Positions 1 through 64,000 of a DNA stretch of 64,000 bases are shown here, piece by piece (the stretch's first letter is position 1; every line of letters starts with the position of its first letter). This DNA is from Lentibacillus persicus (GTDB lineage: Bacteria > Bacillota > Bacilli > Bacillales > Amphibacillaceae): the NCBI RefSeq assembly GCF_900112705.1, contig NZ_FOMR01000009.1:1-64000 (forward strand), written 5' to 3'. The notes under the pieces were generated by a model. That model did no database searches. It saw only the letters and a program-made list of their open reading frames with translations, and had not been told where the DNA came from. Both the position numbers and the translations under genes were made by a program.

Positions 1-57
1 GTTTATCTGCGGAAGATGGAGTTTATCTGCGGAAGATGGAGTTTATCTGCGGAAGAA
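1..57. repeat. 20-bp tandem repeat, 2.8 copies
   Basis: The unit GTTTATCTGCGGAAGATGGA occurs twice exactly and then partially, merging into the hairpin downstream of pdxK. The array may continue beyond the window edge. The complement has the form TCTTCCGCAGAT plus 8 bp, close in length and pattern to the TCTTCTGTTGAT units downstream of ddl near 38.2-38.4 kb, so both loci may carry the same minisatellite type in opposite orientation relative to the gene. Confidence 0.8.
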
Positions 58-86
58 GCCAGGGCCGAATTCGGCCTGGCTTCTTC
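52..86 (-). terminator. Hairpin downstream of pdxK
   Basis: A 14-bp GC-rich stem with one bulged G closes on a GAATTC centre just downstream of the pdxK stop. On the minus strand it lacks a good T-run, so termination efficiency is uncertain. Confidence 0.5.
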
Positions 87-100
87 CCGGCATCTATTAG

Positions 101-934
101 TTACTCAAGCTCGTCCACTTTTATCTTGTGTGCCTCACCTTTCATACGCTCGGCTGCATGATATGTCGGCCCTACCATCTCGGTATACGTAAAACCGTGT
201 TCAATAGCAGTTGTGACAAAGCTTTTAGCTAAGCGAACGGCTTCAGGCATCGCATATCCTTTTGTCATATAAGAAGCAATAGCAGCTGAATACGTGCAGC
301 CCGCTCCGCTCGTGTTTTCCGTATCAATCCTGGGCGCTTCGAACATGGTCAGTTTCGCCCCGTCATACAGCACGTCGACTGCCTCGCCCTTCAACCTGCC
401 GCCTTTGACCAGCACATACTGCGGGCCAAGTTCATGCAAATCAACTGCTGCCGCTTTCATATCTTCTACTGTTTTCAGCTCACGTCCATCCAACAGATAG
501 GATGCTTCTGGAACGTTTGGTGTAATTACATCCGCCAGCGGTACAAGCCGATTCTTCAACACATCGATCGCATCATCTGCGAGCAGCTTCGAATCCAGCT
601 TCCCAACCATTACCGGGTCAACAACTTTAATTTTCACACCTGACCCTTCAATCAGATCGGCTGCCTTTTCAATAATCGCTTTGGAAAAAAGCATCCCTGT
701 TTTCAAGGCGTCAGTGCCAACTTGTTTCATTGCTGTTGCAAATTGCGCTTCAATTGCTTCAATTGTTTGGACATGTACGTTTTTATCTGTTCCCGGATGG
801 CGGGCAACAATCGCGGTTACAACGCTCATTCCGTAAACGTCCAGTTCCTGAAATGTTTTCAGATCTGCTTGAATGCCTGCACTCCCGCCAGCTGCAGAAC
901 CGGCTATTGTGATAGCACGTGTTGGAAGTGTCAT
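101..934 (-). CDS. pdxK: Pyridoxine/pyridoxal kinase (PdxK, ThiD-like ribokinase fold)
   Basis: 277 aa. It phosphorylates B6 vitamers to pyridoxal 5'-phosphate in the salvage pathway; family members may also act on hydroxymethylpyrimidine. Visible features are the N-terminal ITIAGS...AGIQADLKTFQE substrate/Mg site, VVDPVMVGK near residue 105, VITPNVPEA near 137 and the C-terminal SGAGCTYSAA anion hole with catalytic Asp replaced in the usual DT.GAGCTF context by ENTSGAGC. Length and order match the Bacillus/Staphylococcus PdxK branch rather than true ThiD. A GAAAGGA ribosome site precedes the ATG. The DUF456 gene lies 21 bp upstream on the same strand. Confidence 0.85.
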   Translation of the reverse strand: MTLPTRAITIAGSAAGGSAGIQADLKTFQELDVYGMSVVTAIVARHPGTDKNVHVQTIEAIEAQFATAMKQVGTDALKTGMLFSKAIIEKAADLIEGSGVKIKVVDPVMVGKLDSKLLADDAIDVLKNRLVPLADVITPNVPEASYLLDGRELKTVEDMKAAAVDLHELGPQYVLVKGGRLKGEAVDVLYDGAKLTMFEAPRIDTENTSGAGCTYSAAIASYMTKGYAMPEAVRLAKSFVTTAIEHGFTYTEMVGPTYHAAERMKGEAHKIKVDELE

Positions 935-955
935 AATGCAACATCCTTTCTGCTG

Positions 956-1441
956 TTAAAATATGATAACTAAGAAAAACCATCCGATCATCGCCAATTG
1001 AATGACGACTTTTGCTGCAGCACCGCCTAAAAACCCGATTAACGATCCAAAAGAGGCTCTGACAGCTTCTTCAAATGTTTTTTCCTGCATTAATTCGATT
1101 AAAAACACCGCAACAAATGGAATAATCAGAATGCCAAATGGCGGCATGATAAATGAACCGATAATCACAGCAATAGCAGCACCGCGCTCGCCCCATTTAC
1201 TGCCACCATATTTTTTAACAAAATAGCTATTGGCAATGATATCCGCTACGATTAAAATAACCGTCAGTATCGCCATCGCCATCCAGAAAAACCAGGTAAG
1301 TTCTTCCTCATTAATAACAAAATGATATAGTAAAAAACCGACCCAAAGCACTAATGGTGAAGGGATAATCGGAAAAATGACACCTGCAAAGCTTGCAATG
1401 AATAATGCTATAATGATAACCCAAACGATAATATCGAGCAT
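956..1441 (-). CDS. DUF456 family membrane protein (YqgC-like)
   Basis: 161 aa integral membrane protein of unknown function with about four to five hydrophobic segments and Gly-rich turns (FGSLIGFLGGAAAK near the C-terminus), typical of DUF456. I chose the ATG at 1441-1439 because AAAGGTGGAGG lies 5 bp upstream; an in-frame GTG at 1453 lies inside that ribosome site. It is followed after 21 bp by pdxK, so the two may be cotranscribed. Confidence 0.75.
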   Translation of the reverse strand: MLDIIVWVIIIALFIASFAGVIFPIIPSPLVLWVGFLLYHFVINEEELTWFFWMAMAILTVILIVADIIANSYFVKKYGGSKWGERGAAIAVIIGSFIMPPFGILIIPFVAVFLIELMQEKTFEEAVRASFGSLIGFLGGAAAKVVIQLAMIGWFFLVIIF

Positions 1442-1472
1442 AGACGCCTCCACCTTTTGAAAAATCTTTAGA

Positions 1473-2099
1473 CTACAACTGTTTCTTACTGAACATACTA
1501 GATATCTTCGTTTCTTCCTTTTTATAAATACGTTTATAATTCTCCATATGTTTCAATATGCTCATAACTGATAATAACACAACAACCATCGTCGGCTCGA
1601 TTCCAAAGAATATATAAGTTGTTACCAGAAATGATACGTACATAAAAAGCACACCGACAACCAAATAATCCGTAGCGAATGTAAACAAAAGTAATATGGC
1701 AATCCCACTCAGCGCCATCTTCCAGTTAACAGCAAGCAGAACGCCAATTAATGAGGCAGTGCCTTTACCACCGCTGAAGTTCATTGTGACGGGGAAATTA
1801 TGTCCGATAATAATAAATAACGCATTAATGTATACCAGCAGTATTTGCGGTGACCCTGTAATACCCTGACTCTCCAATAGGTATAGTACAAGCAGAATGG
1901 ACAACGTTGCTTTAAAAATATCAATAAGTCCAACAATAATTCCAAATTTCCATCCCAAAAGAATCATTGTGTTCGAGGCTCCTGAATTTTTTACACCTGT
2001 ACTCTTAATATCCACGTTCTTATACTTGCCGACCAACTGCGAACCATGGAAACACCCGAATAGGTAGCCCACCAAGCTGACAAGCACGACAATTATCAT
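1473..2099 (-). CDS. PlsY-type acyl-phosphate:glycerol-3-phosphate acyltransferase
   Basis: 208 aa polytopic membrane protein. The PlsY family transfers acyl groups from acyl-phosphate to glycerol-3-phosphate, the first step of phospholipid synthesis. The family motifs are recognisable: GCFHGSQLVGKY (usually GSIP..Y..GK), DIKSTGVKNSGASNT (usually D.R..GSGN.GATN) near residue 31, and GHNFPVTMNFSGGKGTAS near 100. The first motifs depart from consensus, so this looks like the divergent second PlsY paralogue found in some Bacillaceae; acyltransferase activity is inferred from the family. It is divergent from the peptidase gene at 2222. Confidence 0.8.
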   Translation of the reverse strand: MIIVVLVSLVGYLFGCFHGSQLVGKYKNVDIKSTGVKNSGASNTMILLGWKFGIIVGLIDIFKATLSILLVLYLLESQGITGSPQILLVYINALFIIIGHNFPVTMNFSGGKGTASLIGVLLAVNWKMALSGIAILLLFTFATDYLVVGVLFMYVSFLVTTYIFFGIEPTMVVVLLSVMSILKHMENYKRIYKKEETKISSMFSKKQL

Positions 2100-2221
2100 A
2101 TTTCCCCCTCCCCTTTAGTTAATCTTATATTCAGACACCGGCAACTTCAAGACAATTATCGCCAAAGCCGACAGATGTTATAATCAAAATTACATAACAA
2201 CAATGAAGGGAAAAATCAATT

Positions 2222-2788
2222 TTGAAAGGCTTCCGCAAAGACATTACAGCATGGATTATCATTGTTTTAGCAGTTGCGGTAATTTTCTACCTCTACAACC
2301 ACTTACAAGCAAATCGCTATATCGACCATGGTGAAGATGAACCTATGCCCGAAGAACTTCATCCAATTGTAGAAGAAAAGACAGAAACACTAATCGAAAA
2401 AGCAAGCACGATTAATATCAATGTTGTCATTACCGACACAGTACGCACAAAGAAAGAACAACGTGAATTATATGAGCAAGGCCGCTCAGAAGGTGGGCAA
2501 GTTGTCACGCACGCCCGCGGCGGTGAGTCCTACCACAATTATGGACTCGCAATCGATTACGCATTACGCAACCACGATGGCGATATTATATGGGATACTA
2601 ATTATGACGGCAATAACAATGGAGAGTCAGACTGGTTTGAAGTCGCGGATATAGCAAAGGAGCTGGGCTTTAAATGGGGCGGCGACGGCAATTTCAAAGA
2701 TTATCCGCACCTGCAGATGGACTTTGGACTAAGCATAAACCAGCTCCAGCAAGGGCTCCGTCCTAAAAAAGAAGCGCCGGAAGAGTAA
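2222..2788 (+). CDS. cwlK: CwlK-type L-Ala-D-Glu peptidase, M15 family
   Basis: 188 aa. One N-terminal membrane anchor (about residues 8-26) is followed by a VanY/CwlK M15 metallopeptidase domain. Zinc site motifs are ESYHNYGLAIDYA near residue 102 and YPHLQMDFGL near 164, with the conserved DGNNNGESDW loop between. B. subtilis CwlK, which it resembles along its full length, cleaves L-alanyl-D-glutamate in peptidoglycan stem peptides. The start is a TTG preceded by GAAGGGAA. A role in wall turnover outside the membrane is inferred. Confidence 0.85.
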   Translation: MKGFRKDITAWIIIVLAVAVIFYLYNHLQANRYIDHGEDEPMPEELHPIVEEKTETLIEKASTININVVITDTVRTKKEQRELYEQGRSEGGQVVTHARGGESYHNYGLAIDYALRNHDGDIIWDTNYDGNNNGESDWFEVADIAKELGFKWGGDGNFKDYPHLQMDFGLSINQLQQGLRPKKEAPEE

Positions 2789-2889
2789 TTTTAATCATCT
2801 TGTTGCAAAAACGTTTTAACCGGTGATGTCAGATCACTCTACGTTTACAGGCAATAAAATTGCTTAACATAATCAAAATCAATATAATT

Positions 2890-2908
2890 AATTCAGTTAA
2901 TCTGAATT
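2890..2908. promoter_or_regulatory. Candidate MarR/MhqR-type operator
   Basis: A perfect inverted repeat AATTCAG-TTAAT-CTGAATT ends 24 bp before the dioxygenase start codon and just upstream of its ribosome site. B. subtilis homologues (mhqA, mhqO) are repressed by MarR-type MhqR, which binds inverted repeats at this kind of position. Assignment to a specific regulator is inference. Confidence 0.45.
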
Positions 2909-2932
2909 CAGTTATTTTAGGAGGTCATTTTG

Positions 2933-3910
2933 ATGGCATTAAAGGGTATCCACCATGTATCCGCTATTACAGCAAATGCAGCTGATAATTATTATTTTTA
3001 CACAGAAATTCTGGGTATGCGCCTCGTTAAAAAAACGATCAACCAGGACGACCCTTCCGTTTATCATTTGTTTTATGCAGATGAAATAGGCAATCCTGGT
3101 ACCGATCTGACATTTTTTGAGATCCCTCAGGCCGGAACGACTTATCCGGGTGTAAGTAGCATATCAGGTACCTCTCTGCGTGTTCCTGATGATGGGGCAC
3201 TGACCTATTGGGAAGAGCGTCTGACTGAACATGGCATCGACCATGACGGCATTACGAACCAGGGTGATCGGCACGTCCTTCATTTCCGCGACCCCGAAAA
3301 CCAGCAATTAACCCTTACTTCAGATGAATCAAACACTGGCGTAGCAGGCGGTAAGGTATGGAAGAACAGCAGTGTACCAAGTGATAAAGGCATCATTGGG
3401 CTCGGCCCTGTAAAACTGACCGTACAAAATCCAGAACCAACGATTAACGTACTGACCAAAACCCTGACATTTCAGCAAACCGGCAGTTACCCTTCTCCTG
3501 TTGCCGGAGAGGAAGAGATACGCGTATTTGCTACCGGCGAGGGCGGCACCGGTGCAGAAGTTCACTTGGAAGTTCGCAGTGATCTTCCCCGGGAGCGCCC
3601 GGGCCGGGGAAGTGTCCACCATGTTGCTTTTCGTGTTAATGATGAAGATGAATTAGCTGAATGGAAAAATTTATTGCAAGAACAACGCCTTCCCAATTCA
3701 GGATTGGTTGACCGTTTTTACTTTAAATCACTCTATTTCAGAGAACCGAACGGTATATTGTTTGAACTGGCGACCGACGGACCCGGTTTTACAACAGATG
3801 AACATCCCGAGCACCTTGGTGAGTCACTCGCCCTCCCACCACGTTTTGAAAGTAAACGAAAAGAAATCGAAGCAAATTTAGCTCCACTGGACACTACAAA
3901 ACCGCACTGA
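2933..3910 (+). CDS. Ring-cleaving (extradiol) dioxygenase, MhqA/MhqO-like VOC protein
   Basis: 325 aa with two vicinal-oxygen-chelate modules. Metal-ligand motifs IHHVSAIT (residues 6-13) and VHHVAFRV (near 228), plus the acidic ligand in FREPNGILFELATD near 273, are visible. Related Bacillus proteins are hydroquinone/catechol-type dioxygenases induced by quinone stress. The ATG at 2933 is favoured because TAGGAGGT lies 7 bp upstream; a TTG one codon earlier is less well spaced. The gene stands alone with its own terminator, and its upstream palindrome suggests repressor control. Confidence 0.8.
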   Translation: MALKGIHHVSAITANAADNYYFYTEILGMRLVKKTINQDDPSVYHLFYADEIGNPGTDLTFFEIPQAGTTYPGVSSISGTSLRVPDDGALTYWEERLTEHGIDHDGITNQGDRHVLHFRDPENQQLTLTSDESNTGVAGGKVWKNSSVPSDKGIIGLGPVKLTVQNPEPTINVLTKTLTFQQTGSYPSPVAGEEEIRVFATGEGGTGAEVHLEVRSDLPRERPGRGSVHHVAFRVNDEDELAEWKNLLQEQRLPNSGLVDRFYFKSLYFREPNGILFELATDGPGFTTDEHPEHLGESLALPPRFESKRKEIEANLAPLDTTKPH

Positions 3911-3926
3911 TTTGTGCGGTTTTAAT
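3898..3926 (+). terminator. Rho-independent terminator of the dioxygenase gene
   Basis: A perfect 10-bp stem (AAAACCGCAC with GTGCGGTTTT) with a 6-nt loop overlaps the stop codon and ends in T-rich sequence. Confidence 0.8.
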
Positions 3927-4430
3927 TTCATATCCTTCACGAAATTAGAGAAGAGACAGGGCACGCAAGACAGATGTCCTATATCAGTGCTTAAAAAATG
4001 CTGATTTCTGGTAAATAAACAATAATTTTTATTTGAATTTTCAGTAATAATTGTCAATTTTAAGCATATAAAAGAAATACAGGCAATTCCAAAGCATATC
4101 ATGGCATATAGGAGCTTTATCGAATTCACATTAAAATACAACGATATATTTCAAATTATCAAAAAATATAACGTTTGAATGAAAGGACAATACCCTATAA
4201 TATTAAAATATATCTTTTTTTCAAGGCTTTTCCCCACCTTCTGTTGTTCACTATCTAGTAAAAAAGTAGTGCATCTGGTAAGCGCTTTAATACTTGGTAG
4301 TCGGACACAGTAATTACTTATACCTTATTTTTAATAAGGAGACAGGAAAAAGAAACAGGTAAAACGGCTTTTGCCCGTTAGTGGCATGAGATCGATTTTA
4401 CACAAAAAAATTTGGGAGGTCATTTAGGAG
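3927..4430. other. 504-bp AT-rich non-coding region before ehuB
   Basis: No convincing gene is present. A possible promoter is TTGAAT (4175-4180) with TATAAT (4196-4201), but the spacing is only 15 bp. A small hairpin CCTTATT-TTT-AATAAGG lies at 4323-4339. If transcription starts near 4208, ehuB would have an untranslated leader of about 220 nt; I recognise no known riboswitch in it. Confidence 0.4.
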
Positions 4431-5381
4431 ATGAAAAAACTATTAGCGGCTTCAATCTTCGGTATTCTTATTCTATTTCTCGCTGCTTGCGGCGGTGGCT
4501 CTGACGATGCCAGCGGAAGCGAAGATGGAAGTAACGGAGACAGCGGGAGTGAAAGTGAAAGCGCCAGTGAAAGCGAAGGCGAATCCGGCGGGGACTCAAG
4601 ACTTGCTGAAATTCAGGAGTCGGGAACTGTAACAATCGGATTTGCTAACGAAGAACCATACGGCTACCAGGAAGACAGGGAATTGAAAGGCGCTGCAGTT
4701 GATATCGCTGAAGCAGTTTTCGCTGAACTGGGTGTCGATAATATTGAAAGTCAGCTGTCCGATTTTGGTCAGTTAATCCCAGGCCTTAACGCAGGGAAAT
4801 TTGATGTCATTACAGCCGGGATGGCGATAAACGAAGACCGTTGTCAAAACGTTGACTTTGGTGAACCGGAAATGACATATGGGGAAGGTCTGATTGTTCA
4901 GAAAGGCAACCCGAAGGATCTGCATAGTTACGCAGATATTGCTGAAAAAGACGCAACAGTATCAATTATGTCCGGTGCAACAGAAATTGAGTTCGTTCAG
5001 CAGGAAGGTGTTAGTGAAGATCAGATTCAAGAAGCCGGAGATATTCCTGCAACGTTCTCCGCAGTTGAATCAGGACGTGCCGATGCGACAACAGGCACCG
5101 AAATGACGATTAAAATGGCGTTGGAATCTGCCGGTAACGATCAGCTTGAATTTGTGGAGGACTTTGAGCAGCCTGACATTGAAGGTATTCCAAGTTATGG
5201 TGCCGCAGCATTCCACCCTGATAACGACGAACTGCGTGAAGCGTATAACGAAGAGTTGCAAAAACTGATTGATGACGGAACAGTTGCTGAACTGCTTGAA
5301 CAAAACGGATTCAGTGCAGAAGGCAATGCGCCGCCTGAAGATTTAACAACTGAACAGATTTGTAACGGCGAAGCATGGTAA
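4431..5381 (+). CDS. ehuB: Ectoine/hydroxyectoine ABC transporter substrate-binding lipoprotein EhuB
   Basis: 316 aa. A lipoprotein signal ends at LAAC (Cys20). It is followed by an acidic Ser/Gly/Glu linker of about 35 residues (21-56) and a family-3 solute-binding domain beginning TVTIGFANEEPYGY. The AGMAINEDRC, QKGNPKDLHSYADI and C-terminal EQICNGEAW segments match EhuB proteins rather than generic polar amino acid binders. It captures ectoines outside the membrane for EhuCDA. The ribosome site is GGGAGG-type and close. The extended acidic linker suits a high-salt environment. The hairpin after it probably raises its level over the permeases. Confidence 0.88.
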   Translation: MKKLLAASIFGILILFLAACGGGSDDASGSEDGSNGDSGSESESASESEGESGGDSRLAEIQESGTVTIGFANEEPYGYQEDRELKGAAVDIAEAVFAELGVDNIESQLSDFGQLIPGLNAGKFDVITAGMAINEDRCQNVDFGEPEMTYGEGLIVQKGNPKDLHSYADIAEKDATVSIMSGATEIEFVQQEGVSEDQIQEAGDIPATFSAVESGRADATTGTEMTIKMALESAGNDQLEFVEDFEQPDIEGIPSYGAAAFHPDNDELREAYNEELQKLIDDGTVAELLEQNGFSAEGNAPPEDLTTEQICNGEAW

Positions 5382-5423
5382 ACAACTAAGAAAGCAAGTA
5401 AGGAATAAGCATGACACGACTCC

Positions 5424-5467
5424 ATAGGGTCCGGCTCCCTCACCCAGGGGGTCCGGCCCTATTCTTT
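5424..5467 (+). terminator. Intra-operon hairpin between ehuB and ehuC
   Basis: An imperfect GC-rich stem pairs ATAGGG at 5424-5429 and CCGG at 5431-5434 with CCGG at 5453-5456 and CCCTAT at 5457-5462, followed by TTCTTTT. It probably causes partial termination or 3'-end protection after the binding-protein gene. Confidence 0.65.
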
Positions 5468-5495
5468 TGCCGGGAATCCATTTCTATTTAAAGGA

Positions 5496-6164
5496 GTGAT
5501 AATCATTAGTGCAATAGCTGAGATTTTTCCAGTACTGATGCAAGGTTTGCGCATTACTATAGAAGTATTGATTGGCTCCATTATCCTTGGCTATTTAATG
5601 GCTTTTATTGCCGGGTTTTGCCGACTTTCCAAAAACCCGATTATTAAATACTTAACTATTTTTTACGTTGAAGTCTTCCGCGGGACTTCATTAATCGTCC
5701 AGCTGTTCTGGCTGTACTATGCGCTGCCTATATTATTTGGAATTGATTTGGGAAGCGACTACATGGCAGGTGTTTTGGCGATCGCCTTAAACTATGGTGC
5801 TTATATGTCCGAAATCGTACGCGGATCGATCTTATCTGTGGCCAAGGGGCAAACAGAAGCAGCAACAGCACTTAATATGTCAAGTTTTCAGCGGATGCGG
5901 CTCGTCATTTTTCCTCAAGCCGTCCGTATGATGCTTCCGGAATTTGGTAACTACCTTATTCAAATGTTGAAAGCAACATCGCTTGTATCGCTAATCGGTA
6001 TGAACGATATCTTATATTACGGTGACATCCTGAGAAGCAGCAATCTTTCCCAAGCGCCGACAGTTTATTTCTTAGTGCTTATATTCTATTTCATTATGGC
6101 CCTGCCATTAATATGGCTGACCAAAAAAATGGAAGCAGCATCGAAGAAAGGAGTGGCTAGTTAA
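5496..6164 (+). CDS. ehuC: Ectoine/hydroxyectoine ABC transporter permease EhuC
   Basis: 222 aa as drawn. HisM/GlnP-type permease with about five membrane segments and the ATPase-docking EAA loop (GQTEAATALNMSSFQRMRLVIFPQA, around residues 116-140). It forms the membrane channel with EhuD. The start is problematic: the GTG at 5496 overlaps the AAAGGAG ribosome site at 5490-5496. The codon best spaced from that site is ATT at 5505 (8 nt gap), which would give about 219 aa. The stop overlaps the ehuD start. Confidence 0.85.
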   Translation: MIIISAIAEIFPVLMQGLRITIEVLIGSIILGYLMAFIAGFCRLSKNPIIKYLTIFYVEVFRGTSLIVQLFWLYYALPILFGIDLGSDYMAGVLAIALNYGAYMSEIVRGSILSVAKGQTEAATALNMSSFQRMRLVIFPQAVRMMLPEFGNYLIQMLKATSLVSLIGMNDILYYGDILRSSNLSQAPTVYFLVLIFYFIMALPLIWLTKKMEAASKKGVAS

Positions 6165-6901
6165 TGAATAATAACAGTAACTGGCAATGGGATACATTCT
6201 TTGATGCCTTCCCTGTTGTATTGGAAGGCCTTGGAATAACATTAGGTCTTACAATCGCCACATATTTATTCGCACTTATTTTCGGTTTTGTATGGACACT
6301 TTTCAGCGCTATCCGAATCAAACCGATACGCTGGCTGCTCCGTTGGGTTATGGAATTCATTCGATCGACTCCGCCGCTTGTGCAGTTATTTTTCATCTTC
6401 TATGCGTGGCCAATGGTCCCTGTCGTCGGCTTTGCTCTGGACCCGTTCTCGAGTGCCATTCTTGGTCTTGGTATACACTTCAGTACTTATATCGGTGAAG
6501 TATATCGTTCAGGCATTGAATCTGTCGACAACGGCCAATGGGAAGCAGCCCGGGCGCTCAATTTTTCAACCGGGGACAAATGGATGCGGATTATCTTACC
6601 GCAAGCCATTCCGCCGACCATTCCAATGCTTGGAAACTATTTAATTATTATGTTTAAAGAAATTCCGCTGGCATCGACAATCGGTGTGGCCGGCATCCTG
6701 AACCTTGCTAACTCTTATGGTTCGGCTAACTTCAGATACCTTGAGCCATTAACAATTGTGGCCATCTTATTCCTTGTACTTAGTTATCCGTCTGCTATAT
6801 TGATTAATCGCTTGGAGCGGAAAGTGAATCGCCGTTTTGATAAAAAAGAAACCAGCGGCAGCAAACCAATTAAAGAAGAGAAGGAAGGAGCTGCATCATA
6901 A
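6164..6901 (+). CDS. ehuD: Ectoine/hydroxyectoine ABC transporter permease EhuD
   Basis: 245 aa. Second permease subunit, with N-terminal membrane segments, the conserved [16 protein letters not shown] segment near residue 68 and the EAA loop ([24 protein letters not shown], around 126-149). The hydrophilic C-terminal tail is Lys/Glu-rich. Start and stop each overlap the neighbouring genes by 1 nt (TAATG), indicating translational coupling within ehuCDA. Confidence 0.87.
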
Positions 6902-7671
6902 TGACTGAAGCAATCGTAAGTTATAAAGATGTGCATAAATCTTTTGGTGATACTGAGGTGTTGACAGGTATCGACCTTGATATCAAACCAGCGGAAAAGG
7001 TGGCAGTCATTGGTCCAAGTGGCTCTGGTAAAACCACCATTATCCGTATGCTTATGACACTTGAAGAACCGACATCCGGTGATATCATTGTTGACGGCAA
7101 AAATTTATGGCATATGGAAAAGAATGGTCAACTTGTTCCGGCTAATGAAAAACATTTGCGGCAGGTGCGCGGCGATATTGGAATGGTTTTCCAGCATTTC
7201 AACTTGTTCCCGCACATGACGATACTTGATAACTGTATGTCAGCCCCGATTCACGTTCAGAAGGTAAGCAAGAAAGAAGCCAAAGAGCGATCGATTGAAA
7301 TGCTGGAAAAAGTGGGACTCGGTGATAAGCTCGATAACTACCCAAACCAGCTTTCCGGCGGACAGAAGCAGCGTGTTGCCATGGCACGTGCGCTTGTCAT
7401 GCGGCCAAAAGTGATGTTGTTTGATGAGGTGACCTCGGCACTTGACCCTGAACTCGTTGGTGAAGTACTGGAGGTTATCCGTGATATTGCTCAAGAAGGT
7501 GAAATGGCTATGGTGCTTGTAACGCACGAAATGGAATTCGCACGTGACATTGCTGATCGGGTATTATTCCTTGATAATGGCGTCATTGCTGAAGAAGGAC
7601 CGCCTGAAGATGTGTTGGAAAACTCGACGAATGAACGCCTTCAGAGCTTCCTCCATCGTTTCAGAGCCTGA
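6901..7671 (+). CDS. ehuA: Ectoine/hydroxyectoine ABC transporter ATP-binding protein EhuA
   Basis: 256 aa. A complete ABC ATPase with Walker [10 protein letters not shown] near residue 38, a Q-loop at [13 protein letters not shown], signature LSGGQKQR near 155, Walker [14 protein letters not shown] and switch His in LVTHEME. It powers uptake through EhuCD. It is the last gene of the operon and is followed by a strong bidirectional terminator shared with murB. Confidence 0.88.
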
Positions 7672-7696
7672 TACTGGAAGCGTATGGTAAACAATT

Positions 7697-7736
7697 AAAA
7701 ATCCGGCCCGTCTTAGCTAAGACGGGCCGGATTTTT
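7697..7736. terminator. Bidirectional terminator between ehuA and murB
   Basis: A 40-bp perfect palindrome with GC core ATCCGGCCCGTCTTAG, flanked by five A and five T. It serves the convergent ehuA and murB transcripts. Confidence 0.92.
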
Positions 7737-7741
7737 AATGC

Positions 7742-8677
7742 TTATTGGCTATCCTGTTGCTTCTCTCCAATAATTTTCACTTCACGTTCAAGGGCGACAC
7801 CGAACTTCTCCTTCACTGTATCCTGAACATATCGAATCAAATTAATATATTCCGTTGCTGAAGCACCATTAAAATTAATGATAAAACCTGCATGCTTCAA
7901 AGATACCTGTGCGCCACCTATTTGTTTGCCCTGCAGGTCACTGTCCTGAATCAGCTTCCCGGCAAAATAGCCGGGCGGACGCTTAAAGACACTCCCGCAG
8001 GATGGATACTCCAGCGGCTGCTTGGACTCACGTTTAAATGTCAGATCATCCATTATAGCTTTAATATCCTCATATACGCCTTCTTTTAAGGTAAACGTGG
8101 CTTCCAGCACAATGTAGCCTTTATCCGGAATGTTGCTGGACCGATATTCCAAATCAAGTTCTTCAGCCGGCAATGTAAGAAGATTGCCTTCACTATCCAC
8201 CACTTTCGCACTTTCAAGTACGTCCTTAATCTCGCCGCCATAAGCTCCTGCATTCATAAACAAGGCGCCCCCGACTGACCCAGGGATTCCACAGGCAAAT
8301 TCAAGACCTGACAGTGAACGGGACAGAGCTTTTTGTGAAACATCAATAATCCGGGCACCACTTTGCGCTACAAGCTGAGTGCCCTTTATACTGACTGCTG
8401 CGAGCTTGCCCAGGTTCATCACAATTCCTCGTATGCCCCCATCGCGTATAATCAGATTTGATCCATTACCGAGTAACGTAAACGGAATATTATCGTTCAG
8501 TGATAGTCTGACGATTTCCTGTACTTGTTCATATGTTTCAGGCGTTACATAAAAATCAGCTTTGCCGCCCAGGCGCGTATACGTATGATCTTCCAAACAT
8601 TCATCAGACAGTACATTATCCGCTGAGGTAATGGCTGTCAGTTTTTCATAAGTGCTGAAACTGCTTACCACAAACAT
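7742..8677 (-). CDS. murB: UDP-N-acetylenolpyruvoylglucosamine reductase MurB
   Basis: 311 aa. A cytoplasmic FAD enzyme that reduces UDP-GlcNAc-enolpyruvate to UDP-MurNAc. FAD-binding motifs TLLGNGSNLIIRDGGIRG and GIPGSVGGALFMNAGAYGGE and the catalytic YPSCGSVFKRP segment are present; the last marks the short (type IIb) MurB of Gram-positives. The start overlaps the stop of the upstream hydrolase gene. ATG at 8677 is drawn, but a GTG two codons on has better spacing from AAAGGA, so the N-terminus may be shorter by two residues. Confidence 0.9.
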   Translation of the reverse strand: MFVVSSFSTYEKLTAITSADNVLSDECLEDHTYTRLGGKADFYVTPETYEQVQEIVRLSLNDNIPFTLLGNGSNLIIRDGGIRGIVMNLGKLAAVSIKGTQLVAQSGARIIDVSQKALSRSLSGLEFACGIPGSVGGALFMNAGAYGGEIKDVLESAKVVDSEGNLLTLPAEELDLEYRSSNIPDKGYIVLEATFTLKEGVYEDIKAIMDDLTFKRESKQPLEYPSCGSVFKRPPGYFAGKLIQDSDLQGKQIGGAQVSLKHAGFIINFNGASATEYINLIRYVQDTVKEKFGVALEREVKIIGEKQQDSQ

Positions 8678-9519
8678 CAATCCTTTGCTGTTCTTTCTAA
8701 CCTCTTCTGCAATTGAAGAAAGGAATAAATCATTTTATCAACCCGGGTATCTTCATGTAACGCGCTATGTCCCAAGGTCGGGTCTTTAATCATTTTATAG
8801 GTTAATTGGCCTTCATCTACAATTTTTCGTATGCCTTCGATGCTTTTCGGGCGTGCTACAGAATCCCCTGTGCTTCCAATACTCAGAACGTCTAAATGGT
8901 CCGGTATAGCATTTTTATTCAAGCGAAGCCTTTTAAGTGCATATGAATCAGGTTTAAGGTCTTCCGCAGCAGGATCATGATGGAGTTTGAAATAGCCCTC
9001 ATTGTATATCCCGTTAATCGGGCTGCCGATAACAGCCAGTTTCTTTACTTCCGGATAGTGTGAATAATCCTGGTAATTCTCGATGTACTCAATGGATACG
9101 AGTCCTCCCATCGAGTGACCAACCAGATTGACCCTTTTCACCCCAAATGTTTCCTTCATATGAGCCATAACCTTTGCCAGCCATTCAGCAGTATCCTCAA
9201 TACTGGCCCGATTGTTTTTAAACACAGGCTGAACAAACATATTCGCAGTATGTTCCCTGTTATTCAGATGGTAAACATCCAGTTTGCCGGCCGGGGATAC
9301 TTTATATACAAGGGATCGCTTTCCAAGGTTATACGTGTGTTCGAACCGTTCAAGCATATTGCCCAGCGAATTCTCGGTTCCCTTATAACCATGAACAAAA
9401 ACGGTCGGGACCTCCATATTTTTCTCTGACTTTGTTGACTCGGGCACGTATAGCAAACCAAAAACACTGCCTGTTAAAATTAAAAATACGGCTGTGCCCA
9501 CAATATATTTAAACTGCAT
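8677..9519 (-). CDS. DUF915-family alpha/beta hydrolase
   Basis: 280 aa. An N-terminal membrane anchor or signal sequence (about residues 4-24) precedes an alpha/beta-hydrolase domain with VFVHGYKGT (oxyanion region), nucleophile elbow VGHSMGGL near residue 139 and a late His in LGHSALH. DUF915 proteins are predicted surface lipases or esterases; the substrate is unknown. It lies upstream of murB with overlapping stop and start, so the two are probably cotranscribed. Confidence 0.75.
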   Translation of the reverse strand: MQFKYIVGTAVFLILTGSVFGLLYVPESTKSEKNMEVPTVFVHGYKGTENSLGNMLERFEHTYNLGKRSLVYKVSPAGKLDVYHLNNREHTANMFVQPVFKNNRASIEDTAEWLAKVMAHMKETFGVKRVNLVGHSMGGLVSIEYIENYQDYSHYPEVKKLAVIGSPINGIYNEGYFKLHHDPAAEDLKPDSYALKRLRLNKNAIPDHLDVLSIGSTGDSVARPKSIEGIRKIVDEGQLTYKMIKDPTLGHSALHEDTRVDKMIYSFLQLQKRLERTAKD

Positions 9520-9538
9520 AAAACGTTCCCCATTATAA

Positions 9539-9919
9539 TTAGCTGTTTGGTGAAAGTGTTTTTTGCTTCAGGATAAACCGTGTAAAATAGGCGCCAATGC
9601 CGAATAAGAGTATTTTAACGGTTACTAAAGGTACAACAAAGAAAATGGTATAGCCCATCGCAAGCCATATCATCGAAACCCCCATTATTTTTGCCTTTAG
9701 GGGGATCCCCTTTCCTTCCCGGTAATTCCTAATATAGGAACCGAAATATTTATTGGTAATCAGCCAATTGTACAAGCTATCGGAGCTTCTGACAAAGCAC
9801 GCGGCTGCAAGCAACAGCAAGGGAGTAGTAGGTAAAAGCGGGAGTATGATACCCAATATACCCAGCCCAACTGAAATTAAGCCGCTTAAAATTAATAACA
9901 TCTTTTTTATACGTTGCAT
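9539..9919 (-). CDS. DUF454 (YbaN-like) small membrane protein
   Basis: 126 aa. Two hydrophobic blocks (LILSGLISVGLGILGIILPLLPTTPLLLLAAACFVRSS and a C-terminal pair around VPLVTVKILLFGIGAYF) match DUF454, whose function is unknown. The Pro-rich LPLLPTTP turn is diagnostic. ATG at 9919 is drawn; a GTG three codons upstream is possible and neither has a strong ribosome site. The hydrolase and murB follow downstream. Confidence 0.7.
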   Translation of the reverse strand: MQRIKKMLLILSGLISVGLGILGIILPLLPTTPLLLLAAACFVRSSDSLYNWLITNKYFGSYIRNYREGKGIPLKAKIMGVSMIWLAMGYTIFFVVPLVTVKILLFGIGAYFTRFILKQKTLSPNS

Positions 9920-10054
9920 TGTTAACACCAGCTGTATATAAGCTTTTAAAAATAATCATTCTTACTAATTATTATAGCATCTCCCGGCGTATTTTGCCTC
10001 ATCGTCTATGGACTTTGTATGACAAATACAGTACACTGTCAAAAAATTTACCTC

Positions 10055-10082
10055 TTGACTTCTCGTTTCTGACTGGTAAAAT
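10055..10082 (+). promoter_or_regulatory. Predicted sigma-A promoter of the his operon
   Basis: TTGACT (10055-10060), a 16-bp spacer and TAAAAT (10077-10082), about 65 bp before hisZ. Confidence 0.7.
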
Positions 10083-10083
10083 A

Positions 10084-10101
10084 CTAATTAACTTTAATTA
10101 G
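10084..10101. promoter_or_regulatory. Candidate his operator
   Basis: A perfect 18-bp inverted repeat, CTAATTAA-CT-TTAATTAG, begins 2 bp after the predicted -10 box and so covers the likely transcription start. This is a repressor position. A TrpR-like HisR/YerC-type repressor is one possibility for Bacillales; that identity is inference. No histidine T-box is seen here. Confidence 0.5.
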
Positions 10102-10147
10102 ATAAAGTGATAAAGCAGTGAAGCACAAATAGAAATGGAGTTTTTAC

Positions 10148-11386
10148 ATGCGTTCTTTTATGTCCAGTGTAGAAGGTAATTTGAGTCCCAGTGACTACCA
10201 GTTGAAAAATAGCCTGATTACAACGATTAAAAACCGCTTTCGAACGTATGGCTATCAGGAAACCGGAACGAAAACGTTCCAGGATTATGATGTCTATTCA
10301 TCCGTTATTGGGACGGTTCACAAGCAAAACATGATTAAAACAATTGATTCCTCAGGTGAAGTGCTCGTATTGCGCCCTGACGTGACGATCCCGATTACCA
10401 GAAGGATGGCAGCTGATGAAGAAACCGATGACAGACTGTTCTATGTGGAAAATATCTTTCGTCAGCTCGGCGAGGATAGTCAAAACAAAGAATTTACCCA
10501 AGCCGGCGTCGAATGTTTTGGAGAAAACGCATCAGACAGTGATGCAGAAATGATCGCCCTTGCCGTCCACGTATTGCAGGATTTAAAGTTTGAGCACTTT
10601 AAAATTGAAATCGGGCATGCAGGCTTCTTCAAAGACCTTATCAATGAATTGCCTTTGTCCGATCTCGAATCAGAAAAACTTCAGGAACTTATTCAATCGA
10701 AAAACATGGCTGAAGTTGGTCCATTTTTGGAAGAACTGCAAGCCGAAAAGCATGTCATAAATGCCGTTAAAGCCATCCCTTTACTTTATGGAGATCCAAA
10801 ACGTGTTCTTGAAAAGGCTGAATCGATTATTGTAAATGACAGCATGAAGACCAGAATCGATAACTTGAAGTACGTTTACGGTATATTGAAAGCGTACGGA
10901 GTTGAAAACTCTGTCGTCTTTGACCTCGGACTTATCAATCATATGAACTATTATTCCGGTATTATTTTTCAAGGGTATATTACCGGTTACAGTAAACCAG
11001 TGCTGATGGGCGGACGTTATGATCATCTGGCCGAGCAATTTGGCCGGGCGACACCTGCAATTGGCTTTGGCTGTATTGTTGATGATATATTCAAGGCCCA
11101 AAAGGCATCCAGGCAGCTGACAGAAACTGATTCTCCGAGTCAATTGACCATCCGTTACGATAGCAACAGCATGAAAGATGCTTTAGCTGCTGCGAACTAT
11201 CTCCGGGACTCGGGCGTACGTGTCATCACAGAGAACACGGAAAACCATAATCAGAACGTCTCATCACGATTTATCGCGCAGTTTAAACAAGAGAACGCGG
11301 TATTGTTTAATCAGCAGGAAGAATGGCATTTTCAGACGGCTGATGAATTATTGATTCTGCTGAAAAGAGAAATGAGGGAAGGCTAA
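10148..11386 (+). CDS. hisZ: ATP phosphoribosyltransferase regulatory subunit HisZ
   Basis: 412 aa. A catalytically inactive class-II tRNA synthetase paralogue related to HisRS, which forms a hetero-octamer with short HisG and mediates feedback by histidine. It shows the HisRS-like motif-2 region (VLRPDVTIPITRR, LFYVENIFRQL) and the GGRYDHLAEQFGRATPAIGFG motif near residue 282. First gene of the his operon; ATG follows a GGAG site. The C-terminal part after residue 310 replaces the HisRS anticodon-binding domain. Confidence 0.92.
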   Translation: MRSFMSSVEGNLSPSDYQLKNSLITTIKNRFRTYGYQETGTKTFQDYDVYSSVIGTVHKQNMIKTIDSSGEVLVLRPDVTIPITRRMAADEETDDRLFYVENIFRQLGEDSQNKEFTQAGVECFGENASDSDAEMIALAVHVLQDLKFEHFKIEIGHAGFFKDLINELPLSDLESEKLQELIQSKNMAEVGPFLEELQAEKHVINAVKAIPLLYGDPKRVLEKAESIIVNDSMKTRIDNLKYVYGILKAYGVENSVVFDLGLINHMNYYSGIIFQGYITGYSKPVLMGGRYDHLAEQFGRATPAIGFGCIVDDIFKAQKASRQLTETDSPSQLTIRYDSNSMKDALAAANYLRDSGVRVITENTENHNQNVSSRFIAQFKQENAVLFNQQEEWHFQTADELLILLKREMREG

Positions 11387-12013
11387 ATGGAACAAATTAC
11401 GCTGGCACTTGCCAAAGGACGAACAGCTGAAGACTCGATTAATCTGCTTGAGAGCGCTGGCATCCATTTCGATGATTTCACCGCTGAATCCCGAAAACTT
11501 GTTTTTAATGATACGACCGGCAGCGTTAAGTTAATTTTTGTTAAGGCTTTGGACGTGCCGACGTATGTTGAAAACGGGGCAGCCGATATGGGGATTGTCG
11601 GTAAAGATAACATCATGGAATCTCAAGCCGATGTATATGAAATACTTGATTTAAAACTTGGTCAGTGCAAGTTTGCAGTGGCTGGTTTTGCTGATCACCA
11701 GCCTCTTGGAAACAATGGTTTGACCGTTGCATCCAAATATCCTGCAGTTGCCAGACGCCATTTCCAAAAAAGAGGCAACTCGATTAAAACGATTAAACTG
11801 AACGGCTCGGTCGAGCTTGCTCCCATTATTGGTTTGGCTGATGTTATCGTGGATATCGTTGAGACCGGCACAACGTTACGGGAAAACGGCCTTGAGGTCC
11901 TGGAAGAAATGGATTCCATCAGTACAAGATTGATTGTTAACAAAGCAAGTTTTACAACAAAATCAGAAAGTGTACACGCATTAATCCATTCGTTACAAAA
12001 AGGCTTGGAGTGA
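11387..12013 (+). CDS. hisG: ATP phosphoribosyltransferase catalytic subunit HisG (short form)
   Basis: 208 aa. It condenses ATP and PRPP in the first step of histidine synthesis. The short form lacks the C-terminal regulatory domain and depends on HisZ, encoded immediately upstream with no gap. It shows LALAKGRTAEDS at the N-terminus, GAADMGIVGKDN near residue 64 and the PRPP loop DIVETGTTLRENGL near 153. Confidence 0.93.
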   Translation: MEQITLALAKGRTAEDSINLLESAGIHFDDFTAESRKLVFNDTTGSVKLIFVKALDVPTYVENGAADMGIVGKDNIMESQADVYEILDLKLGQCKFAVAGFADHQPLGNNGLTVASKYPAVARRHFQKRGNSIKTIKLNGSVELAPIIGLADVIVDIVETGTTLRENGLEVLEEMDSISTRLIVNKASFTTKSESVHALIHSLQKGLE

Positions 12014-12018
12014 TCAAA

Positions 12019-13305
12019 ATGAAATTGCTGACAGCTGAACAATTTTTTCAGCAGAAACAAAATCTTACCGACCAGACCAATTATCGCAATGTGGATTCGG
12101 CTGTATTGGACATAATTGCCGATGTGCAAAAATCAGGTGATAATGCACTGGTTAAACTGACTGAAAAGTTCGACGGTGTATTGCTTGATGAACTCGCTGT
12201 TTCCGAGGAAGAATTTTTGGAAGCGGAAAAGTCTGTAAGCGAGGAATTTAAACAGGCCATTCGCACCGCAAAGGAAAATATTTTGACATTCCATGCGAAT
12301 CAAACAGAACAATCATGGTTTATCAATCAACCGGGCGGCATCACGCTCGGTCAAAAAGTGACACCTATGGAACGCGTTGGTGTCTATATCCCAGGCGGAA
12401 AGGCATCGTACCCGTCCACAGTTTTAATGAATGTGATCCCTGCTCAGCTGGCAGGTGTCAAAGAAATTACCATTACCACCCCGCCAAACAGCGATGGCAA
12501 AGTGAGCCCGTATGTGCTCGCTGCAGCCAAAGAAGCCGGTGTCGATACGGTCTATAAAGTTGGTGGCGCTCAGGCGGTTGCTGCACTCGCCTATGGCACC
12601 GAAACGATTAAAAAGGTGTTTAAAATTGTCGGCCCGGGCAATGCATACGTTGCACGAGCCAAGAAGTGGGTTTTTGGGGATGTTGCAATTGATATGATTG
12701 CCGGTCCAAGTGAAATTTGTATCGTTGCAGATGAAACGGCTCCCCCTAATTTTGTGGCAGCAGACCTTTTATCACAAGCCGAACACGATGAAGACGCCCG
12801 CCCTATTCTAATAACAACCAGTAATGAGGTGGCAGAGGCTGTTCAAGCAGCTGCATACGAGCAGGCCGAACAGCGTGAACGTAAAGACATCATTCAGAAA
12901 TCACTCTCAACTAACGGGCGTATTGTCCTTGCCGACACACTTGCGGAGGCAATCGCTACTGCGAATGACATTGCACCGGAGCATTTACAGCTGATGATAA
13001 ACGAGCCGTTTGAGAACCTGGCAACTATTACGAACGCCGGAGCAATCTTTATCGGCAATTATTCACCCGAGGCGCTCGGTGATTATGCTGCTGGTCCGAA
13101 TCATACACTCCCGACCAGTGGTACTGCGGCATTTTCGTCGCCGCTTGGTGTCTATGATTTCGTAAAAAAATCAAGTGTCATCCATTATCCCCATCAGGCA
13201 CTGGCAAGCATTTCGAAGGATATAACCACCCTTGCCGATGCTGAAGGTTTGTCAGCGCACAGTTATTCAATTCATATCAGAAAGGATGAAGAAGACGATG
13301 CGTAA
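12019..13305 (+). CDS. hisD: Histidinol dehydrogenase HisD
   Basis: 428 aa. A zinc enzyme that oxidises histidinol to histidine in two NAD-linked steps, the last reactions of the pathway. It contains ERVGVYIPGGKASYPSTVLMN, GPGNAYVARAKKWVFG, IAGPSEICIVADE, the QAEHDEDARP zinc/catalytic region and the C-terminal GPNHTLPT motif. ATG at 12019 is preferred because GGAG lies about 8 nt upstream and it follows the hisG stop; an earlier GTG at 12010 would overlap hisG. Confidence 0.93.
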   Translation: MKLLTAEQFFQQKQNLTDQTNYRNVDSAVLDIIADVQKSGDNALVKLTEKFDGVLLDELAVSEEEFLEAEKSVSEEFKQAIRTAKENILTFHANQTEQSWFINQPGGITLGQKVTPMERVGVYIPGGKASYPSTVLMNVIPAQLAGVKEITITTPPNSDGKVSPYVLAAAKEAGVDTVYKVGGAQAVAALAYGTETIKKVFKIVGPGNAYVARAKKWVFGDVAIDMIAGPSEICIVADETAPPNFVAADLLSQAEHDEDARPILITTSNEVAEAVQAAAYEQAEQRERKDIIQKSLSTNGRIVLADTLAEAIATANDIAPEHLQLMINEPFENLATITNAGAIFIGNYSPEALGDYAAGPNHTLPTSGTAAFSSPLGVYDFVKKSSVIHYPHQALASISKDITTLADAEGLSAHSYSIHIRKDEEDDA

Positions 13306-13882
13306 AGCTTCCATTAATCGTAAAACGTCAGAAACAGCCATCTCCGCTGAATTAGCTCTGGACGGCAAAGGGGTGTCGCAAATTGATACAGGCATCGGCT
13401 TCTTCGACCATATGCTGACACTCATGACAAAACACGGTCTATTTGAACTCACGCTTCGTTGTGACGGCGACCTTGAAGTCGATCAGCACCATTCGGTAGA
13501 GGACACAGGGATTGTTTTGGGGCAGGCATTTAAAGAAGCACTTGGCGATAAAGCAGGCATCACACGCTACGCTTCCGTAACAACGCCAATGGATGAGGCA
13601 CTTTCATTCATTTCCGTCGACGTAAGCGGGCGACCATATCTTGTTTACAATGTTGACGGACTGAAAGATAAAGCAGGCACGTTTGACACAGAGCTGACTG
13701 AGGAGTTCTTCCGAGCCTTTGTTAACCACGCCGGGATCACATTGCATATCAACCTGGCGTACGGCTCGAACACCCATCATATAATTGAGTCTATTTTTAA
13801 AGGTTTCGGCCGTGTGCTTGATCAAGCCGCTTCCGTCAGCGGACGAATCGAAGGCATTCCATCGACTAAGGGATCACTCTAG
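13298..13882 (+). CDS. hisB: Imidazoleglycerol-phosphate dehydratase HisB
   Basis: 194 aa, monofunctional, with no HisB-N phosphatase domain. Metal-binding motifs are GIGFFDHMLTLMTKH near residue 30, DQHHSVEDTG near 64, and the second set NHAGITLHI and SNTHHIIESIFKGFGR near the C-terminus. The ATG at 13298 overlaps the hisD end by 8 nt and is preceded by AAAGGATG. Any longer N-terminus would read through hisD in another frame. A repeat-bearing gap of 168 bp separates it from hisH. Confidence 0.92.
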   Translation: MRKASINRKTSETAISAELALDGKGVSQIDTGIGFFDHMLTLMTKHGLFELTLRCDGDLEVDQHHSVEDTGIVLGQAFKEALGDKAGITRYASVTTPMDEALSFISVDVSGRPYLVYNVDGLKDKAGTFDTELTEEFFRAFVNHAGITLHINLAYGSNTHHIIESIFKGFGRVLDQAASVSGRIEGIPSTKGSL

Positions 13883-13930
13883 CAACAGTAGATTTCTGAC
13901 GGCGAGGAGCCGATCTTTTTACGATTCGCT

Positions 13931-13984
13931 CGCTCGAGTTGGGCCGTTCCTCGCTCGAGTTGGGCCGTTCCTCGCTCGAGTTGG
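13931..13984. repeat. 21-bp tandem repeat, about 2.6 copies, inside the his operon
   Basis: The unit is CGCTCGAGTTGGGCCGTTCC plus T, present at 13931-13951 and 13952-13972 and partly at 13973-13984. It is preceded by further CGCTCG sequence and runs directly into the hairpin at 13979-14019. It is non-coding by context. Confidence 0.85.
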
Positions 13985-14019
13985 TTTTGCACCTTCGTAT
14001 ACTCGGTGCAAAACCAACT
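13979..14019. repeat. Perfect 15-bp hairpin, REP-like element copy 1
   Basis: The stem includes TTTTGCACC and GGTGCAAAA around an 11-nt loop TTCGTATACTC. A near-identical hairpin with loop GTCGTATAATC occurs at 39938-39968 between the two trp T-boxes. Conservation of both stem and loop suggests a dispersed element rather than an ordinary terminator, and it lies within a running operon. Confidence 0.75.
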
Positions 14020-14050
14020 TAACTTTTAGCGTAAGAAAAGGAGGCATCAC

Positions 14051-14656
14051 ATGATTGCCATAATCGACTACGGTGCAGGCAACATCAAAAGTTTACAATT
14101 TGGTCTGACAAACGTCGGCCTTGAGTCCCGATTGACGACTGACCCGGACGTCATAAGGCAAAGCGATGGCATTATCCTTCCGGGTGTCGGGGCATTCCGT
14201 GATGCGATGGATGCGTTGATCAACTTAAACTTGGATGGGGTATTGAAAGAGGAGGCCGCCAACAACAAACCGCTTCTTGGCATCTGTCTCGGCATGCAGC
14301 TCTTATACGAAACAAGCTATGAAGACGGTGAATGGTACGGACTTGGCCTTCTTCACGGTGAAATTGGAAGGATCAATGATTCGGTCAAAGTACCGCACAT
14401 GGGGTGGAACACATTACATCATCACACCAATTCTGCCCTGCTTAATGACATCCCGGAAAACACCTATGTCTATTTCGTTCACTCGTATGCATTAAAGACA
14501 TATAACCCGGATGAACTCGTCAGCAGCGCCTCGTATGGCGGGACAGTTCCGGCAATTGTCCAAAAAGATAATCTGATCGGCATGCAATTTCATCCCGAAA
14601 AAAGCGGTACGATGGGATTACAGCTATTAAAAAACTTTGGAGCGATGTTATCATGA
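14051..14656 (+). CDS. hisH: Imidazole glycerol phosphate synthase glutaminase subunit HisH
   Basis: 201 aa. A class-I glutamine amidotransferase that supplies ammonia to HisF. It contains the nucleophile elbow LLGICLGMQLLYE near residue 76 and the catalytic His/Glu in QFHPEKSG near 177. The ribosome site AAAGGAGG is strong, which would restore translation after the 168-bp repeat gap. It overlaps hisA by 4 nt. Confidence 0.93.
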   Translation: MIAIIDYGAGNIKSLQFGLTNVGLESRLTTDPDVIRQSDGIILPGVGAFRDAMDALINLNLDGVLKEEAANNKPLLGICLGMQLLYETSYEDGEWYGLGLLHGEIGRINDSVKVPHMGWNTLHHHTNSALLNDIPENTYVYFVHSYALKTYNPDELVSSASYGGTVPAIVQKDNLIGMQFHPEKSGTMGLQLLKNFGAMLS

Positions 14657-15363
14657 TTTTATTTCCGGCGATTGATATCAGAAACGGTAAATGTGTCCGT
14701 CTGATTCAAGGCGACTACAATAAAGAAAAAATTTACAACGACTCCCCTGCCGAAACAGCCCAACAATGGGAGCAAAGCGGGGCTGAATTTTTACACATTG
14801 TTGATCTTGATGGTGCAAAGGGCAGCGAAACAACCAATGCGGAAACTGTGCGGAGAATTGCCCATGCCACTTCGGTCCCTGTTCAAGTCGGCGGCGGCAT
14901 CCGTTCGATGGAAAAAATCCGTACATACCTGTCAGCAGGCGTTAACCGTGTGATTATCGGAACGGCTGCCATTAACGACGACGCGTTTCTTAAACAGGCC
15001 GTCGATGAATACGGTGATAAAATCGCTGTATCAATCGATGCACGAAACGGTTATGTCGCAACAGACGGCTGGACGGAAACGAGCGACATTAAAGCGGCAG
15101 ACCTTGTCTCAAAATTGGAGACAATCGGTGTATCAACCATCATTTATACCGATATTTTGAAAGATGGCATGCTCAAGGGACCGAATTTCCAGGAACTTGA
15201 AACCATCAACAAACAAACTTCCATCGATGTTATCGCTTCGGGTGGTGTATCATCAAAAACAGATGTCAGTCAGTTGAAAGCGATGAATCTATACGGCGCT
15301 ATTATCGGTAAGGCGTTATATGACGGCACCATTACATTTCAAGCGTTACAGGAGGAAATTTAA
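14653..15363 (+). CDS. hisA: ProFAR isomerase HisA
   Basis: 236 aa TIM barrel that isomerises ProFAR to PRFAR. It has catalytic Asp8 in FPAIDIRNGKCVRL, the phosphate-binding VQVGGGIRS near residue 77, a second-half Asp in YTDILKDGMLKGPN near 160 and ASGGVSS near 197. The start overlaps hisH (ATGA). Confidence 0.93.
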   Translation: MILFPAIDIRNGKCVRLIQGDYNKEKIYNDSPAETAQQWEQSGAEFLHIVDLDGAKGSETTNAETVRRIAHATSVPVQVGGGIRSMEKIRTYLSAGVNRVIIGTAAINDDAFLKQAVDEYGDKIAVSIDARNGYVATDGWTETSDIKAADLVSKLETIGVSTIIYTDILKDGMLKGPNFQELETINKQTSIDVIASGGVSSKTDVSQLKAMNLYGAIIGKALYDGTITFQALQEEI

Positions 15364-16122
15364 ATGCTGGCAAAACGAATTATTCCATGTATGGACGTTG
15401 ATAAAGGGCGGGTTGTAAAAGGGCATAAATTCCAGAACATCCGTGATGTTGCCGACCCGGTCAAACTGGCCAAGCGCTACAATGAAGCAGGCGCTGATGA
15501 GCTTGTATTTTACGATATTACCGCATCCCATGAAAACCGGCCGATATTCCTTGATATTGTTGAACAGGTGGCAGCAGAAATTGCGATTCCCTTTACCGTC
15601 GGCGGTGGTATCCGAAGCATTGAGGACATCCAGCAGACATTAAGGGCAGGTGCCGACAAAGTTTCAATAAACAGTGCTGCGGTTAAAAACCCGGAACTTA
15701 TCAGAGATGCTGCTTTGAAATTCGGCAGCCAGTGCATTGTCTTGTCAATTGACGCTAAAGAGGTTGAACCGGAGAAATGGCACATTTTTATTAAAGGTGG
15801 CCGGGAAGACACGCAAATGGATGCAATTGAATGGGCACAGGAAGGTGAACGTCTCGGTGCCGGTGAAATTGTCGTGAATGCCATCGATACCGACGGAGAC
15901 AAAAACGGCTACAACCTTGAACTGACAAAAACCATCGCCGATCACGTCAATCTGCCTGTCGTTGCGAGCGGTGGTGCCGGAACGAAAAAACATATTGCCG
16001 AAGTACTCACTGAAGCAAATGCAGATGCAGCGCTGGCAGCCTCCGTCTTTCACTACAGCGATATACTGATACCTGAACTGAAAAACTATCTTGATCAAAA
16101 CGGCATTACTGTCAGGAGGTAA
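15364..16122 (+). CDS. hisF: Imidazole glycerol phosphate synthase cyclase subunit HisF
   Basis: 252 aa TIM barrel that, with HisH, makes imidazole glycerol phosphate and AICAR. It shows [15 protein letters not shown] (catalytic Asp11), FTVGGGIRS near residue 78, [14 protein letters not shown] (catalytic Asp near 130, here VNAIDTDGD) and VVASGGAGT near 199. It starts directly after the hisA stop with an AGGAGG site. Confidence 0.93.
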
Positions 16123-16126
16123 CGAT

Positions 16127-16771
16127 ATGAATAACGAAAAGCTGCGGGAACTCAACTTTGACCATCAAGGCCTCATTCCGGCAATCATTCAGGATGATAC
16201 GACGAAAGAAGTTTTAACACTAGCTTATATGAATGCGGAATCGCTTAATAAGACGCTTGAAACCGGAGAAACATGGTTTTTCAGCAGATCACGTCAGGAA
16301 CTCTGGCATAAAGGCGAGACTTCCGGCAACCGGCAACGTGTAAAAGAAATCAGCTATGACTGTGATGCCGATTCGCTGCTTGTAAACGTCAAACCGCTTG
16401 GTCCGGCATGCCATACCGGGGAGAAATCATGTTTTTATAATACGCTGAAAGCACGTGAAACAACTGAAGAGATGGGCTTAAATGAATTGGCTTCGCTTAT
16501 CAGCCAGCGCCGAAAAGAAGCGAAGGAAGGTTCATACACGACTTACCTGTTTAATGAGGGTATTGATAAAATCCTGAAAAAAATCGGTGAAGAAACAAGC
16601 GAGGTCATTATAGGTGCGAAAAACAACGATCAGGAGGAGATGACGTGGGAAATTGCTGATCTGACATACCATACACTCGTCCTGATGGAGTTGATGAATG
16701 TCTCAACTTCGGATGTTAAGCAAGAACTTGCCAAACGCCATGCCGTAAAGGGAAATGATCGCAATGAATAA
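16127..16771 (+). CDS. hisI: Bifunctional phosphoribosyl-AMP cyclohydrolase / phosphoribosyl-ATP pyrophosphatase HisIE
   Basis: 214 aa fusion. The N-terminal cyclohydrolase (about residues 1-110) has [22 protein letters not shown] and the zinc-binding [12 protein letters not shown]. The C-terminal pyrophosphatase (about 115-214) has [16 protein letters not shown] and [13 protein letters not shown]. The two activities are steps 2 and 3 of the pathway. ATG at 16127 follows AGGAGG; a longer reading would run back into hisF. Confidence 0.92.
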
Positions 16772-17849
16772 ATTCTGGAGTGAAGCTGTAAAACGTACCG
16801 AACCATACGTACCGGGGGAGCAGTTAAACGATCCGGAAATTATTAAATTAAACACGAATGAAAATCCATATGGTCCATCTCCCAAAGTGACAGAGGCAGT
16901 GGAAACCGAACTCAAACGCAAACTGCACTTATACCCTTCTCCGGGGGCCGATGAGCTGCGGGAAGCGATCGCACAGTACTATGAGCTTGAGCAGAATCAA
17001 GTTTTTATTGGAAACGGCTCAGATGAAGTCCTGGCATTTTCATTTATGGCTTTCTTTGACCAAGATTCCAAGATTCGATTCCCTGCCATTACGTATAGTT
17101 TTTATCCGGTTTATGCCAAGCTTTTTAATATCCCATATGAAAAAATACCATTGAATCATGATTTCACTATTCCTGCGGCGGATTTTTGTGATACTGAAGG
17201 TGGCGTGCTTATTGCCAATCCGAATGCTCCAACAGGCTTATACTTAACCATTGAAGCTGTGGAAGCAATTGTACAGGATAATCCGAATTGTGTTGTTATC
17301 ATTGATGAAGCGTATATTGATTTTGCGCCCGCATCGGCAGTTCCGCTTGTTAAGCACTATCCCAATCTGTTAATTGTGCAGACGATGTCCAAATCACGTT
17401 CTCTGGCCGGTTTAAGGGTTGGATTTGCCATCGGCGACAGCGGATTGATCGAAGCCCTGAACCGGGTTAAAGATTCATTCAATTCGTATACAATTGACCG
17501 TTTAGCGTTGGCAGGCGCTTCAGCAGCTATCAAAGACGATGCCCATTTCAATGAAACAACAGACAAAATTGCCCAGACACGTGAATGGCTTACAGGCGAA
17601 ATGAGAAACCGCGGATTCACGGTGTTGCCGTCTCACGCCAATTTCATTCTGGTATCCCATGAACGCCAGTCAGCAGCAGTCCTTTATCAAAGACTTAAGC
17701 AAGAAAAGTACCTTGTCCGGCATTTCAATAAACCCGGAATTGAAAATCATCTCCGAATCACCATTGGAACCGATGAGCAAATGACGCTGTTTTTAAAAGC
17801 GCTGGATCGAATAATGGAAACAACAGCTACTAACCATTATGAGGAGTAG
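16764..17849 (+). CDS. hisC: Histidinol-phosphate aminotransferase HisC
   Basis: 361 aa fold-type I PLP enzyme. It contains [15 protein letters not shown] contacts [14 protein letters not shown] and [11 protein letters not shown], and the Schiff-base lysine in [18 protein letters not shown] near residue 210. ATG at 16764 is favoured because AAAGGGA is 10 nt upstream; ATG at 16755 is too close to it. It overlaps hisIE by 8 nt and is the last gene before the terminator. No histidinol-phosphatase gene is present in the operon. Confidence 0.9.
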
Positions 17850-17856
17850 ACAAACG

Positions 17857-17894
17857 AAAAAGACCAGATCCTTAACTCAGGACCTGGTCTTTTT
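17857..17894. terminator. Bidirectional terminator, his operon and foldase-like gene
   Basis: An 11-bp stem AAAAAGACCAG / CTGGTCTTTTT, with partial pairing inside the loop, lies between the convergent hisC and SurA-like genes. Confidence 0.88.
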
Positions 17895-17896
17895 GT

Positions 17897-18673
17897 TTAC
17901 AGATTAATCGTCACATCGGCATCTTCACGAAGTTGATCGATAATCGTTTGTGTTGCTTCTGCTGTTTTTTGTTGTTCGACCTGTGCCTTAAGATCCGGTT
18001 TCACTTCATCAAATGAAGGTACTTCGGCTTGTTCGCCATCTTCACCGCCCTGGTTCATTTGCTCCTGCTGGGATTTGAATTGATCATAAGCTTCTTGCAG
18101 TTCTTCTTCTGTTGGCTCCGTATCACCGGACTCCTCAGCAACCAGTTTATCTACCTTCACCTGGGTTTGAACCTGGGATGTGACTTCTTCCTCATCCATT
18201 CCCTGTTCTTCTAGTGCTGAAATAAATTCATCTTTTGATTCAATTCCGCTTTGCTGTGCGAGTTCATTTAACTTTTCATCTACTTCTTCATTGGAAGCTT
18301 CTAAATTACGATTGCCGGCTTCCTGAATAAGCAGTTCTGAACTGACCATGCCTTCTGCTATTTGTTGTTTCAGCTCATCCTGGTTCAATTCTTGGCCGCT
18401 CATCTGGTATTGCATAGCCATTTGCTGGAATTGGCCTTCATAAGTCGTTTTGAATTCTTCGGCGGATATTTCTTCTCCATTTACTTCCGCGACGACATCA
18501 GGAATATTTTCAAGGTCAGGTTCGGGCATCTCCTGCTGTTGCTGTGCGGCTTGTTCACTTTGATCTCCTTCTCCTGAGCCTTCTTCATTATTGTTATCTT
18601 CAGAATCACCGTTACAAGCTGCCATTATCACAGCAAGCCCCAGTGTTATCATCAGCATTAATAGCTTCTTCAT
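17897..18673 (-). CDS. SurA N-terminal-domain lipoprotein (PrsA-like chaperone without PPIase)
   Basis: 258 aa. The lipoprotein signal MKKLLMLMITLGLAVIMAAC ends in a lipobox, followed by an acidic Asn/Glu/Gln-rich linker and a SurA_N-type helical domain (VAEVNGEEISAEEFKTTYEG onward to about residue 190). No parvulin rotamase domain is recognisable, so it is likely a membrane-anchored chaperone for secreted proteins rather than a PPIase. The start at 18673 begins the signal peptide; ATGs at 18682 and 18691 would add a few residues. Confidence 0.75.
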   Translation of the reverse strand: MKKLLMLMITLGLAVIMAACNGDSEDNNNEEGSGEGDQSEQAAQQQQEMPEPDLENIPDVVAEVNGEEISAEEFKTTYEGQFQQMAMQYQMSGQELNQDELKQQIAEGMVSSELLIQEAGNRNLEASNEEVDEKLNELAQQSGIESKDEFISALEEQGMDEEEVTSQVQTQVKVDKLVAEESGDTEPTEEELQEAYDQFKSQQEQMNQGGEDGEQAEVPSFDEVKPDLKAQVEQQKTAEATQTIIDQLREDADVTINL

Positions 18674-18821
18674 AAAATGCATGTCCCTCATTTCATATTA
18701 TTGTTATTTCATTCAAACATATTATGCGGGGTTACCGCAAGTTATATTATGAAGATATTTTGACTTTTTGCTTTTGTGCCAGTTCTCATACCAATATTAC
18801 ATTTCATTTACATTTAAAAGA

Positions 18822-19062
18822 AGGCTGGAACAAAAGGTTTAAAGATAAATGAAAAGACGAACGAGAATAAAGGTTAGCGGAGGAAATATGCGGAGACTCC
18901 TGCGGGAAGAGAGGCATAGGTGAGACAACGAAGTGCCTTGGCACGAGTTGGCTCACCAGCCGCCCGCGGAAAGCGAAGCATATTTCCGGAGCGGCGTATC
19001 CCGCTTCCTTTCCTAATTATCGTTCGTCTTTTATATCTGGTATATAAGTTATGTCCCAGCCT
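18822..19062. repeat. Dispersed inverted-repeat element, copy 1
   Basis: A 241-bp intergenic element. The left flank begins GGCTGGAACAAAAGG and the right flank ends AAGTTATGTCCCAGCC. Inner boundaries are the inverted repeats AAAAGACGAAC (18852-18862) and GTTCGTCTTTT (19022-19032). The core carries GAGGCATAGGTGAGAC and GCCGCCCGCGGAAAGCG. Copies are at 30795-31197 and 35203-35435. Here flank and core have the orientation I call forward/forward. It fills most of the gap between the SurA-like gene and yclQ; no protein-coding gene is supported. Confidence 0.85.
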
Positions 19063-19070
19063 GCTCCCTA

Positions 19071-20015
19071 TTACTCAAGACTTTTTGAGATTTCGTTTAT
19101 CATTTCCTGTACGGAGATAAGGCCGCCGCCGGAAAGGTACCAATAATCCGGATTAAGATAGACGATATTATCATTCTGGTAGGCCGTTGTTTTCTCAACA
19201 AGTTCGTTTTCAACGAGCTGCTTTGCAGACGTCTCGCCGCCGACCACAGCACTGCGGTCAACCACATAAAGCATTTCAGGGTCTTGTTCTACCACATATT
19301 CAAAGGAGACATTCATGCCATGCGTTGATGCGTCTATCCCCTCGTCAACGGGCGGCACCCCGAATACATCATGAATGAGGCCGAATCTGGAACTTGGCCC
19401 GTATGCACTGATTTTATCGTCATTTGCAAGGATGATTAATGAATTCTCAACACTTGAGGAGCTTTTGTCCTTCAAGTCGACCAGCGATTGTTCAATGTTT
19501 TGAAGTTCCTGGTCAACTTCATCCTGCTTGTCAAAAATAGTTCCGATTTTAGACATATTTTCTTTGAACGAATCCATATAACGCGTTGTGTCAACACCTA
19601 AATATACGGTAGGTGCAATTTCCTCAAGCTGATCATATAATGAGGATTGTCTGCCGGATATAATAATCAGGTCCGGGTCAATCCGGGCAAGCTCATCAAA
19701 GTCAGGTTCTTTTAAACTTCCCACATTCGTGTAGGCATCACTTTCGTATTTTTCCAAATAGGACGGAATACTTCCCTTTGGCACACCTGCTGGTTCGATG
19801 CCAAGTTTATCCATCGTATCGAGGATTCCATAATCAAAAACGACGACATCGTCAGGATTTTCAGGCACGTCCGTCTCACCAAGTTCATGGGAAACGGTTA
19901 CTTTTTCTTGTTCCTGCGTATCAGAACCATCGTCACTGGCCCCTGAAGTTGCTCCGCACGCTGCTGCAAAAAGAGCAAATGCTGTTAACACACCTGCCAA
20001 AACTATTTTTCTCAT
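19071..20015 (-). CDS. yclQ: Siderophore ABC transporter binding lipoprotein (YclQ-like)
   Basis: 314 aa. A signal peptide with lipobox AAAC near residue 20 is followed by a type-III (FepB/BtuF) iron-siderophore binding fold (VVVFDYGILDTMDKLG, DPDLIIISGRQSS). In B. subtilis, YclQ binds petrobactin-type siderophores; here the ligand is inferred from sequence and identical gene order (N-O-P-Q). It is the last gene of a Fur-boxed operon on the minus strand, 19 bp after yclP. Confidence 0.82.
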   Translation of the reverse strand: MRKIVLAGVLTAFALFAAACGATSGASDDGSDTQEQEKVTVSHELGETDVPENPDDVVVFDYGILDTMDKLGIEPAGVPKGSIPSYLEKYESDAYTNVGSLKEPDFDELARIDPDLIIISGRQSSLYDQLEEIAPTVYLGVDTTRYMDSFKENMSKIGTIFDKQDEVDQELQNIEQSLVDLKDKSSSSVENSLIILANDDKISAYGPSSRFGLIHDVFGVPPVDEGIDASTHGMNVSFEYVVEQDPEMLYVVDRSAVVGGETSAKQLVENELVEKTTAYQNDNIVYLNPDYWYLSGGGLISVQEMINEISKSLE

Positions 20016-20034
20016 TTCTATAACCCTCCATCAA

Positions 20035-20793
20035 TTATGCAAAATAAACGCAAATCCGCTGATTATTAACGTATTGAACATCGATGTCCATGTCGTAAAT
20101 ATCTCTAAGCACACAGTTATCGATTACGTCACAAGTCCTTCCCTGTTTAACAATCTCCCCATCCTTAAGTGCTACGATATGGTCGGAGTAACACGAAGCA
20201 AAGTTAATGTCATGGATGACGATCAATATTGTTTTCCCCATATCATCAACGAGCTTTCGCAGTGTTTTCATAATTTGAACGGAATGCCGCATATCAAGGT
20301 TATTTAACGGTTCGTCCAGGAGAATATATTCGGTGTCCTGCGCAATTACCATCGCAATATGTGCCCGCTGACGCTGACCGCCGCTTAATTCATCTAAGTA
20401 TTTATCCTGCATATCACGCAGTTCCATATAGTCGATTGCCTCATCTACTTTCTCCCAATCTTCCTTAGTCAGCCGACCCTGGGAGTATGGAAAACGGCCA
20501 AACGAAACAAGTTCCCGAATTGTTAAACGCAGATTCAGATTGTTGCTCTGTTTCAGAATGGATATTTTTTTAGCCATCTCGTTGTTTTTTTGCGTTGTAA
20601 TATCTTTCCCGTCAATTGTTATATCGCCTTCATCCTTGGCAATCAGCCTGCTGACCATCGAAATAAGCGTACTTTTCCCCGCACCGTTCGGTCCAATAAA
20701 AGATGTGATTGTACCTTTTTCAACTGAAACCGAAACATCATTGATGACATTTTTGTCATTGTATTTTTTGAACACACGCTTCAGATCTACCAT
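20035..20793 (-). CDS. yclP: Siderophore ABC transporter ATPase (YclP-like)
   Basis: 252 aa FecE/FhuC-type ATPase: Walker A GPNGAGKST near residue 34, signature LSGGQRQRAHIAM near 136, Walker B YILLDEPLNNLDM and switch His in VIHDINFA. It energises uptake through YclN/YclO. The start overlaps the end of yclO by 7 nt. Confidence 0.87.
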   Translation of the reverse strand: MVDLKRVFKKYNDKNVINDVSVSVEKGTITSFIGPNGAGKSTLISMVSRLIAKDEGDITIDGKDITTQKNNEMAKKISILKQSNNLNLRLTIRELVSFGRFPYSQGRLTKEDWEKVDEAIDYMELRDMQDKYLDELSGGQRQRAHIAMVIAQDTEYILLDEPLNNLDMRHSVQIMKTLRKLVDDMGKTILIVIHDINFASCYSDHIVALKDGEIVKQGRTCDVIDNCVLRDIYDMDIDVQYVNNQRICVYFA

Positions 20794-21737
20794 GTTTTAT
20801 TCTCCTTTAATAAAAGATAAATAAAGTATATTCCACCGATAAAGTTGATAATCACACTGATTGTTGTCTGGAATGTAAACACTTCCGCTACAAAGAATTG
20901 ACCGCCTACAAGGGCAATAATACTGATTAGGATTGAGCCAATTATGAGATAAAAATGGCGGAATGTTTTCAAAAACTCATAAGCAACATTAACAACGAGC
21001 AAACCAAGAAATGTTATCGGACCTACCAAGGCTGTTGCGATCGAAATAAGAATAGCCACAATAATTAACAGGCGCTTGACCACGTAGTTATATGGAACAC
21101 CCAGATTAATCGCCTGGTCTTTCCCCAGAGCAAGGACATCGAGATACTTATAAAACCGGCTGAAATATAGCGTGACGAGGACCATTAACCCGAGTGACAG
21201 ATAGACAAGATTTTCATTTACATTATTAATGCTGGCAAACATTTGATCCTGGGCAACCATAAATTCATTAGGGTCAATCAGCACTTGCATGAAATCAGTA
21301 AAACTGCCGAAAAACGTTCCCAAAATCATACCTATTAAGAGCAGAAAGTAAATGTTGTTATTTTCCCCTTTAAACAGTAAACGGTAAAGCAACAGCGAGA
21401 ATAACACCATAACCCCTACTGAAAGGAGATAATTAATATTGCTGCTCATCATGACCAGCGACTGGGAACCAAATGCAAATATGATAAATGTCTGCAAAAG
21501 CATATAAAGTGAATCCAGCCCCAAAATATTAGGGGTTAAAATTCGATTGTTTGTGATGGTCATAAATACCGTCGTGGCAAATCCAATTGCCGCTGCTGTC
21601 AGGATAATGGCGACAACGCTGATAATCCGGCGCGGCAGTATATAACCGATATTCCCGCTCAAATCATACAAAACGTAAATCAGCGTGACGACTGCTGCAA
21701 TAATTGCAAGGGTGATTGTCTTTTTCTTATAGCCCAT
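20787..21737 (-). CDS. yclO: Siderophore ABC transporter permease (YclO-like)
   Basis: 316 aa FecCD-family permease with about nine membrane helices and the conserved GPITFLGLLVVNVAYEFLK loop near residue 237. ATG at 21737 (MGYKKK) is chosen because AGGAGAAAG lies upstream; it overlaps yclN by 11 nt. It pairs with YclN to form the channel. Confidence 0.87.
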   Translation of the reverse strand: MGYKKKTITLAIIAAVVTLIYVLYDLSGNIGYILPRRIISVVAIILTAAAIGFATTVFMTITNNRILTPNILGLDSLYMLLQTFIIFAFGSQSLVMMSSNINYLLSVGVMVLFSLLLYRLLFKGENNNIYFLLLIGMILGTFFGSFTDFMQVLIDPNEFMVAQDQMFASINNVNENLVYLSLGLMVLVTLYFSRFYKYLDVLALGKDQAINLGVPYNYVVKRLLIIVAILISIATALVGPITFLGLLVVNVAYEFLKTFRHFYLIIGSILISIIALVGGQFFVAEVFTFQTTISVIINFIGGIYFIYLLLKENKTW

Positions 21738-22680
21738 ATTTCTTTCTCCTAAGCAGCAGATAAATAAATATACCGCTCCCGATGACACCGACTGTCAAGC
21801 TGATGGGTATCTCATACGGATAAATGACGATTCTTCCGATAATATCGCATGCCAATACAAAATTAGCACCAAGCAATGCCGTATGGAGCAAGCTTTTCTT
21901 TAAATGATCACCCTGATAGATCGTTACGATATTAGGAATAATCAAACCGAGAAACGGAATAATACCGGCCGTGAGCACCACCGAAGATGTTACCAGTGCA
22001 ACAATAACAAGCCCGATATTGACAACCTGCCGGTAATTCAAGCCCAAATTTCTGGCAAAGTCCTCGCCCATACCGGCTATCGTGAATTTATTCGCATACA
22101 AATATGCGATAGCAAGAATCGGAATGCTGACATACATCAATTCATAATTGCCGCTCATGACCATTGAGAAGTCGCCCTGCATCCATGAGGACATGTTCTG
22201 AATCATGTCGTGCCTGTAAGCAAGAAACGTTGCAATCGAACTGATGATATTTCCAAACATCAGCCCGACAAGCGGGATGAAAACGGCATCTTTGAACTTA
22301 ATTTTGTCGAGTACTTTCATAAAGATAAATGTGCCTAACAGGGCAAACAGGAACGAAATCAGCATCTTTTGCAGCGGACTGGCAGACGTGAACATCATCA
22401 AAGCCACTAAAATACCCAGTCTCGCTGAGTCGAGGGTACCCGAAGTCGTCGGTGATACGAATTTATTCTTGCTCAACTGCTGCATAATAAGACCGCATAT
22501 GCTCATACTCGCGCCTGCAATCAGGATACTGGCAAGCCTGGGCAGACGGCTGATGGTTAAAATCTCCAGCTGATCGCCTGACAAATTAAATATGTTCCAT
22601 GGCGCAACGTCTGATACACCTATAAAAATTGAAGTAAATGATAGTACGAGTGCTGCCAGTACCAGATGCCATACCTTCAT
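21727..22680 (-). CDS. yclN: Siderophore ABC transporter permease (YclN-like)
   Basis: 317 aa FecCD-family permease: ISRLPRLASILIAGASMSICGLIMQ near residue 44 and AGIIPFLGLIIPNIV near 238. It is the first gene of the importer operon; a strong Fur box lies 61-75 bp upstream of its start codon. Confidence 0.87.
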   Translation of the reverse strand: MKVWHLVLAALVLSFTSIFIGVSDVAPWNIFNLSGDQLEILTISRLPRLASILIAGASMSICGLIMQQLSKNKFVSPTTSGTLDSARLGILVALMMFTSASPLQKMLISFLFALLGTFIFMKVLDKIKFKDAVFIPLVGLMFGNIISSIATFLAYRHDMIQNMSSWMQGDFSMVMSGNYELMYVSIPILAIAYLYANKFTIAGMGEDFARNLGLNYRQVVNIGLVIVALVTSSVVLTAGIIPFLGLIIPNIVTIYQGDHLKKSLLHTALLGANFVLACDIIGRIVIYPYEIPISLTVGVIGSGIFIYLLLRRKKYGL

Positions 22681-22740
22681 ATTAAAACCCTCGAATACAC
22701 TTTATAATAATTATTAATTTTTAATCGGTCTAATTAAGAA

Positions 22741-22755
22741 TGAAAATCATTATCA
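22741..22755. promoter_or_regulatory. Fur box controlling yclNOPQ
   Basis: On the minus strand the site reads TGATAATGATTTTCA, matching the Bacillus consensus TGATAATNATTATCA at all but one position. It lies upstream of a siderophore importer. Confidence 0.85.
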
Positions 22756-22853
22756 ATTAGATCACATAATTCAGTTTACCAGATTCTGTGACATTTGCAA
22801 CAGATTCTTGTAAAATGTTAAAAAAATTCCACGCGGGCACCTTAAAAGCAAAG

Positions 22854-22896
22854 AAAAGGCCCTGGAAAAGTGGTTGCCATTTTTCCAGGGCCTTTT
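22854..22896 (-). terminator. Terminator downstream of the DsbA-family gene
   Basis: A perfect 16-bp stem (AAAAGGCCCTGGAAAA and complement) with an 11-nt loop lies 11 bp after the stop codon. Confidence 0.9.
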
Positions 22897-22907
22897 AAAT
22901 GAAGGTG

Positions 22908-23633
22908 TTAATCTTCCTCTATGGTTTCGCATCCTTCATCCGTACAATAGGTGGTTTTTGATTTTTTTGGATTTAATGATTGCAATACAGGCTCTTCTTT
23001 CTCTTCCTCCCAAACTTTCTCCAGTACTTCTGTAAATACTTCCTGCTGCTGAGCTCCGGAAACAGCATACTTTTCATTAAAAACAAAGAACGGAACGCCT
23101 TGCACGCCCAATTGTCTCGCTTGTTCCTCATCAGCACGTACGTGGATCGCGTAATCATCAACCTTCAGCAAGGCTGTTACTTCATCTTCATCCAGTCCTG
23201 TTTCACCGGCAAGCTTAATAAGTGTTGCGTGATCACTGATCAGCTCGCCATCGGTAAAATAGGCTTTCAATAAGCGCTCAGTCATTTCTTTTCCTTTGCC
23301 TTTTTCAGCAGCATATTTACTGACACGGTGTGCATCAAACGTATTCGTGTGCTGCATGGTGTCAAAATTATACGTCAGCCCGACTTCAGCTGCCTGCTCG
23401 CCAAGGCTTTCATTCATGCTTTTCGCTTGTTCGAGAGGCATTCCTTTTTTGACTGCCAAGTATTCATGTATATTTTGGTCCGCATTGATTTCAGCTTCCG
23501 GATCCAGTTCATAGCTTTTATATTCCAATTCAATCTCGTCGCGGTGCGAAAAATCCTCAATCGCGGACTCCAGCCGTCGTTTGCCTATATAGCAAAACGG
23601 ACACACAAAGTCTGACCATATTTCTATCTTCAT
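22908..23633 (-). CDS. DsbA-family (FrnE-like) thiol oxidoreductase
   Basis: 241 aa thioredoxin-fold protein with active site CPFC at residues 11-14 (SDFVCPFCYIGKRRLE) and cis-Pro loop GVQGVPFFVFNEKYAVSGAQ near 175. There is no signal peptide, so it is cytosolic, as for FrnE-type proteins. An unusual short C-terminal tail has CTDEGCET, two additional cysteines. Members act in disulphide or polyketide chemistry; the substrate is unknown. Confidence 0.82.
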   Translation of the reverse strand: MKIEIWSDFVCPFCYIGKRRLESAIEDFSHRDEIELEYKSYELDPEAEINADQNIHEYLAVKKGMPLEQAKSMNESLGEQAAEVGLTYNFDTMQHTNTFDAHRVSKYAAEKGKGKEMTERLLKAYFTDGELISDHATLIKLAGETGLDEDEVTALLKVDDYAIHVRADEEQARQLGVQGVPFFVFNEKYAVSGAQQQEVFTEVLEKVWEEEKEEPVLQSLNPKKSKTTYCTDEGCETIEED

Positions 23634-23751
23634 TCTAACACCTCATTTCTGCTTGTTATTTTAGCATAAGGTGCACGTTTTCAATAAATGTTATGCTTAC
23701 AACTTCGGCTTTGCCAAGGTGAGAGAATCAACCCACATCCCTTTCATGCTG

Positions 23752-24609
23752 TTACTCTTCGTGATCATCAACGAAGCGGCCATAGTCAGGAACGGCTGTT
23801 TGATCAAACGTTTGAACAAGATGCTTCAACCCTTCATTCAATGCTTCACCCTCCATCGCTGTACCGTGACCCGGTATCACCATATCAGGATTCAATGCTT
23901 CAAGTTTCTCTACTGATTTTTTAGCTGCCCGCCAGTCTGTCGTTAAATATCGGGGCGGTCCGTTCACCTCATCCTTTTGCATCAGGACATTATAAAACGA
24001 ATCCTGTCTCACAGTTATAAATGCGTCTCCCGAAAGAAGCAATGAATCATTTTCCCTGTAAAATGATACATGACCGGGGGTATGGCCGGGTGTATGGATC
24101 CACTGCCAGTCATCAAGTCCCGGGACTGTGCCATCTTCAGGAAGCGGCTTTACAGCATTCCCCAAATTAATTGGTTCATTCGGGTAAATGCCGGATATTT
24201 TGGCCAGAAACCCTCCTTCGACACTCGTATCAGGTTTTGGGTAGCTCTTCTCACCGGTTAAGTAGGGCATTTCTTGTTCGTGAGCATAGACAGGCACATC
24301 CCATTCCGCTGCCAATTCAACCAGGCCGCCGACATGATCGAAATGGCCATGCGTCAAAATAATAGCAGACGGTCTGCTGTTTTCGCCAAACCGCTCGCTC
24401 GCCTCTGAACGTATTTCATCTGCAGATCCAGGCAGACCTGCATCCACCAACACCCAGTTGCCATTGTTCGGATAGCCGAGAAACACAATATTGACAATCT
24501 GATCTGTATAGTAATATACATCGTTGATGACTTGCCGTCCGGAACCGCTCGTAATCGATGTCATTGGAATAAATTTATTGTCTTCAGGTTCGTGCATTTC
24601 ACCACGCAT
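23752..24609 (-). CDS. MBL-fold metallo-hydrolase
   Basis: 285 aa. A metallo-beta-lactamase fold with the zinc motif LTHGHFDHVGG near residue 85, downstream ligands HTPGHTPGHVSFY and SGDAF, and a final His in VIPGHGTAMEG. It resembles uncharacterised Bacillus YflN-type hydrolases; the substrate is unknown. ATG at 24609 has AAAGGAGG at good spacing; upstream in-frame starts would lie beyond that site. Confidence 0.8.
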   Translation of the reverse strand: MRGEMHEPEDNKFIPMTSITSGSGRQVINDVYYYTDQIVNIVFLGYPNNGNWVLVDAGLPGSADEIRSEASERFGENSRPSAIILTHGHFDHVGGLVELAAEWDVPVYAHEQEMPYLTGEKSYPKPDTSVEGGFLAKISGIYPNEPINLGNAVKPLPEDGTVPGLDDWQWIHTPGHTPGHVSFYRENDSLLLSGDAFITVRQDSFYNVLMQKDEVNGPPRYLTTDWRAAKKSVEKLEALNPDMVIPGHGTAMEGEALNEGLKHLVQTFDQTAVPDYGRFVDDHEE

Positions 24610-24715
24610 ATATATGCCTCCTTTCGCCTTAATATTTACAGGTTTTAAAAATTTAATCATAATGCGCCTAAACTGGTGCAACTAAAAATTTCCCGGACTT
24701 GCATCAGACATATTC

Positions 24716-24745
24716 AAAGCTGCCCGGCAATGCCGGCCAGCTTTT
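24716..24745. terminator. Hairpin downstream of ydaT-like gene
   Basis: A stem pairs AAAGCTG and CCGGC with GCCGG and CAGCTTT around a 3-nt loop. The T-run is stronger on the plus strand, but position suits the minus-strand ydaT transcript. Confidence 0.6.
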
Positions 24746-24746
24746 T

Positions 24747-25196
24747 TTAATAGGATTGCTGTTCCTGAATAGATCCATCCTGCTTATGAACCGTTAAATA
24801 AGTTCCTTTATTTTTTGCAATTTCACGAGCACGTTTAACGGCTTCGTTCTTGTTATCATACACATGACTTGCTCGCTTGGCATCGCTTGACCTGACAGCC
24901 CATCCATTATCCTGGGCAATGACGTGTTCACCTTCATCAAGGCGCTCCGGGTTGTCATCATATCTTTTTCCTTCTTCAGAGCGTTGTGTCGGTTGACCGC
25001 TTTCTTTATACTCGTCCAATTCTTTTTTGCTTGCATTTTGTTTCCATTCCCGTGCCTGTTCCATTGCAATCGGTATAGCCCGGCCTTCATCATAACCTTC
25101 ATCGACCATTGAGTTGGCGATATCGATTGCTTTTTTACGGGTTGTGTGATCCAAGTTCTTCATTGAGGACGGGTAATCATTCATCGTCCAAGGCAT
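24747..25196 (-). CDS. ydaT: YdaT-like DUF2188 stress protein
   Basis: 149 aa, hydrophilic. The N-terminus MPWTMNDYPSSMKN, then KKAIDIANSMVDEGYDEGRAIPIA, matches the YdaT/ChaB-like segment of Bacillus. The C-terminal part (WAVRSSDAKRASHVYDNKNEAVKRAREIAKNKG) is a DUF2188 repeat. Function is unknown. In B. subtilis ydaT belongs, to my knowledge, to the sigma-B general stress regulon, and a matching promoter is present here. Confidence 0.78.
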   Translation of the reverse strand: MPWTMNDYPSSMKNLDHTTRKKAIDIANSMVDEGYDEGRAIPIAMEQAREWKQNASKKELDEYKESGQPTQRSEEGKRYDDNPERLDEGEHVIAQDNGWAVRSSDAKRASHVYDNKNEAVKRAREIAKNKGTYLTVHKQDGSIQEQQSY

Positions 25197-25223
25197 TTGT
25201 CATACCTCCTTTTTTTAAGTATG

Positions 25224-25248
25224 TTACCCGATACCGGTGTTGCGAAAC
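25224..25248 (-). promoter_or_regulatory. Candidate sigma-B promoter of ydaT-like gene
   Basis: On the minus strand GTTTCG, 13 bp and GGGTAA match the sigma-B form GTTT..-N13-15-GGGTAT, about 28 bp upstream of the start codon. Confidence 0.55.
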
Positions 25249-25251
25249 ATT

Positions 25252-25286
25252 AAAAAGCTGATCGCCTTTTCAGACAACCAGCTTTT
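25252..25286 (-). terminator. Terminator of fni
   Basis: Stem AAAAGCTG / CAGCTTTTT with an 18-nt loop just after the fni stop, ending in T-rich sequence on the minus strand. Confidence 0.6.
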
Positions 25287-25290
25287 CTGT

Positions 25291-26340
25291 CTATTCCTCC
25301 AATAATGATCTTCCCATAATTGAAACACGTTTTGTGTTTTTCAATTCATCAAGCGTTCGGGCACCTACACCAAACATCGTCATTTTAAGTTCCAATTCTA
25401 TCTGATCCATCGTTTCAATAACCTGTTTATCTGACTCGGTTGCCGCCTCGAGCAGTTTTCTCGCAAAACCGATCACGTCTGCCCCGATTGTCAGGGCTTT
25501 AGCGGCATCCATTCCGGTTTTCATGCCACCGCTTGAAACGAGCGGAACATCGTCCAATGCGCTTCTGACTGAAACGATACAATCTTTGGTCGGGATGCCC
25601 CAGTTATTAAAAGCTTCTGCCGCCGCCTTTTTCAACGGGTCGTTCGAACGAAGCTTTTCAACCTGGCTCCATGATGTACCGCCGGCCCCTGCAACGTCAA
25701 TATAAGCGATGCCGGCTTCATAAAGTTTTTTGGCAATCGTCCCATCAATGCCAAAGCCGACCTCCTTTGCGCCGACAGGGACATCAACCGATGAACAGAC
25801 TTTTTCAATCTTCGGAAGCAGGTTTTCGAAATTCAGATCTCCCCCGTCCTGAACGGCTTCCTGCAGCGGGTTGAAATGCAGTACAATCGAATCCGCTCCG
25901 GTAAGATCAACAATACGCTGGCACTCCTCAGCGCCATAGCCATAATTCAGCTGAACCGCTCCAATATTGGCAATTAAAGGCACACTCGGCGCATGCTTGC
26001 GTATTAGAAATGATTCCTGATGCGCATCACTTTCCAGAAGCGCTCTTGTTGACCCGAGTGCGACAGCCCACCCTTTTTCTTCAGCCGCTTTGGCCAGATT
26101 CGCATTAATTTTTGAGGCAAGCTCCGATCCCCCTGTCATTGAGCTGACCAGGAATGGCGCATTTAATGATTTATTCAGAAAACGAGTGCCTGTATCAATA
26201 TCGGCAAAATTTATTTCCGGTAACGCATTATGGATAAACGATATCCCTTCAAGCCCTGTTGACTTATTCACACCTTCAACGTTATCGGTTAAACAAAGCC
26301 GTATGTGTTCCGTTTTCCGCTTATTAATTCCTTCTTCCAT
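25291..26340 (-). CDS. fni: Type 2 isopentenyl-diphosphate delta-isomerase
   Basis: 349 aa FMN-dependent TIM barrel interconverting IPP and DMAPP for isoprenoids. It shows NKRKTEHIRL at the N-terminus, VSSMTGGSE near residue 69, VGAKEVGFGI near 188, DVAGAGGTSW near 212 and SSGGMKTGMDAAKAL near 268. ATG at 26340 follows AGGATG; a GTG one codon earlier is an alternative. It stands as a single gene. Confidence 0.92.
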   Translation of the reverse strand: MEEGINKRKTEHIRLCLTDNVEGVNKSTGLEGISFIHNALPEINFADIDTGTRFLNKSLNAPFLVSSMTGGSELASKINANLAKAAEEKGWAVALGSTRALLESDAHQESFLIRKHAPSVPLIANIGAVQLNYGYGAEECQRIVDLTGADSIVLHFNPLQEAVQDGGDLNFENLLPKIEKVCSSVDVPVGAKEVGFGIDGTIAKKLYEAGIAYIDVAGAGGTSWSQVEKLRSNDPLKKAAAEAFNNWGIPTKDCIVSVRSALDDVPLVSSGGMKTGMDAAKALTIGADVIGFARKLLEAATESDKQVIETMDQIELELKMTMFGVGARTLDELKNTKRVSIMGRSLLEE

Positions 26341-26427
26341 CACGATTCATCCTAACTTAAATGTCATTACCACTATCTTACCAGTAATCAATCCCAATTG
26401 AAACAAATGAGAACAGCGGTGGGACAA

Positions 26428-26456
26428 TTGCGGATTTAGCTTCGCGCTGATATACT
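26428..26456 (+). promoter_or_regulatory. Predicted sigma-A promoter of the HD-domain gene
   Basis: TTGCGG (26428-26433), 17 bp and TATACT (26451-26456), 35 bp before the start codon. Confidence 0.6.
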
Positions 26457-26491
26457 TATCCCAATCTATTAACTGCCAGGGAGGCCGATCA

Positions 26492-27031
26492 ATGAAACAG
26501 GAAGCCAAGGAATTTGCCGAAAAAGCTCATCATGGCCAGACACGTAAAAGTTCAGGCGATCCTTATGTTACCCATCCGATACGTGTGGCGAGGCGCCTGG
26601 AAGAAGCCGGTCTCAGTGAAGCACTTATCTGTGCGGGTTATTTGCACGATGTTGTGGAAGATACCTCATACGAAATAGAAGATATTGAGAAAGCCTTTGG
26701 AATTGAAGTTGCACGACTCGTTTCCGCTCATACAGAAGATAAGTCAAAAACTTGGAAAGAACGTAAACAGCACACGATCGATACTGTGAAATTTGCCTCT
26801 AAAGACGTCAAATGTCTGATTCTCGCTGATAAACTGGATAACCTTTTATCAATGGAAAACGAATATGCACTACAAGGCAGCGCCTTATGGGATAACTTTA
26901 ATGCAGGCTATGATGAGCAGAAATGGTATAACGAAGCAATCGCAGAAAATATGACCGCCGGACTGACAGACGAAGAATTACCGGACTACTTTCATACATT
27001 CAAAGAAACCGTGAAGCGCGTCTTCGGGTAA
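26492..27031 (+). CDS. HD-domain hydrolase, Mesh1/small alarmone hydrolase-like
   Basis: 179 aa single-domain HD4-type protein. The RelA/SpoT hydrolase motifs are intact: AHHGQTRKSSGDPYVTHPIRVA near residue 11, GYLHDVVEDTSY near 48 and LILADKLDNLLSM near 109. This layout is that of Mesh1 and bacterial small alarmone hydrolases, which remove pyrophosphate from (p)ppGpp. No synthetase, TGS or ACT domain is present. Activity on ppGpp is inference; another nucleotide is possible. It is monocistronic with its own promoter and terminator. Confidence 0.75.
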   Translation: MKQEAKEFAEKAHHGQTRKSSGDPYVTHPIRVARRLEEAGLSEALICAGYLHDVVEDTSYEIEDIEKAFGIEVARLVSAHTEDKSKTWKERKQHTIDTVKFASKDVKCLILADKLDNLLSMENEYALQGSALWDNFNAGYDEQKWYNEAIAENMTAGLTDEELPDYFHTFKETVKRVFG

Positions 27032-27037
27032 GTAGAG

Positions 27038-27080
27038 TGGGACAAGGTGTTTGAATGCCTAACACCTTGTCCCATTTTTT
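27038..27080. terminator. Terminator between HD-domain gene and ykvI-like gene
   Basis: A 14-bp perfect stem TGGGACAAGGTGTT / AACACCTTGTCCCA with a 9-nt loop and T6 lies between convergent genes. Confidence 0.9.
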
Positions 27081-28131
27081 AATTTGTTTCTTTTCGTATT
27101 TTAAATGGTGCTGCTATCAGTACCAGGATCAGCACGAGGCCGAGGTATCCGATGAATGGGTACAGCGAGGAAACAAGGTCAGTGAACCCGACAAAGCTTA
27201 AGAAATAGCCGACAATAACCGTTATTGTGAAAAAGATTTTAAATCTTTTCGTTCCCGGCTCGGTAAAACGTGTACTGAAAGAATAGAACATGCTGATGCC
27301 TGTATTAAAAATCATAGCGAACAACACAACGGACATGAGCACACCTAAAAACGGAGATATATCATTTACGATTGCCAGTGTCGGTAATTGCTTACTGCCA
27401 ACTTCTTCAATCTTCGCGAATATAGCCAAATGACTGAATAAAATGATAAGACCAAGCCCAATTCCGCCGGTTAAACCACCCAATGCAGCCGTCTTCCGGT
27501 CCATCTCAGCGGTTCCGGTAACGATTGCCATCGAAGCCCCTACAGCCGTGTTAAACGACACATAATTGATAGCTGAAATAAACCAATTTGGCAAACTTGT
27601 ATCATGACCTTTCGCTATACTGTCCAAACCAGCAAATGTGCCATCCATTGTTACAAAACTATAGATGGAAACGATTACAACAAAAATAATAAGAAATGGT
27701 GTGATGCTACTAATAATACTCACCACTCGGTTGATTTTCAGCATGCCCGTTAAAATTATCAAAATGCCTAACAACGTCGTCCCTATGAACACCGGAATGC
27801 CAAACTGCTGGTTAAGGTTGGACCCGGCTCCGGCTATCATGACAACGCCAACACCAAACAATGTAAAAATGATTATGTAATCAATAATCAAGCCCAAAAA
27901 GCGACCGCTGATGCCATAAATCACCTCTTTGTGCGAGGGCTTTTTGGAACGGCTGCCTAACCAGACGAGCATCATCCCCACATACGCGAATAAGGCAGTT
28001 GTCACTACCGCTCCTGCAATCCCCCATAAACCAAAACTCGTAAAATACTGCAGGATCTCCTGACCGGATGCAAGGCCTGCCCCAACAATGATTCCGATAA
28101 AAGCGCTTCCAATCTTAAGAACTTTTTTCAT
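27079..28131 (-). CDS. YkvI-family membrane transporter
   Basis: 350 aa with about ten membrane helices. The N-terminal IGSAFIGIIVGAGLASGQEILQ matches YkvI, a family distantly related to APC/SNF transporters; substrate unknown. A broken helix near the first segment (VGAGLASG) resembles the substrate-site unwinding of that superfamily. It is divergent from adeR, which could suggest an amino-acid link, but this is inference. Confidence 0.75.
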   Translation of the reverse strand: MKKVLKIGSAFIGIIVGAGLASGQEILQYFTSFGLWGIAGAVVTTALFAYVGMMLVWLGSRSKKPSHKEVIYGISGRFLGLIIDYIIIFTLFGVGVVMIAGAGSNLNQQFGIPVFIGTTLLGILIILTGMLKINRVVSIISSITPFLIIFVVIVSIYSFVTMDGTFAGLDSIAKGHDTSLPNWFISAINYVSFNTAVGASMAIVTGTAEMDRKTAALGGLTGGIGLGLIILFSHLAIFAKIEEVGSKQLPTLAIVNDISPFLGVLMSVVLFAMIFNTGISMFYSFSTRFTEPGTKRFKIFFTITVIVGYFLSFVGFTDLVSSLYPFIGYLGLVLILVLIAAPFKIRKETN

Positions 28132-28223
28132 CTGCTTTCTTGCCTCCTTCGATGCCTGTTTATTAAGTGTAGCAGAAAATAGTTTAAATCATTTCATGTA
28201 TAAGCTAAAATATAAAGTATCAT

Positions 28224-28243
28224 ATTTGTTTATTTCCACAAAC
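28224..28243. promoter_or_regulatory. Candidate AdeR site upstream of adeR
   Basis: ATTTGT-N6-CCACAAAC, about 50 bp before adeR. The same 20-bp arrangement recurs at 29550-29569 upstream of ald. Confidence 0.5.
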
Positions 28244-28293
28244 AGATTGTGATCCGGGCGAGATTGCACCCGCCGTTAAAGGAAGGTTAAATC

Positions 28294-29544
28294 ATGCATA
28301 ACATCTTAAACGACCCCGATAAATTTAAAAAACAATTAAATGACATGATAGACTCGCCTGAGATGGTTGCCGATTATATTGCGGATGTGTTCGAATGCCC
28401 AATCACCATCGAGGACGCGAACCACCGTGTCGTCTCCTACAGCAAACACCATGAAAATATTGATGAGGCACGGATTTCCACGATTATGAATCGCAGAGTC
28501 CCTAATAAAGTAATAAACGGACTATGGAAAAGAGGGGTCATGCCTAAGCTGATTGACAACGATGATCCGGTTATCATTCCTGAAATTAAAGAAATCGGGC
28601 TCGGCAATCGTGTCGCTGTTTCAATCAGGAAAAAAAATCAAATTCTCGGCTTTATCTGGGCTCATACCGCTGATAAAAAACTGGGCAGCAAGGAACTCTT
28701 GTTTTTTAAAGAGGCTGCCATGCAAGTTAAGATCTTTTTCTTACAGCGGCACCCAACAAACGAAAAAACTGAAGCAGGTTATATTGATTTTTTCTGGCAG
28801 CTGATGACGGGCGATCTAACGGAAGCTAAATATATTTATCAGAAAGCACAACAGCTCCACATTCGTTTGGACGGCAGGCTGGCTGTTGCGATCATACAAT
28901 TTCCGAAACAATTAATAGAGCGTGTTGAAAAACATGCCTACTATTTATCAGAAACCCAAGTGAAAGTGGATATTATTTCGCGGTTATTTGACGATAATAA
29001 TTTTATAATGATCGTCCGTTTGAAGGATGACCATAACGACACGCAATCAGTTCAATTTTTTATTCAGCAGTTCATCGAAAAAATAAGTACACAGCTGCAA
29101 GTAAGCGGCATTCAAGGTGCTTGCGGATTTATCTACGATAGCCCGGTTTATCTGAAAGACTCCTACGAACAGGCGCTCAAGGTCATCGATGTCAAACATA
29201 CCTTCCCAAAAGAACTCAATAGTCTCATTGCTTATGAGGATTTGGGCATTTATGAGTTCATCCAAGACTTATCGGTTATCAGAAACGGGGTGAATTATCA
29301 AAACCCGCGTATCGAGCGACTGCGCACCTATGACGTGCAGCATAACACGTCATTGCTCTCAACGTTATATGAATATCTCAGGTCGGACTCAAACCCACCT
29401 AAAGCGGCGAAAAAACTTTTTATTCATCCAAATACGATGAATTATCGTCTAAAACGAATTAGAGAAATTGCAGATTTGGATTTAGATAACACAAATCAAA
29501 AAACAGCTATCTATATTGATTTCCTTATCGAAAATTTGCAGTAG
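28294..29544 (+). CDS. adeR: PucR-family transcriptional activator AdeR-like
   Basis: 416 aa. An N-terminal sensory region, a central GGDEF-like CdaR segment (about residues 160-290) and a C-terminal PucR helix-turn-helix (PPKAAKKLFIHPNTMNYRLKRIREIADL, about 370-397). Its position directly upstream of ald and its similarity identify it with B. subtilis AdeR (YukF), the activator of alanine dehydrogenase. No membrane segment is seen. It ends in its own hairpin, so ald has a separate promoter. Confidence 0.8.
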   Translation: MHNILNDPDKFKKQLNDMIDSPEMVADYIADVFECPITIEDANHRVVSYSKHHENIDEARISTIMNRRVPNKVINGLWKRGVMPKLIDNDDPVIIPEIKEIGLGNRVAVSIRKKNQILGFIWAHTADKKLGSKELLFFKEAAMQVKIFFLQRHPTNEKTEAGYIDFFWQLMTGDLTEAKYIYQKAQQLHIRLDGRLAVAIIQFPKQLIERVEKHAYYLSETQVKVDIISRLFDDNNFIMIVRLKDDHNDTQSVQFFIQQFIEKISTQLQVSGIQGACGFIYDSPVYLKDSYEQALKVIDVKHTFPKELNSLIAYEDLGIYEFIQDLSVIRNGVNYQNPRIERLRTYDVQHNTSLLSTLYEYLRSDSNPPKAAKKLFIHPNTMNYRLKRIREIADLDLDNTNQKTAIYIDFLIENLQ

Positions 29545-29576
29545 GAACCATTTGTGTATATCCACAAACGGTTCCT
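29543..29576 (+). terminator. Hairpin after adeR, overlapping the AdeR-like site
   Basis: AGGAACC-A-TTTGTG pairs with CACAAA-C-GGTTCCT around a short loop, followed by ATTATTTTCATT. It may terminate adeR and at DNA level contains the repeated ATTTGT-N6-CCACAAAC motif. Confidence 0.55.
29550..29569. promoter_or_regulatory. Candidate AdeR site upstream of ald
   Basis: ATTTGT-N6-CCACAAAC, centred about 65 bp upstream of the -10 box TATGAT at 29622-29627. No good -35 box is visible, which fits an activator-dependent promoter. Confidence 0.5.
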
Positions 29577-29662
29577 ATTATTTTCATTCTTATGACTATA
29601 GTCTTTGTGCTTTAAAAAAGGTATGATAAAGGTACAAATATGTGATTAAGGAGCTGATATGT

Positions 29663-30778
29663 GTGATTATCGGGGTACCCAAAGAGATTAAGAACAATGA
29701 AAACCGAGTGGCCATGACGCCTGCCGGGGTAGACAATTTAGTGAACGCCGGTCAGAAAGTTATTGTCGAAACTGATGCGGGAACCGGAAGCAATTTCACA
29801 GACGACGAGTATAAAGCAGCTGGTGCTGAGATTTTTGAAAACGCTTCAGATGTGTGGGGAAAAGCAGAGATGGTGATGAAAGTTAAAGAACCGCTGCCTT
29901 CTGAATATAAATACTTCCGGGAAGATCTGATTCTCTTCACCTATCTGCATTTGGCTGCAGAGCCTGACTTGGCAAAAGCATTTGTTGAATCAGGTGTTAC
30001 GGCTATTGCTTATGAAACGATTACTGTCAACGGTGCTTTACCGCTCTTGACACCAATGAGTGAAGTGGCAGGCAAAATGTCAACTCAAATCGGGGCACGC
30101 TATTTGGAAAAATTACAAGGCGGAAAAGGTATCGTTCTTAACGGGATTCCTGGTGTCAACCGGGGAACAGTTACCGTCATCGGCGGTGGTGTTGTCGGTG
30201 AGAACGCTGCGAAAATTGCAGCAGGCCTGGGTGCAAATGTCAATATTCTTGACCTGAACCCTGCGCGTTTACGTGAATTGGATGGCATATTCGGTTCAAG
30301 TGCCCAAACGCTTATGTCTAACCCATTCAACATCGCCGAAGCCGTAAAAGATTCTGATCTCGTTATCGGTTCTGTGCTTATTCCAGGAGCCAAAGCGCCG
30401 AAACTGGTAACCGAAGAGATGGTGAAATCGATGCAACCTGGTTCAGTCATTGTTGACGTTGCGATTGATCAGGGCGGTAACTTCGAAACGGTCGACCATC
30501 CGACAACACATGATGATCCAATCTATACAAAACACGATGTCCTGCATTATGCTGTCGCTAACATTCCCGGCGCTGTACCGCGTACCGCAACGATTGGCTT
30601 AACAAACGTTACGGTGCCATACGCTGTACAAATCGCTAAAAAAGGTCTCGACAAAGCCATTCAGGATAACCCGGCAATCGCAACCGGAATTAACGTTGCG
30701 AAGGGTAACGTCACATATGAAGCCGTCGCCCGCGACTTAGGCTTTAACTACGTGTCAGTCGAAGAAGCCTTAAAATAA
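29663..30778 (+). CDS. ald: Alanine dehydrogenase
   Basis: 371 aa NAD enzyme interconverting alanine and pyruvate plus ammonia; in Bacillus it supports growth on alanine and sporulation. It shows [19 protein letters not shown] at the N-terminus, [19 protein letters not shown] near residue 132, Rossmann motif [20 protein letters not shown] near 172 and [12 protein letters not shown] near 266. The start is GTG at 29663, with AAGGAG 9 nt upstream; longer readings start inside the leader. Confidence 0.93.
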
Positions 30779-30794
30779 GACTCCAATAATAACG

Positions 30795-31197
30795 GGGCTG
30801 GGACATAACTTATATATCCAATATAAAAGACGAACGATCATTAAGGTTAGCGGAGGAAATATGCGTAGACTCCCTGCGGGAACAGAGGCATAGGTGAGAC
30901 AACGAAGTGCCTTCGCACAAAGCAAGACTTCATCGAGTATGCTTCGACCTGCGAGGAGTGCTGCATCACAGAAAAACTTGCAACACGACGAGCACGAGTT
31001 GGCTCAACAGCCGCCCGCGGAAAGCGACGAGCCAAAACATCCACCGAATCCGCTGCGAGTTGCGAGGAGTGCTGCTTCACCGAGAACGCTTGCAACACGA
31101 CGAGCACCCAAGCATATTTCCGGAGCGATGTCTCCCGCTACCTTTCCTTATAATCGTTCGTCTATTCTTTTACTTTCAAACCTTTTGTCCCAGCCTT
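30795..31197. repeat. Dispersed inverted-repeat element, copy 2 (expanded)
   Basis: A 403-bp copy. Flanks are reversed relative to copy 1: it starts GGCTGGGACATAACTTATA and ends CAAACCTTTTGTCCCAGCC, while the core keeps the copy-1 orientation. Boundaries are AAAAGACGAAC at 30825-30835 and GTTCGTCTAT at 31156-31165. The core is enlarged by inserted sequence containing a 46/47-bp unit twice (30950-30995 and 31061-31107). It occupies the gap between ald and tag; the open frames inside it look spurious. Confidence 0.85.
30950..31107. repeat. Internal duplicated unit within element copy 2
   Basis: Two diverged units at 30950-30995 and 31061-31107 share TGCGAGGAGTGCTGC and CTTGCAACACGACGAGCAC. They are absent from copies 1 and 3, so they were added inside the core and at its junction with the distal arm. 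Confidence 0.8.
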
Positions 31198-31217
31198 GTT
31201 GTTTTTTGGAACAAGGC
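31193..31217. terminator. Hairpin at the edge of element copy 2
   Basis: GCCTTGTT pairs with AACAAGGC around a 9-nt T-rich loop, 25 bp beyond the tag stop. It could terminate tag on the minus strand, although no T-run follows. Confidence 0.4.
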
Positions 31218-31241
31218 GTTTGGCACACTGTCCCAATTTAT

Positions 31242-31805
31242 TCACTTTCTGCCGTAAAGAAAGCAGTTTTGTGTGTGGTCATTGACCATTCCGGCTGCCT
31301 GCATGAATGCGTAGCAAATCGTCGGGCCGACAAATTTGAAGCCGTGCTTTTTTAAGTCCTTACTCATTTGTTCTGATTCCGCCGTGGATGCAGGGACCTC
31401 GGAATGATCAGCCCAATCATTTACAATCGGTTCTCCACCTACAAATCGCCATATATACGCGTCGAAACTGCCAAATTCCCGCTGTATGCGCAAAACGGCC
31501 ATAGCGTTAATGATAACCGATTCGATTTTACGCCGGTTACGGATAATGCGTTTGTCCTGAATGAGTTTATGAATTTTGTCACTATCAAAATGAGCAACCT
31601 TCTCAGGATCAAAATTGTCAAATACATGACGATAGTTTTCCCGGCGTTTCAATATCGTAAGCCAGCTCAAACCTGCCTGTGCACCTTCAAGTGAAAGTAA
31701 TTCAAATAACTCCCGGTCATCATGGACGGGTCTGCCCCATTCATTATCATGATAATCGATATAAATTTGGTCCTCTGTCACCCAACCGCAACGTTCTCTG
31801 TCCAT
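31242..31805 (-). CDS. tag: DNA-3-methyladenine glycosylase I
   Basis: 187 aa. It excises 3-methyladenine from alkylated DNA. It has the zinc-binding N-terminus RCGWVTED...YHDNEWG, the catalytic region LSLEGAQAGLSWLTIL near residue 40, FVGPTICYAFMQAAGMVNDH near 156 and a late Cys (QNCFLY) that completes the Tag zinc site. ATG at 31805 has AAAGGA at 9 nt; ATG at 31811 is too close to it. It follows the rhodanese gene, almost overlapping. Confidence 0.9.
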   Translation of the reverse strand: MDRERCGWVTEDQIYIDYHDNEWGRPVHDDRELFELLSLEGAQAGLSWLTILKRRENYRHVFDNFDPEKVAHFDSDKIHKLIQDKRIIRNRRKIESVIINAMAVLRIQREFGSFDAYIWRFVGGEPIVNDWADHSEVPASTAESEQMSKDLKKHGFKFVGPTICYAFMQAAGMVNDHTQNCFLYGRK

Positions 31806-31807
31806 CG

Positions 31808-32650
31808 TCATTCATCCTTTGTCTCAACCTCGTTTTCTTCATAGGAAATCCAATCACTGAAACTGCCCGGGTACAGTTTCACATTCCGAAACCCGGCGGA
31901 CTTTAGCGCAAGTACGTTTGGACATGCGGAGACGCCTGAGCCGCACGAGACGATGATCTCATCATCCTTGGAAAGCGAGCTGAAATTCCTTTCCAGTTCT
32001 GAAACCTCTTTCCACTTGCCTTCCTCATCCAGGACATTCTTCCAGAAGAAATTTTTCGCACCGGGGATATGTCCCGCTCGATTATAGAGAGGCTCAGTTT
32101 CACCAAGATAACGCGCTTTCGAACGTGAGTCGATAAGTGTTGCTTTGTGATGCTGCAGTTTTTCTTGCACTTCTTCAATGTCAGCCACATCGTTTTCCCG
32201 AAAGACTGGTTTGAAGTCTTTTGCCTTAAGTGCAGGTACTTCGGTTGTGACGCTGTACCCTTCTTTTTCCCACTGTTCAAATCCGCCATCAAGCAAATGA
32301 ACATCTTCGTGCCCCATATATTGGAGAAGCCACCAGAGCCGGGCAGCGAACATGTCGTTTCGCTGGTCATAAACCACGACTGTCGTATCATGGTCGATGC
32401 CAATGTTGCCGACTTTGGCAGCAAACATCTCCATGTCAGGCAGCGGGTGGCTCCCGCCATGCTTTTGCGGTTTTTCAGAAAGATCCTTATTTAAGTCCAA
32501 ATAAACTGCCTGCGGGATATGGCCATTCAAATAAATTTTTCTCCCCGCATCCGGGTCCATTAGATCAAAGCGCGTATCCACGACAACGGTGTTTTCCGGA
32601 TGATTCTTCAGCCTGTCGTTAAGCCATTCAGTGCTGACAACTACAGACAT
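31808..32650 (-). CDS. Thiosulfate/3-mercaptopyruvate sulfurtransferase (two-domain rhodanese)
   Basis: 280 aa with tandem rhodanese domains. The N-terminal one is inactive (YDQRNDMFAARLWW where a Cys would sit); the C-terminal one has the active loop CGSGVSACPNVLAL near residue 237. The loop resembles the CGSGVTA of mercaptopyruvate-type enzymes. It transfers sulfane sulfur to a thiol acceptor. GAGGAGG lies upstream of the ATG. It is cotranscribed with tag. Confidence 0.85.
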   Translation of the reverse strand: MSVVVSTEWLNDRLKNHPENTVVVDTRFDLMDPDAGRKIYLNGHIPQAVYLDLNKDLSEKPQKHGGSHPLPDMEMFAAKVGNIGIDHDTTVVVYDQRNDMFAARLWWLLQYMGHEDVHLLDGGFEQWEKEGYSVTTEVPALKAKDFKPVFRENDVADIEEVQEKLQHHKATLIDSRSKARYLGETEPLYNRAGHIPGAKNFFWKNVLDEEGKWKEVSELERNFSSLSKDDEIIVSCGSGVSACPNVLALKSAGFRNVKLYPGSFSDWISYEENEVETKDE

Positions 32651-32823
32651 TCTGTAACCTCCTCTTTATAATTTTATTTGCTTAGCAAAAATTTCAATGT
32701 TCATACTTTTTATTCTAACCGATGAACAATTCTATGAACAGCAGGAATTAAGCTTCAATTTCAGACAAAATTAGTGATAATATAGAGAAACAAAAACTTT
32801 TTATAAAAGGAGCGCTCTGTATA

Positions 32824-34056
32824 ATGAAAGAAGCGTTAATCGAACGTTTTACCCGTTACGTCAAAATCGATACACAATCAGATGAGACAAACGAGAGCAC
32901 ACCATCCACACCGGGACAGCTGGAACTGGCAAACGTCCTTGTCGACGAGTTAATCAAAATCGGTATGAGCGATGTTTCAATCGATGATAATGGCTACGTG
33001 ATGGCGACACTGCCGGCCAACACCGATAAGGAGCTTCCTACAATTGGCTTTCTGGCACATGTCGATACGGCGACTGATTTTACCGGCAAAAATGTTAACC
33101 CGCAAATCGTGGAGAATTTCAGTGGGGATGATCTGACATTAAATCCAGATAAAGGCATTATCCTATCAGCCAATGACTTCCCTGAACTTCCGGGCTATGC
33201 CGGCCATACGCTGATTACAACTGATGGCACTACACTGCTCGGTGCCGATGATAAAGCGGGGATTGCGGAAATTATGACCGCAATGGCTTACTTAATCAAT
33301 CACCCTGAAATCCAACACGGAAACATTCGTATCGCTTTTACGCCCGATGAAGAAATCGGGCGCGGTCCGCATAAATTTGATGTCGATCGTTTTGATGCTG
33401 ATTTTGCCTATACGATGGATGGCGGCCCACTGGGGGAACTGCAGTATGAAAGTTTTAATGCTGCTGCCGCGAAGATCACCTTTCATGGGAACAATGTCCA
33501 TCCGGGTACCGCCAAAAATAAAATGGTCAATGCCGGTAAACTGGCTGCGGAATTTATTAATAAAGTGCCTGAACACGAGGTTCCCGAACACACCGAACAA
33601 TACGAGGGCTTTTATCACCTTCTTGAAGTAACAGGAGATGTTGAGCAAGCCACAATCTCATATATAATCCGGGACTTTGATAAAGACAATTTTGCAGCAA
33701 GAAAAGAGACTATCAGGCAATTCATTAAGGAGATGAATGCTAAGTACGGTGAAGGATCAGCAGAAATAACGATGAACGACCAGTATTATAACATGCGTGA
33801 AAAGATTGAACCTGTAAAAGAAATTGTGGATGTTGCCTATCAGGCCATGGAAAACATTGACATTAAACCGCTTGTAAAGCCCGTCCGCGGCGGAACAGAC
33901 GGCTCACAGCTTTCATATATGGGCTTGCCGACACCGAATATTTTTACCGGCGGTGAAAATTATCACGGAAAATATGAATATATCTCTGTCGATAATATGG
34001 AAAAAGCGACTAATGTCATTATTGAAATTTGCCGGTTATATGCAGCGAAAGCATAA
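32824..34056 (+). CDS. pepT: Peptidase T (tripeptide aminopeptidase)
   Basis: 410 aa M20B dinuclear zinc enzyme that cleaves the N-terminal residue of tripeptides in the cytosol. It shows [11 protein letters not shown] near residue 78, [16 protein letters not shown] near 139, the catalytic Glu pair in [10 protein letters not shown] near 173, [15 protein letters not shown] near 222 and [12 protein letters not shown] near 356. Length is typical. AAAGGAG precedes the start. Confidence 0.93.
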
Positions 34057-34071
34057 AAAGCATAATAAGAA

Positions 34072-34106
34072 AAAACCAGGTTTGTGCTGAAAGAGCCTGG
34101 TTTTCT
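34072..34106 (+). terminator. Terminator of pepT
   Basis: AAAACCAGG pairs with CCTGGTTTT, followed by CT; 15 bp after the stop codon. Confidence 0.75.
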
Positions 34107-34184
34107 AAATCCCCATCGACCATTCAACTTTGGCGTGATATGATACTATTTGGAAACCAAACGAACGACAGGGAGCGTACGAGA

Positions 34185-35201
34185 ATGTTCAATAAAAGAC
34201 TTACAGCCTGGGCAATACTGCTTGCGGCAGCCCTTCTCACGGCGGCGTGCAACAGCAGCACGGACGGTCAACAAACAGCAGATCCCGCCCCGGAAGAGAA
34301 AGCCGAAGACAGTGACAAGACAACTGAAACAGTTACTAAACAGGTTGAATTCCCACAGGAGCACCTGCACAAAACGGATGCAAACGATGCTGTCAAAATG
34401 CTGCAAGAAGCATTGAATCGAGTCGGGTATGACATTAATCCGAGCGGAAATTACGGTGAAGACACGACCTGGGCGGTAACAGATTACCAAATGCAACAGG
34501 ATGAGCTGCCTGTCACCGGTATTTATGACGATGAAACCCGGGGTGCGCTGCAGGACACCTTTGAAAATAACGAAACGGTTGAACCGGGTGCAGGCCTCGA
34601 AAAAAGCAACACTGACGTTGAAACACTGGCAAACCCACATGAGATTCTCGCACTCGTCAACAAAGAGAACGCATTACCGGAAGGGTTTGAGCCGTTAAAC
34701 CTCGTCGTGCCGGAAGTTCGCTTCCCGTTCGAAGATTTCTTGCCCAAAAAACAGATGCGCCAGGTGGCAGCGACAGCGATGGAAGATATGTTTGAAGACG
34801 CTGATGAGGCAGGGCTTAAATTATTTGCTCAATCCGGCTATCGTTCATATGATCGGCAGGATGCCATTTTCGCCGCTAATGTACAAGAGCACGGCGAAGA
34901 AGCAGCCAATAATTTCAGTGCAAGACCGGGCGAGAGTGAACATCAGACCGGTTTAACAATGGATGTGACCAGTGAAGATGTTAATTTTCAGTTAACCACC
35001 GATTTTGGCGAAACCGATGAAGGCAAATGGCTGAAGCAAAATGCGGCGGACTACGGTTTTATTATCCGCTATCCGAAAGGCAAGGAATCCATCACACAAT
35101 ACCAGTATGAACCATGGCATCTCCGTTACGTCGGTCAACAAGCAGCAACCGATATAATGGAACAAGGCATAACGTTAGAAGAATATTTAGGAGAAAGCTA
35201 A
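34185..35201 (+). CDS. VanY-type D-Ala-D-Ala carboxypeptidase lipoprotein with peptidoglycan-binding domain
   Basis: 338 aa. The lipoprotein signal ends LLTAAC (Cys near residue 21). A PG_binding_1 domain (about 65-125, AVKMLQEALNRVGYDINPSGNYGED) precedes an M15B peptidase domain with zinc motifs SEHQTGLTMDVT near 253 and EPWHLRYVG near 310. It trims stem peptides on the outer face of the membrane. The ATG at 34185 begins a proper signal peptide; longer upstream readings run over the pepT end and terminator. Confidence 0.85.
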   Translation: MFNKRLTAWAILLAAALLTAACNSSTDGQQTADPAPEEKAEDSDKTTETVTKQVEFPQEHLHKTDANDAVKMLQEALNRVGYDINPSGNYGEDTTWAVTDYQMQQDELPVTGIYDDETRGALQDTFENNETVEPGAGLEKSNTDVETLANPHEILALVNKENALPEGFEPLNLVVPEVRFPFEDFLPKKQMRQVAATAMEDMFEDADEAGLKLFAQSGYRSYDRQDAIFAANVQEHGEEAANNFSARPGESEHQTGLTMDVTSEDVNFQLTTDFGETDEGKWLKQNAADYGFIIRYPKGKESITQYQYEPWHLRYVGQQAATDIMEQGITLEEYLGES

Positions 35202-35202
35202 G

Positions 35203-35435
35203 GACTGGGACAAAAGGATTTAAAGTAAATGAAAAGACGAACTATGATTAGAAAGGAAAGCGGGACACACCGCTCCGGAAATATGCTTCGCTTTCCGCGG
35301 GCGGCTGGTGAGCCAACTCGTGCCAAGGCACTTCGTTGGCTCACCTATGCCTCTTCTCCCGCTGGAGTCTACGCACATTTCCTCCGCTCACGCTACTTAT
35401 AGTTCGTCTTTTATATTAATGTGATAAGTTATCTC
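35203..35435. repeat. Dispersed inverted-repeat element, copy 3 (core inverted)
   Basis: A 233-bp copy with flanks in the copy-1 orientation (GGACTGGGACAAAAGG at left, GTGATAAGTTAT at right) but a core that is the reverse complement of the copy-1 core. Boundaries are AAAAGACGAAC at 35232-35242 and GTTCGTCTTTT at 35402-35412. It fills the gap between the VanY-type gene and the DUF2269 gene. Confidence 0.85.
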
Positions 35436-35516
35436 ATTTTATGTGAGTGCCTGCACGTTTTCTATTGTAGTTCTAGCCGCCCCTATTGCTTAATGCTGTC
35501 TTAATTAAAAATACAA

Positions 35517-35969
35517 CTAAAAAGGTTTCAGGACCATAAGTGCGATAACAACCAGGAAGATGATGTTTTCCATTCGTTCATAGAAAAAGAGTTTATTTGC
35601 TAAAGCGTGATATTCTTCAGGAATATGCTCACCCTTGTGTTCTTTCAGCAGTCTTTTTACCGGTCTGGCAAGCGGTGATAAAACGGCCGGGCCGAAAGCG
35701 AGCGCGATCAGGAATAGTACAAGACTCAGAACATACCAGCCCTGGACGAACAACGATGGATTTAACGCCCCCATCCAAAGGCCGGTTAACAGGAGCAGCG
35801 TGCCGCCAACCATCACAAAAATATGCAGGCGGTTCCGAATGGTATAGGCATGTCTCAATTCGGTCATCGTATCCGCTTTCGTTACAACAAAAATCATAAC
35901 AAAGCCTGGTCCCAACCCTAGAATGGCTGAAAATACATGTATAAAAACGAGAAACTCATAAAATGTCAT
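35517..35969 (-). CDS. DUF2269 family membrane protein
   Basis: 150 aa with four predicted membrane helices; HVFSAILGLGP near the N-terminus and NRLHIFVMVGGTLLLLTGLWMG are typical of DUF2269, a family of unknown function. A single gene without clear partners. Confidence 0.7.
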   Translation of the reverse strand: MTFYEFLVFIHVFSAILGLGPGFVMIFVVTKADTMTELRHAYTIRNRLHIFVMVGGTLLLLTGLWMGALNPSLFVQGWYVLSLVLFLIALAFGPAVLSPLARPVKRLLKEHKGEHIPEEYHALANKLFFYERMENIIFLVVIALMVLKPF

Positions 35970-36084
35970 CGGTTAACCCACCATTCATATCATGTATCTA
36001 TATCATACACGATTTGCCCAGGTATGAGATTGTGAGATTCAGCACATTAAAAGCTGGCTTTTTGACAAAATGGTGACAAACACA

Positions 36085-36948
36085 TCACCCTGCATACCGT
36101 TTCAATATAGTATCTACCGAACGCCCGTATGCCTCACCGAACATATTCAAATGGACAAGCAAATAATAAAGCTGATAGAGCGGTTTAACATCTTCATAAT
36201 ATGGTGCGAGGGGAAAGCGATCTTGATAGGCCTGGTAAAACTCACTGGAATAGCCGCCAAAGACCTCGGTAAAGGCCAGCTCAAAATGCCGGTCGCCATA
36301 TAGGAACGACGGATCAATGACATATGGTTCACCGCTGGGACCGCTTAGCCAGTTGCCGCCCCACAGGTCGCCATGCAGATATGAGGGCTCCACTTTATCA
36401 GGAACCCATTTATCCAGATTTTCAAGCAGCTTTTCCATCCGTTCACGCCGCCTCCCTGTCATAGTGCCACGTTCGATGCCCATTTGCAGCTGAGCTTTAA
36501 GCCGGCGATCCCGATAATACTCAAGCCAGCTGGAGAATAGCCCATTTTTTTGCGGAAGTGCTCCAATAAATGTGTCGTCATCGAATCCATGATGATTACC
36601 AATCGTCTGGTGCATGGCCGCGATATGATCACCAAGCTTCCGGTCTGTATCCGCTGATGGGCTGCCTTCCACCCATTCCATTACAAGAAAAGCATTATGA
36701 CGTTCATCTGAATACGTGAATACTTCCGGCACCGCAATCGAATTTGTCTCGCTGCTCATGTTCAACCCTTTTGCCTCCAGTTCAAAGAAACGCTCCGGAG
36801 CATTCGCATGATATTTAATAAAATATGTTTGCATGCCGGTTTGAACAAAATAGCTTTCGTTGATTGAACCGCCCGCCACCTGCTTCACCTGTTTTATTTC
36901 TTCACCGTCACCCGCCTGATAAAGCGCTTGTTCAATGCGTTCATTCAT
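36085..36948 (-). CDS. Fructosamine kinase family protein
   Basis: 287 aa aminoglycoside-phosphotransferase fold. It has QVAGGSINESYFV (nucleotide loop), catalytic SYLHGDLWGGNWL near residue 190 and metal-binding VIDPSFLYGDRHFELAFTEVFGG near 209. Homologues phosphorylate ketosamines or ribulosamines so that glycated proteins are repaired. AAAGGAGG precedes the ATG. It lies 27 bp downstream of the deaminase gene and is probably cotranscribed. Confidence 0.82.
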   Translation of the reverse strand: MNERIEQALYQAGDGEEIKQVKQVAGGSINESYFVQTGMQTYFIKYHANAPERFFELEAKGLNMSSETNSIAVPEVFTYSDERHNAFLVMEWVEGSPSADTDRKLGDHIAAMHQTIGNHHGFDDDTFIGALPQKNGLFSSWLEYYRDRRLKAQLQMGIERGTMTGRRRERMEKLLENLDKWVPDKVEPSYLHGDLWGGNWLSGPSGEPYVIDPSFLYGDRHFELAFTEVFGGYSSEFYQAYQDRFPLAPYYEDVKPLYQLYYLLVHLNMFGEAYGRSVDTILKRYAG

Positions 36949-36975
36949 CGGGATCCTCCTTTCACAACTACCGGA

Positions 36976-37428
36976 TTAAGTACGCGTTTTCCATAACGCC
37001 ATTGGATCTTCCTGTCCGTCTTCCAATGGCATGTGTACCATTCTCATCGCACGATCACGCTTTGTTTTCTGCAATTCTTCATAAATATCTTTCCCCTTGC
37101 CAAGACCGGCACCAGCAGCGTCTTCAGCTGACGAAGCATAATAAACGGTATCAATACCCGCAAAATACATGGCGGTAAGACACATCGGGCATGGCTCGCC
37201 GCTTGCATACATGGTATAATTTTTCAATTCGTGTGTATGCATCATTTTCTGTGCTTTGCGCATTGCCTGGATCTCTGCATGCGCTGTAATATCAAACCGT
37301 TTATGCAGTTCATTGACCCCCTCAGCTACTTGTTTATTATTTTTCACAAGTACTGCACCGAATGGTTCACCGCCATTACGAACATTCTCGGCTGCCAGTT
37401 CGACTGCCCGATTCATAAATTTGTCCAT
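36976..37428 (-). CDS. Cytidine/deoxycytidylate-type nucleoside deaminase (GuaD-like)
   Basis: 150 aa zinc deaminase with zinc motifs TAHAEIQAM near residue 51 and SGEPCPMCLTAMYFAGID near 79. The closest recognisable relatives are GuaD-type guanine deaminases (PFGAVLVKN, AAGAGLGKGKDIYEEL), but the substrate is uncertain. ATG at 37428 has AAAGGGGAG upstream; earlier in-frame residues would precede that site. It comes before the fructosamine kinase gene. Confidence 0.8.
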   Translation of the reverse strand: MDKFMNRAVELAAENVRNGGEPFGAVLVKNNKQVAEGVNELHKRFDITAHAEIQAMRKAQKMMHTHELKNYTMYASGEPCPMCLTAMYFAGIDTVYYASSAEDAAGAGLGKGKDIYEELQKTKRDRAMRMVHMPLEDGQEDPMALWKTRT

Positions 37429-37511
37429 CGAGTCGTTCTCCCCTTTCAAACGCTTTTGTCCAAAGTATAACAAAACTGTCCAGTATCTTGCGCTTCCTGA
37501 CTTGACTCATT

Positions 37512-37540
37512 TTGCTTTTTTATTGGGTATGCGCTACAAT
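37512..37540 (+). promoter_or_regulatory. Predicted sigma-A promoter of the nitroreductase gene
   Basis: TTGCTT (37512-37517), 17 bp and TACAAT (37535-37540); the Fur box starts 6 bp downstream. Confidence 0.6.
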
Positions 37541-37546
37541 CATAAT

Positions 37547-37561
37547 TGATAATCATTTTCA
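37547..37561. promoter_or_regulatory. Fur box upstream of the nitroreductase gene
   Basis: TGATAATCATTTTCA matches the Bacillus Fur consensus at all but one position and covers the likely transcription start. Confidence 0.8.
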
Positions 37562-37607
37562 ATCACGAATGAATATAATACGTATTTGAGCAAAGGGAGG
37601 ACAACGT

Positions 37608-38168
37608 ATGGAGTCGACAAAACAACAGACCGCTCTGCAACAAATCATCCGGGACCGTCGTGCGGTAAAAAAACATTATAATGATAAACCGGTAGCTGAG
37701 GAAACGGTGAAGGAGCTTTTGGAAGACGCTGTGTGGGCCCCTACTCACGGCGTGCGACAGCCTTGGCGATTTATTTTTATAGGGCCTGATCAGAAAGAGA
37801 CATTCGCTCAGAAAGTGGCTGCCACTTATCCGGAAGAACGACAACAAAACCGTCTGGAATACCTCAGGGAGCCGTCTGCTTTTCTTATCGTCGTGATGGA
37901 GGAGCCGGAAAGTAAAAAACAATGGGATGAAAACTTCGGTGCAACAGCCAGTATGATTCAAAACTTTTGGCTGCTGGCATGGGAGCAAAAGCTCGGTGTT
38001 GTGTGGAAGACAAATTCCCATATTTATGACGCAAATGTTAAAACAATCCTTGACGTCGGGGAGAATGAAAAAATCGTCGGCTTTCTTCACCTTGGCTACT
38101 TTGATGAAAAACCCGCCAAAAAAGAGCGTGTATCCGCTGCAGAGAAATTTACTACATTTAAAGGATAA
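37608..38168 (+). CDS. yfhC: Nitroreductase family protein (YfhC-like)
   Basis: 186 aa FMN-dependent nitroreductase fold: RDRRAVKKHYNDKPV near residue 16, WAPTHGVRQPWRF near 43 and the C-terminal IVGFLHLGYFDEKP. It resembles B. subtilis YfhC, whose gene I recall as a Fur target, and the Fur box here supports that. The natural substrate is unknown; a role in iron or siderophore reduction is speculation. Confidence 0.8.
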   Translation: MESTKQQTALQQIIRDRRAVKKHYNDKPVAEETVKELLEDAVWAPTHGVRQPWRFIFIGPDQKETFAQKVAATYPEERQQNRLEYLREPSAFLIVVMEEPESKKQWDENFGATASMIQNFWLLAWEQKLGVVWKTNSHIYDANVKTILDVGENEKIVGFLHLGYFDEKPAKKERVSAAEKFTTFKG

Positions 38169-38170
38169 AC

Positions 38171-38206
38171 AGAAAGAGGCCGCCTCATTATGAGTGGCCT
38201 CTTTCT
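38171..38206 (+). terminator. Terminator of the nitroreductase gene
   Basis: AGAAAGAGGCC pairs with GGCCTCTTTCT, with a further CTCAT/ATGAG pairing inside the loop. Confidence 0.85.
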
Positions 38207-38221
38207 ATGCGAGAACTCGGC

Positions 38222-38385
38222 TCTTCTGTTGATTCTGTCGCTCTTCTGCCGATTCCTGCACATCTTCTGTTGATTCCACGGTTCTTCTGTTGATTCTGTT
38301 ACTCTTCCGGCGATTCCCAAGCTTCTTCTGTTGATTCCGCTGTTCTTCTGGCGATTCTCGTATTTCTTCTGTTGATTTCCGTGCT
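38222..38385. repeat. Degenerate 20/21-bp minisatellite, 8 units
   Basis: Unit starts lie at 38222, 38242, 38263, 38283, 38303, 38324, 38344 and 38365. Each has the form TCTTC(T/C)G-NN-GATT plus a variable part; the NN dinucleotide is TT in five units and CC or GC in three. It lies directly after ddl on the minus strand. The pattern resembles the repeat at the start of the window. Confidence 0.85.
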
Positions 38386-38394
38386 TGTCGGCTC

Positions 38395-39501
38395 CTATTC
38401 TTCTTCCCAGACAGCACTTTTCAATGTGCCGTTTTTCTCGTGACGTTCGATTGCGAGTTCAATTAAACGATCAATCAATTTCGGGTAAGACACACCGCTC
38501 AGCTCCCAAAGTTTCGGATACATGCTGATGCGCGTGAAACCAGGAAGTGTATTGACTTCATTCACGTAAACTTCACCGTCCTCAGTGAGGAAGAAATCGA
38601 CACGGGCAAGCCCTTCACATTCAAGCGTTTCAAATGCTTCCACAGCTGTTTTTTGCAGCCTTTCAACTTCAGTCTCAGACAATTTCGCAGGCATCTCAAG
38701 TCGTGCTCCGGACTCATCAATATACTTGGATTCGTACGAGTAAAATTCAGTTTGCGGCAAAATCTCACCTGGTACTGATGATTTCGGATCTTCATTACCC
38801 AGAACGGCACATTCGATTTCGCGGCCTTTTAAGGTTTCTTCAATTACGATTTTTTGGTCATACTGGAATGCCTGGTCAATCGCTTCTGCAAATTCTTTTT
38901 CCGTTGAAACTTTGCTCACCCCAACAGAAGACCCCTGATTGGCCGGTTTGATAAACATCGGTATGCCTACCTGTTTTTTTACCGCAGCAAAATCAATTTG
39001 ATTACGCTTGGCACGGGAATACGCCACACCATTGGCAACATTAATACCGGCAGCCTTCAGAAGGCGTTTGGCTATATCCTTATCCATACAAACCGCGGAA
39101 CCGAGAACGCCGGTTCCTACAAAAGGAAGATTTGCGATTCGCATCATTCCCTGCAGACTCCCATCTTCTCCCAATGTGCCATGAACAATCGGAAAGACGG
39201 CATCGAGCTGGTCGAGCATGCCGGCATCATCCGCTTTAACAAGCTGGTGATCCGTTTTGCCCGGCACAATAGCCACAGATTCGTTTGATTTGTTTAATTG
39301 AATCAACTTTGGATTTTCCGCGTTAATCAGGTAGGAGGATTCATTATTGATATGCCACTTCCCTTGTTTATCAATTCCGATTAACACAACGTCATATTTA
39401 TCTTTATCAATGGCATCAACGATATTTTTAGCTGATTGCAATGACACCTCATGCTCAGCAGATTTACCCCCAAAAACGATTCCCACTTTTTTCTTCGGCA
39501 T
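38395..39501 (-). CDS. ddl: D-alanine--D-alanine ligase
   Basis: 368 aa ATP-grasp enzyme forming the D-Ala-D-Ala dipeptide for peptidoglycan. It shows VGIVFGGKSAEHEVSLQSAKN (residues 5-25), HGTLGEDGSLQGMM near 103, FIKPANQGSSVGVSKV near 182 and VNEVNTLPGFTRISMYPKLW near 322. An ELSGVSYP follow-up is typical. ATG at 39501 has AAGGGAG at 9 nt; the upstream extension lacks similarity. Confidence 0.93.
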   Translation of the reverse strand: MPKKKVGIVFGGKSAEHEVSLQSAKNIVDAIDKDKYDVVLIGIDKQGKWHINNESSYLINAENPKLIQLNKSNESVAIVPGKTDHQLVKADDAGMLDQLDAVFPIVHGTLGEDGSLQGMMRIANLPFVGTGVLGSAVCMDKDIAKRLLKAAGINVANGVAYSRAKRNQIDFAAVKKQVGIPMFIKPANQGSSVGVSKVSTEKEFAEAIDQAFQYDQKIVIEETLKGREIECAVLGNEDPKSSVPGEILPQTEFYSYESKYIDESGARLEMPAKLSETEVERLQKTAVEAFETLECEGLARVDFFLTEDGEVYVNEVNTLPGFTRISMYPKLWELSGVSYPKLIDRLIELAIERHEKNGTLKSAVWEEE

Positions 39502-39592
39502 GTTCCAGAACTCCCTTACAAAATGTATATATCTAAAATAGCACACTATAGCCTGTTCCTAACAGCAATTTTAAAATATTTTCAAAAACCGC

Positions 39593-39621
39593 TTGACAAT
39601 TTAAGAAAACACCACTAGTAT
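39593..39621 (+). promoter_or_regulatory. Predicted sigma-A promoter of the trp operon
   Basis: TTGACA (39593-39598), 17 bp and TAGTAT (39616-39621), just before the first T-box. Confidence 0.75.
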
Positions 39622-39639
39622 ATAAAACAATAATTAAAT

Positions 39640-39908
39640 TCGAATCAAGCAATGACGAAGAGTAGTAATTTGTCTTTTTCACTTAAGAGAGCCGATGGTT
39701 GGTGCGAATCGGTGTGCGGGGCAAATGAATGGACTTCCGAGCTTCCGGACCGAAACAATTTTGCAGTAGGCTCTGGCGATCACGTCTCATCGTTACACGA
39801 GACACATATTGAGCAAACGATGCTTGATATCGTCAGAGTGAGCTGATTGCAGCTAATAAAGGTGGCACCACGGGGTCCTCGTCCTTTTCGGATGGGGGCT
39901 CTTTTTGT
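39640..39908 (+). promoter_or_regulatory. Tryptophan T-box leader 1
   Basis: Stem I features (AGTAGTAA, AAGAGAGCCGATGGTTGGTGCGAA) lead to the specifier loop GAATGGACTT, where TGG at 39730-39732 reads Trp. The antiterminator T-box AAGGTGGCACCACGGG is at 39859-39874. It is followed by a GU-rich terminator stem (GTCCTCGTCC with GGATGGGGGC) and T5. Uncharged tRNA-Trp would favour antitermination. Confidence 0.9.
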
Positions 39909-39937
39909 ATTTTGGCGGGCTTCCCGCACGATTTGGC

Positions 39938-39968
39938 GTTTTGCACCGTCGTATAATCGGTGCAAAAC
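39938..39968. repeat. REP-like hairpin copy 2, between the two T-boxes
   Basis: GTTTTGCACC and GGTGCAAAAC around loop GTCGTATAATC, matching the hairpin at 13979-14019 in both stem and loop. Confidence 0.75.
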
Positions 39969-40007
39969 TGCCATCATTCAAAACAGCATACATTAAAAAA
40001 TCGTTGC

Positions 40008-40277
40008 GCAAGAGGAGTAGGCTTTGTTGAAGCGTTAAAGAGAGCCGGTGGCGGTGAGATACCGGTACGTGGATGATTGCTGAATGGACTTGCAAGAGGT
40101 TTCCTGAATGATAGTACGGAAACACGGGCTCCGCCGTTATACGGATAGGATATCGGAACTCTTAATTTTCCCGTATCTGAATAAGGATGGAGATTTCAAG
40201 TCTCCAAAAGAGGTGGCACCGCGGTCACAATCGTCCTCTGCATTCACATTTCATGTGTGTTTGCAGAGGTTTTTTTA
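40008..40277 (+). promoter_or_regulatory. Tryptophan T-box leader 2
   Basis: Stem I features (GAGTAGGC, AAAGAGAGCCGGTGGCGGTGAG) lead to specifier loop GAATGGACTT, with TGG at 40085-40087. T-box sequence AGAGGTGGCACCGCGGT is at 40209-40225. The terminator CCTCTGCA/TGCAGAGG (40235-40269) ends in T7. It lies 42 bp upstream of trpE. Confidence 0.92.
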
Positions 40278-40318
40278 TCCTCACTTTATCGATTGATTTG
40301 AAGAAAGGAGTTTTAATA

Positions 40319-41719
40319 ATGCAACAGCACCCGCTCCCCTATAAGTACATCAAACTGAACGCTGACACGCTCACACCGATTGGGATATACGAAAATCTTT
40401 ACGGCAAAAAAAAATTCCTGCTGGAAAGCTCAATCCAGCATGAGGAAAAAGGTAAATACTCCTTTATTGGTGCTGATCCTTATCAGGAATTTAAAGGCAG
40501 TGGCAGCCTTACAACGATTCTGGATCATGAAAATGAATCATCTGAAAGTCGGACGGAATCCGTATTGAATGTATTTCAAAAAGAATTTCCCACAATCGAT
40601 GAAACACTGCCTTTCCCCTTTTTCGGCGGTGCGGTTGGTTATATCGGCTATGACGCTATACGAAGCTATGAAGATATTGGCGAAACATTGCATGACGACA
40701 TTAACATGCCGGAGATTCATCTGATGCTGTATCAAAATATTATCGTTTATGACCATAGCGACGAATCCGCATTTCTAGTTGCAACAAACCTGAATCAGCA
40801 GCCTGAGCATGTACTGGATGAACGACTCGCATCGTTAAAAAAAGCATTGATTCCATTTCCGACAGCGGATGTATCATCGGGGGAGGATGCCGTTTTCCAC
40901 CCTGAAATGGATAAACAGGATTTTATGCGCAATGTGGAAATTGCTAAAGACCATATCAAACGCGGCGACATTTATCAGGTGGTGCTCTCGCAACGGATGA
41001 AAGCCGATATGTCGGGAGACCCGTTCAGTTTTTACCGGAAGCTGCGAAAGGTCAATCCATCACCTTACATGTTTTATATCGACTTTAATGAGTATGTCGT
41101 TCTCGGCGCATCACCGGAAAGTTTGGTTGAAACGAGCGGGCGTCATATTATCTCCAATCCGATTGCCGGCACACGCCCGCGCGGTGAAACAAAAGAAGCG
41201 GACAACACTATGGCGAAGGAGCTTTTAGCCGACGAAAAAGAAATAGCGGAACATCGGATGCTGGTGGACTTAAGCCGTAACGATTTAAGCCGTGTTTGTG
41301 AAACCAACAGTGTTTCTGTCCCTGCCTATATGAACGTGGAATCCTATCAGCACGTGATGCACATGGTCTCTGAAGTGCACGGGATATTAAATGATCAATT
41401 CACGAGTATCGATGCACTGATTGCCTGCTTGCCTGCCGGAACCGTATCAGGCGCACCCAAAATTCGTGCCATGCAAATCATCAACCAATTGGAAAATAAA
41501 AAACGTGGAGCATACGGCGGAGGTGTTGGTTACATCAATTTCAACCATGACTTAAATATCGCGCTGACAATTCGGTCGCTGGTTGTCAAAGAAAACCATG
41601 CCTACTTGCAAACCGGCGCCGGAGTGGTCCATGATTCTGACCCGGAGGCCGAATACAACGAAACCTTGCACAAAGCAAAATCACTAATGGAGGTGGCAAA
41701 TCTTGATTTTACTCATTGA
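40319..41719 (+). CDS. trpE: Anthranilate synthase component I TrpE
   Basis: 466 aa. It converts chorismate to anthranilate with ammonia from TrpG. The chorismate-binding C-terminal half has IKRGDIYQVVLSQR, SPYMFYIDF, GASPESLVE, IAGTRPRG, AEHRMLVDLSRNDLSRVC and CLPAGTVSGAPKIRAMQII. The N-terminal LESS segment (FLLESSI near residue 31) is part of the Trp feedback site. ATG at 40319 has AAAGGAG at 8 nt; a longer frame would begin inside the T-box. Confidence 0.93.
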   Translation: MQQHPLPYKYIKLNADTLTPIGIYENLYGKKKFLLESSIQHEEKGKYSFIGADPYQEFKGSGSLTTILDHENESSESRTESVLNVFQKEFPTIDETLPFPFFGGAVGYIGYDAIRSYEDIGETLHDDINMPEIHLMLYQNIIVYDHSDESAFLVATNLNQQPEHVLDERLASLKKALIPFPTADVSSGEDAVFHPEMDKQDFMRNVEIAKDHIKRGDIYQVVLSQRMKADMSGDPFSFYRKLRKVNPSPYMFYIDFNEYVVLGASPESLVETSGRHIISNPIAGTRPRGETKEADNTMAKELLADEKEIAEHRMLVDLSRNDLSRVCETNSVSVPAYMNVESYQHVMHMVSEVHGILNDQFTSIDALIACLPAGTVSGAPKIRAMQIINQLENKKRGAYGGGVGYINFNHDLNIALTIRSLVVKENHAYLQTGAGVVHDSDPEAEYNETLHKAKSLMEVANLDFTH

Positions 41720-42302
41720 TAATTACGATTCATTCACGTATAACGTTTATCATTACTTATCAAGCAGTGGATTAGATGTCCAGGTGTATCGCAACGACCG
41801 GATTACTATCGATAAGGTTGCTTTACTCAATCCGGAAGCCATCATCTTGTCGCCCGGTCCCGGAACACCGGATGATGCGGGTATCTGTTCTGACATTGTC
41901 GCCTCTCTTTACCAGAGCATCCCAATTCTGGGAATTTGTCTGGGACAGCAGGTGATTGCACAAACAATGGGCGGGTCAATCAAACAAGCGTACAGTATTA
42001 AGCATGGCAAAACGTCGCTGATTACCCACAATGGCGAGGAATTATTCAGCCGCCTGCCTCAGCCGCTTGAAGTGATGCGTTATCATTCACTGTCAGTAGA
42101 GCGTGCATCTCTTTCGAATGATCTGAAAGTGACAGCCGAATCGCTGGATGACAATGAAATAATGGCGCTAAAACATCGCCATTATCCCGTTTACGGCATT
42201 CAATTTCATCCAGAATCAATCGGCACAGCAAGCGGAAAAGAAATGATTCAAAATTTCTTACAAACAATTGGAGAGGGGTCATATCATGAAAAATTATCTT
42301 GA
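41703..42302 (+). CDS. trpG: Anthranilate synthase glutaminase component TrpG
   Basis: 199 aa class-I amidotransferase with LIDNYDSFTYN at the N-terminus, nucleophile elbow LGICLGQQVIAQ near residue 78 and catalytic GIQFHPESIGT near 166. It starts at TTG with GGAGG upstream and overlaps trpE by 17 nt. In B. subtilis the glutaminase is encoded in the folate operon; here it is within the trp operon and may be dedicated to tryptophan. Confidence 0.92.
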   Translation: MILLIDNYDSFTYNVYHYLSSSGLDVQVYRNDRITIDKVALLNPEAIILSPGPGTPDDAGICSDIVASLYQSIPILGICLGQQVIAQTMGGSIKQAYSIKHGKTSLITHNGEELFSRLPQPLEVMRYHSLSVERASLSNDLKVTAESLDDNEIMALKHRHYPVYGIQFHPESIGTASGKEMIQNFLQTIGEGSYHEKLS

Positions 42303-43311
42303 AAAACTGTTGAACCGGGAAAGTTTGACGCTGGAGGAAATGAAGGATGCTGCGGAAACTTCCTTTAACGAGCATGTGACCGAAAGTGAGCTGGCAGCAT
42401 TTTTAGCCGGTTTACGCAGCAAAGGTGAAACACCTGAAGAAATCGCCGGGCTGGCTGATGTCATCAGAACACAGTCAAGCCAGACGACAGATGAATTAGC
42501 AAATGTTATGGATAATTGCGGGACCGGCGGTGATGGCTCCAACAGTTTTAACATCAGCACAACAGCCGCTTTCGTGCTTGCCGGTGCGGGTGTAAAAGTT
42601 GCCAAACACGGCAACCGCAGCATTTCAAGCAAAACCGGAAGTGCCGATGTACTGGAGCATCTGGGCATATCTTTATCGTTTTCAAAAGCGCATGTACACG
42701 AGATGATCCAGGAAAACAATATCGCTTTCCTTTATGCGCCACATGTTCACCCAGGTATGAAACGATTTATGACTGTCCGGAAAAACCTGGGTATCCCGAC
42801 AATTTTTAATTTGATCGGGCCTTTAACAAACCCGGTCAATCTGGATTCACAGCTTTTGGGGGCTTATCGGCGCGACATGCTGCCGGTGCTGGCTGAAACG
42901 CTCCATCAGCTTGGCCGAAAACGCGCGCTTGTCATCAACGGTGCCGGTTATATGGATGAAGCCTCTCTTGCCGGCGAAAACCATATTTCGCTCATGGAAG
43001 AAGGTAACGTGACATCATTCACGCTCCATCCTTCCGAAGTGAACTTGCCGGTGTATGCCAATGAAGAAATTCGCGGCGGCAATGCCAAAGATAACGCGGC
43101 AATTCTCCTCGATGTCTTAAACGGCAACAGAGGAGCCCATTACGACACCGTCCTGCTCAATGCCGGTCTTGGTCTGTTTGCCAATGGCACTGCGAAGTCG
43201 ATAAACGATGGCGTTAGGCTGGCTGAAGAAAGTATCCAAAGCGGCGCGGCCAAGGAAAAACTGCAGCGACTGGTTGATTACAGCGGCAAAATGAAAAGTG
43301 AGGCGATATAA
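42286..43311 (+). CDS. trpD: Anthranilate phosphoribosyltransferase TrpD
   Basis: 341 aa. It transfers phosphoribose from PRPP to anthranilate. PRPP-binding motifs are DNCGTGGDGSNSFNIST near residue 77 and KHGNRSISSKTGSADVLEHLG near 106, with NLIGPLTNPV near 176. The ATG at 42286 follows GAGAGGGG and lies within the trpG end (17-nt overlap). Confidence 0.93.
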   Translation: MKNYLEKLLNRESLTLEEMKDAAETSFNEHVTESELAAFLAGLRSKGETPEEIAGLADVIRTQSSQTTDELANVMDNCGTGGDGSNSFNISTTAAFVLAGAGVKVAKHGNRSISSKTGSADVLEHLGISLSFSKAHVHEMIQENNIAFLYAPHVHPGMKRFMTVRKNLGIPTIFNLIGPLTNPVNLDSQLLGAYRRDMLPVLAETLHQLGRKRALVINGAGYMDEASLAGENHISLMEEGNVTSFTLHPSEVNLPVYANEEIRGGNAKDNAAILLDVLNGNRGAHYDTVLLNAGLGLFANGTAKSINDGVRLAEESIQSGAAKEKLQRLVDYSGKMKSEAI

Positions 43312-44112
43312 ATGACGATATTGGACAAAATTGTTGAGCAAAAGAAAGTAGAAGTCGAACAGCTAAAGAACGAGCCAATTCCTGAAGCCCCCCCGGCAGC
43401 CGGTCAGATACCGTCAATTGCCAGGACGTTTTACCATACAGAACACATGAACATTATTGCTGAAATTAAACGGGCATCCCCTTCCAAAGGGTCCATTGAC
43501 CTTAGCGTCGACCCGGTAACGCAGGCAAAGGTCTATGCATCGAATGGCGCCGGCGCGATTTCCGTTCTGACTGACCAAACATTTTTTAAAGGATCGATGG
43601 AAGATCTCCGTGCAGTAAGAGAAGCAGTCGATATCCCGCTTCTATGCAAGGATTTTTTCATAGATGAGATACAGATTGACCATGCCAAAGCGGCGGGCGC
43701 ATCGATCATTTTATTAATCGTGGCTGCCCTGTCTTCAGCCAGATTGCGCGAACTTTACGCCTATGCAAAAGAACAGGGGCTCGATGTTCTTTGTGAAGTG
43801 CATGATGATGATGAAATGATCACAGCCCTCGACTTGGGAGCTGACGTTATCGGCATCAATAACCGTAACTTAAAAACGTTTGAAGTTGATTTGAACACAA
43901 CGGGACTTTTAGCATCAATGGTTACAAACCCTCAAACCATCCTGATCAGTGAAAGCGGGATAAAAACGCGGGAAGATGCCGCTTTTGCTGCCAAAAACGG
44001 TGCAAACGCCATTCTTGTCGGAGAAACGTTGATGCGTGCTGACGACTTGCCGAAAACGTTCAGCGAGCTGCAAGTCCCGCTGGAGAAAGGGGTTCACTCC
44101 AATGCACGTTAA
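43312..44112 (+). CDS. trpC: Indole-3-glycerol phosphate synthase TrpC
   Basis: 266 aa TIM barrel that closes the indole ring. It contains IIAEIKRASPSKGSID near residue 45, VLTDQTFFKGS, LCKDFFIDEIQI near 104, GINNRNLKTFEVD near 182 and ISESGIKTRED near 209. It starts immediately after the trpD stop. Confidence 0.93.
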   Translation: MTILDKIVEQKKVEVEQLKNEPIPEAPPAAGQIPSIARTFYHTEHMNIIAEIKRASPSKGSIDLSVDPVTQAKVYASNGAGAISVLTDQTFFKGSMEDLRAVREAVDIPLLCKDFFIDEIQIDHAKAAGASIILLIVAALSSARLRELYAYAKEQGLDVLCEVHDDDEMITALDLGADVIGINNRNLKTFEVDLNTTGLLASMVTNPQTILISESGIKTREDAAFAAKNGANAILVGETLMRADDLPKTFSELQVPLEKGVHSNAR

Positions 44113-44707
44113 AATCTGCGGCATGACAACGCGAGAAGCAGCCCAAGAAGCCGCAGAAGCCGGTGCCGATTTTATCGGGTTTGTCTTTGCACCAAGCAAG
44201 CGGCAAATAACACCGAAAAAAGCAGCTGAAATCAGTGCCGGCCTCCCCTCTTCAGTCAAAAAAGTTGGCGTGTTTGTCAATGAAACAAAAGAGACAATAA
44301 TCCAGACGGCTGAAACAGCGGGACTTGATATCATACAGCTCCATGGTGACGAACCAGCACTATTCGCTGAAGCGCTCCCCTACCCTGTCATCAAAGCGTT
44401 CCGGATGGGGAAACATGACATAGCCGAAATACAGGCTTATCCGTGTGATTATTATTTAATCGACAGTCCTAAAGGGCCTAACCGAGGCGGTAACGGCACA
44501 ACATTTGACTGGGCCCGCTTAACCGACGCCGGTCTGAACACAGAAAAACTAATTCTCGCAGGGGGTCTGACCCCCGAAAATGTGCAATCAGCCATCTCAA
44601 TTGCCAAACCGGCAGCTGTCGATGTATCAAGTGGTGTTGAAACGAACGGCGAAAAAGACCTTGAAAAAATCAGCCAATTTATTCATAACGCCAAAATGAA
44701 AGGATGA
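44102..44707 (+). CDS. trpF: Phosphoribosylanthranilate isomerase TrpF
   Basis: 201 aa TIM barrel: N-terminal [13 protein letters not shown] with catalytic Cys, [21 protein letters not shown], and GGNGTTFDW with [13 protein letters not shown] at 44102 overlaps the trpC end by 11 nt. The short form is not fused to TrpC. Confidence 0.92.
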
Positions 44708-44712
44708 TAACC

Positions 44713-45918
44713 ATGACAACCTATCAATTTCCGGATACAGCAGGACGTTACGGCCAATTCGGCGGTCGGTTTGTCCCAGAATTATTGATGCCCGCATTGC
44801 TTGAACTTGAAGAAGCGTATGAAGAAGCAATGAACGATCCCGCCTTCAGAGAAGAACTCGATTATTACTTAAAGGACTATGTCGGTCGGGAGACACCGCT
44901 CTTTTACGCCGAAAACCTCTCCCGCGACCTTGGCGGGGCGTCCATTTATTTAAAGCGCGAAGACCTGAATCACACAGGGGCGCACAAGATTAATAATACA
45001 GTGGGCCAGGCACTCTTGACAAAGCGCATGGGCAAAAAGAAAGTCGTCGCCGAAACAGGTGCCGGGCAGCACGGTGTCGCAACGGCAACCGTTTGTGCGC
45101 TGCTCGGCCTTGAGTGTGTCGTGTTTATGGGTGCTGAAGACATTCGCAGGCAAAAATTAAATGTTTTTCGGATGGAACTGCTCGGTGCAAAGGTTGAAAG
45201 TGTTTCCCAGGGAAGCGGCACACTGAAAGATGCGGTTAACGAAGCACTAAGATACTGGGTCAGCCATGTGGAAGACACGCATTATATTATCGGTTCGGTT
45301 GTCGGGCCGCACCCATTTCCTAAAATAGTCCGCGATTTCCAGTCTGTCATCGGTGAGGAAACAAAGCGCCAGCACCTGGACACAGCAGGCCGGCTGCCGA
45401 ATTCAGTTATTGCGTGTGTTGGCGGTGGCAGTAACGCGATGGGCATGTTTTACCCATTTGTCGAGGACACGGAGGTCAATTTGTATGGGGTGGAAGCCGG
45501 CGGCAGCGGGATCGAATCGAACAAGCACGCCGCGACCCTCTCAGCCGGAAGTGTCGGTCTCCTGCATGGCACGATGACGCATCTCTTGCAGGACGCTCAC
45601 GGCCAAATTGAAGAGGCCCACTCGATTTCTGCAGGGCTTGATTATCCCGGAGTAGGACCTGAGCATAGTCACCTTCATGACAGCGGACGCGTCACCTACA
45701 TGTCAGTTACAGATGCAGAAGCGATCGAAGCCTTTAAACTGCTGTCTCAAACTGAAGGGATCATCCCCGCTTTGGAAAGCGCGCATGCCGTTGCGTTTGC
45801 CACACAACTGGCTAAAAACATGGATTCATCGGAGTCGCTTGTAATTTGTTTATCAGGCCGTGGTGACAAAGATGTTGAATCGGTCGAAGATGTTTTGGGA
45901 GGGAACGCTGATGCGTAA
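44713..45918 (+). CDS. trpB: Tryptophan synthase beta chain TrpB
   Basis: 401 aa fold-type II PLP enzyme that joins indole and serine. It shows [16 protein letters not shown] near the N-terminus, the Schiff-base lysine in [10 protein letters not shown] near residue 86, [13 protein letters not shown] near 108, [13 protein letters not shown] near 231 and CLSGRGDKD at the C-terminus. This is canonical TrpB1. ATG at 44713 is favoured, with AAAGGA 9 nt upstream; ATG at 44704 lies directly on that site. Confidence 0.93.
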
Positions 45919-46714
45919 TCAATTTTTAGATAAAGCACTGGAAGCCAAACGTTCAGCAGGTAAAAATATCGTTGTCCCCTATATCATGGCCGGTGACGGG
46001 GGACTTGACATACTTGAAGAGCGTCTCAGCTTTCTTGAAGAATGCGGGGCAGCTGCCGTCGAACTTGGCATCCCATTTTCCGACCCGACTGCCGACGGAC
46101 CGACTATACAGGATGCGGGACAGCGCGCTTTAAAAAACGGCACGACACTGCAAGGCGTCCTGGAAGCATTGGAAACATTTAAAGAAAAGCGGGCAATCCC
46201 GGTTATTTTGATGACTTATATCAATCCGATTTTCACATACGGACCGGAGAAATTTGCCGCAGCCTGCGTGCAGTCCGGCGTCAGCGGTGTTATTATTCCC
46301 GATTTGCCGTTGGAAGAAGAGCATTTGATCACGGATTTTCTTGAGAAACAGTCGATTTCCGTTATCCGACTTGCTGCTATGACGAGTCCTGATGAACGGC
46401 TGTCTGAGATCGCCCGGCGGACGGAGGGTTTCCTCTATGCTGTCTCAGTCAAAGGGACGACCGGCGCACGCACGACACACGGTGACGATGTCAAAACCTA
46501 CCTCCAAAAATTGCAGGGACTAACGGACACGCCTGTTCTGGCAGGCTTTGGCATTTCATCGGCTGAACAGGCTCGTGAACTATCCGAAAGCTGTGGCGGA
46601 GTTATCATCGGCAGCCGGATTGTCGATTGGTTTCATAACAGGCAAACAGACGACATTAAACAACTGATTCAAAACAGTACAAATCAAAACACGGCTTCCA
46701 CTTCGACTTTCTAA
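45911..46714 (+). CDS. trpA: Tryptophan synthase alpha chain TrpA
   Basis: 267 aa TIM barrel that cleaves indole-3-glycerol phosphate and channels indole to TrpB. It shows [10 protein letters not shown], catalytic Glu in [19 protein letters not shown] near residue 47, a catalytic Asp in [12 protein letters not shown] near 130 and GFGISSAEQ near 212. It overlaps trpB by 8 nt and ends the operon. Confidence 0.93.
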
Positions 46715-46749
46715 AAATCGATGGCCGGAAGTCAGACTATGATGATTAT

Positions 46750-46801
46750 CCTGCTGTTGCCGCAACACCATGTGAAAGGCGGCGACAGCGGATTTTATTT
46801 T
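46750..46801. terminator. Terminator of the trp operon
   Basis: A 13-bp stem with GU pairs (CTGCTGTTGCCGC with GCGGCGACAGCGG) is followed by ATTTTATTTT, where the convergent SHOCT gene ends. Confidence 0.75.
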
Positions 46802-46989
46802 CCTTGCTTTTTCCTGGCTTCTTCATATTCTTCCTTTGTGATTTCACCTTTCTCATAACGTTCTTTCATAATTTCAAGTGAAGACCGTTTCTTTGTGCTT
46901 TTGTTCGCATTAAAACGATACAAAATAATGATAATCATTACTAAAACAAGAATACCTAAACCTAACCTGATATAACCTTCAACGGTCAT
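46795..46989 (-). CDS. Small SHOCT-domain membrane protein
   Basis: 64 aa: one membrane helix (about residues 6-24) and a C-terminal SHOCT motif (LEIMKERYEKGEITKEEYEEARKK). SHOCT motifs occur at ends of many small Bacillus proteins and have no assigned function. The start is ATG at 46989 with GGAGGTGAT upstream. Confidence 0.78.
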   Translation of the reverse strand: MTVEGYIRLGLGILVLVMIIIILYRFNANKSTKKRSSLEIMKERYEKGEITKEEYEEARKKQGK

Positions 46990-47141
46990 GAGATCACCTC
47001 CATTGTTACTGTTCCCCGTGTGTGCCAGTTTAAGCATAGATGATTTCCCATATCTTTTATAAAGATTTCCAATCAAATCCATTGCACAATAACATAATTT
47101 GTATTATTATTTTCATTGGACTTAAAAGTGGCATACATCAT

Positions 47142-47217
47142 GCTGGTGTAGCACAATCGGTAGTGCACTTCACTCGTAATGAAGGGGTCGGAGGTTCAAG
47201 TCCTCTCACCAGCACCA
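47142..47217 (+). tRNA. tRNA-Thr (anticodon CGU)
   Basis: 76 nt with encoded CCA. Acceptor GCTGGTG/CACCAGC, anticodon stem CTTCA/TGAAG with loop CTCGTAA, T-arm GGAGG-TTCAAGT-CCTC. Confidence 0.92.
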
Positions 47218-47228
47218 TTCATTTATAT

Positions 47229-47316
47229 GGAGGAGTACCCAAGCACGGCTGAAGGGGACGCACTCGAAATGCGTTAGGGGTTAACGCCCGCGTGGGTTCG
47301 AATCCCACCTCCTCCG
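47229..47316 (+). tRNA. tRNA-Ser (anticodon CGA)
   Basis: 88 nt class-II tRNA with a long variable arm. Acceptor GGAGGAG/CTCCTCC, anticodon stem ACGCA/TGCGT with loop CTCGAAA, T-arm GTGGG-TTCGAAT-CCCAC, discriminator G. The CCA is not encoded. It lies 11 bp after tRNA-Thr. Confidence 0.92.
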
Positions 47317-47334
47317 TTCAATAGATAATTGTGA

Positions 47335-47407
47335 AAACTGTCGCTCAACTGGCGGCAGTTTAATATTTACTATATCGTGGCGCAGTTCAGCCTAACTGCG
47401 CCTTTTT
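47335..47407 (+). terminator. Two hairpins after the tRNA pair
   Basis: AAACTGTCGC/GCGGCAGTTT at 47335-47361, then a stronger GGCGCAGTT/AACTGCGCC at 47379-47402 followed by TTTTT. Confidence 0.8.
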
Positions 47408-47591
47408 ATTGTCTTAATCTCCTCCGCTCGTCCTGTTAAATGAGTGATGGATATCTGTCTCTCATATACCTACCCTAGGATAATAGTCTATCGTCAATTC
47501 CTGATCCCTAAAATAATAGACACCAATACAATCAAAAGTTGTCATTAGCCATAGAATACACTAAAGCTTAAAGAAAGCAGGTGAAATTACG
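47408..47591. promoter_or_regulatory. Upstream region of the coat cluster with sigma-K-like -10
   Basis: CATAGAATA at 47550-47558 fits the mother-cell sigma-K -10 consensus CATANNNTA, 34 bp before the CotW-like gene. The -35 (AC) position is not convincing. Nothing else is seen in the stretch. Confidence 0.45.
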
Positions 47592-47810
47592 ATGAACGAT
47601 AAGTCATCCAATCCCAACGCAATCCCTGAAAAGGTTGCAAAAGTCATGATCGATGAAATATTTCGGAAAAACAACGTAAACCCTGAAGAAATTAAAAATA
47701 ATTTATCGAATGACCAGAAAAAAATGCTGAAGGATATGGTTGAAGATCTAAGAGAACAGGTGAATCAATTTAACAAAGGCGAAAAAGATACGACGAAAAC
47801 AGATGAATAA
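47592..47810 (+). CDS. Small CotW-like spore coat protein
   Basis: 72 aa hydrophilic helical protein (KVAKVMIDEIFRKNNV, then NLSNDQKKMLKDMVEDLREQV). Its pattern resembles B. subtilis CotW from memory, and it sits directly before CotX and CotV homologues as in the cotVWXYZ cluster. The resemblance is short, so the name is tentative. It ends in its own terminator. Confidence 0.6.
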   Translation: MNDKSSNPNAIPEKVAKVMIDEIFRKNNVNPEEIKNNLSNDQKKMLKDMVEDLREQVNQFNKGEKDTTKTDE

Positions 47811-47819
47811 GAGTCTATT

Positions 47820-47852
47820 AAAGAAAACACCCATTTGATAGGTGTTTTCTTT
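47820..47852 (+). terminator. Terminator after the CotW-like gene
   Basis: AAAGAAAACACC pairs with GGTGTTTTCTTT around a 9-nt loop. Confidence 0.85.
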
Positions 47853-47910
47853 AATTTTGGCAAAAAACGATAATTTAATGAATGTGTACAATCTGATTAG
47901 TAGGAATATC

Positions 47911-47919
47911 CATAGAGTA
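47911..47919 (+). promoter_or_regulatory. Sigma-K-like -10 box of the cotX operon
   Basis: CATAGAGTA matches CATANNNTA, 32 bp before the cotX start; no confident -35. Confidence 0.45.
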
Positions 47920-47950
47920 ATATTAACAAAAGAAAGGAGTGTAATAATAT

Positions 47951-48646
47951 ATGTCACCAAAGAGACACAGCGCCACGAACCCCTTTGGCAACAAAAGCAA
48001 ATACTTTTACCTTAGGGATAAACGAAAATCCCGTCATCAACAATGCTGTCAGGATTGCGGCTCCAACCAATGTGACAGTTGCAGAGATGAATATATGCAG
48101 CAAGATCAAAGAGAAGACCGCAAACATGGTGATCGCCACCGCTGTCAAAGTTGCGGCTCCCATGACTGTTCCTCTGAATCCAATCAGTGCGACAGTTGTA
48201 TGGATAAACACACGCATCATGACCACCACCATAACCAGCATAATCGCTTTGAAATGATGGAAGTCGATTCTAATGCACTTGTTTCACAGGATGCAAGTCA
48301 ATATTCCTTTATGGATCAAGAATCAGCAGAATTGATATGGGTTAAGGAATCCTGTGATATTAACGTTGATACAAGAGACACCCAGATCGGGCTTTCACTT
48401 CAGGCTAGTTTACAGCTCGCTATATCCCTTGTAGTGAATATCGCCATTGCGGATTCAGGAAGAAGTGAAGCCATATCCCAGGACCTTATACAGTCTTTTG
48501 ACTCCGATCAAGTCAATAAACAAAAAATCTTCATCTGTAACACGAAAGACGCTAATGTAACTACCAGGGACACAGATCTGACCGTCAATATCCAGGTCCT
48601 GTTGCAAGTATTGCTATTGTTGCTGGTAATGATTGACGTTTTATAA
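47951..48646 (+). CDS. cotX: Spore coat protein CotX with Cys/His-rich N-terminus
   Basis: 231 aa. The N-terminal 100 residues are hydrophilic with ten cysteines (32, 33, 36, 41, 44, 65, 68, 73, 80, 83) and an HHDHHHNQH run near 89-97; CGSNQCDSC and its repeat SNQCDSC suggest an internal duplication. Residues 126-231 are a CotX/CotV domain made of two related halves (IWVKESCDINVDTRDTQ and IFICNTKDANVTTRDTD). In B. subtilis CotX is an insoluble crust protein. Cross-linking or metal binding by the Cys/His region is inference. Confidence 0.85.
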   Translation: MSPKRHSATNPFGNKSKYFYLRDKRKSRHQQCCQDCGSNQCDSCRDEYMQQDQREDRKHGDRHRCQSCGSHDCSSESNQCDSCMDKHTHHDHHHNQHNRFEMMEVDSNALVSQDASQYSFMDQESAELIWVKESCDINVDTRDTQIGLSLQASLQLAISLVVNIAIADSGRSEAISQDLIQSFDSDQVNKQKIFICNTKDANVTTRDTDLTVNIQVLLQVLLLLLVMIDVL

Positions 48647-48668
48647 AAAATGAAAGGAGTGGAAAATT

Positions 48669-49109
48669 ATGGGCCATATGACAAAATCTAAATGGCGTGC
48701 ACTTGACCATTGTGACGGATCAAGTGACCGAGATGATGCTAACGTCGTGCAAGATGCGGATCAGGTTGTATCCAATCAGCAAATTTCTGATGAATGGATA
48801 ATCATTAAGGACTCCCAGAATATTGATGTCACAACTACCGACAGGCAGGCTGCTGTCTCCTTACAACTTGGGATTGAAGCAGCGATTGCGGCCGTTATTA
48901 ACATTTCTATAGGAAACGGTTCACAATCAGATAGCATAACACAAGGCATCAGACAAATGGTCAATACAAGACAAGGGAACCGTCAAAAAACAATTGTTGA
49001 ACAATCAAGGGATATTGAAATCACTACTCGGGACACAGATGTAGCTGTGAATATCCAATTGTTATTCCAGATCCTCGCTGCGATTGTTGCCAGCCTGGAT
49101 ATTCTGTGA
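48669..49109 (+). CDS. cotV: Spore coat protein CotV/CotX family
   Basis: 146 aa. It contains the same two-half CotX/CotV domain as its neighbour (IIIKDSQNIDVTTTDRQAAVSLQ and IVEQSRDIEITTRDTDVAVNIQ, ending AAIVASLDIL) but only a short acidic N-terminus with a single Cys. It is 22 bp after cotX with an AAAGGAGTGG site, so the pair is an operon. It is expected in the outermost coat (crust). Confidence 0.82.
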   Translation: MGHMTKSKWRALDHCDGSSDRDDANVVQDADQVVSNQQISDEWIIIKDSQNIDVTTTDRQAAVSLQLGIEAAIAAVINISIGNGSQSDSITQGIRQMVNTRQGNRQKTIVEQSRDIEITTRDTDVAVNIQLLFQILAAIVASLDIL

Positions 49110-49261
49110 TGGCCTTAAAATAATTCCTGGGGATGGGGAGTAATCACAAGAAGCGAAGATATCCCCCCCCTCCCCGGAGGTCTTTAATTTAAGTCCTAAT
49201 TTGGTTTTCCATCAAAATAGGACAAGAGCACAAAATATTGTTAACGAAAGGAATGAATAAA

Positions 49262-49645
49262 ATGGTTAATCTGACAAACCGTCAACGGGGCCTGTTACGT
49301 CTGGCCAATCAATTATCCCAAAACTTAGTTAATGATAATACGGATAACGGTTTAAACCACAACTTTTCAGTTGATTTACCGGGCGTTGACTTCGATGGCG
49401 GACTCAATTTAAATTTCGGTAAAGATGATGAAACAGATACCACTGACCCGTCACCTTCAGCACCTGAAACGCTAAGGGATGTATTTCTAAGATTACAGAA
49501 TGAACAAGTAGAGGTAACAACCCCTTTTGGCCCAGTAACCGGTACAGTCATTGCGGTTCAGAATGACTATGTTGCATTGGTTGAAGCCGATGGGTCACAA
49601 ACGCTTATTCCATTCGCAAACATTGAATTGGTCAGTGAATTATAA
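49262..49645 (+). CDS. DUF2642 domain protein, coat-cluster associated
   Basis: 127 aa. An Asn/Asp-rich N-terminal half (NDNTDNGLNHNFSVDLPG) is followed by a DUF2642-type beta domain (LRDVFLRLQNEQVEVTTPFG, then IPFANIELVSEL). DUF2642 domains are common in Bacillus proteins near coat genes. ATG at 49262 has AAAGGA 9 nt upstream. A role in the spore surface is inferred from context only. Confidence 0.65.
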   Translation: MVNLTNRQRGLLRLANQLSQNLVNDNTDNGLNHNFSVDLPGVDFDGGLNLNFGKDDETDTTDPSPSAPETLRDVFLRLQNEQVEVTTPFGPVTGTVIAVQNDYVALVEADGSQTLIPFANIELVSEL

Positions 49646-49658
49646 AGGAGGAATTTAA

Positions 49659-49874
49659 ATGTTTCAGGACACGTTTGCGGCTGAATTAGCCACACGTATT
49701 GGTTCAAGGGTTGAAGTGGCTACCGACAACAACTTGATAGAAGGCATCCTCTCCACCGTAACAGCTGATTTAGTACTTGTTGTTGAGGTTAACAGTGGTT
49801 ATGGTGAAAACACCACATTATACTTGTCAATAGACGCCATCAACTTCGTCCGATTCCCAGCTGCAGCCGCTTAA
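49659..49874 (+). CDS. Short DUF2642-like protein
   Basis: 71 aa, essentially one small beta domain (RIGSRVEVATDNNLIEGILSTVTADLVLVVE) related to the C-terminal part of the preceding protein, and ending FPAAAA. It follows 13 bp after that gene with an AAGGAGG site, so they form a two-gene operon, closed by a strong terminator. Confidence 0.65.
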   Translation: MFQDTFAAELATRIGSRVEVATDNNLIEGILSTVTADLVLVVEVNSGYGENTTLYLSIDAINFVRFPAAAA

Positions 49875-49886
49875 ATCATTGCTCAC

Positions 49887-49919
49887 AAAAGCCCTGGCTT
49901 ATCCAGCCAGGGCTTTTTC
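49887..49919 (+). terminator. Terminator of the coat cluster
   Basis: AAAAGCCCTGGCT pairs with AGCCAGGGCTTTT, followed by T and C. Confidence 0.9.
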
Positions 49920-50016
49920 TTTGCAGCAAAATATCCCCTCTGAAATTCCAAAGGGGATGTTTCTGTCGCTTCATTTAATTTTAGCAATAAAATAATTTTA
50001 CCTGGCATACAAATTG

Positions 50017-50955
50017 CTAATGAGGTGTATCAATGGAATCTGTTATTTGATTAGCAATTATAAGTGCCCGCTTGCCATCTTCTCCTGAAACAGATGGGTC
50101 TGTGCCGGCTTTAACGCAATTAATAAAATCCATTAACTGGAGGAATAACGGCTGTACCGAACGCCCGACCTGTATCTTTTGTGAAAGAGGAATCGGATGA
50201 TTTCCAGTTTCTTCGCTGAATGTTCGTGTTACATTGATCTCATGGTTTAGTATATCTGCCTCAATAAACGCTCGCTCTGTCTGAATTTGTATAGTACGGA
50301 CTTTTCTTCCTGACATGAAACTTGCAGTAAGTTGTGCAGTAACCCCTTGTGACGTTCTGATGACCGCAGCTGCGTGTTTTGGTGTATTTTTGATGACTTT
50401 CCCAAAAGCACTGACTTTCAGAGCATTACCCAGAAACAATTCATTTAAAATATAGATATCATGAATCATTAAATCTTTCACAACGTCTACATCGCTAAAC
50501 TTAACGTTTGCAGGGCTTATTCTATGGAAAGCTGCACCGACTATAGACTCACCTTTGAGCAAATTCAGCAGCACCTGAATGAACGGATTGTAAAGCTCGA
50601 TATGTCCTGCTTGAAGTTTAACACCTGCTTCAGATGCTTCTTTGATCAAATGATCAGCATCTGTAATGGTAGCAGTCAGTGGTTTTTCCATCAGCATATG
50701 AACGTTGTGTCTAACACATTCCAAACCAATTTTATAATGAAAGTCAGTCGGTACTGCAATGCTAACAGCATCAACTGATTTTAGAAGGCCATCGACGGAT
50801 TGAAACGGTTTAACGTTATACTTTTGCGCAACCTGAAGTCTTTTCTGTTCATCATCATCATAAATACCTATAAGCTGGCAATCATCATTCATTGACAAAT
50901 ACGTACGTACGTGATTTTCTCCCATATTGCCAGTCCCAATCACACCGACTTTCAT
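50017..50955 (-). CDS. Gfo/Idh/MocA oxidoreductase, WbpB/WlbA-like UDP-sugar 3-dehydrogenase
   Basis: 312 aa. NAD-binding VGVIGTGNMGENHVR at the N-terminus, the catalytic-region EKPLT near residue 93 and AGHIELYNPFIQ near 121; the last is like the GHIERFNP segment of WbpB/WlbA enzymes. These oxidise C3 of UDP-GlcNAcA before transamination. With the aminotransferase, acetyltransferase, epimerase and dehydrogenase genes nearby, a role in UDP-2,3-diacetamido-uronate synthesis is likely but inferred. ATG at 50955 follows GAGGGG; the TTG two codons upstream is less likely. Confidence 0.75.
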   Translation of the reverse strand: MKVGVIGTGNMGENHVRTYLSMNDDCQLIGIYDDDEQKRLQVAQKYNVKPFQSVDGLLKSVDAVSIAVPTDFHYKIGLECVRHNVHMLMEKPLTATITDADHLIKEASEAGVKLQAGHIELYNPFIQVLLNLLKGESIVGAAFHRISPANVKFSDVDVVKDLMIHDIYILNELFLGNALKVSAFGKVIKNTPKHAAAVIRTSQGVTAQLTASFMSGRKVRTIQIQTERAFIEADILNHEINVTRTFSEETGNHPIPLSQKIQVGRSVQPLFLQLMDFINCVKAGTDPSVSGEDGKRALIIANQITDSIDTPH

Positions 50956-51000
50956 AGACAATCCCCTCTTTTTTTAAATTACTAATTTTTCCCGCCTAAA

Positions 51001-51350
51001 CGGGGAATAAACCGCCCTAGTACAGCAGTCACCTGGCCCTAAACGCCTGATTGGTTCGGGCCAACAGGATGTTGTCACAAAGGCATTGCCACAGGTCGTG
51101 GCGAACTTAGCCTTTGTTCATCACATTCAGTGAAGAAAACCATTTCACTGATTGAAGTTTTACTTTTCCACTCATCTAATGGACAGTAGACCGCCCAAGT
51201 ACGGCGGCCAACTGTCCCTAAATGCCTGATTTGTTCGGGCCAACAAGATGTTGGTCAGAAAGGCGTTGCCACAGGACGTGGCGAACTTAGCCTTTGTTCA
51301 TCTCAATCAGTGAAGAAAACCATTTCACTGATTGAAGTTTCACTTTATCT
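51001..51350. repeat. 180-bp structured element, tandem duplicate
   Basis: Two diverged copies (about 51001-51170 and 51181-51350) have an exact 180-bp period. Each contains GCCCTAAA/TCCCTAAA..GTTCGGGCCAAC, a GCCAC-N5-GTGGC hairpin, the invariant GGCGAACTTAGCCTTTGTTCAT and a perfect 8-bp hairpin TCAGTGAA/TTCACTGA. Small indels break any shared reading frame, so it appears non-coding. It lies between the divergent oxidoreductase and the first glycosyltransferase and could be leader RNA for either. Confidence 0.8.
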
Positions 51351-51443
51351 TATGCGTCAGCTATAAAACGAGCTAGACTATCAGACCAATTAGGAGAAAA
51401 TTGGCCTCTGCCTGTAGGAATGCCTGAGAGAGGAGGTGAAAGC

Positions 51444-52367
51444 TTGGTTCATATTCTATTGATTGCCGAAGATACTTCCAGACATTTGAATAAAAACTTC
51501 TTTTACTTGGAGAAAGAACTAACAAAACGAATACATTTAACACTGTGGCGAAAGCCGGGGCATATCCGTCATATTTTAAAACAGCTTCCACGAAGACCTG
51601 ATTTTATCCTGTTGTTGAATGATCTGGACCGAAAAATACATCCGATGATTAAAGGTCTTGGCCACATCAATATTCCTACCGGTTTATTTATCAATGATGT
51701 CCACCGCTTTACAAAGTTACGGAAAAACTTCATAGAAAAAAATGACATAAACCATTTGTTTACCGTGGTGCGGGATAAATTTTTAATGACCTATCCGGAA
51801 TATGAAATGAAAATGGAATGGTTTCCTCACTTTGTCAATCCAAATCTCTATAAAGACTATGGCTTGACTAAGGATATCAATCTATTAATGATGGGAGCCG
51901 TTAACGATAATTATCCACTAAGACAAACAATTATTAACGCCTATCAGGGCGATGCAGATTTTATTTATCACAGCCACCCGGGATACCGGCATTTTTCGAA
52001 AGAAGAAGAAAACCAGCATTTTATCGGAAAAACGTATGCAAAAGAGCTCAACCGATCCAGAATTTTCTTCACCAGTCCATCCGTATTGAATTACCCGGTT
52101 ATCAAGTATTTTGAGGTTTTAGCCTGCCGATCTCTCCTTTTAGCACCTGCATTTAAGGAACTGAAGGATTTAGGTTTTATCCCTAATTTCCATTTTGTTC
52201 CGATAAACGAACACAATTTTAAAGAAAAGGCTGCATATTATTTAGCACATGAAACAGAAAGACAGCAAATTGCCGATCAGGGTTATCGCTTCATCCATGA
52301 ACGGCATACTGTTCAACAACGGACAGAACAGCTTATCAAACGCATCGAAAAAATACTTGAACAGTAA
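51444..52367 (+). CDS. CgeB-like glycosyltransferase
   Basis: 307 aa without membrane segments. A GT-B-type fold is suggested by GLFINDVHRF, HFVNPNLYKDYG (like CgeB-family acceptor/donor linker), and the C-terminal donor region VIKYFEVLACRSLLLAPAF near residue 219. CgeB in B. subtilis acts late in spore surface glycan formation. The start is TTG at 51444 with AGGAGGTGA upstream. It is the first gene of the four-gene plus-strand operon 51444-55434. Confidence 0.7.
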   Translation: MVHILLIAEDTSRHLNKNFFYLEKELTKRIHLTLWRKPGHIRHILKQLPRRPDFILLLNDLDRKIHPMIKGLGHINIPTGLFINDVHRFTKLRKNFIEKNDINHLFTVVRDKFLMTYPEYEMKMEWFPHFVNPNLYKDYGLTKDINLLMMGAVNDNYPLRQTIINAYQGDADFIYHSHPGYRHFSKEEENQHFIGKTYAKELNRSRIFFTSPSVLNYPVIKYFEVLACRSLLLAPAFKELKDLGFIPNFHFVPINEHNFKEKAAYYLAHETERQQIADQGYRFIHERHTVQQRTEQLIKRIEKILEQ

Positions 52368-52382
52368 AAAGGAGGAATTCAC

Positions 52383-53075
52383 TTGTCTTCCGTACCTGAA
52401 AATACCCAGCTCGGAAAACACGTTGTTATAGAAAATAATGTCGTAATTGGGGAAAATGTCACAATCGGTCATAACACAACCATCCTGCAAGGAACCCAGA
52501 TAGGTGATGATGTCATCATTGGCAATAATTGTGTCTTGGGAATCAAAACATCCGGCAACGAACGGATGCGAAAAAAAGCTGACAAATATGGCAGCTTGAA
52601 TATCCAATCCGGATCCAGAATAGGAAATATAGCATCCATCTATGCCGGGACCGACATTGGTAAAAATGTGTTCATCGGTGATCATGCGAGCATCAGAGAA
52701 AATGTGTCGATTGGTGATAAATCTGTGGTCGGCAGAGCTGCAATCGTTGAATTGAACAGTACAATCGGTGACTCCTGCACCATTCAAACACTGGCATATG
52801 TAACAGGAGATACGACATTGGAAGACAATGTCTTTATCGGCCCGTGTGTATCCATGTCGAATGATAAATATATGGGAGCTAAAAACTTCACCCTGAACGG
52901 GCCGTATATAAAAAGTGGTGCTAAAATCGGCAATAATGCTTCATTGCTTCCTGGTATTACAGTGGGCCGTAACAGTATAATCGGCGCCGGCGCTGCCGTT
53001 ACGAAAGATATAGAAGATAATATAACAGCTGCAGGGGTCCCTGCTAAAAGGCTTAATTCTGATGGTAATAAATAG
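52383..53075 (+). CDS. Left-handed beta-helix N-acetyltransferase (WbpD-like)
   Basis: 230 aa made of hexapeptide repeats (IGENVTIGHNTTILQGTQIGDD and so on), with the acyl-CoA site region DNVFIGPCVSMSNDKYMG near residue 149 and the terminal IIGAGAAVTKDI...AAGVPAKR typical of sugar O/N-acetyltransferases. The FIGP..SNDKY segment recalls WbpD, which acetylates the 3-amino group of UDP-GlcNAc3NA. It starts at TTG with AAAGGAGG upstream, 15 bp after the glycosyltransferase gene. Confidence 0.78.
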   Translation: MSSVPENTQLGKHVVIENNVVIGENVTIGHNTTILQGTQIGDDVIIGNNCVLGIKTSGNERMRKKADKYGSLNIQSGSRIGNIASIYAGTDIGKNVFIGDHASIRENVSIGDKSVVGRAAIVELNSTIGDSCTIQTLAYVTGDTTLEDNVFIGPCVSMSNDKYMGAKNFTLNGPYIKSGAKIGNNASLLPGITVGRNSIIGAGAAVTKDIEDNITAAGVPAKRLNSDGNK

Positions 53076-53129
53076 CCTACCCACCTCATTCTCAACAAGC
53101 AAACATACCAGCACGAAAGGTGGATTGTA

Positions 53130-54350
53130 ATGGCCAAAAAAGTTTGTATAATTGTTGCTCACCATCCGTTTACTGATGCAAGAATTTTTAAGAAAGAGGC
53201 AAAAAGCTTACAGAAAAAAGGCTATCATATCACCATGATTGTCCCGAGACAAAGCGGAAGATTGTTTGACATTGATGGCACCCCGTTTCGAAAACAATTC
53301 CTAAATAAAGTTTTTACCTATGAAGGCATTAAAGTAGTTACGTACCATTCCGAGAGCACTCAGAAGGCATTAAGTACTGTATTAAGCAATGAAAGTGTCT
53401 GGGAAAGACATGGGTTTAATAACACCCTCACACAGCTTGCCATTCAGGAAGACGCTGATATATACCATGCACACGAGTATCTCTCGCTGTTTGCCGGAGT
53501 TGGCATTAAGCGGCAGATGAAGAAAAAGAAAGGGAAAGATGTCAAATTAATATACGACAGTCATGAGTTGACGCCAGACCCTTTAGATCCACGATATACT
53601 AAGGAACGAAGAGATCTTTTGAAACAAAGGCTTCTGACAATGCTTGATGAAGTTGATCATGTTATAACGGTCTCCGATTCAATTAAATCATGGTATTTAT
53701 CTCATAAACCGGATTTGCCCGTTGACGTTATCTATAATTCGCCCCCGCTAGCTCAGCATCATAAGCCGAAAACGTATAACTCGAATGGGCTAACAGTGGG
53801 CTATGAAGGTAATATTGTCGCAAGCCAAGGCAAGATGGAGAAGATCCTCTGCATCTCTGAATTATGTTCAAAAGAGTTAGAGTTTGAATTCAAAATTATT
53901 GGAGGAAGCCGGTATGGCGATTCCAAGATACCAACGCATCTGCCGCATCAGATCATGTTAACTGGATGGATCGACTACCATGCCCTTCCAAAGACAATGG
54001 ATAATGTTGATATAGGGATGGTCGATTTAGAAAGCGTCAAACACTCGCTTAACCAAGATTATGCATTGCCGAATAAATTTTTCAGTTATCTGAACAACGG
54101 TGTACCGGTGGTGGTTAATAAATGTAAAGAAATGGAGGAATTTATCAATAGACACCATTGCGGCTTTGTAATCGACAAAACAAATGCTACCTCGCAAGAT
54201 TTTGCTAATGCCTTTCTTTCGCTTCATCAGGATATGAACAAATTACAGCGAATGAGCCAAAATGCCCGCCATGCAATGGAAAGGTTCTATTCCTGGGAAC
54301 ACATGGAGAATCGGCTTTTCGCTGTCTACCAATCACTTTTCGCAACATAA
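53130..54350 (+). CDS. GT4-type glycosyltransferase, paralogue 1
   Basis: 406 aa GT-B fold. N-terminal acceptor domain (VCIIVAHHPFTDARIFKKEAKSL), ADIYHAHEYLSLFAG near residue 109, YDSHELTPDP near 141, donor-side VDVIYNSPPLA near 203 and YALPNKFFSYLNNGVPVVVN near 311. It is clearly paralogous to the protein at 58429-59646 over its full length. The cytosolic donor sugar is unknown. Confidence 0.82.
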   Translation: MAKKVCIIVAHHPFTDARIFKKEAKSLQKKGYHITMIVPRQSGRLFDIDGTPFRKQFLNKVFTYEGIKVVTYHSESTQKALSTVLSNESVWERHGFNNTLTQLAIQEDADIYHAHEYLSLFAGVGIKRQMKKKKGKDVKLIYDSHELTPDPLDPRYTKERRDLLKQRLLTMLDEVDHVITVSDSIKSWYLSHKPDLPVDVIYNSPPLAQHHKPKTYNSNGLTVGYEGNIVASQGKMEKILCISELCSKELEFEFKIIGGSRYGDSKIPTHLPHQIMLTGWIDYHALPKTMDNVDIGMVDLESVKHSLNQDYALPNKFFSYLNNGVPVVVNKCKEMEEFINRHHCGFVIDKTNATSQDFANAFLSLHQDMNKLQRMSQNARHAMERFYSWEHMENRLFAVYQSLFAT

Positions 54351-54411
54351 ACATTTAATCCATGTAATCAATTTGCTTTTTTTTACAATACAGGAAGGAA
54401 GGTGCAGCGTT

Positions 54412-55434
54412 TTGAAATCTGAACCGATTCGTAATATTAACGTAACCCTGCATGATGAGTTTGAGTTAGAAGGGAAAAAAATAGGTAATGAGCTATTTAT
54501 ACCAGTTTCGTTAATCGAAAAAGGATTAAATCTAGAAAAACAATGGAACGAAAAAACACAGACATTAAAGTTAAAGCAGACACATGCGAACGTATTCGAT
54601 ATCAGTCATTACGACAGCACGGGAAATTACTTGCACTATGACAAAAATAAGGTAGAAAACTGGAATGTAACATTCACTCGCGAAGGAATTCCCAAAACCA
54701 AATATTCGCACGGTGCTTACTTTAACCCCTCCACTATCGCTCAATATGGATTGCAGCATTACAGTCTATATTTAAAAACGAATGACACATCGAATAAGTA
54801 TAAATTCCTGAAAGCAGCTGATTGGTTTGTAAATCACCAGGATTCCCATGGCGGCTGGGCCTATCAATTCAACCATGATTTCTTTCCAGGCAGACTGAAT
54901 AAACTGAAGGCATCATGGTATTCAGCAATTGGTTTGGGTATGGCTATGTCGGTTTTATCGAGGGCATCCTTTCTGACGAAAAATAGCAAATACAGTTCAT
55001 GTGCTTTAAAAGCCAAGGTACTATTTAAAAACCCGTCTGCCGGGAATGGTGTGCTGACTAAATTTGAAAACAAGTATCTATTCTATGAAGAATGTCCGAC
55101 ATATCCGCCAAGTTATATTTTAAATGGGTTCATGTTTTCATTAATCGGATTATATGACTTATTTAAAGCAACACACATTAACGAGGTAAAATGGCTGTAT
55201 GACAGAGGGATTGCCACTTTGAAAAGAATGCTTCCGCTCTACGATTTAGGACACCGGACAGCATATGATCTGACACATTATACAACTGATGGCGGCTACC
55301 CGAATGTTGCCACCTGGGGGTATCATATTGGGCATATTCATTTGCTGGCTACTCTAAATTCGATTGAAAAAGACCTGAAAATGAACGAAGCCCTCCAAAG
55401 GTGGAAAGGGTATTTAAAAGGAAAAACAATTTGA
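54412..55434 (+). CDS. D-glucuronyl C5-epimerase-family protein
   Basis: 340 aa. Residues 1-55 form a small beta module resembling copper-amine-oxidase N-like stalk domains. Residues 130-335 match the C5-epim_C domain of heparan-type epimerases: KASWYSAIGLGMAMSVLSRA (166-185), YEECPTYPPSYILNGF (225-240), MLPLYDLG (273-280), YDLTHY (285-290) and HIGHIHLL (305-312). That family inverts C5 of uronic acids in a polymer (GlcA to IdoA). No signal peptide or membrane segment is visible, so it is presumably cytoplasmic. TTG start, AAGGAAGG upstream. Its substrate here is inferred to be a uronate polymer from this cluster. Confidence 0.82.
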   Translation: MKSEPIRNINVTLHDEFELEGKKIGNELFIPVSLIEKGLNLEKQWNEKTQTLKLKQTHANVFDISHYDSTGNYLHYDKNKVENWNVTFTREGIPKTKYSHGAYFNPSTIAQYGLQHYSLYLKTNDTSNKYKFLKAADWFVNHQDSHGGWAYQFNHDFFPGRLNKLKASWYSAIGLGMAMSVLSRASFLTKNSKYSSCALKAKVLFKNPSAGNGVLTKFENKYLFYEECPTYPPSYILNGFMFSLIGLYDLFKATHINEVKWLYDRGIATLKRMLPLYDLGHRTAYDLTHYTTDGGYPNVATWGYHIGHIHLLATLNSIEKDLKMNEALQRWKGYLKGKTI

Positions 55435-55444
55435 ATAAGAACAG

Positions 55445-55485
55445 AAAAAAGCTAAGTCGTTCTTCACCTCCGACTCAGCTTTTTT
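55445..55485. terminator. Bidirectional terminator, C5-epimerase and 2-epimerase genes
   Basis: AAAAAAGCT-A-AGTCG pairs with CGACT-C-AGCTTTTTT; it overlaps the end of the minus-strand epimerase gene. Confidence 0.8.
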
Positions 55486-56560
55486 CATGCCAGTTCTTTG
55501 CCAAAGTCTTTGCAATTTGGTGTGCGGCGTGACCGTCCCCGAAAATTGGCGGCGATTCTTCGGGTCTATGAAGTTTCATAACTTTATCCGCTATTGCCTC
55601 TTGATTCGCCCCTGCCAGCCGGTTCCAGCCCGTTTCAACAGTTTCTGTCCATTCTGTTTCATCCCTCAGTGTGACACAAGGAACCTGAAGCATATACGCT
55701 TCCTTCTGCAGCCCTCCGGAATCAGTCAGAACAATATTCGCTTTAGAAACAGCGGTCAACATATCAAAATAGTTTAATGGGTCCACCACTTTAATATGAG
55801 AGCCCTCGACTAAATCATTTAATTGGAATGCGTTAATTTTGCTTTTCGTTCTGGGATGCAATGGCAGGACAGTCGTCTTCGCAAATTGGTGGAATGCTTC
55901 AAGAATGGATTTGAGGCGCCTTGGGTCATCTGTGTTTTCCGCCCGATGAATCGTGGCCAGGTAATAATTATTTTCGGATAACGATAAATCTTGCAGAATG
56001 GTGGATTGCTGCACAGCATATGATTTAAAGTGGCGAATGGCATCATACATAATATCACCGGTAACATATACAGATTGATTAATCCCTTCCCGTTTCAGGT
56101 TTTCAGCTGCCACCTGAGAAGGACAGAACAGCCAGTCAGAGAGATGATCTGTCACCACCCGATTAATCTCTTCAGGCATTTTCCGGTTAAAACTGCGCAA
56201 TCCGGACTCTATATGGGCAATCGGGATATGCAACTTTGATGCTGCCAGACTTCCAGCAAGTGTGGAATTCGTATCGCCATATACAACGACAATGTCAGGG
56301 TTAATGGAAGTCATAACGTGTTCCAGTTCTGATAGCATTTTTCCTGTTTGCTCCCCATGCGCCCCGGACCCAATACCCAAATAATAGTCCGGTTCAGGAA
56401 TGTTCAACTGTTTAAAAAAGATATCGGACATACTGGTATCATAATGCTGCCCCGTATGAACAATGATTTCCTTCACTTCAGTACATGACTTCAAAATTTT
56501 TGACAGCATGCACGCCTTGATAAATTGTGGTCTGGCTCCAACAACCGTTAATGTTTTCAT
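55475..56560 (-). CDS. Non-hydrolysing UDP-sugar 2-epimerase, WbpI-like
   Basis: 361 aa, WecB fold. The N-terminal motif is VVGARPQFIKA rather than the GTRPEAIKM of UDP-GlcNAc 2-epimerases; the GARPQFIKA form is typical of WbpI-type enzymes acting on UDP-2,3-diacetamido-glucuronate. Also present are VYGDTNSTLAGSLAASKL near residue 90, AHIESGLRSFNRKMPEEINR near 112 and TDSGGLQKEAYMLQVP near 284. It overlaps the upstream gene by 4 nt and ends a three-gene minus-strand operon. Confidence 0.85.
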   Translation of the reverse strand: MKTLTVVGARPQFIKACMLSKILKSCTEVKEIIVHTGQHYDTSMSDIFFKQLNIPEPDYYLGIGSGAHGEQTGKMLSELEHVMTSINPDIVVVYGDTNSTLAGSLAASKLHIPIAHIESGLRSFNRKMPEEINRVVTDHLSDWLFCPSQVAAENLKREGINQSVYVTGDIMYDAIRHFKSYAVQQSTILQDLSLSENNYYLATIHRAENTDDPRRLKSILEAFHQFAKTTVLPLHPRTKSKINAFQLNDLVEGSHIKVVDPLNYFDMLTAVSKANIVLTDSGGLQKEAYMLQVPCVTLRDETEWTETVETGWNRLAGANQEAIADKVMKLHRPEESPPIFGDGHAAHQIAKTLAKNWHEKS

Positions 56561-57543
56561 AAGTCCTTCTCTTCTTTCGCAGCTCTTACCCAATTGACCG
56601 TATTGCTGACCCCGTCTTTAAAAGGGGTTTTATTATATTGGCCGATCATCTTGTATAATTTATTGACTGATGCCCTATGGCTTTGAACATCTGCTGTCCG
56701 CTGGGGCTTTCTTAAAGTTTTCCCCTGATAGTTCATAACGCTTTCAATTGTTTCCACAACATACTTAATTGATAATTTTTGGTCGGTGGAGATATTAACG
56801 GAGTCACCGCGAGACATAAATGGGAAGACTTTTATTGCCATATCAGCGGTATCTTCAACGTAAACATAATCTCTTGTCTGCTTGCCGTCTCCATGAATCT
56901 CAGGGTAATAATTTTCCAGGATTTTTTTAATAGTAATTGGGATAACACCAGCCATAGGTCCTGCAAAATTCTGCCGCGGACCATAATTATTGAATGGCCT
57001 GACAATAAAGGCGTCCAGGCCAAACATTTTCACATAGGTCCGAAGCATTAAATCCGCCGCAGCTTTTCCGGCTGCATAAGGTGTTTCAGGGTCAAGGGGG
57101 TGCTCTTCATCCATGGGCTCGTACTGAGAGGAACCATATGCCTCCGATGAGGAGAAATGGCATAATGTCTGAAATTTTTTCTGCCGCTGAAACTCCAGCA
57201 AATTTTTTACGACTTGCACATTTGTCAAAAACGTATTGGAAGGATTGATAAATGAATAGTTCAATGGCTTTGTAGCACAGTTGAAAACGATATCAATCGC
57301 GTGCCTTTCGATAATATAACCCAGCGCTTCCTGATTCTCAGCATCATCTACATAAAACGTTGCCCCATTGTTTAAAGCCTTCTTAATATTGGCCTTTTTC
57401 CCTATAAAAAGGCTATCTACAATGACAACCTGATTAGCCCCTTCATCTGCCAACCGATCTGCCAAATGACTTCCGATAAAGCCGGCTCCGCCTACAACCA
57501 ATACATTGCTATTTACAATTGACTGTCGTCCCAATTCTTTCAT
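56557..57543 (-). CDS. NAD-dependent epimerase/dehydratase (extended SDR)
   Basis: 328 aa. Rossmann VVGGAGFIGSHLADRL near residue 17, HFSSSEAYG and catalytic TPYAAGKAAADLM (YxxxK) near 155, NNYGPRQN near 184 and HGDGKQTRDYVYVEDTA near 215. This is the GalE/UXS group; the sugar is not determined (4-epimerase, decarboxylase or dehydratase). The drawn ATG lies directly on GAAAGGA; a TTG at 57534 has better spacing, so the N-terminus is uncertain. Confidence 0.78.
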   Translation of the reverse strand: MKELGRQSIVNSNVLVVGGAGFIGSHLADRLADEGANQVVIVDSLFIGKKANIKKALNNGATFYVDDAENQEALGYIIERHAIDIVFNCATKPLNYSFINPSNTFLTNVQVVKNLLEFQRQKKFQTLCHFSSSEAYGSSQYEPMDEEHPLDPETPYAAGKAAADLMLRTYVKMFGLDAFIVRPFNNYGPRQNFAGPMAGVIPITIKKILENYYPEIHGDGKQTRDYVYVEDTADMAIKVFPFMSRGDSVNISTDQKLSIKYVVETIESVMNYQGKTLRKPQRTADVQSHRASVNKLYKMIGQYNKTPFKDGVSNTVNWVRAAKEEKDL

Positions 57544-57556
57544 TCCTTTCAATTCG

Positions 57557-58315
57557 TTAAAAATTCAACCGTGACTGTCCGCCATCAACCGAAATCGTCG
57601 TCCCCACTATCCAGGACGCTTTATCAGACGCTAAAAACACAGCCGTATCACCGATCTCTTCAGGTTTTCCCAGCCGTCCTGCCGGAATTTTATCCCTGGC
57701 ATATTTTTTTAAATAAGCCGGGTCATGTTCAAGCCTCCGTTCCCATTCCTTATTGGGATGATAAACTGCACCGGGGGCGATGCCGACGACCCGAACATTA
57801 TCTTTAATGACCTCTGAACTGAATGCTTTGGTAAAACTGATTAATGCAGCCTTGGAAGCATTATAGGAAGGCGAGCCACCGGATTCTTTCCCGTATATGG
57901 ACGAAATATTGATGATGACTCCCTCTTCATTTTCTATCATGCTCTGGACCGCTAACTGACTTAAATGGATTGCCGATATGAAGTTTAATGCCATTGCGTC
58001 TTCAAACACATTTGGCGGCGTATTTAGAACTTGGTTGCCATGATTGGCCGCAGCATTGTTAACAAGTATGTCAATGGTATTAAAATCATCGATAAATTCA
58101 AAAACCAACTGTTCTCTATGTTCGGGTTTTAACAGATCTTTTTGATAAATTTTTTGAATACCCATTTCTTTTTTTGTCTGCAAAAGCTCGGTGTAAGACC
58201 TCGATGCAATGCCAACCTGTGCGCCTTCAGCAAGAAATGCCTGGGCAATTGCTTTCCCAATCCCCCTTGCTCCTCCGGTTACCAGCACTTTCTTCCCTTT
58301 TAGATTCAACTCCAT
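57557..58315 (-). CDS. Classical SDR oxidoreductase (FabG-like)
   Basis: 252 aa. TGGARGIGKAIA (residues 14-25), NNAAANHG near 90, ISSIYGKESGGSPSYNASKAAL (Ser/Tyr/Lys triad) and the C-terminal IVGTTISVDGGQSRLNF. In this cluster it may make or modify a nucleotide sugar, but classical SDRs have broad substrates. First gene of the minus-strand operon 58315-55475; GGGGAGGGGAG precedes it. Confidence 0.75.
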   Translation of the reverse strand: MELNLKGKKVLVTGGARGIGKAIAQAFLAEGAQVGIASRSYTELLQTKKEMGIQKIYQKDLLKPEHREQLVFEFIDDFNTIDILVNNAAANHGNQVLNTPPNVFEDAMALNFISAIHLSQLAVQSMIENEEGVIINISSIYGKESGGSPSYNASKAALISFTKAFSSEVIKDNVRVVGIAPGAVYHPNKEWERRLEHDPAYLKKYARDKIPAGRLGKPEEIGDTAVFLASDKASWIVGTTISVDGGQSRLNF

Positions 58316-58428
58316 CTTCTCCCCTCCCCGTAATCAGTGCTTTACCTTACTTTCCTAATTGTATGAATAAATCTTGAAAATTGTTAATACGTTAGCAGTA
58401 GTGCTTTAGCCAACTTCAGGAGGGAATC

Positions 58429-59646
58429 ATGGTGAAAAGAGTCTGTTTCTTAGTATCTGAACACTCATTTTTGGATGCGAGGATTTTCAAAAAACAAGCA
58501 AAAAGCCTGCTGAAACAAGGTTATACGGTAACAATGATTGTACCCAGAAGAAAAGGATACCTGTTTGCTGTAGATGGAAGTGTTTTAAAGGAGACATTTT
58601 TAAGTCAGACGTTTAGCCATGAAGGCATCAATGTTGTGACATATGAACAGTTGGAACTGGAGAAACACATAAAAGCACTGTACCATCACCTTCGTTCCGG
58701 GGGTCATTCCCGTTTCAATCATCCCCTGACAAAGATTGGCATTGATCAAAAAGCTGATATTTATCATGCTCACGAGTTTATGTCATTATATGCTGGAATT
58801 GGAATAAAACGGGCTTTAACGGCAAACGGAAGGCAATGCAAATTGATTTATGACAGCCACGAATTAGAGCCCGATCCTTTGGTTAATGAATCCCGCAATA
58901 CGCATAATATTAAAATGAAAATGCTGAAACTTATGCTAAGCGAACTGGATCATGTGATAACCGTATCGGAATCCATTAAGACATGGCACCGCACCATACA
59001 TCCTCATGTGCCCATCGACGTAATTTATAATTCTCCCCCTTTAGCAGCTGAATATAACCCCTCCAAGGCTGCCACCCGAGAAATTGTCCTTGGATATGAA
59101 GGGACTCTGAATCGCAAAAGGGGCAATTTCCGGAAACTCATTCACATTTTGAAGAAGTGTCAGCAGCATTTTCCATTGAAAGTCAAAATCATTGGAGGAG
59201 GCAAGCATTTCGAAAGAGATTACCTTCAGCAACTGGTCCCACACGTCAAAGAGAAAATTGCGTATACTGGCTGGGTAAACTATGAAGCAATTCCTGAAGC
59301 CATGAAAGAAGTTGATATCGGATGGATCGACTTAGATGCTGCCAATTCCTTGAATAACCGCTTTGCGATGCCAAACAAGTTCTTCAGTTATTTGAATAAC
59401 GGTGTGCCGGTTATCGTCAATCAATGCACTGATATGGAAAATTTTATTAAAGCATATAATTGCGGCTACACTGTTAAAAAACAGCAAGCTACCGCCGGGG
59501 ATTATGTGCGAACGCTGATCCATGCGGCATCAGACAGAAACAAAATTCGGGAGATGGGTTCGTCTGCACGCAACATCATGGAGACCATGTACAGCTGGGA
59601 ACACATGGAGAAGCGATTGTTCACTGTTTATCGCCAATTATCATAA
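58429..59646 (+). CDS. GT4-type glycosyltransferase, paralogue 2
   Basis: 405 aa. It shares motifs in the same order and spacing with the 53130-54350 protein: DARIFKKQAKSLLKQGYTVTMIVPRR, ADIYHAHEFMSLYAGIGIKR, YDSHELEPDP, DVIYNSPPLAAEY, FAMPNKFFSYLNNGVPVIVNQC, YSWEHMEKRLF. The two genes probably arose by duplication within the cluster and may add similar or alternating residues. AGGAGGG precedes the start. Confidence 0.82.
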   Translation: MVKRVCFLVSEHSFLDARIFKKQAKSLLKQGYTVTMIVPRRKGYLFAVDGSVLKETFLSQTFSHEGINVVTYEQLELEKHIKALYHHLRSGGHSRFNHPLTKIGIDQKADIYHAHEFMSLYAGIGIKRALTANGRQCKLIYDSHELEPDPLVNESRNTHNIKMKMLKLMLSELDHVITVSESIKTWHRTIHPHVPIDVIYNSPPLAAEYNPSKAATREIVLGYEGTLNRKRGNFRKLIHILKKCQQHFPLKVKIIGGGKHFERDYLQQLVPHVKEKIAYTGWVNYEAIPEAMKEVDIGWIDLDAANSLNNRFAMPNKFFSYLNNGVPVIVNQCTDMENFIKAYNCGYTVKKQQATAGDYVRTLIHAASDRNKIREMGSSARNIMETMYSWEHMEKRLFTVYRQLS

Positions 59647-59667
59647 GACTAGGAAAGGATGGTCAAG

Positions 59668-60672
59668 ATGCGGGTATTGCATTTGCCTTATGGCTCGCCT
59701 ATGATTGAATTGTCCAATGCACTGCGGTCAAAAGGCATTCAGTCGACATCATGCCATTTCAATAAACACCCGTTTGAATTCAAGCCTGATATTTGTCTGC
59801 AGCTGAATACGTTGTCGAATCAGGAACAAACAAAAAAACTGAAGCAATTTTTAAAAGAATCGATGCTTCATTATGACATTTTTCATTTTCATTTCGGTGA
59901 AACTTTTTTTGCTGACAAAAGCGACCTGAAAATGCTGGAACGTGCCGGAAAAAAGATGGTTGTTCATCATCACGGTTCGGAAATCAGACTTAAATCGATT
60001 GCCCAAACAAATAACCCTTACGTCCGGATAAAACCCGAATGGACTGAAGAAAAGATCAATCGAAATAACAGTATGCTGGCAAATTATATCGATCATGCGA
60101 TTGTTCAAGATTATGAATTGGAATCATATATTAAAACTGCCTATAAACATGTCCACGTTATTCCACACACCATTGATGCCAATCAGTATACACCACGTTA
60201 TCCATCCCCTAAAAATGCATCTCCCCTTATTGTACACGCTCCGTCATCGAGGCATATGAAAGGGACGGAATTTATTATTGATGCAGTGAACGAATTGAAG
60301 CGTTCAGGCTTATCATTCCAATTTCAATTAATTGAAGGCGTTTCGAATGAGGAAGCCAAAAATCTTATAGCCAAGGCAGATATCGTTATCGATCAATTGC
60401 TTATTGGTGCCAATGGTTATATCAGTTCAGAAGCCATGGCATACGGAAAGCCAGTCATATGTTATATAAGACACGACCTTGTAGCAAAGTACCCATCGGG
60501 ACTGCCTGTCGTCAATGCGAATCCTGATACCATAACCGCTGTTTTAAAAAACCTTCTGCAAAACCCACAAAAGTGGAAAGAGCTAGGTGTGAAAGGGAGA
60601 CAATATATTGCAAAAAATCACCACGCTCCAATAGTGGCGGACCACTATATTGACATTTATAAGACGTTATAA
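59668..60672 (+). CDS. GT4-type glycosyltransferase
   Basis: 334 aa GT-B protein: acceptor side MVVHHHGSEIR near residue 95, VIPHTIDANQY near 165, donor side HAPSSRHMKGTEFIIDAV near 186 and IVIDQLLIGANGYISSEAMAYGKPVICY near 240. It resembles family-4 enzymes but is not close to the paralogous pair. ATG at 59668 has AAAGGA at 8 nt. It lies 21 bp after the previous gene and ends at a terminator. Confidence 0.78.
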   Translation: MRVLHLPYGSPMIELSNALRSKGIQSTSCHFNKHPFEFKPDICLQLNTLSNQEQTKKLKQFLKESMLHYDIFHFHFGETFFADKSDLKMLERAGKKMVVHHHGSEIRLKSIAQTNNPYVRIKPEWTEEKINRNNSMLANYIDHAIVQDYELESYIKTAYKHVHVIPHTIDANQYTPRYPSPKNASPLIVHAPSSRHMKGTEFIIDAVNELKRSGLSFQFQLIEGVSNEEAKNLIAKADIVIDQLLIGANGYISSEAMAYGKPVICYIRHDLVAKYPSGLPVVNANPDTITAVLKNLLQNPQKWKELGVKGRQYIAKNHHAPIVADHYIDIYKTL

Positions 60673-60707
60673 GCAGTCCAGCGAACTAAGGATTGGACTG
60701 CTTTTTT
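60671..60707 (+). terminator. Terminator of the glycosyltransferase pair
   Basis: AAGCAGTCCA pairs with TGGACTGCTT, followed by TTTT. Confidence 0.88.
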
Positions 60708-60734
60708 CTGGAATCTCATTAGTCAGTCCAATCG

Positions 60735-60763
60735 TTGCTGTTTTCACTTCCATAAACTATACA
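60735..60763 (+). promoter_or_regulatory. Promoter region of the UDP-sugar dehydrogenase operon
   Basis: A sigma-A reading is TTGCTG (60735-60740), 17 bp, TATACA (60758-60763). The overlapping CATAAACTA at 60751-60759 also matches the sigma-K -10 form CATANNNTA. Sequence alone does not decide between them. Confidence 0.45.
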
Positions 60764-60780
60764 ATAAACATCTTAATCTT

Positions 60781-62127
60781 ATGACGACAGAAATGGGGTT
60801 TGACATCATCATGACAGATTATAGTGAATCACTGCCAAATGTAGCAGTCGTCGGTCTCGGCAAGATAGGATTAACATTAGCCGCTGTTTTTGCCAATCAT
60901 CGTTATAACGTTTTCGGTGCAGATATCAATCCCGATGTCGTAGCATCGGTAAACCAAGGTACATCTCATATTCAAAATGAGCCGGGCTTGGATGAGTTGG
61001 TATGGACTGCCCATCATAATAATACATTGTCAGCTACAACAGCCACCGCGGAAGCCGTCAGTCAAGCAGATACAATCATTGTAATTGTACCTGTATTAAC
61101 AGATGAACAGAACCAGATTGATTATCGAATGATTGACCGTGCTGTTGAAGATATCGCGATGGGCATTAAAGAAGATGCGTTGGTTATTTTTGAAACAACA
61201 CTCCCGCCAGGGGACACCGAAAATCGCTTCGGAAAAATGATAAAAGAAATTTCAGGTCTGCGTCCGGGTCAAGACTTTAATCTTGCCTACAGTCCTGAAC
61301 GGGTCTATTCCAATCAAATTGTTCACGATTTACAGCATTACCCGAAAATCGTCGGCGGCATAAATGAAAAAAGTCTTGAACGTGCTGCAAACTTCTATAA
61401 AAAAGCACTTGGCTGCGAATTAATCGAAGTGAGTTCGCTGGGAACAGCTGAATTTGCAAAAGTAGCCGAGTGTGTTTATCGCGATGTCAACATTGCGCTG
61501 GCCAACGAATTGTCCATGTTTGCAGAGGAAAAAGATATCAATATGGCTGAAGTGATAAGTGCCAGCAACAGCCAGCCATATTCCAATATCCACTCGCCCG
61601 GCATTGGAGTCGGTGGGCATTGCATTCCAATCTATCCGTATTTTTTCATCAATAAAGGATTAAGCGAAGGACTCACCCCTTTATCGCGAAAAATCAATGA
61701 CAGCATGCCTGATTACGCTATCACCAAAATTGAAGAACGGATTGGGTCGTTAAGCGGTAAAAATATTCTCATTTTAGGTTTATCATATCGCGGAAATGTC
61801 AAGGAACCAACCAAATCAACTGCATTAAGGCTGATTGATCAGCTTCAGAAAAAGGGAGCAAATACATTTGTCAATGATCCGTCATTTTCTGACCGTGAAA
61901 TCAGCCAGTATGGCGTCACTCCACTAGCGTTAAATAATCAGTACTGTTCCGAAATAGATGGTGTTATTCTGCAGGCTTTTCACGACGCATACAACGCTAT
62001 TGACTTCAGCCATTTCACCAAGTGTCAGCTCATTTTGGACGGAAGGAATAAACTAAATCAAAAGGAAATCAATCGCCTTGGCATTACTTATGAAGGAATC
62101 GGTAATGAAGGAGGCTTGACATTTTGA
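60781..62127 (+). CDS. Nucleotide-sugar 6-dehydrogenase (WbpA/WecC-like)
   Basis: 448 aa. NAD-binding VAVVGLGKIGLTLAAVFA near residue 22, AYSPERV near 175, the catalytic Lys region AEFAKVAECVYRDVNIALANE near 230, catalytic Cys in GIGVGGHCIPIYPYFF near 277 and C-terminal ILGLSYRGNVKEPTKST near 331. Family members oxidise UDP-GlcNAc or UDP-ManNAc to the uronate; the cluster context favours UDP-GlcNAc as substrate. The start is uncertain: ATGs at 60781, 60793 and 60811 are in frame or near, and none has a strong ribosome site. Confidence 0.82.
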   Translation: MTTEMGFDIIMTDYSESLPNVAVVGLGKIGLTLAAVFANHRYNVFGADINPDVVASVNQGTSHIQNEPGLDELVWTAHHNNTLSATTATAEAVSQADTIIVIVPVLTDEQNQIDYRMIDRAVEDIAMGIKEDALVIFETTLPPGDTENRFGKMIKEISGLRPGQDFNLAYSPERVYSNQIVHDLQHYPKIVGGINEKSLERAANFYKKALGCELIEVSSLGTAEFAKVAECVYRDVNIALANELSMFAEEKDINMAEVISASNSQPYSNIHSPGIGVGGHCIPIYPYFFINKGLSEGLTPLSRKINDSMPDYAITKIEERIGSLSGKNILILGLSYRGNVKEPTKSTALRLIDQLQKKGANTFVNDPSFSDREISQYGVTPLALNNQYCSEIDGVILQAFHDAYNAIDFSHFTKCQLILDGRNKLNQKEINRLGITYEGIGNEGGLTF

Positions 62128-63248
62128 CACATCCCGAATGGAATCGAATACCAATGGTTGACTTAAAAGAAGAGTTAAGGTTAATCAGAACCCCCCTGCT
62201 GGAAATAATGACCGAAGTATTAGACAGCGGTGACTATATTTTGGGGGAAAAAGGAAATCAATTTGAAAAATTAGCAGCCCAATATGTTGGAGCTTCCTAT
62301 GGGATTGGCGCAGCAAGCGGTACAGACGCTTTAGCACTGTCTCTGAAATCTTTGGACATTGGACCGGGGGATGAAGTCATCACAACGCCTTTCACCTTCT
62401 TTGCCACGGCAGAAGCAATTGCGCAAGTTGGTGCCAGACCGGTTTTCGCCGATATAGAGGAAAATACGTACAACATTGATCCAACCCATGTTGAAAAAGC
62501 CATAACACGAAAAACCAAGGCTATTATCGTCGTTCATTTGTATGGAAGATCTGCTAATATGAGGGAGATTATGCGGATTGCTGAGGACAATGATTTATTT
62601 GTGATAGAAGATGCCTGTCAAGCTATTGGAGCAGAATACGATGGTAAACGGGTCGGCGCGATTGGAGATATTGGCTGCTTCTCCTTCTTCCCGTCCAAAA
62701 ACCTTGGTGCATTCGGGGATGCCGGCCTGGTGACAACTAATCAAGAGGGGATTTATGAAAAAATCATGCATCTGCGCAATCATGGCAGCTTGGAAAAATA
62801 CCATCATGCAGCAATCGGTATGAACAGCAGGCTTGATGAAATACAGGCAGCGTTTCTACTTGTTAAATTATATTACTTGGACATTTTCCTGCATAAGCGG
62901 AAGGAAGCCGCCAACAGGTATACCGAGAACCTGCACCCTCTCCTGAAAACACCGCCGATTGCCCAAAACCGGAAGCACACCTTTCATCAATATTGCATCG
63001 AACTTGATAAACGGAACGAACTTGCTTCCGCCTTAGATCATCATGGGATTGATTCAGCTATTTATTATCCCGTTCCATTGCATTTGCAACCGGCTTTTGA
63101 TTATCTGGGCCTAAAAAAAGGTGACTTCCCAATTGCCGAAAGAACCGCCGAACGAATCTTGGGCATTCCAATCCATCCGATGCTATCGTTCCAGAAGCAG
63201 GATTATATTATTAAAACGATAAATGATTTTTTGGAGGACAATGGTTAG
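62124..63248 (+). CDS. DegT/DnrJ/EryC1/StrS sugar aminotransferase (WbpE-like)
   Basis: 374 aa PLP enzyme. IPMVDLKEEL at the N-terminus, SGTDALALSLKSL near residue 65, PFTFFATAEAIAQVGARPVFADI near 89, EDACQAIGAEYDGKRVG near 161 and the PLP lysine in SFFPSKNLGAFGDAGLV near 190. In WbpE the enzyme installs the 3-amino group of UDP-GlcNAc3NA; that role is inferred here from context. The TTG start overlaps the dehydrogenase stop (TTGA) with GGAGG upstream. Confidence 0.85.
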   Translation: MTHPEWNRIPMVDLKEELRLIRTPLLEIMTEVLDSGDYILGEKGNQFEKLAAQYVGASYGIGAASGTDALALSLKSLDIGPGDEVITTPFTFFATAEAIAQVGARPVFADIEENTYNIDPTHVEKAITRKTKAIIVVHLYGRSANMREIMRIAEDNDLFVIEDACQAIGAEYDGKRVGAIGDIGCFSFFPSKNLGAFGDAGLVTTNQEGIYEKIMHLRNHGSLEKYHHAAIGMNSRLDEIQAAFLLVKLYYLDIFLHKRKEAANRYTENLHPLLKTPPIAQNRKHTFHQYCIELDKRNELASALDHHGIDSAIYYPVPLHLQPAFDYLGLKKGDFPIAERTAERILGIPIHPMLSFQKQDYIIKTINDFLEDNG

Positions 63249-63267
63249 GAAATGGCCATTGTTCCTT
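63235..63267. terminator. Terminator between aminotransferase and GT2 genes
   Basis: GGACAATGG pairs with CCATTGTTCC around an 11-nt loop, followed by TTCCTTTATT; the genes converge. Confidence 0.7.
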
Positions 63268-63270
63268 CCT

Positions 63271-64000
63271 TTATTCAAGTGATTTTAAAAAGTCATGCCA
63301 GCTGGCAAGGTTTTGTTTGGTAATGCTTTCCTTATGTTCCCGTACATTGTACACAGTGAAATCCCAATATTGAAATGCCCCCTTTTTTAATAATCGGTTC
63401 AAAACACTGACATCTTCATAAAGCCGGCCATCTGCAAAATCGATCACCGGAAAGCCGCCTTCCTTTTTTAAGGAAGAAGTGCGATAGACCCGTGGCCCCA
63501 ATGGAAAACGATAGGACAAAAGGTCTTTTCTTCCTGCAATCGACGTTCCTTTAGCCAAACCTTTATACTGCACATCATCCTTTAATTGTTTCCATTTTCT
63601 TAAATTGCCGTACAATACCGAGCCGTCAGCCGAAAGATCAGCCAGCTGTTTTTTGATAACAGAAACAGCATCGGGATCAAGCCAATCATCAGCATCAAGT
63701 TCCAATACAAAACCTGACGTTACGTGTGGCAATACTGCGTTTAAAGCCCTTGCTTTCCCTCCATTTTTTTTGCTGAACACTTGCACCCGGGGGTTATCAC
63801 TGTACCGCTTTAACCGCTGCCGCGTATTATCCGTTGACCCATCATCCATAATCAGTAATTGTTCTGCTTGTTCATTTTGCATCAAACATGACGTAACTGC
63901 CGTTTCCACATATTTTTCCATATTGTAAGCGGCCATGATAATAGAAAGGCTGGGATGATCGGTATCCGCTTTTTCCAACTGGTATTTTTTGATAAATTTT
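63271..64000 (-). CDS. Family 2 glycosyltransferase, possibly 5'-truncated by the window edge
   Basis: At least 235 aa. GT2 motifs are present: SLSIIMAAYNMEKYVETAV, LLIMDDGSTDNTRQRL near residue 42, ELDADDWLDPDAV near 92 (DXD) and DFADGRLYEDVSVL near 176 (ED general base). A TTG at 63978 could be the start, but the frame is open to the window end (KKYQLEKADTDHP) and there is no ribosome site before the TTG, so the gene probably begins outside. It adds a fifth glycosyltransferase to the cluster. Confidence 0.8.
   Translation of the reverse strand, partial: KFIKKYQLEKADTDHPSLSIIMAAYNMEKYVETAVTSCLMQNEQAEQLLIMDDGSTDNTRQRLKRYSDNPRVQVFSKKNGGKARALNAVLPHVTSGFVLELDADDWLDPDAVSVIKKQLADLSADGSVLYGNLRKWKQLKDDVQYKGLAKGTSIAGRKDLLSYRFPLGPRVYRTSSLKKEGGFPVIDFADGRLYEDVSVLNRLLKKGAFQYWDFTVYNVREHKESITKQNLASWHDFLKSLE

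Follow-up and report, generated by a model that had tools for sequence, protein, structure and literature searches.

Lentibacillus persicus encodes a recurrent coat-linked gene cassette predicted to place a C5-editable diacetamido-uronic acid glycan on spores

Next to the spore coat genes of the halophile Lentibacillus persicus, a gene cluster encodes together the five enzyme classes of UDP-ManNAc3NAcA synthesis and a homologue of the animal D-glucuronyl C5-epimerase (GLCE). It seems rather probable that this is a late-sporulation mother-cell cassette through which the spore surface is glycosylated with ManNAc3NAcA, an acidic and rare diamino sugar, partly converted to L-GulNAc3NAcA. A more specific reading is possible, and we give it somewhat less than an even chance: that the polymer on the spores consists of 2,3-diacetamido-hexuronic acid and resembles a glycosaminoglycan or alginate, and that, once it has been assembled, a C5-epimerase of the heparan-sulfate type edits it within the cytosol of the mother cell, from D-ManNAc3NAcA to L-GulNAc3NAcA.

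The window, meaning the whole stretch analysed, comprises 64,000 nt of L. persicus (NZ_FOMR01000009.1, positions 1 to 64,000), and cluster coordinates are window positions:

47592..47810, plus: 72-aa small protein whose gene precedes the CotX genes; a sigma-K-like -10 lies before it
47951..48646, plus: spore coat CotX/CotV-domain protein (PF07552)
48669..49109, plus: second spore coat CotX/CotV-domain protein (PF07552)
49238..49645, plus: c135, DUF2642/YuzF-like small protein, conserved cassette neighbour (weak match, E 0.013)
49659..49874, plus: c71, DUF2642-like small protein, conserved cassette neighbour (weak match, E 0.014)
50017..50961, minus: OxR, GnnA-like, predicted UDP-GlcNAc 3-dehydrogenase, step 1 (family models, sequence, fold)
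51346..51354, minus: CATAAGATA, candidate late mother-cell -10 element of the 3-dehydrogenase gene
51420..52367, plus: glycosyltransferase (PF13524), which we take to be CgeB-like
52383..53075, plus: AcT, sugar N-acetyltransferase with a left-handed beta-helix, step 3, probably acting at 3-N
53130..54350, plus: GT4 glycosyltransferase a
54412..55434, plus: D-glucuronyl C5-epimerase homologue (PF06662, fold, catalytic pair)
55475..56563, minus: 2-epimerase of WbpI (UDP-GlcNAc3NAcA) type, step 5
56557..57528, minus: GalE-like NAD epimerase/dehydratase, optional module
57557..58315, minus: FabG-like short-chain dehydrogenase (SDR), optional module
58357..58365, minus: CATACAATT, sigma-E/K-like -10 upstream of the SDR gene
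58429..59646, plus: GT4 glycosyltransferase b
59659..60672, plus: GT4 glycosyltransferase c
60751..60759, plus: CATAAACTA, sigma-K-like -10 upstream of the dehydrogenase
60781..62127, plus: DH, UDP-sugar 6-dehydrogenase, step 4
62124..63248, plus: AT, DegT-type sugar aminotransferase, probably C3, step 2
63271..64000, minus: GT2 glycosyltransferase, leaves the window

The cluster continues beyond the window and ends with the GT2 gene near position 64605 of the contig. The initial annotation had reported homologues of all five pathway steps, split over four transcripts and directly beside cotX/cotV. All five reading frames exist with the broad enzyme classes it assigned, and four directional blocks are seen (OxR minus; AcT plus; 2-epimerase minus; DH and AT plus). 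The CotX/V-domain genes are present as well, and two small DUF2642-like genes lie between them and OxR.

The 2-epimerase scores 401 bits against 8SXV, 327 against an archaeal UDP-GlcNAc enzyme and at most 188 against all others. In enzymes of the UDP-GlcNAc3NAcA type, Ala18, Tyr96 and Trp307 replace Leu/Met, His/Gln and Arg (PMC10622841), and the window enzyme has Ala, Tyr and Trp at these positions, whereas the second 2-epimerase of the genome has Met, His and Arg. Gln14, Tyr96 and Trp307 are kept in 24 further homologues (20 cassette, 4 divergent), and position 18 is Ala, Ser, Thr or Val. By bit scores and residues the enzyme is thus of the WbpI type, with its activity predicted, and does not fall with the WecB-type enzymes, the placement that the initial annotation had named as contrary to its proposal. 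The initial annotation had named a dehydrogenase of WecC type as a second contrary placement. WecC-type models rank above TviB for DH, as they also do for the DH of G090, a canonical operon from this family that contains WlbA, so these models do not separate the types. The best NCBIfam model for AT is PseC, a 4-aminotransferase (255 bits, cut-off 423.5), which is likewise the best for the G090 aminotransferase, and that for AcT is NeuD/PglB/VioB (118 bits, cut-off 160.8). PDB matches of both favour C3 enzymes, and both probably act at C3.

The cassette is recurrent. Its 2-epimerase and acetyltransferase occur together in 26 of the 159 genomes of the family surveyed. Neighbourhoods were compared at 25 family loci, the window included. 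In 21 of these each of the five pathway genes was found, some of them truncated where the fetched sequence stops, an arrangement beyond chance; at the other four (L021, L022, L074, L078) the fetched sequence breaks off within the dehydrogenase gene, and an aminotransferase was not seen. The cassette is also present in Mesobacillus, Robertmurraya and Bacillus methanolicus, which are not known to be halophiles, so that its range extends beyond the family of the window. A related cluster on a Priestia plasmid is accompanied by YuzF-type genes, among them a c135 homologue named YuzF family; its acetyltransferase is of the GNAT type, and OxR was absent from the 13.5 kb seen.

In the proposed pathway, UDP-GlcNAc would be oxidised at C3 by OxR, aminated by AT, N-acetylated by AcT, oxidised at C6 by DH and inverted at C2 by the 2-epimerase to yield UDP-ManNAc3NAcA. 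The five glycosyltransferases would then assemble the ManNAc3NAcA-containing glycan in the cytosol of the mother cell. Since neither a flippase nor a polymerase nor an ABC exporter was recognised within the cluster, coat or crust proteins would probably be its direct acceptors. Finally, the signal-less C5-epimerase would invert C5 of some in-chain uronates, from D-ManNAc3NAcA to L-GulNAc3NAcA.

The C5-epimerase, which the initial annotation had missed, begins with TTG behind a purine-rich ribosome-binding site, and no signal peptide or anchor was seen in it by eye. It shares with animal GLCE (6HZZ, 4PW2) the PF06662 family model, the fold over 330 residues and the catalytic pair, E227 and Y304, which correspond to human Glu499 and Tyr578 (catalytic roles, PMC12834895) and are conserved in 24 of 24 aligned rows. 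In contrast to the solved GLCE chains of about 515 residues, it has 340, and the roughly 170 residues that separate the helical domain of those chains from their N-terminal part have no counterpart. Moreover, human Tyr500, next to the catalytic Glu, is Cys in the cassette (type-A) enzymes only, and other WbpI-linked C5-epimerases keep Tyr. A further close counterpart is the bacterial RED65_08024 of Bermanella, taken from papers alone. Of the 26 cassettes, at least five (G101, G107, G111, G173, G177) lack the C5-epimerase within the sequence fetched, and it is therefore optional.

A link to the spore is suggested by the surroundings of the cassette. Among the 25 family loci, c71 adjoins 23, c135 22 and CotX-type genes 17. 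Coat-block genes also adjoin 14 of 18 WbpI-linked loci from named species, several of them from the same genomes as the family loci, and in three named species (L103-L105) c71 and c135 lie inside the cluster. Judged against what we take to be the sigma-K consensus, CATANNNTA lies upstream of the 72-aa gene in 7 of 7 loci (1.1 expected), and -10-like motifs are enriched upstream of OxR and DH. A comparable site lies at -34 to -42 of OxR in 24 of 30 loci, with the window counted as a miss: the strict motif is absent within 250 bp of its OxR, and its CATAAGATA is displaced about 390 bp back from the gene by two Bacillaceae-1 RNA repeats. At the head of the block formed by the CgeB-like glycosyltransferase, AcT, GT4 a and the C5-epimerase, the motif is not enriched (7 of 31, 4.4 expected). 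AcT, inside that block, is preceded by CATANNNT in 20 of 31 loci (8.1 expected), which shows that the motif also occurs away from operon heads. These promoter-like motifs make late mother-cell (sigma-K) transcription of the cassette a candidate.

The order of the steps depends on OxR, which the initial annotation had regarded as a Wbp-type oxidoreductase. This did not stand. OxR scores 127 bits against GnnA and 48 against WlbA, whereas the WlbA-type enzyme of the G090 operon reaches 246 against WlbA. OxR also scores 204 bits with NF040723, a UDP-GlcNAc 3-dehydrogenase model, below its cut-off of 450, and GnnA is its best fold match and thus closest in both structure and sequence. OxR is GnnA-like rather than WbpB/WlbA-like, with predicted activity, and C3 modification probably precedes C6 oxidation. 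The classical order, with C6 oxidised first and OxR converged on UDP-GlcNAcA, would give the identical end product with the same five activities and is the order described for Pseudomonas aeruginosa (PMC10622841), but the resemblance to GnnA makes it improbable. It is also unlikely, if a little less so, that the C5-epimerase acts on another uronate of the glycan (D-GlcA to L-IdoA, or GlcNAc3NAcA) while ManNAc3NAcA remains separate and unepimerised. In fold and catalytic pair the enzyme matches GLCE, which uses GlcA; among three further UDP-sugar dehydrogenases encoded outside the cluster, one is UGD-like by eye, so UDP-GlcA may be available in the cell; and relatives occur at sites without a WbpI-type enzyme, those of B. 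pinisoli and Pleurocapsa adjoining UDP-GlcNAc-type 2-epimerases. In Salibacterium, a Paenibacillaceae MAG and Geomicrobium, a C5-epimerase and a 2-epimerase are present, with OxR, DH and AT absent within 10 kb. However, no UDP-Glc dehydrogenase was recognised within the L. persicus cluster, and yet the 18 carriers of type-A C5-epimerase among the 159 genomes (one with a broken copy) all belong to the 26 cassette genomes, none lacking the diacetamido-uronate genes. Distant, divergent C5-epimerase lineages also recur in WbpI-like clusters elsewhere, which again favours a diacetamido-uronate substrate.

A vegetative wall polymer, teichuronic-acid-like or a secondary cell wall polymer, with the coat genes as chance neighbours, is very unlikely. 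Geobacillus stearothermophilus has a similar secondary cell wall polymer, which counts in its favour. So does ManNAc3NAcA in the teichuronic acid of the Streptomyces griseus utr cluster, a vegetative wall polymer likewise of a Gram-positive; the section of that report consulted does not mention a C5-epimerase (PMC13274773). An excerpt on Cutibacterium acnes polysaccharide also describes the sugar (PMC6598116), so that it is already known from Gram-positives. Against a wall polymer stand the coat-block linkage, with c71 and c135 even within clusters, the near-constant distance of sigma-K-like sites from OxR, the YuzF-type genes on the Priestia plasmid and the lack of a recognised exporter, in contrast to the cluster of the B. 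pinisoli relative, which has an ABC exporter.

GnnA of Acidithiobacillus ferrooxidans (7BVJ) is a UDP-GlcNAc 3-dehydrogenase. GnnA serves the diaminoglucose of lipid A; OxR would instead feed a uronic acid. With the Wbp/Wlb pathway (P. aeruginosa WbpA-B-E-D-I; Thermus thermophilus homologues) the cluster shares the five predicted activities, the predicted end product and the 2-epimerase with its three diagnostic residues, but it differs in its oxidoreductase, its four blocks mixed with glycosyltransferases, its coat neighbours, the sigma-K-like motifs and the extra C5-epimerase. AlgG and AlgE belong to a protein family different from the GLCE type. The proposed inversion would be chemically that of AlgG on mannuronan and of GLCE on heparosan; AlgG/AlgE convert D-manno- to L-gulo-uronate within the polymer, according to the part of PMC4432689 consulted, on a substrate that, unlike the one proposed here, has no acetamido groups. 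The crust glycan genes of B. subtilis (sps, yfn, cge) share spore-surface glycosylation, association with crust or coat proteins and a CgeB-like glycosyltransferase, but sps leads to legionaminic acid (excerpt of PMC7439481), whereas the L. persicus cluster predicts a 2,3-diacetamido-uronate and a C5-epimerase.

If the preferred spore-surface reading is true, the cassette, which occurs in 26 of 159 genomes of one family and in further genera and has a related counterpart on Priestia plasmids, predicts a spore polymer that is strongly acidic and can be edited at C5, and suggests a heparin- or alginate-like one. To our knowledge, spore crust glycans are mostly unmapped beyond a few species, and we know of no earlier polymer-level C5-epimerase for diacetamido-uronic acids or for a spore. 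L-GulNAc3NAcA is known chemically from O-antigens, and the cassette would offer a possible route to it. It would also provide a bacterial C5-epimerase whose natural substrate can be predicted; the target of a characterised one was given as unknown in the consulted part of a 2015 review (PMC4432689).

Ahead of DH, many of the -10-like sites are only 16-30 bp away from the start codon assumed here, and in the window translation may in fact begin at the in-frame ATG at position 60811.

All five ORFs of a pathway to UDP-ManNAc3NAcA were found by ORF and family-model searches, in the broad enzyme families that the initial annotation had stated. Together with glycosyltransferases and a C5-epimerase (54412-55434, a PF06662/GLCE homologue), they form a cluster spanning contig positions 50017 to about 64605, whose terminal gene, GT2, is interrupted by the window edge. 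Upstream of the cluster are two Coat_X proteins, recognised by the family model, and two small DUF2642-like proteins with a weak match. The G+C content of the cluster, 0.40-0.43, lies inside the window range of 0.40-0.51. The C5-epimerase of Lentibacillus sp. CBA3610 shares 81% with the one encoded here. The 3-oxidoreductase (OxR) had been described as WbpB-like, an assignment rejected by comparison of sequence and fold, including comparison with the enzyme of G090, a family genome with a canonical Wlb-type operon. The restriction of ManNAc3NAcA to Gram-negatives was also rejected, as the available portions of two studies report the sugar in Gram-positives (PMC6598116; PMC13274773).

The 2-epimerase appears to act on the diacetamido substrate. 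When searched against the PDB, the window enzyme matched the UDP-GlcNAc3NAcA 2-epimerase of T. thermophilus with 401 bits, followed by the archaeal UDP-GlcNAc enzyme 4NEQ (327 bits), CapG (188 bits) and others (124-179 bits). According to the accessible text of one study, Ala18, Tyr96 and Trp307 are the changes that let the bulkier substrate into the T. thermophilus enzyme, and the M. jannaschii enzyme is classed among those acting on UDP-GlcNAc (PMC10622841). All three residues are present in the aligned window 2-epimerase, while the second 2-epimerase of the genome has the classical set of Met, His and Arg. Tyr96 and Trp307 were found in all 24 other aligned epimerases (20 from cassettes and 4 divergent), position 18 being occupied by Ala, Ser, Thr or Val; this alignment leaves out six of the 30 family-level homologues: G022, G069, G102, G122 and G110, for which no start was found, and G145. 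A 2-epimerase of the WecB type, which the initial annotation had named as evidence against the pathway, was rejected on the PDB scores and residues. Both of the WbpI-type epimerases tested also pass the WecB model TIGR00236, at 338 and 302 bits, so NCBIfam is unable to separate WecB from WbpI.

The best PDB matches of the aminotransferase (AT) were 7B0D (366 bits), QdtB (328), 7N63 (291), 2OGA (283) and WbpE (279); perosamine synthetases scored no higher than 193 bits. In NCBIfam it scores best with the model for PseC, which acts at C4, its 255 bits falling short of the cut-off of 423.5; PseC is likewise preferred for the canonical AT of G090. For the acetyltransferase (AcT), the best PDB matches were 7S43/7S3U, QdtC, WxcM and 3MQG, and the NCBIfam preference was NeuD/PglB/VioB, under cut-off. 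The 6-dehydrogenase (DH) is nearest to UDP-ManNAc-type dehydrogenases (4R16 and Cap5O in the PDB search), and NCBIfam models are unable to separate WecC from WbpA. Because the DH of the Wlb-type operon of G090 is also nearest to UDP-ManNAc-type dehydrogenases, this likeness does not decide the substrate. The G090 operon (L083:4559-9778), from the same family, is contiguous and encodes AT, AcT, a WlbA-like OxR, DH and a WbpI-type 2-epimerase. Queries from the coat block (CotX/CotV-domain genes and c135 and c71, which encode small DUF2642-like proteins) matched nothing in the fetched G090 stretch.

Among the 159 family genomes searched, the 2-epimerase was found in 26 at 60% identity or more, and AcT in the identical 26 at 64% or more, the copy in G145 being partial. 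The C5-epimerase, at 62% identity or more, was present as 17 intact copies and one broken copy (G167), and all 18 of these genomes fall within the 26; G103 has a C5-epimerase of 32% identity. Very divergent C5-epimerases lie inside the clusters of G122 and G102, that of G102 being split, and none was found in the mapped cassette loci of G101, G107, G111, G173 and G177. Of 25 mapped loci, which do not include G145, 21 contained all five pathway genes, some cut by the end of the stretch; in the other four the fetched stretch stops inside DH. Among these loci, 23 have c71, 22 have c135 and 17 have a CotX-type gene. A GalE-like epimerase and a FabG-like SDR (window 56557-58315) co-occur across the 25 family loci; six of these lack both genes (G022, G177, G173, G107, G122 and G102), and two, G101 and G111, have the pair but no C5-epimerase. 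The pair would be an optional module for a second sugar. Possible decay of the cassette was seen as in-frame stops in the C5-epimerase of G167 (L080), a split type-B C5-epimerase in G102 (L071), OxR in two pieces in G173 (L067), and the 2-epimerase and GT4a each in two pieces in Geomicrobium (L108).

Expression in the mother cell is suggested by CATANNNTA, which we take to be the -10 element recognised by sigma factors of the late mother cell. At OxR, 25 of 30 loci have it no more than 250 bp upstream, against 3.1 expected by Markov resampling, and in 24 of these 25 it stands at -34 to -42; at DH, 22 of 30 loci have it within the same distance (4.8 expected). Among metabolic genes of the window, the control, the figure was 4 of 28. 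Several results count against reading the motif as a promoter. Many of the DH sites are only 16-30 bp ahead of the start codon used, and the true start of the window DH may be the in-frame ATG at 60811. The CgeB-like glycosyltransferase, first gene of the block that also contains AcT and the C5-epimerase, is preceded by the motif in 7 of 31 loci (4.4 expected). For AcT, internal to that block, a looser form, CATANNNT, was found in 20 of 31 (8.1 expected). The same scan, whose counts leave out GT2, found no excess for SDRepi, GT4c, C5epi, AT or c71. The motif is absent within 250 bp of the window's own OxR because two repeats intervene before a comparable site at 51346-51354, the likely promoter:

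51061-51126, minus strand, Bacillaceae-1 RNA (RF01690), first of two tandem repeats between OxR and the likely promoter
51240-51306, minus strand, Bacillaceae-1 RNA (RF01690), second of the two repeats

The genome contains 51 pieces related to these repeats.

ORF and family-model searches of 50017-64605 revealed no flippase, polymerase or exporter. The mother-cell cytosol would contain the coat proteins along with the C5-epimerase, the five glycosyltransferases and the enzymes that make the nucleotide sugars, so that a glycan could be assembled on coat proteins and edited there with no need for export. C5 epimerisation of ManNAc3NAcA gives L-GulNAc3NAcA, the diacetamido counterpart of the M-to-G conversion in alginate. 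Neither the sugar pathway nor the family of the C5-epimerase is new; a literature search, with subscription journals mostly outside its scope, found no paper whose title or inspected passages link an epimerase of the GLCE type with diacetamido-uronic acids or with spores. This reading of the cluster therefore leads to a testable and unusual prediction. Another sugar, legionaminic acid, is described for the B. subtilis crust in the available part of one article (PMC7439481).

Across the class, the C5-epimerase gene is rare, as seven of 398 sampled genomes, including that of the window, had PF06662 at E <1e-20. Weak matches to PF06662, of 20-28 bits, were found in G020, G008, G039 and G040 and as a second match in G022. 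A scan of named genomes gave 22 loci, several from genomes already in the family set. Within 10 kb, 18 of these had a WbpI-like 2-epimerase (at least 52%), two had one of the UDP-GlcNAc type and two had none; coat-block genes accompanied 14 of the 18. Virgibacillus halotolerans and Bacillus methanolicus are among the carrier species. Residues were checked in eight WbpI-like loci, where the Paenibacillaceae MAG has Phe at position 96 and the N-terminus of the Geomicrobium enzyme falls outside the coverage. OxR, DH and AT were not found in the fetched stretches of Salibacterium, the Paenibacillaceae MAG and Geomicrobium.

Judged from gene content, the pairing of C5-epimerase and 2-epimerase recurs in divergent clusters. 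In G103 and G193, C5-epimerases of 30-32% are close to 2-epimerases of 46-50% bearing Tyr96 and Trp307. Two Priestia megaterium plasmids encode a 35% C5-epimerase and a 62% 2-epimerase, and one of them, NZ_CP151784.1 (L118), also has DH (62%), AT (65%), glycosyltransferases, a YuzF-family gene, a c71 homologue and a GNAT-type acetyltransferase, with no OxR in the 13.5 kb viewed. The location of a related cluster on this plasmid points to possible mobility of surface glycan genes of this kind. In the C5-epimerase tree, which omits the split G102 gene, the Priestia sequence branches with those of Chloroflexi and Deinococcus and not within the type-A group to which the cassette enzyme belongs; the placement of G122, G193, the phage protein and G103 is unsure owing to very long branches. 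A polysaccharide cluster of B. pinisoli that includes an ABC exporter (L110:2507-16819) contains a C5-epimerase alongside DH and a 2-epimerase of the UDP-GlcNAc type. These enzymes would yield ManNAcA, so the C5-epimerase family may follow mannuronate-type pathways; an L-GulNAcA polymer is possible in this species.

Further homologues were observed. G332 of family f50 (L057:8830-9990) encodes a divergent homologue of the C5-epimerase that has a hydrophobic segment at its N-terminus. Its gene adjoins two others whose products carry CbiA and GATase_3 domains, and no sugar cluster was seen around it in the L057 stretch. The Pseudomonas phage vB_Pae_BR161a (L119:3899-5545) encodes a 548-aa protein, annotated as hypothetical, in which a C5-epim_C domain was recognised at 121 bits, along with a weak match to an F5/8-type C domain; altogether, 15 records of P. 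aeruginosa phages matched. As P. aeruginosa can bear a ManNAc3NAcA O-antigen, according to the accessible text (PMC10622841), a glycan-directed role of this phage protein is conceivable.
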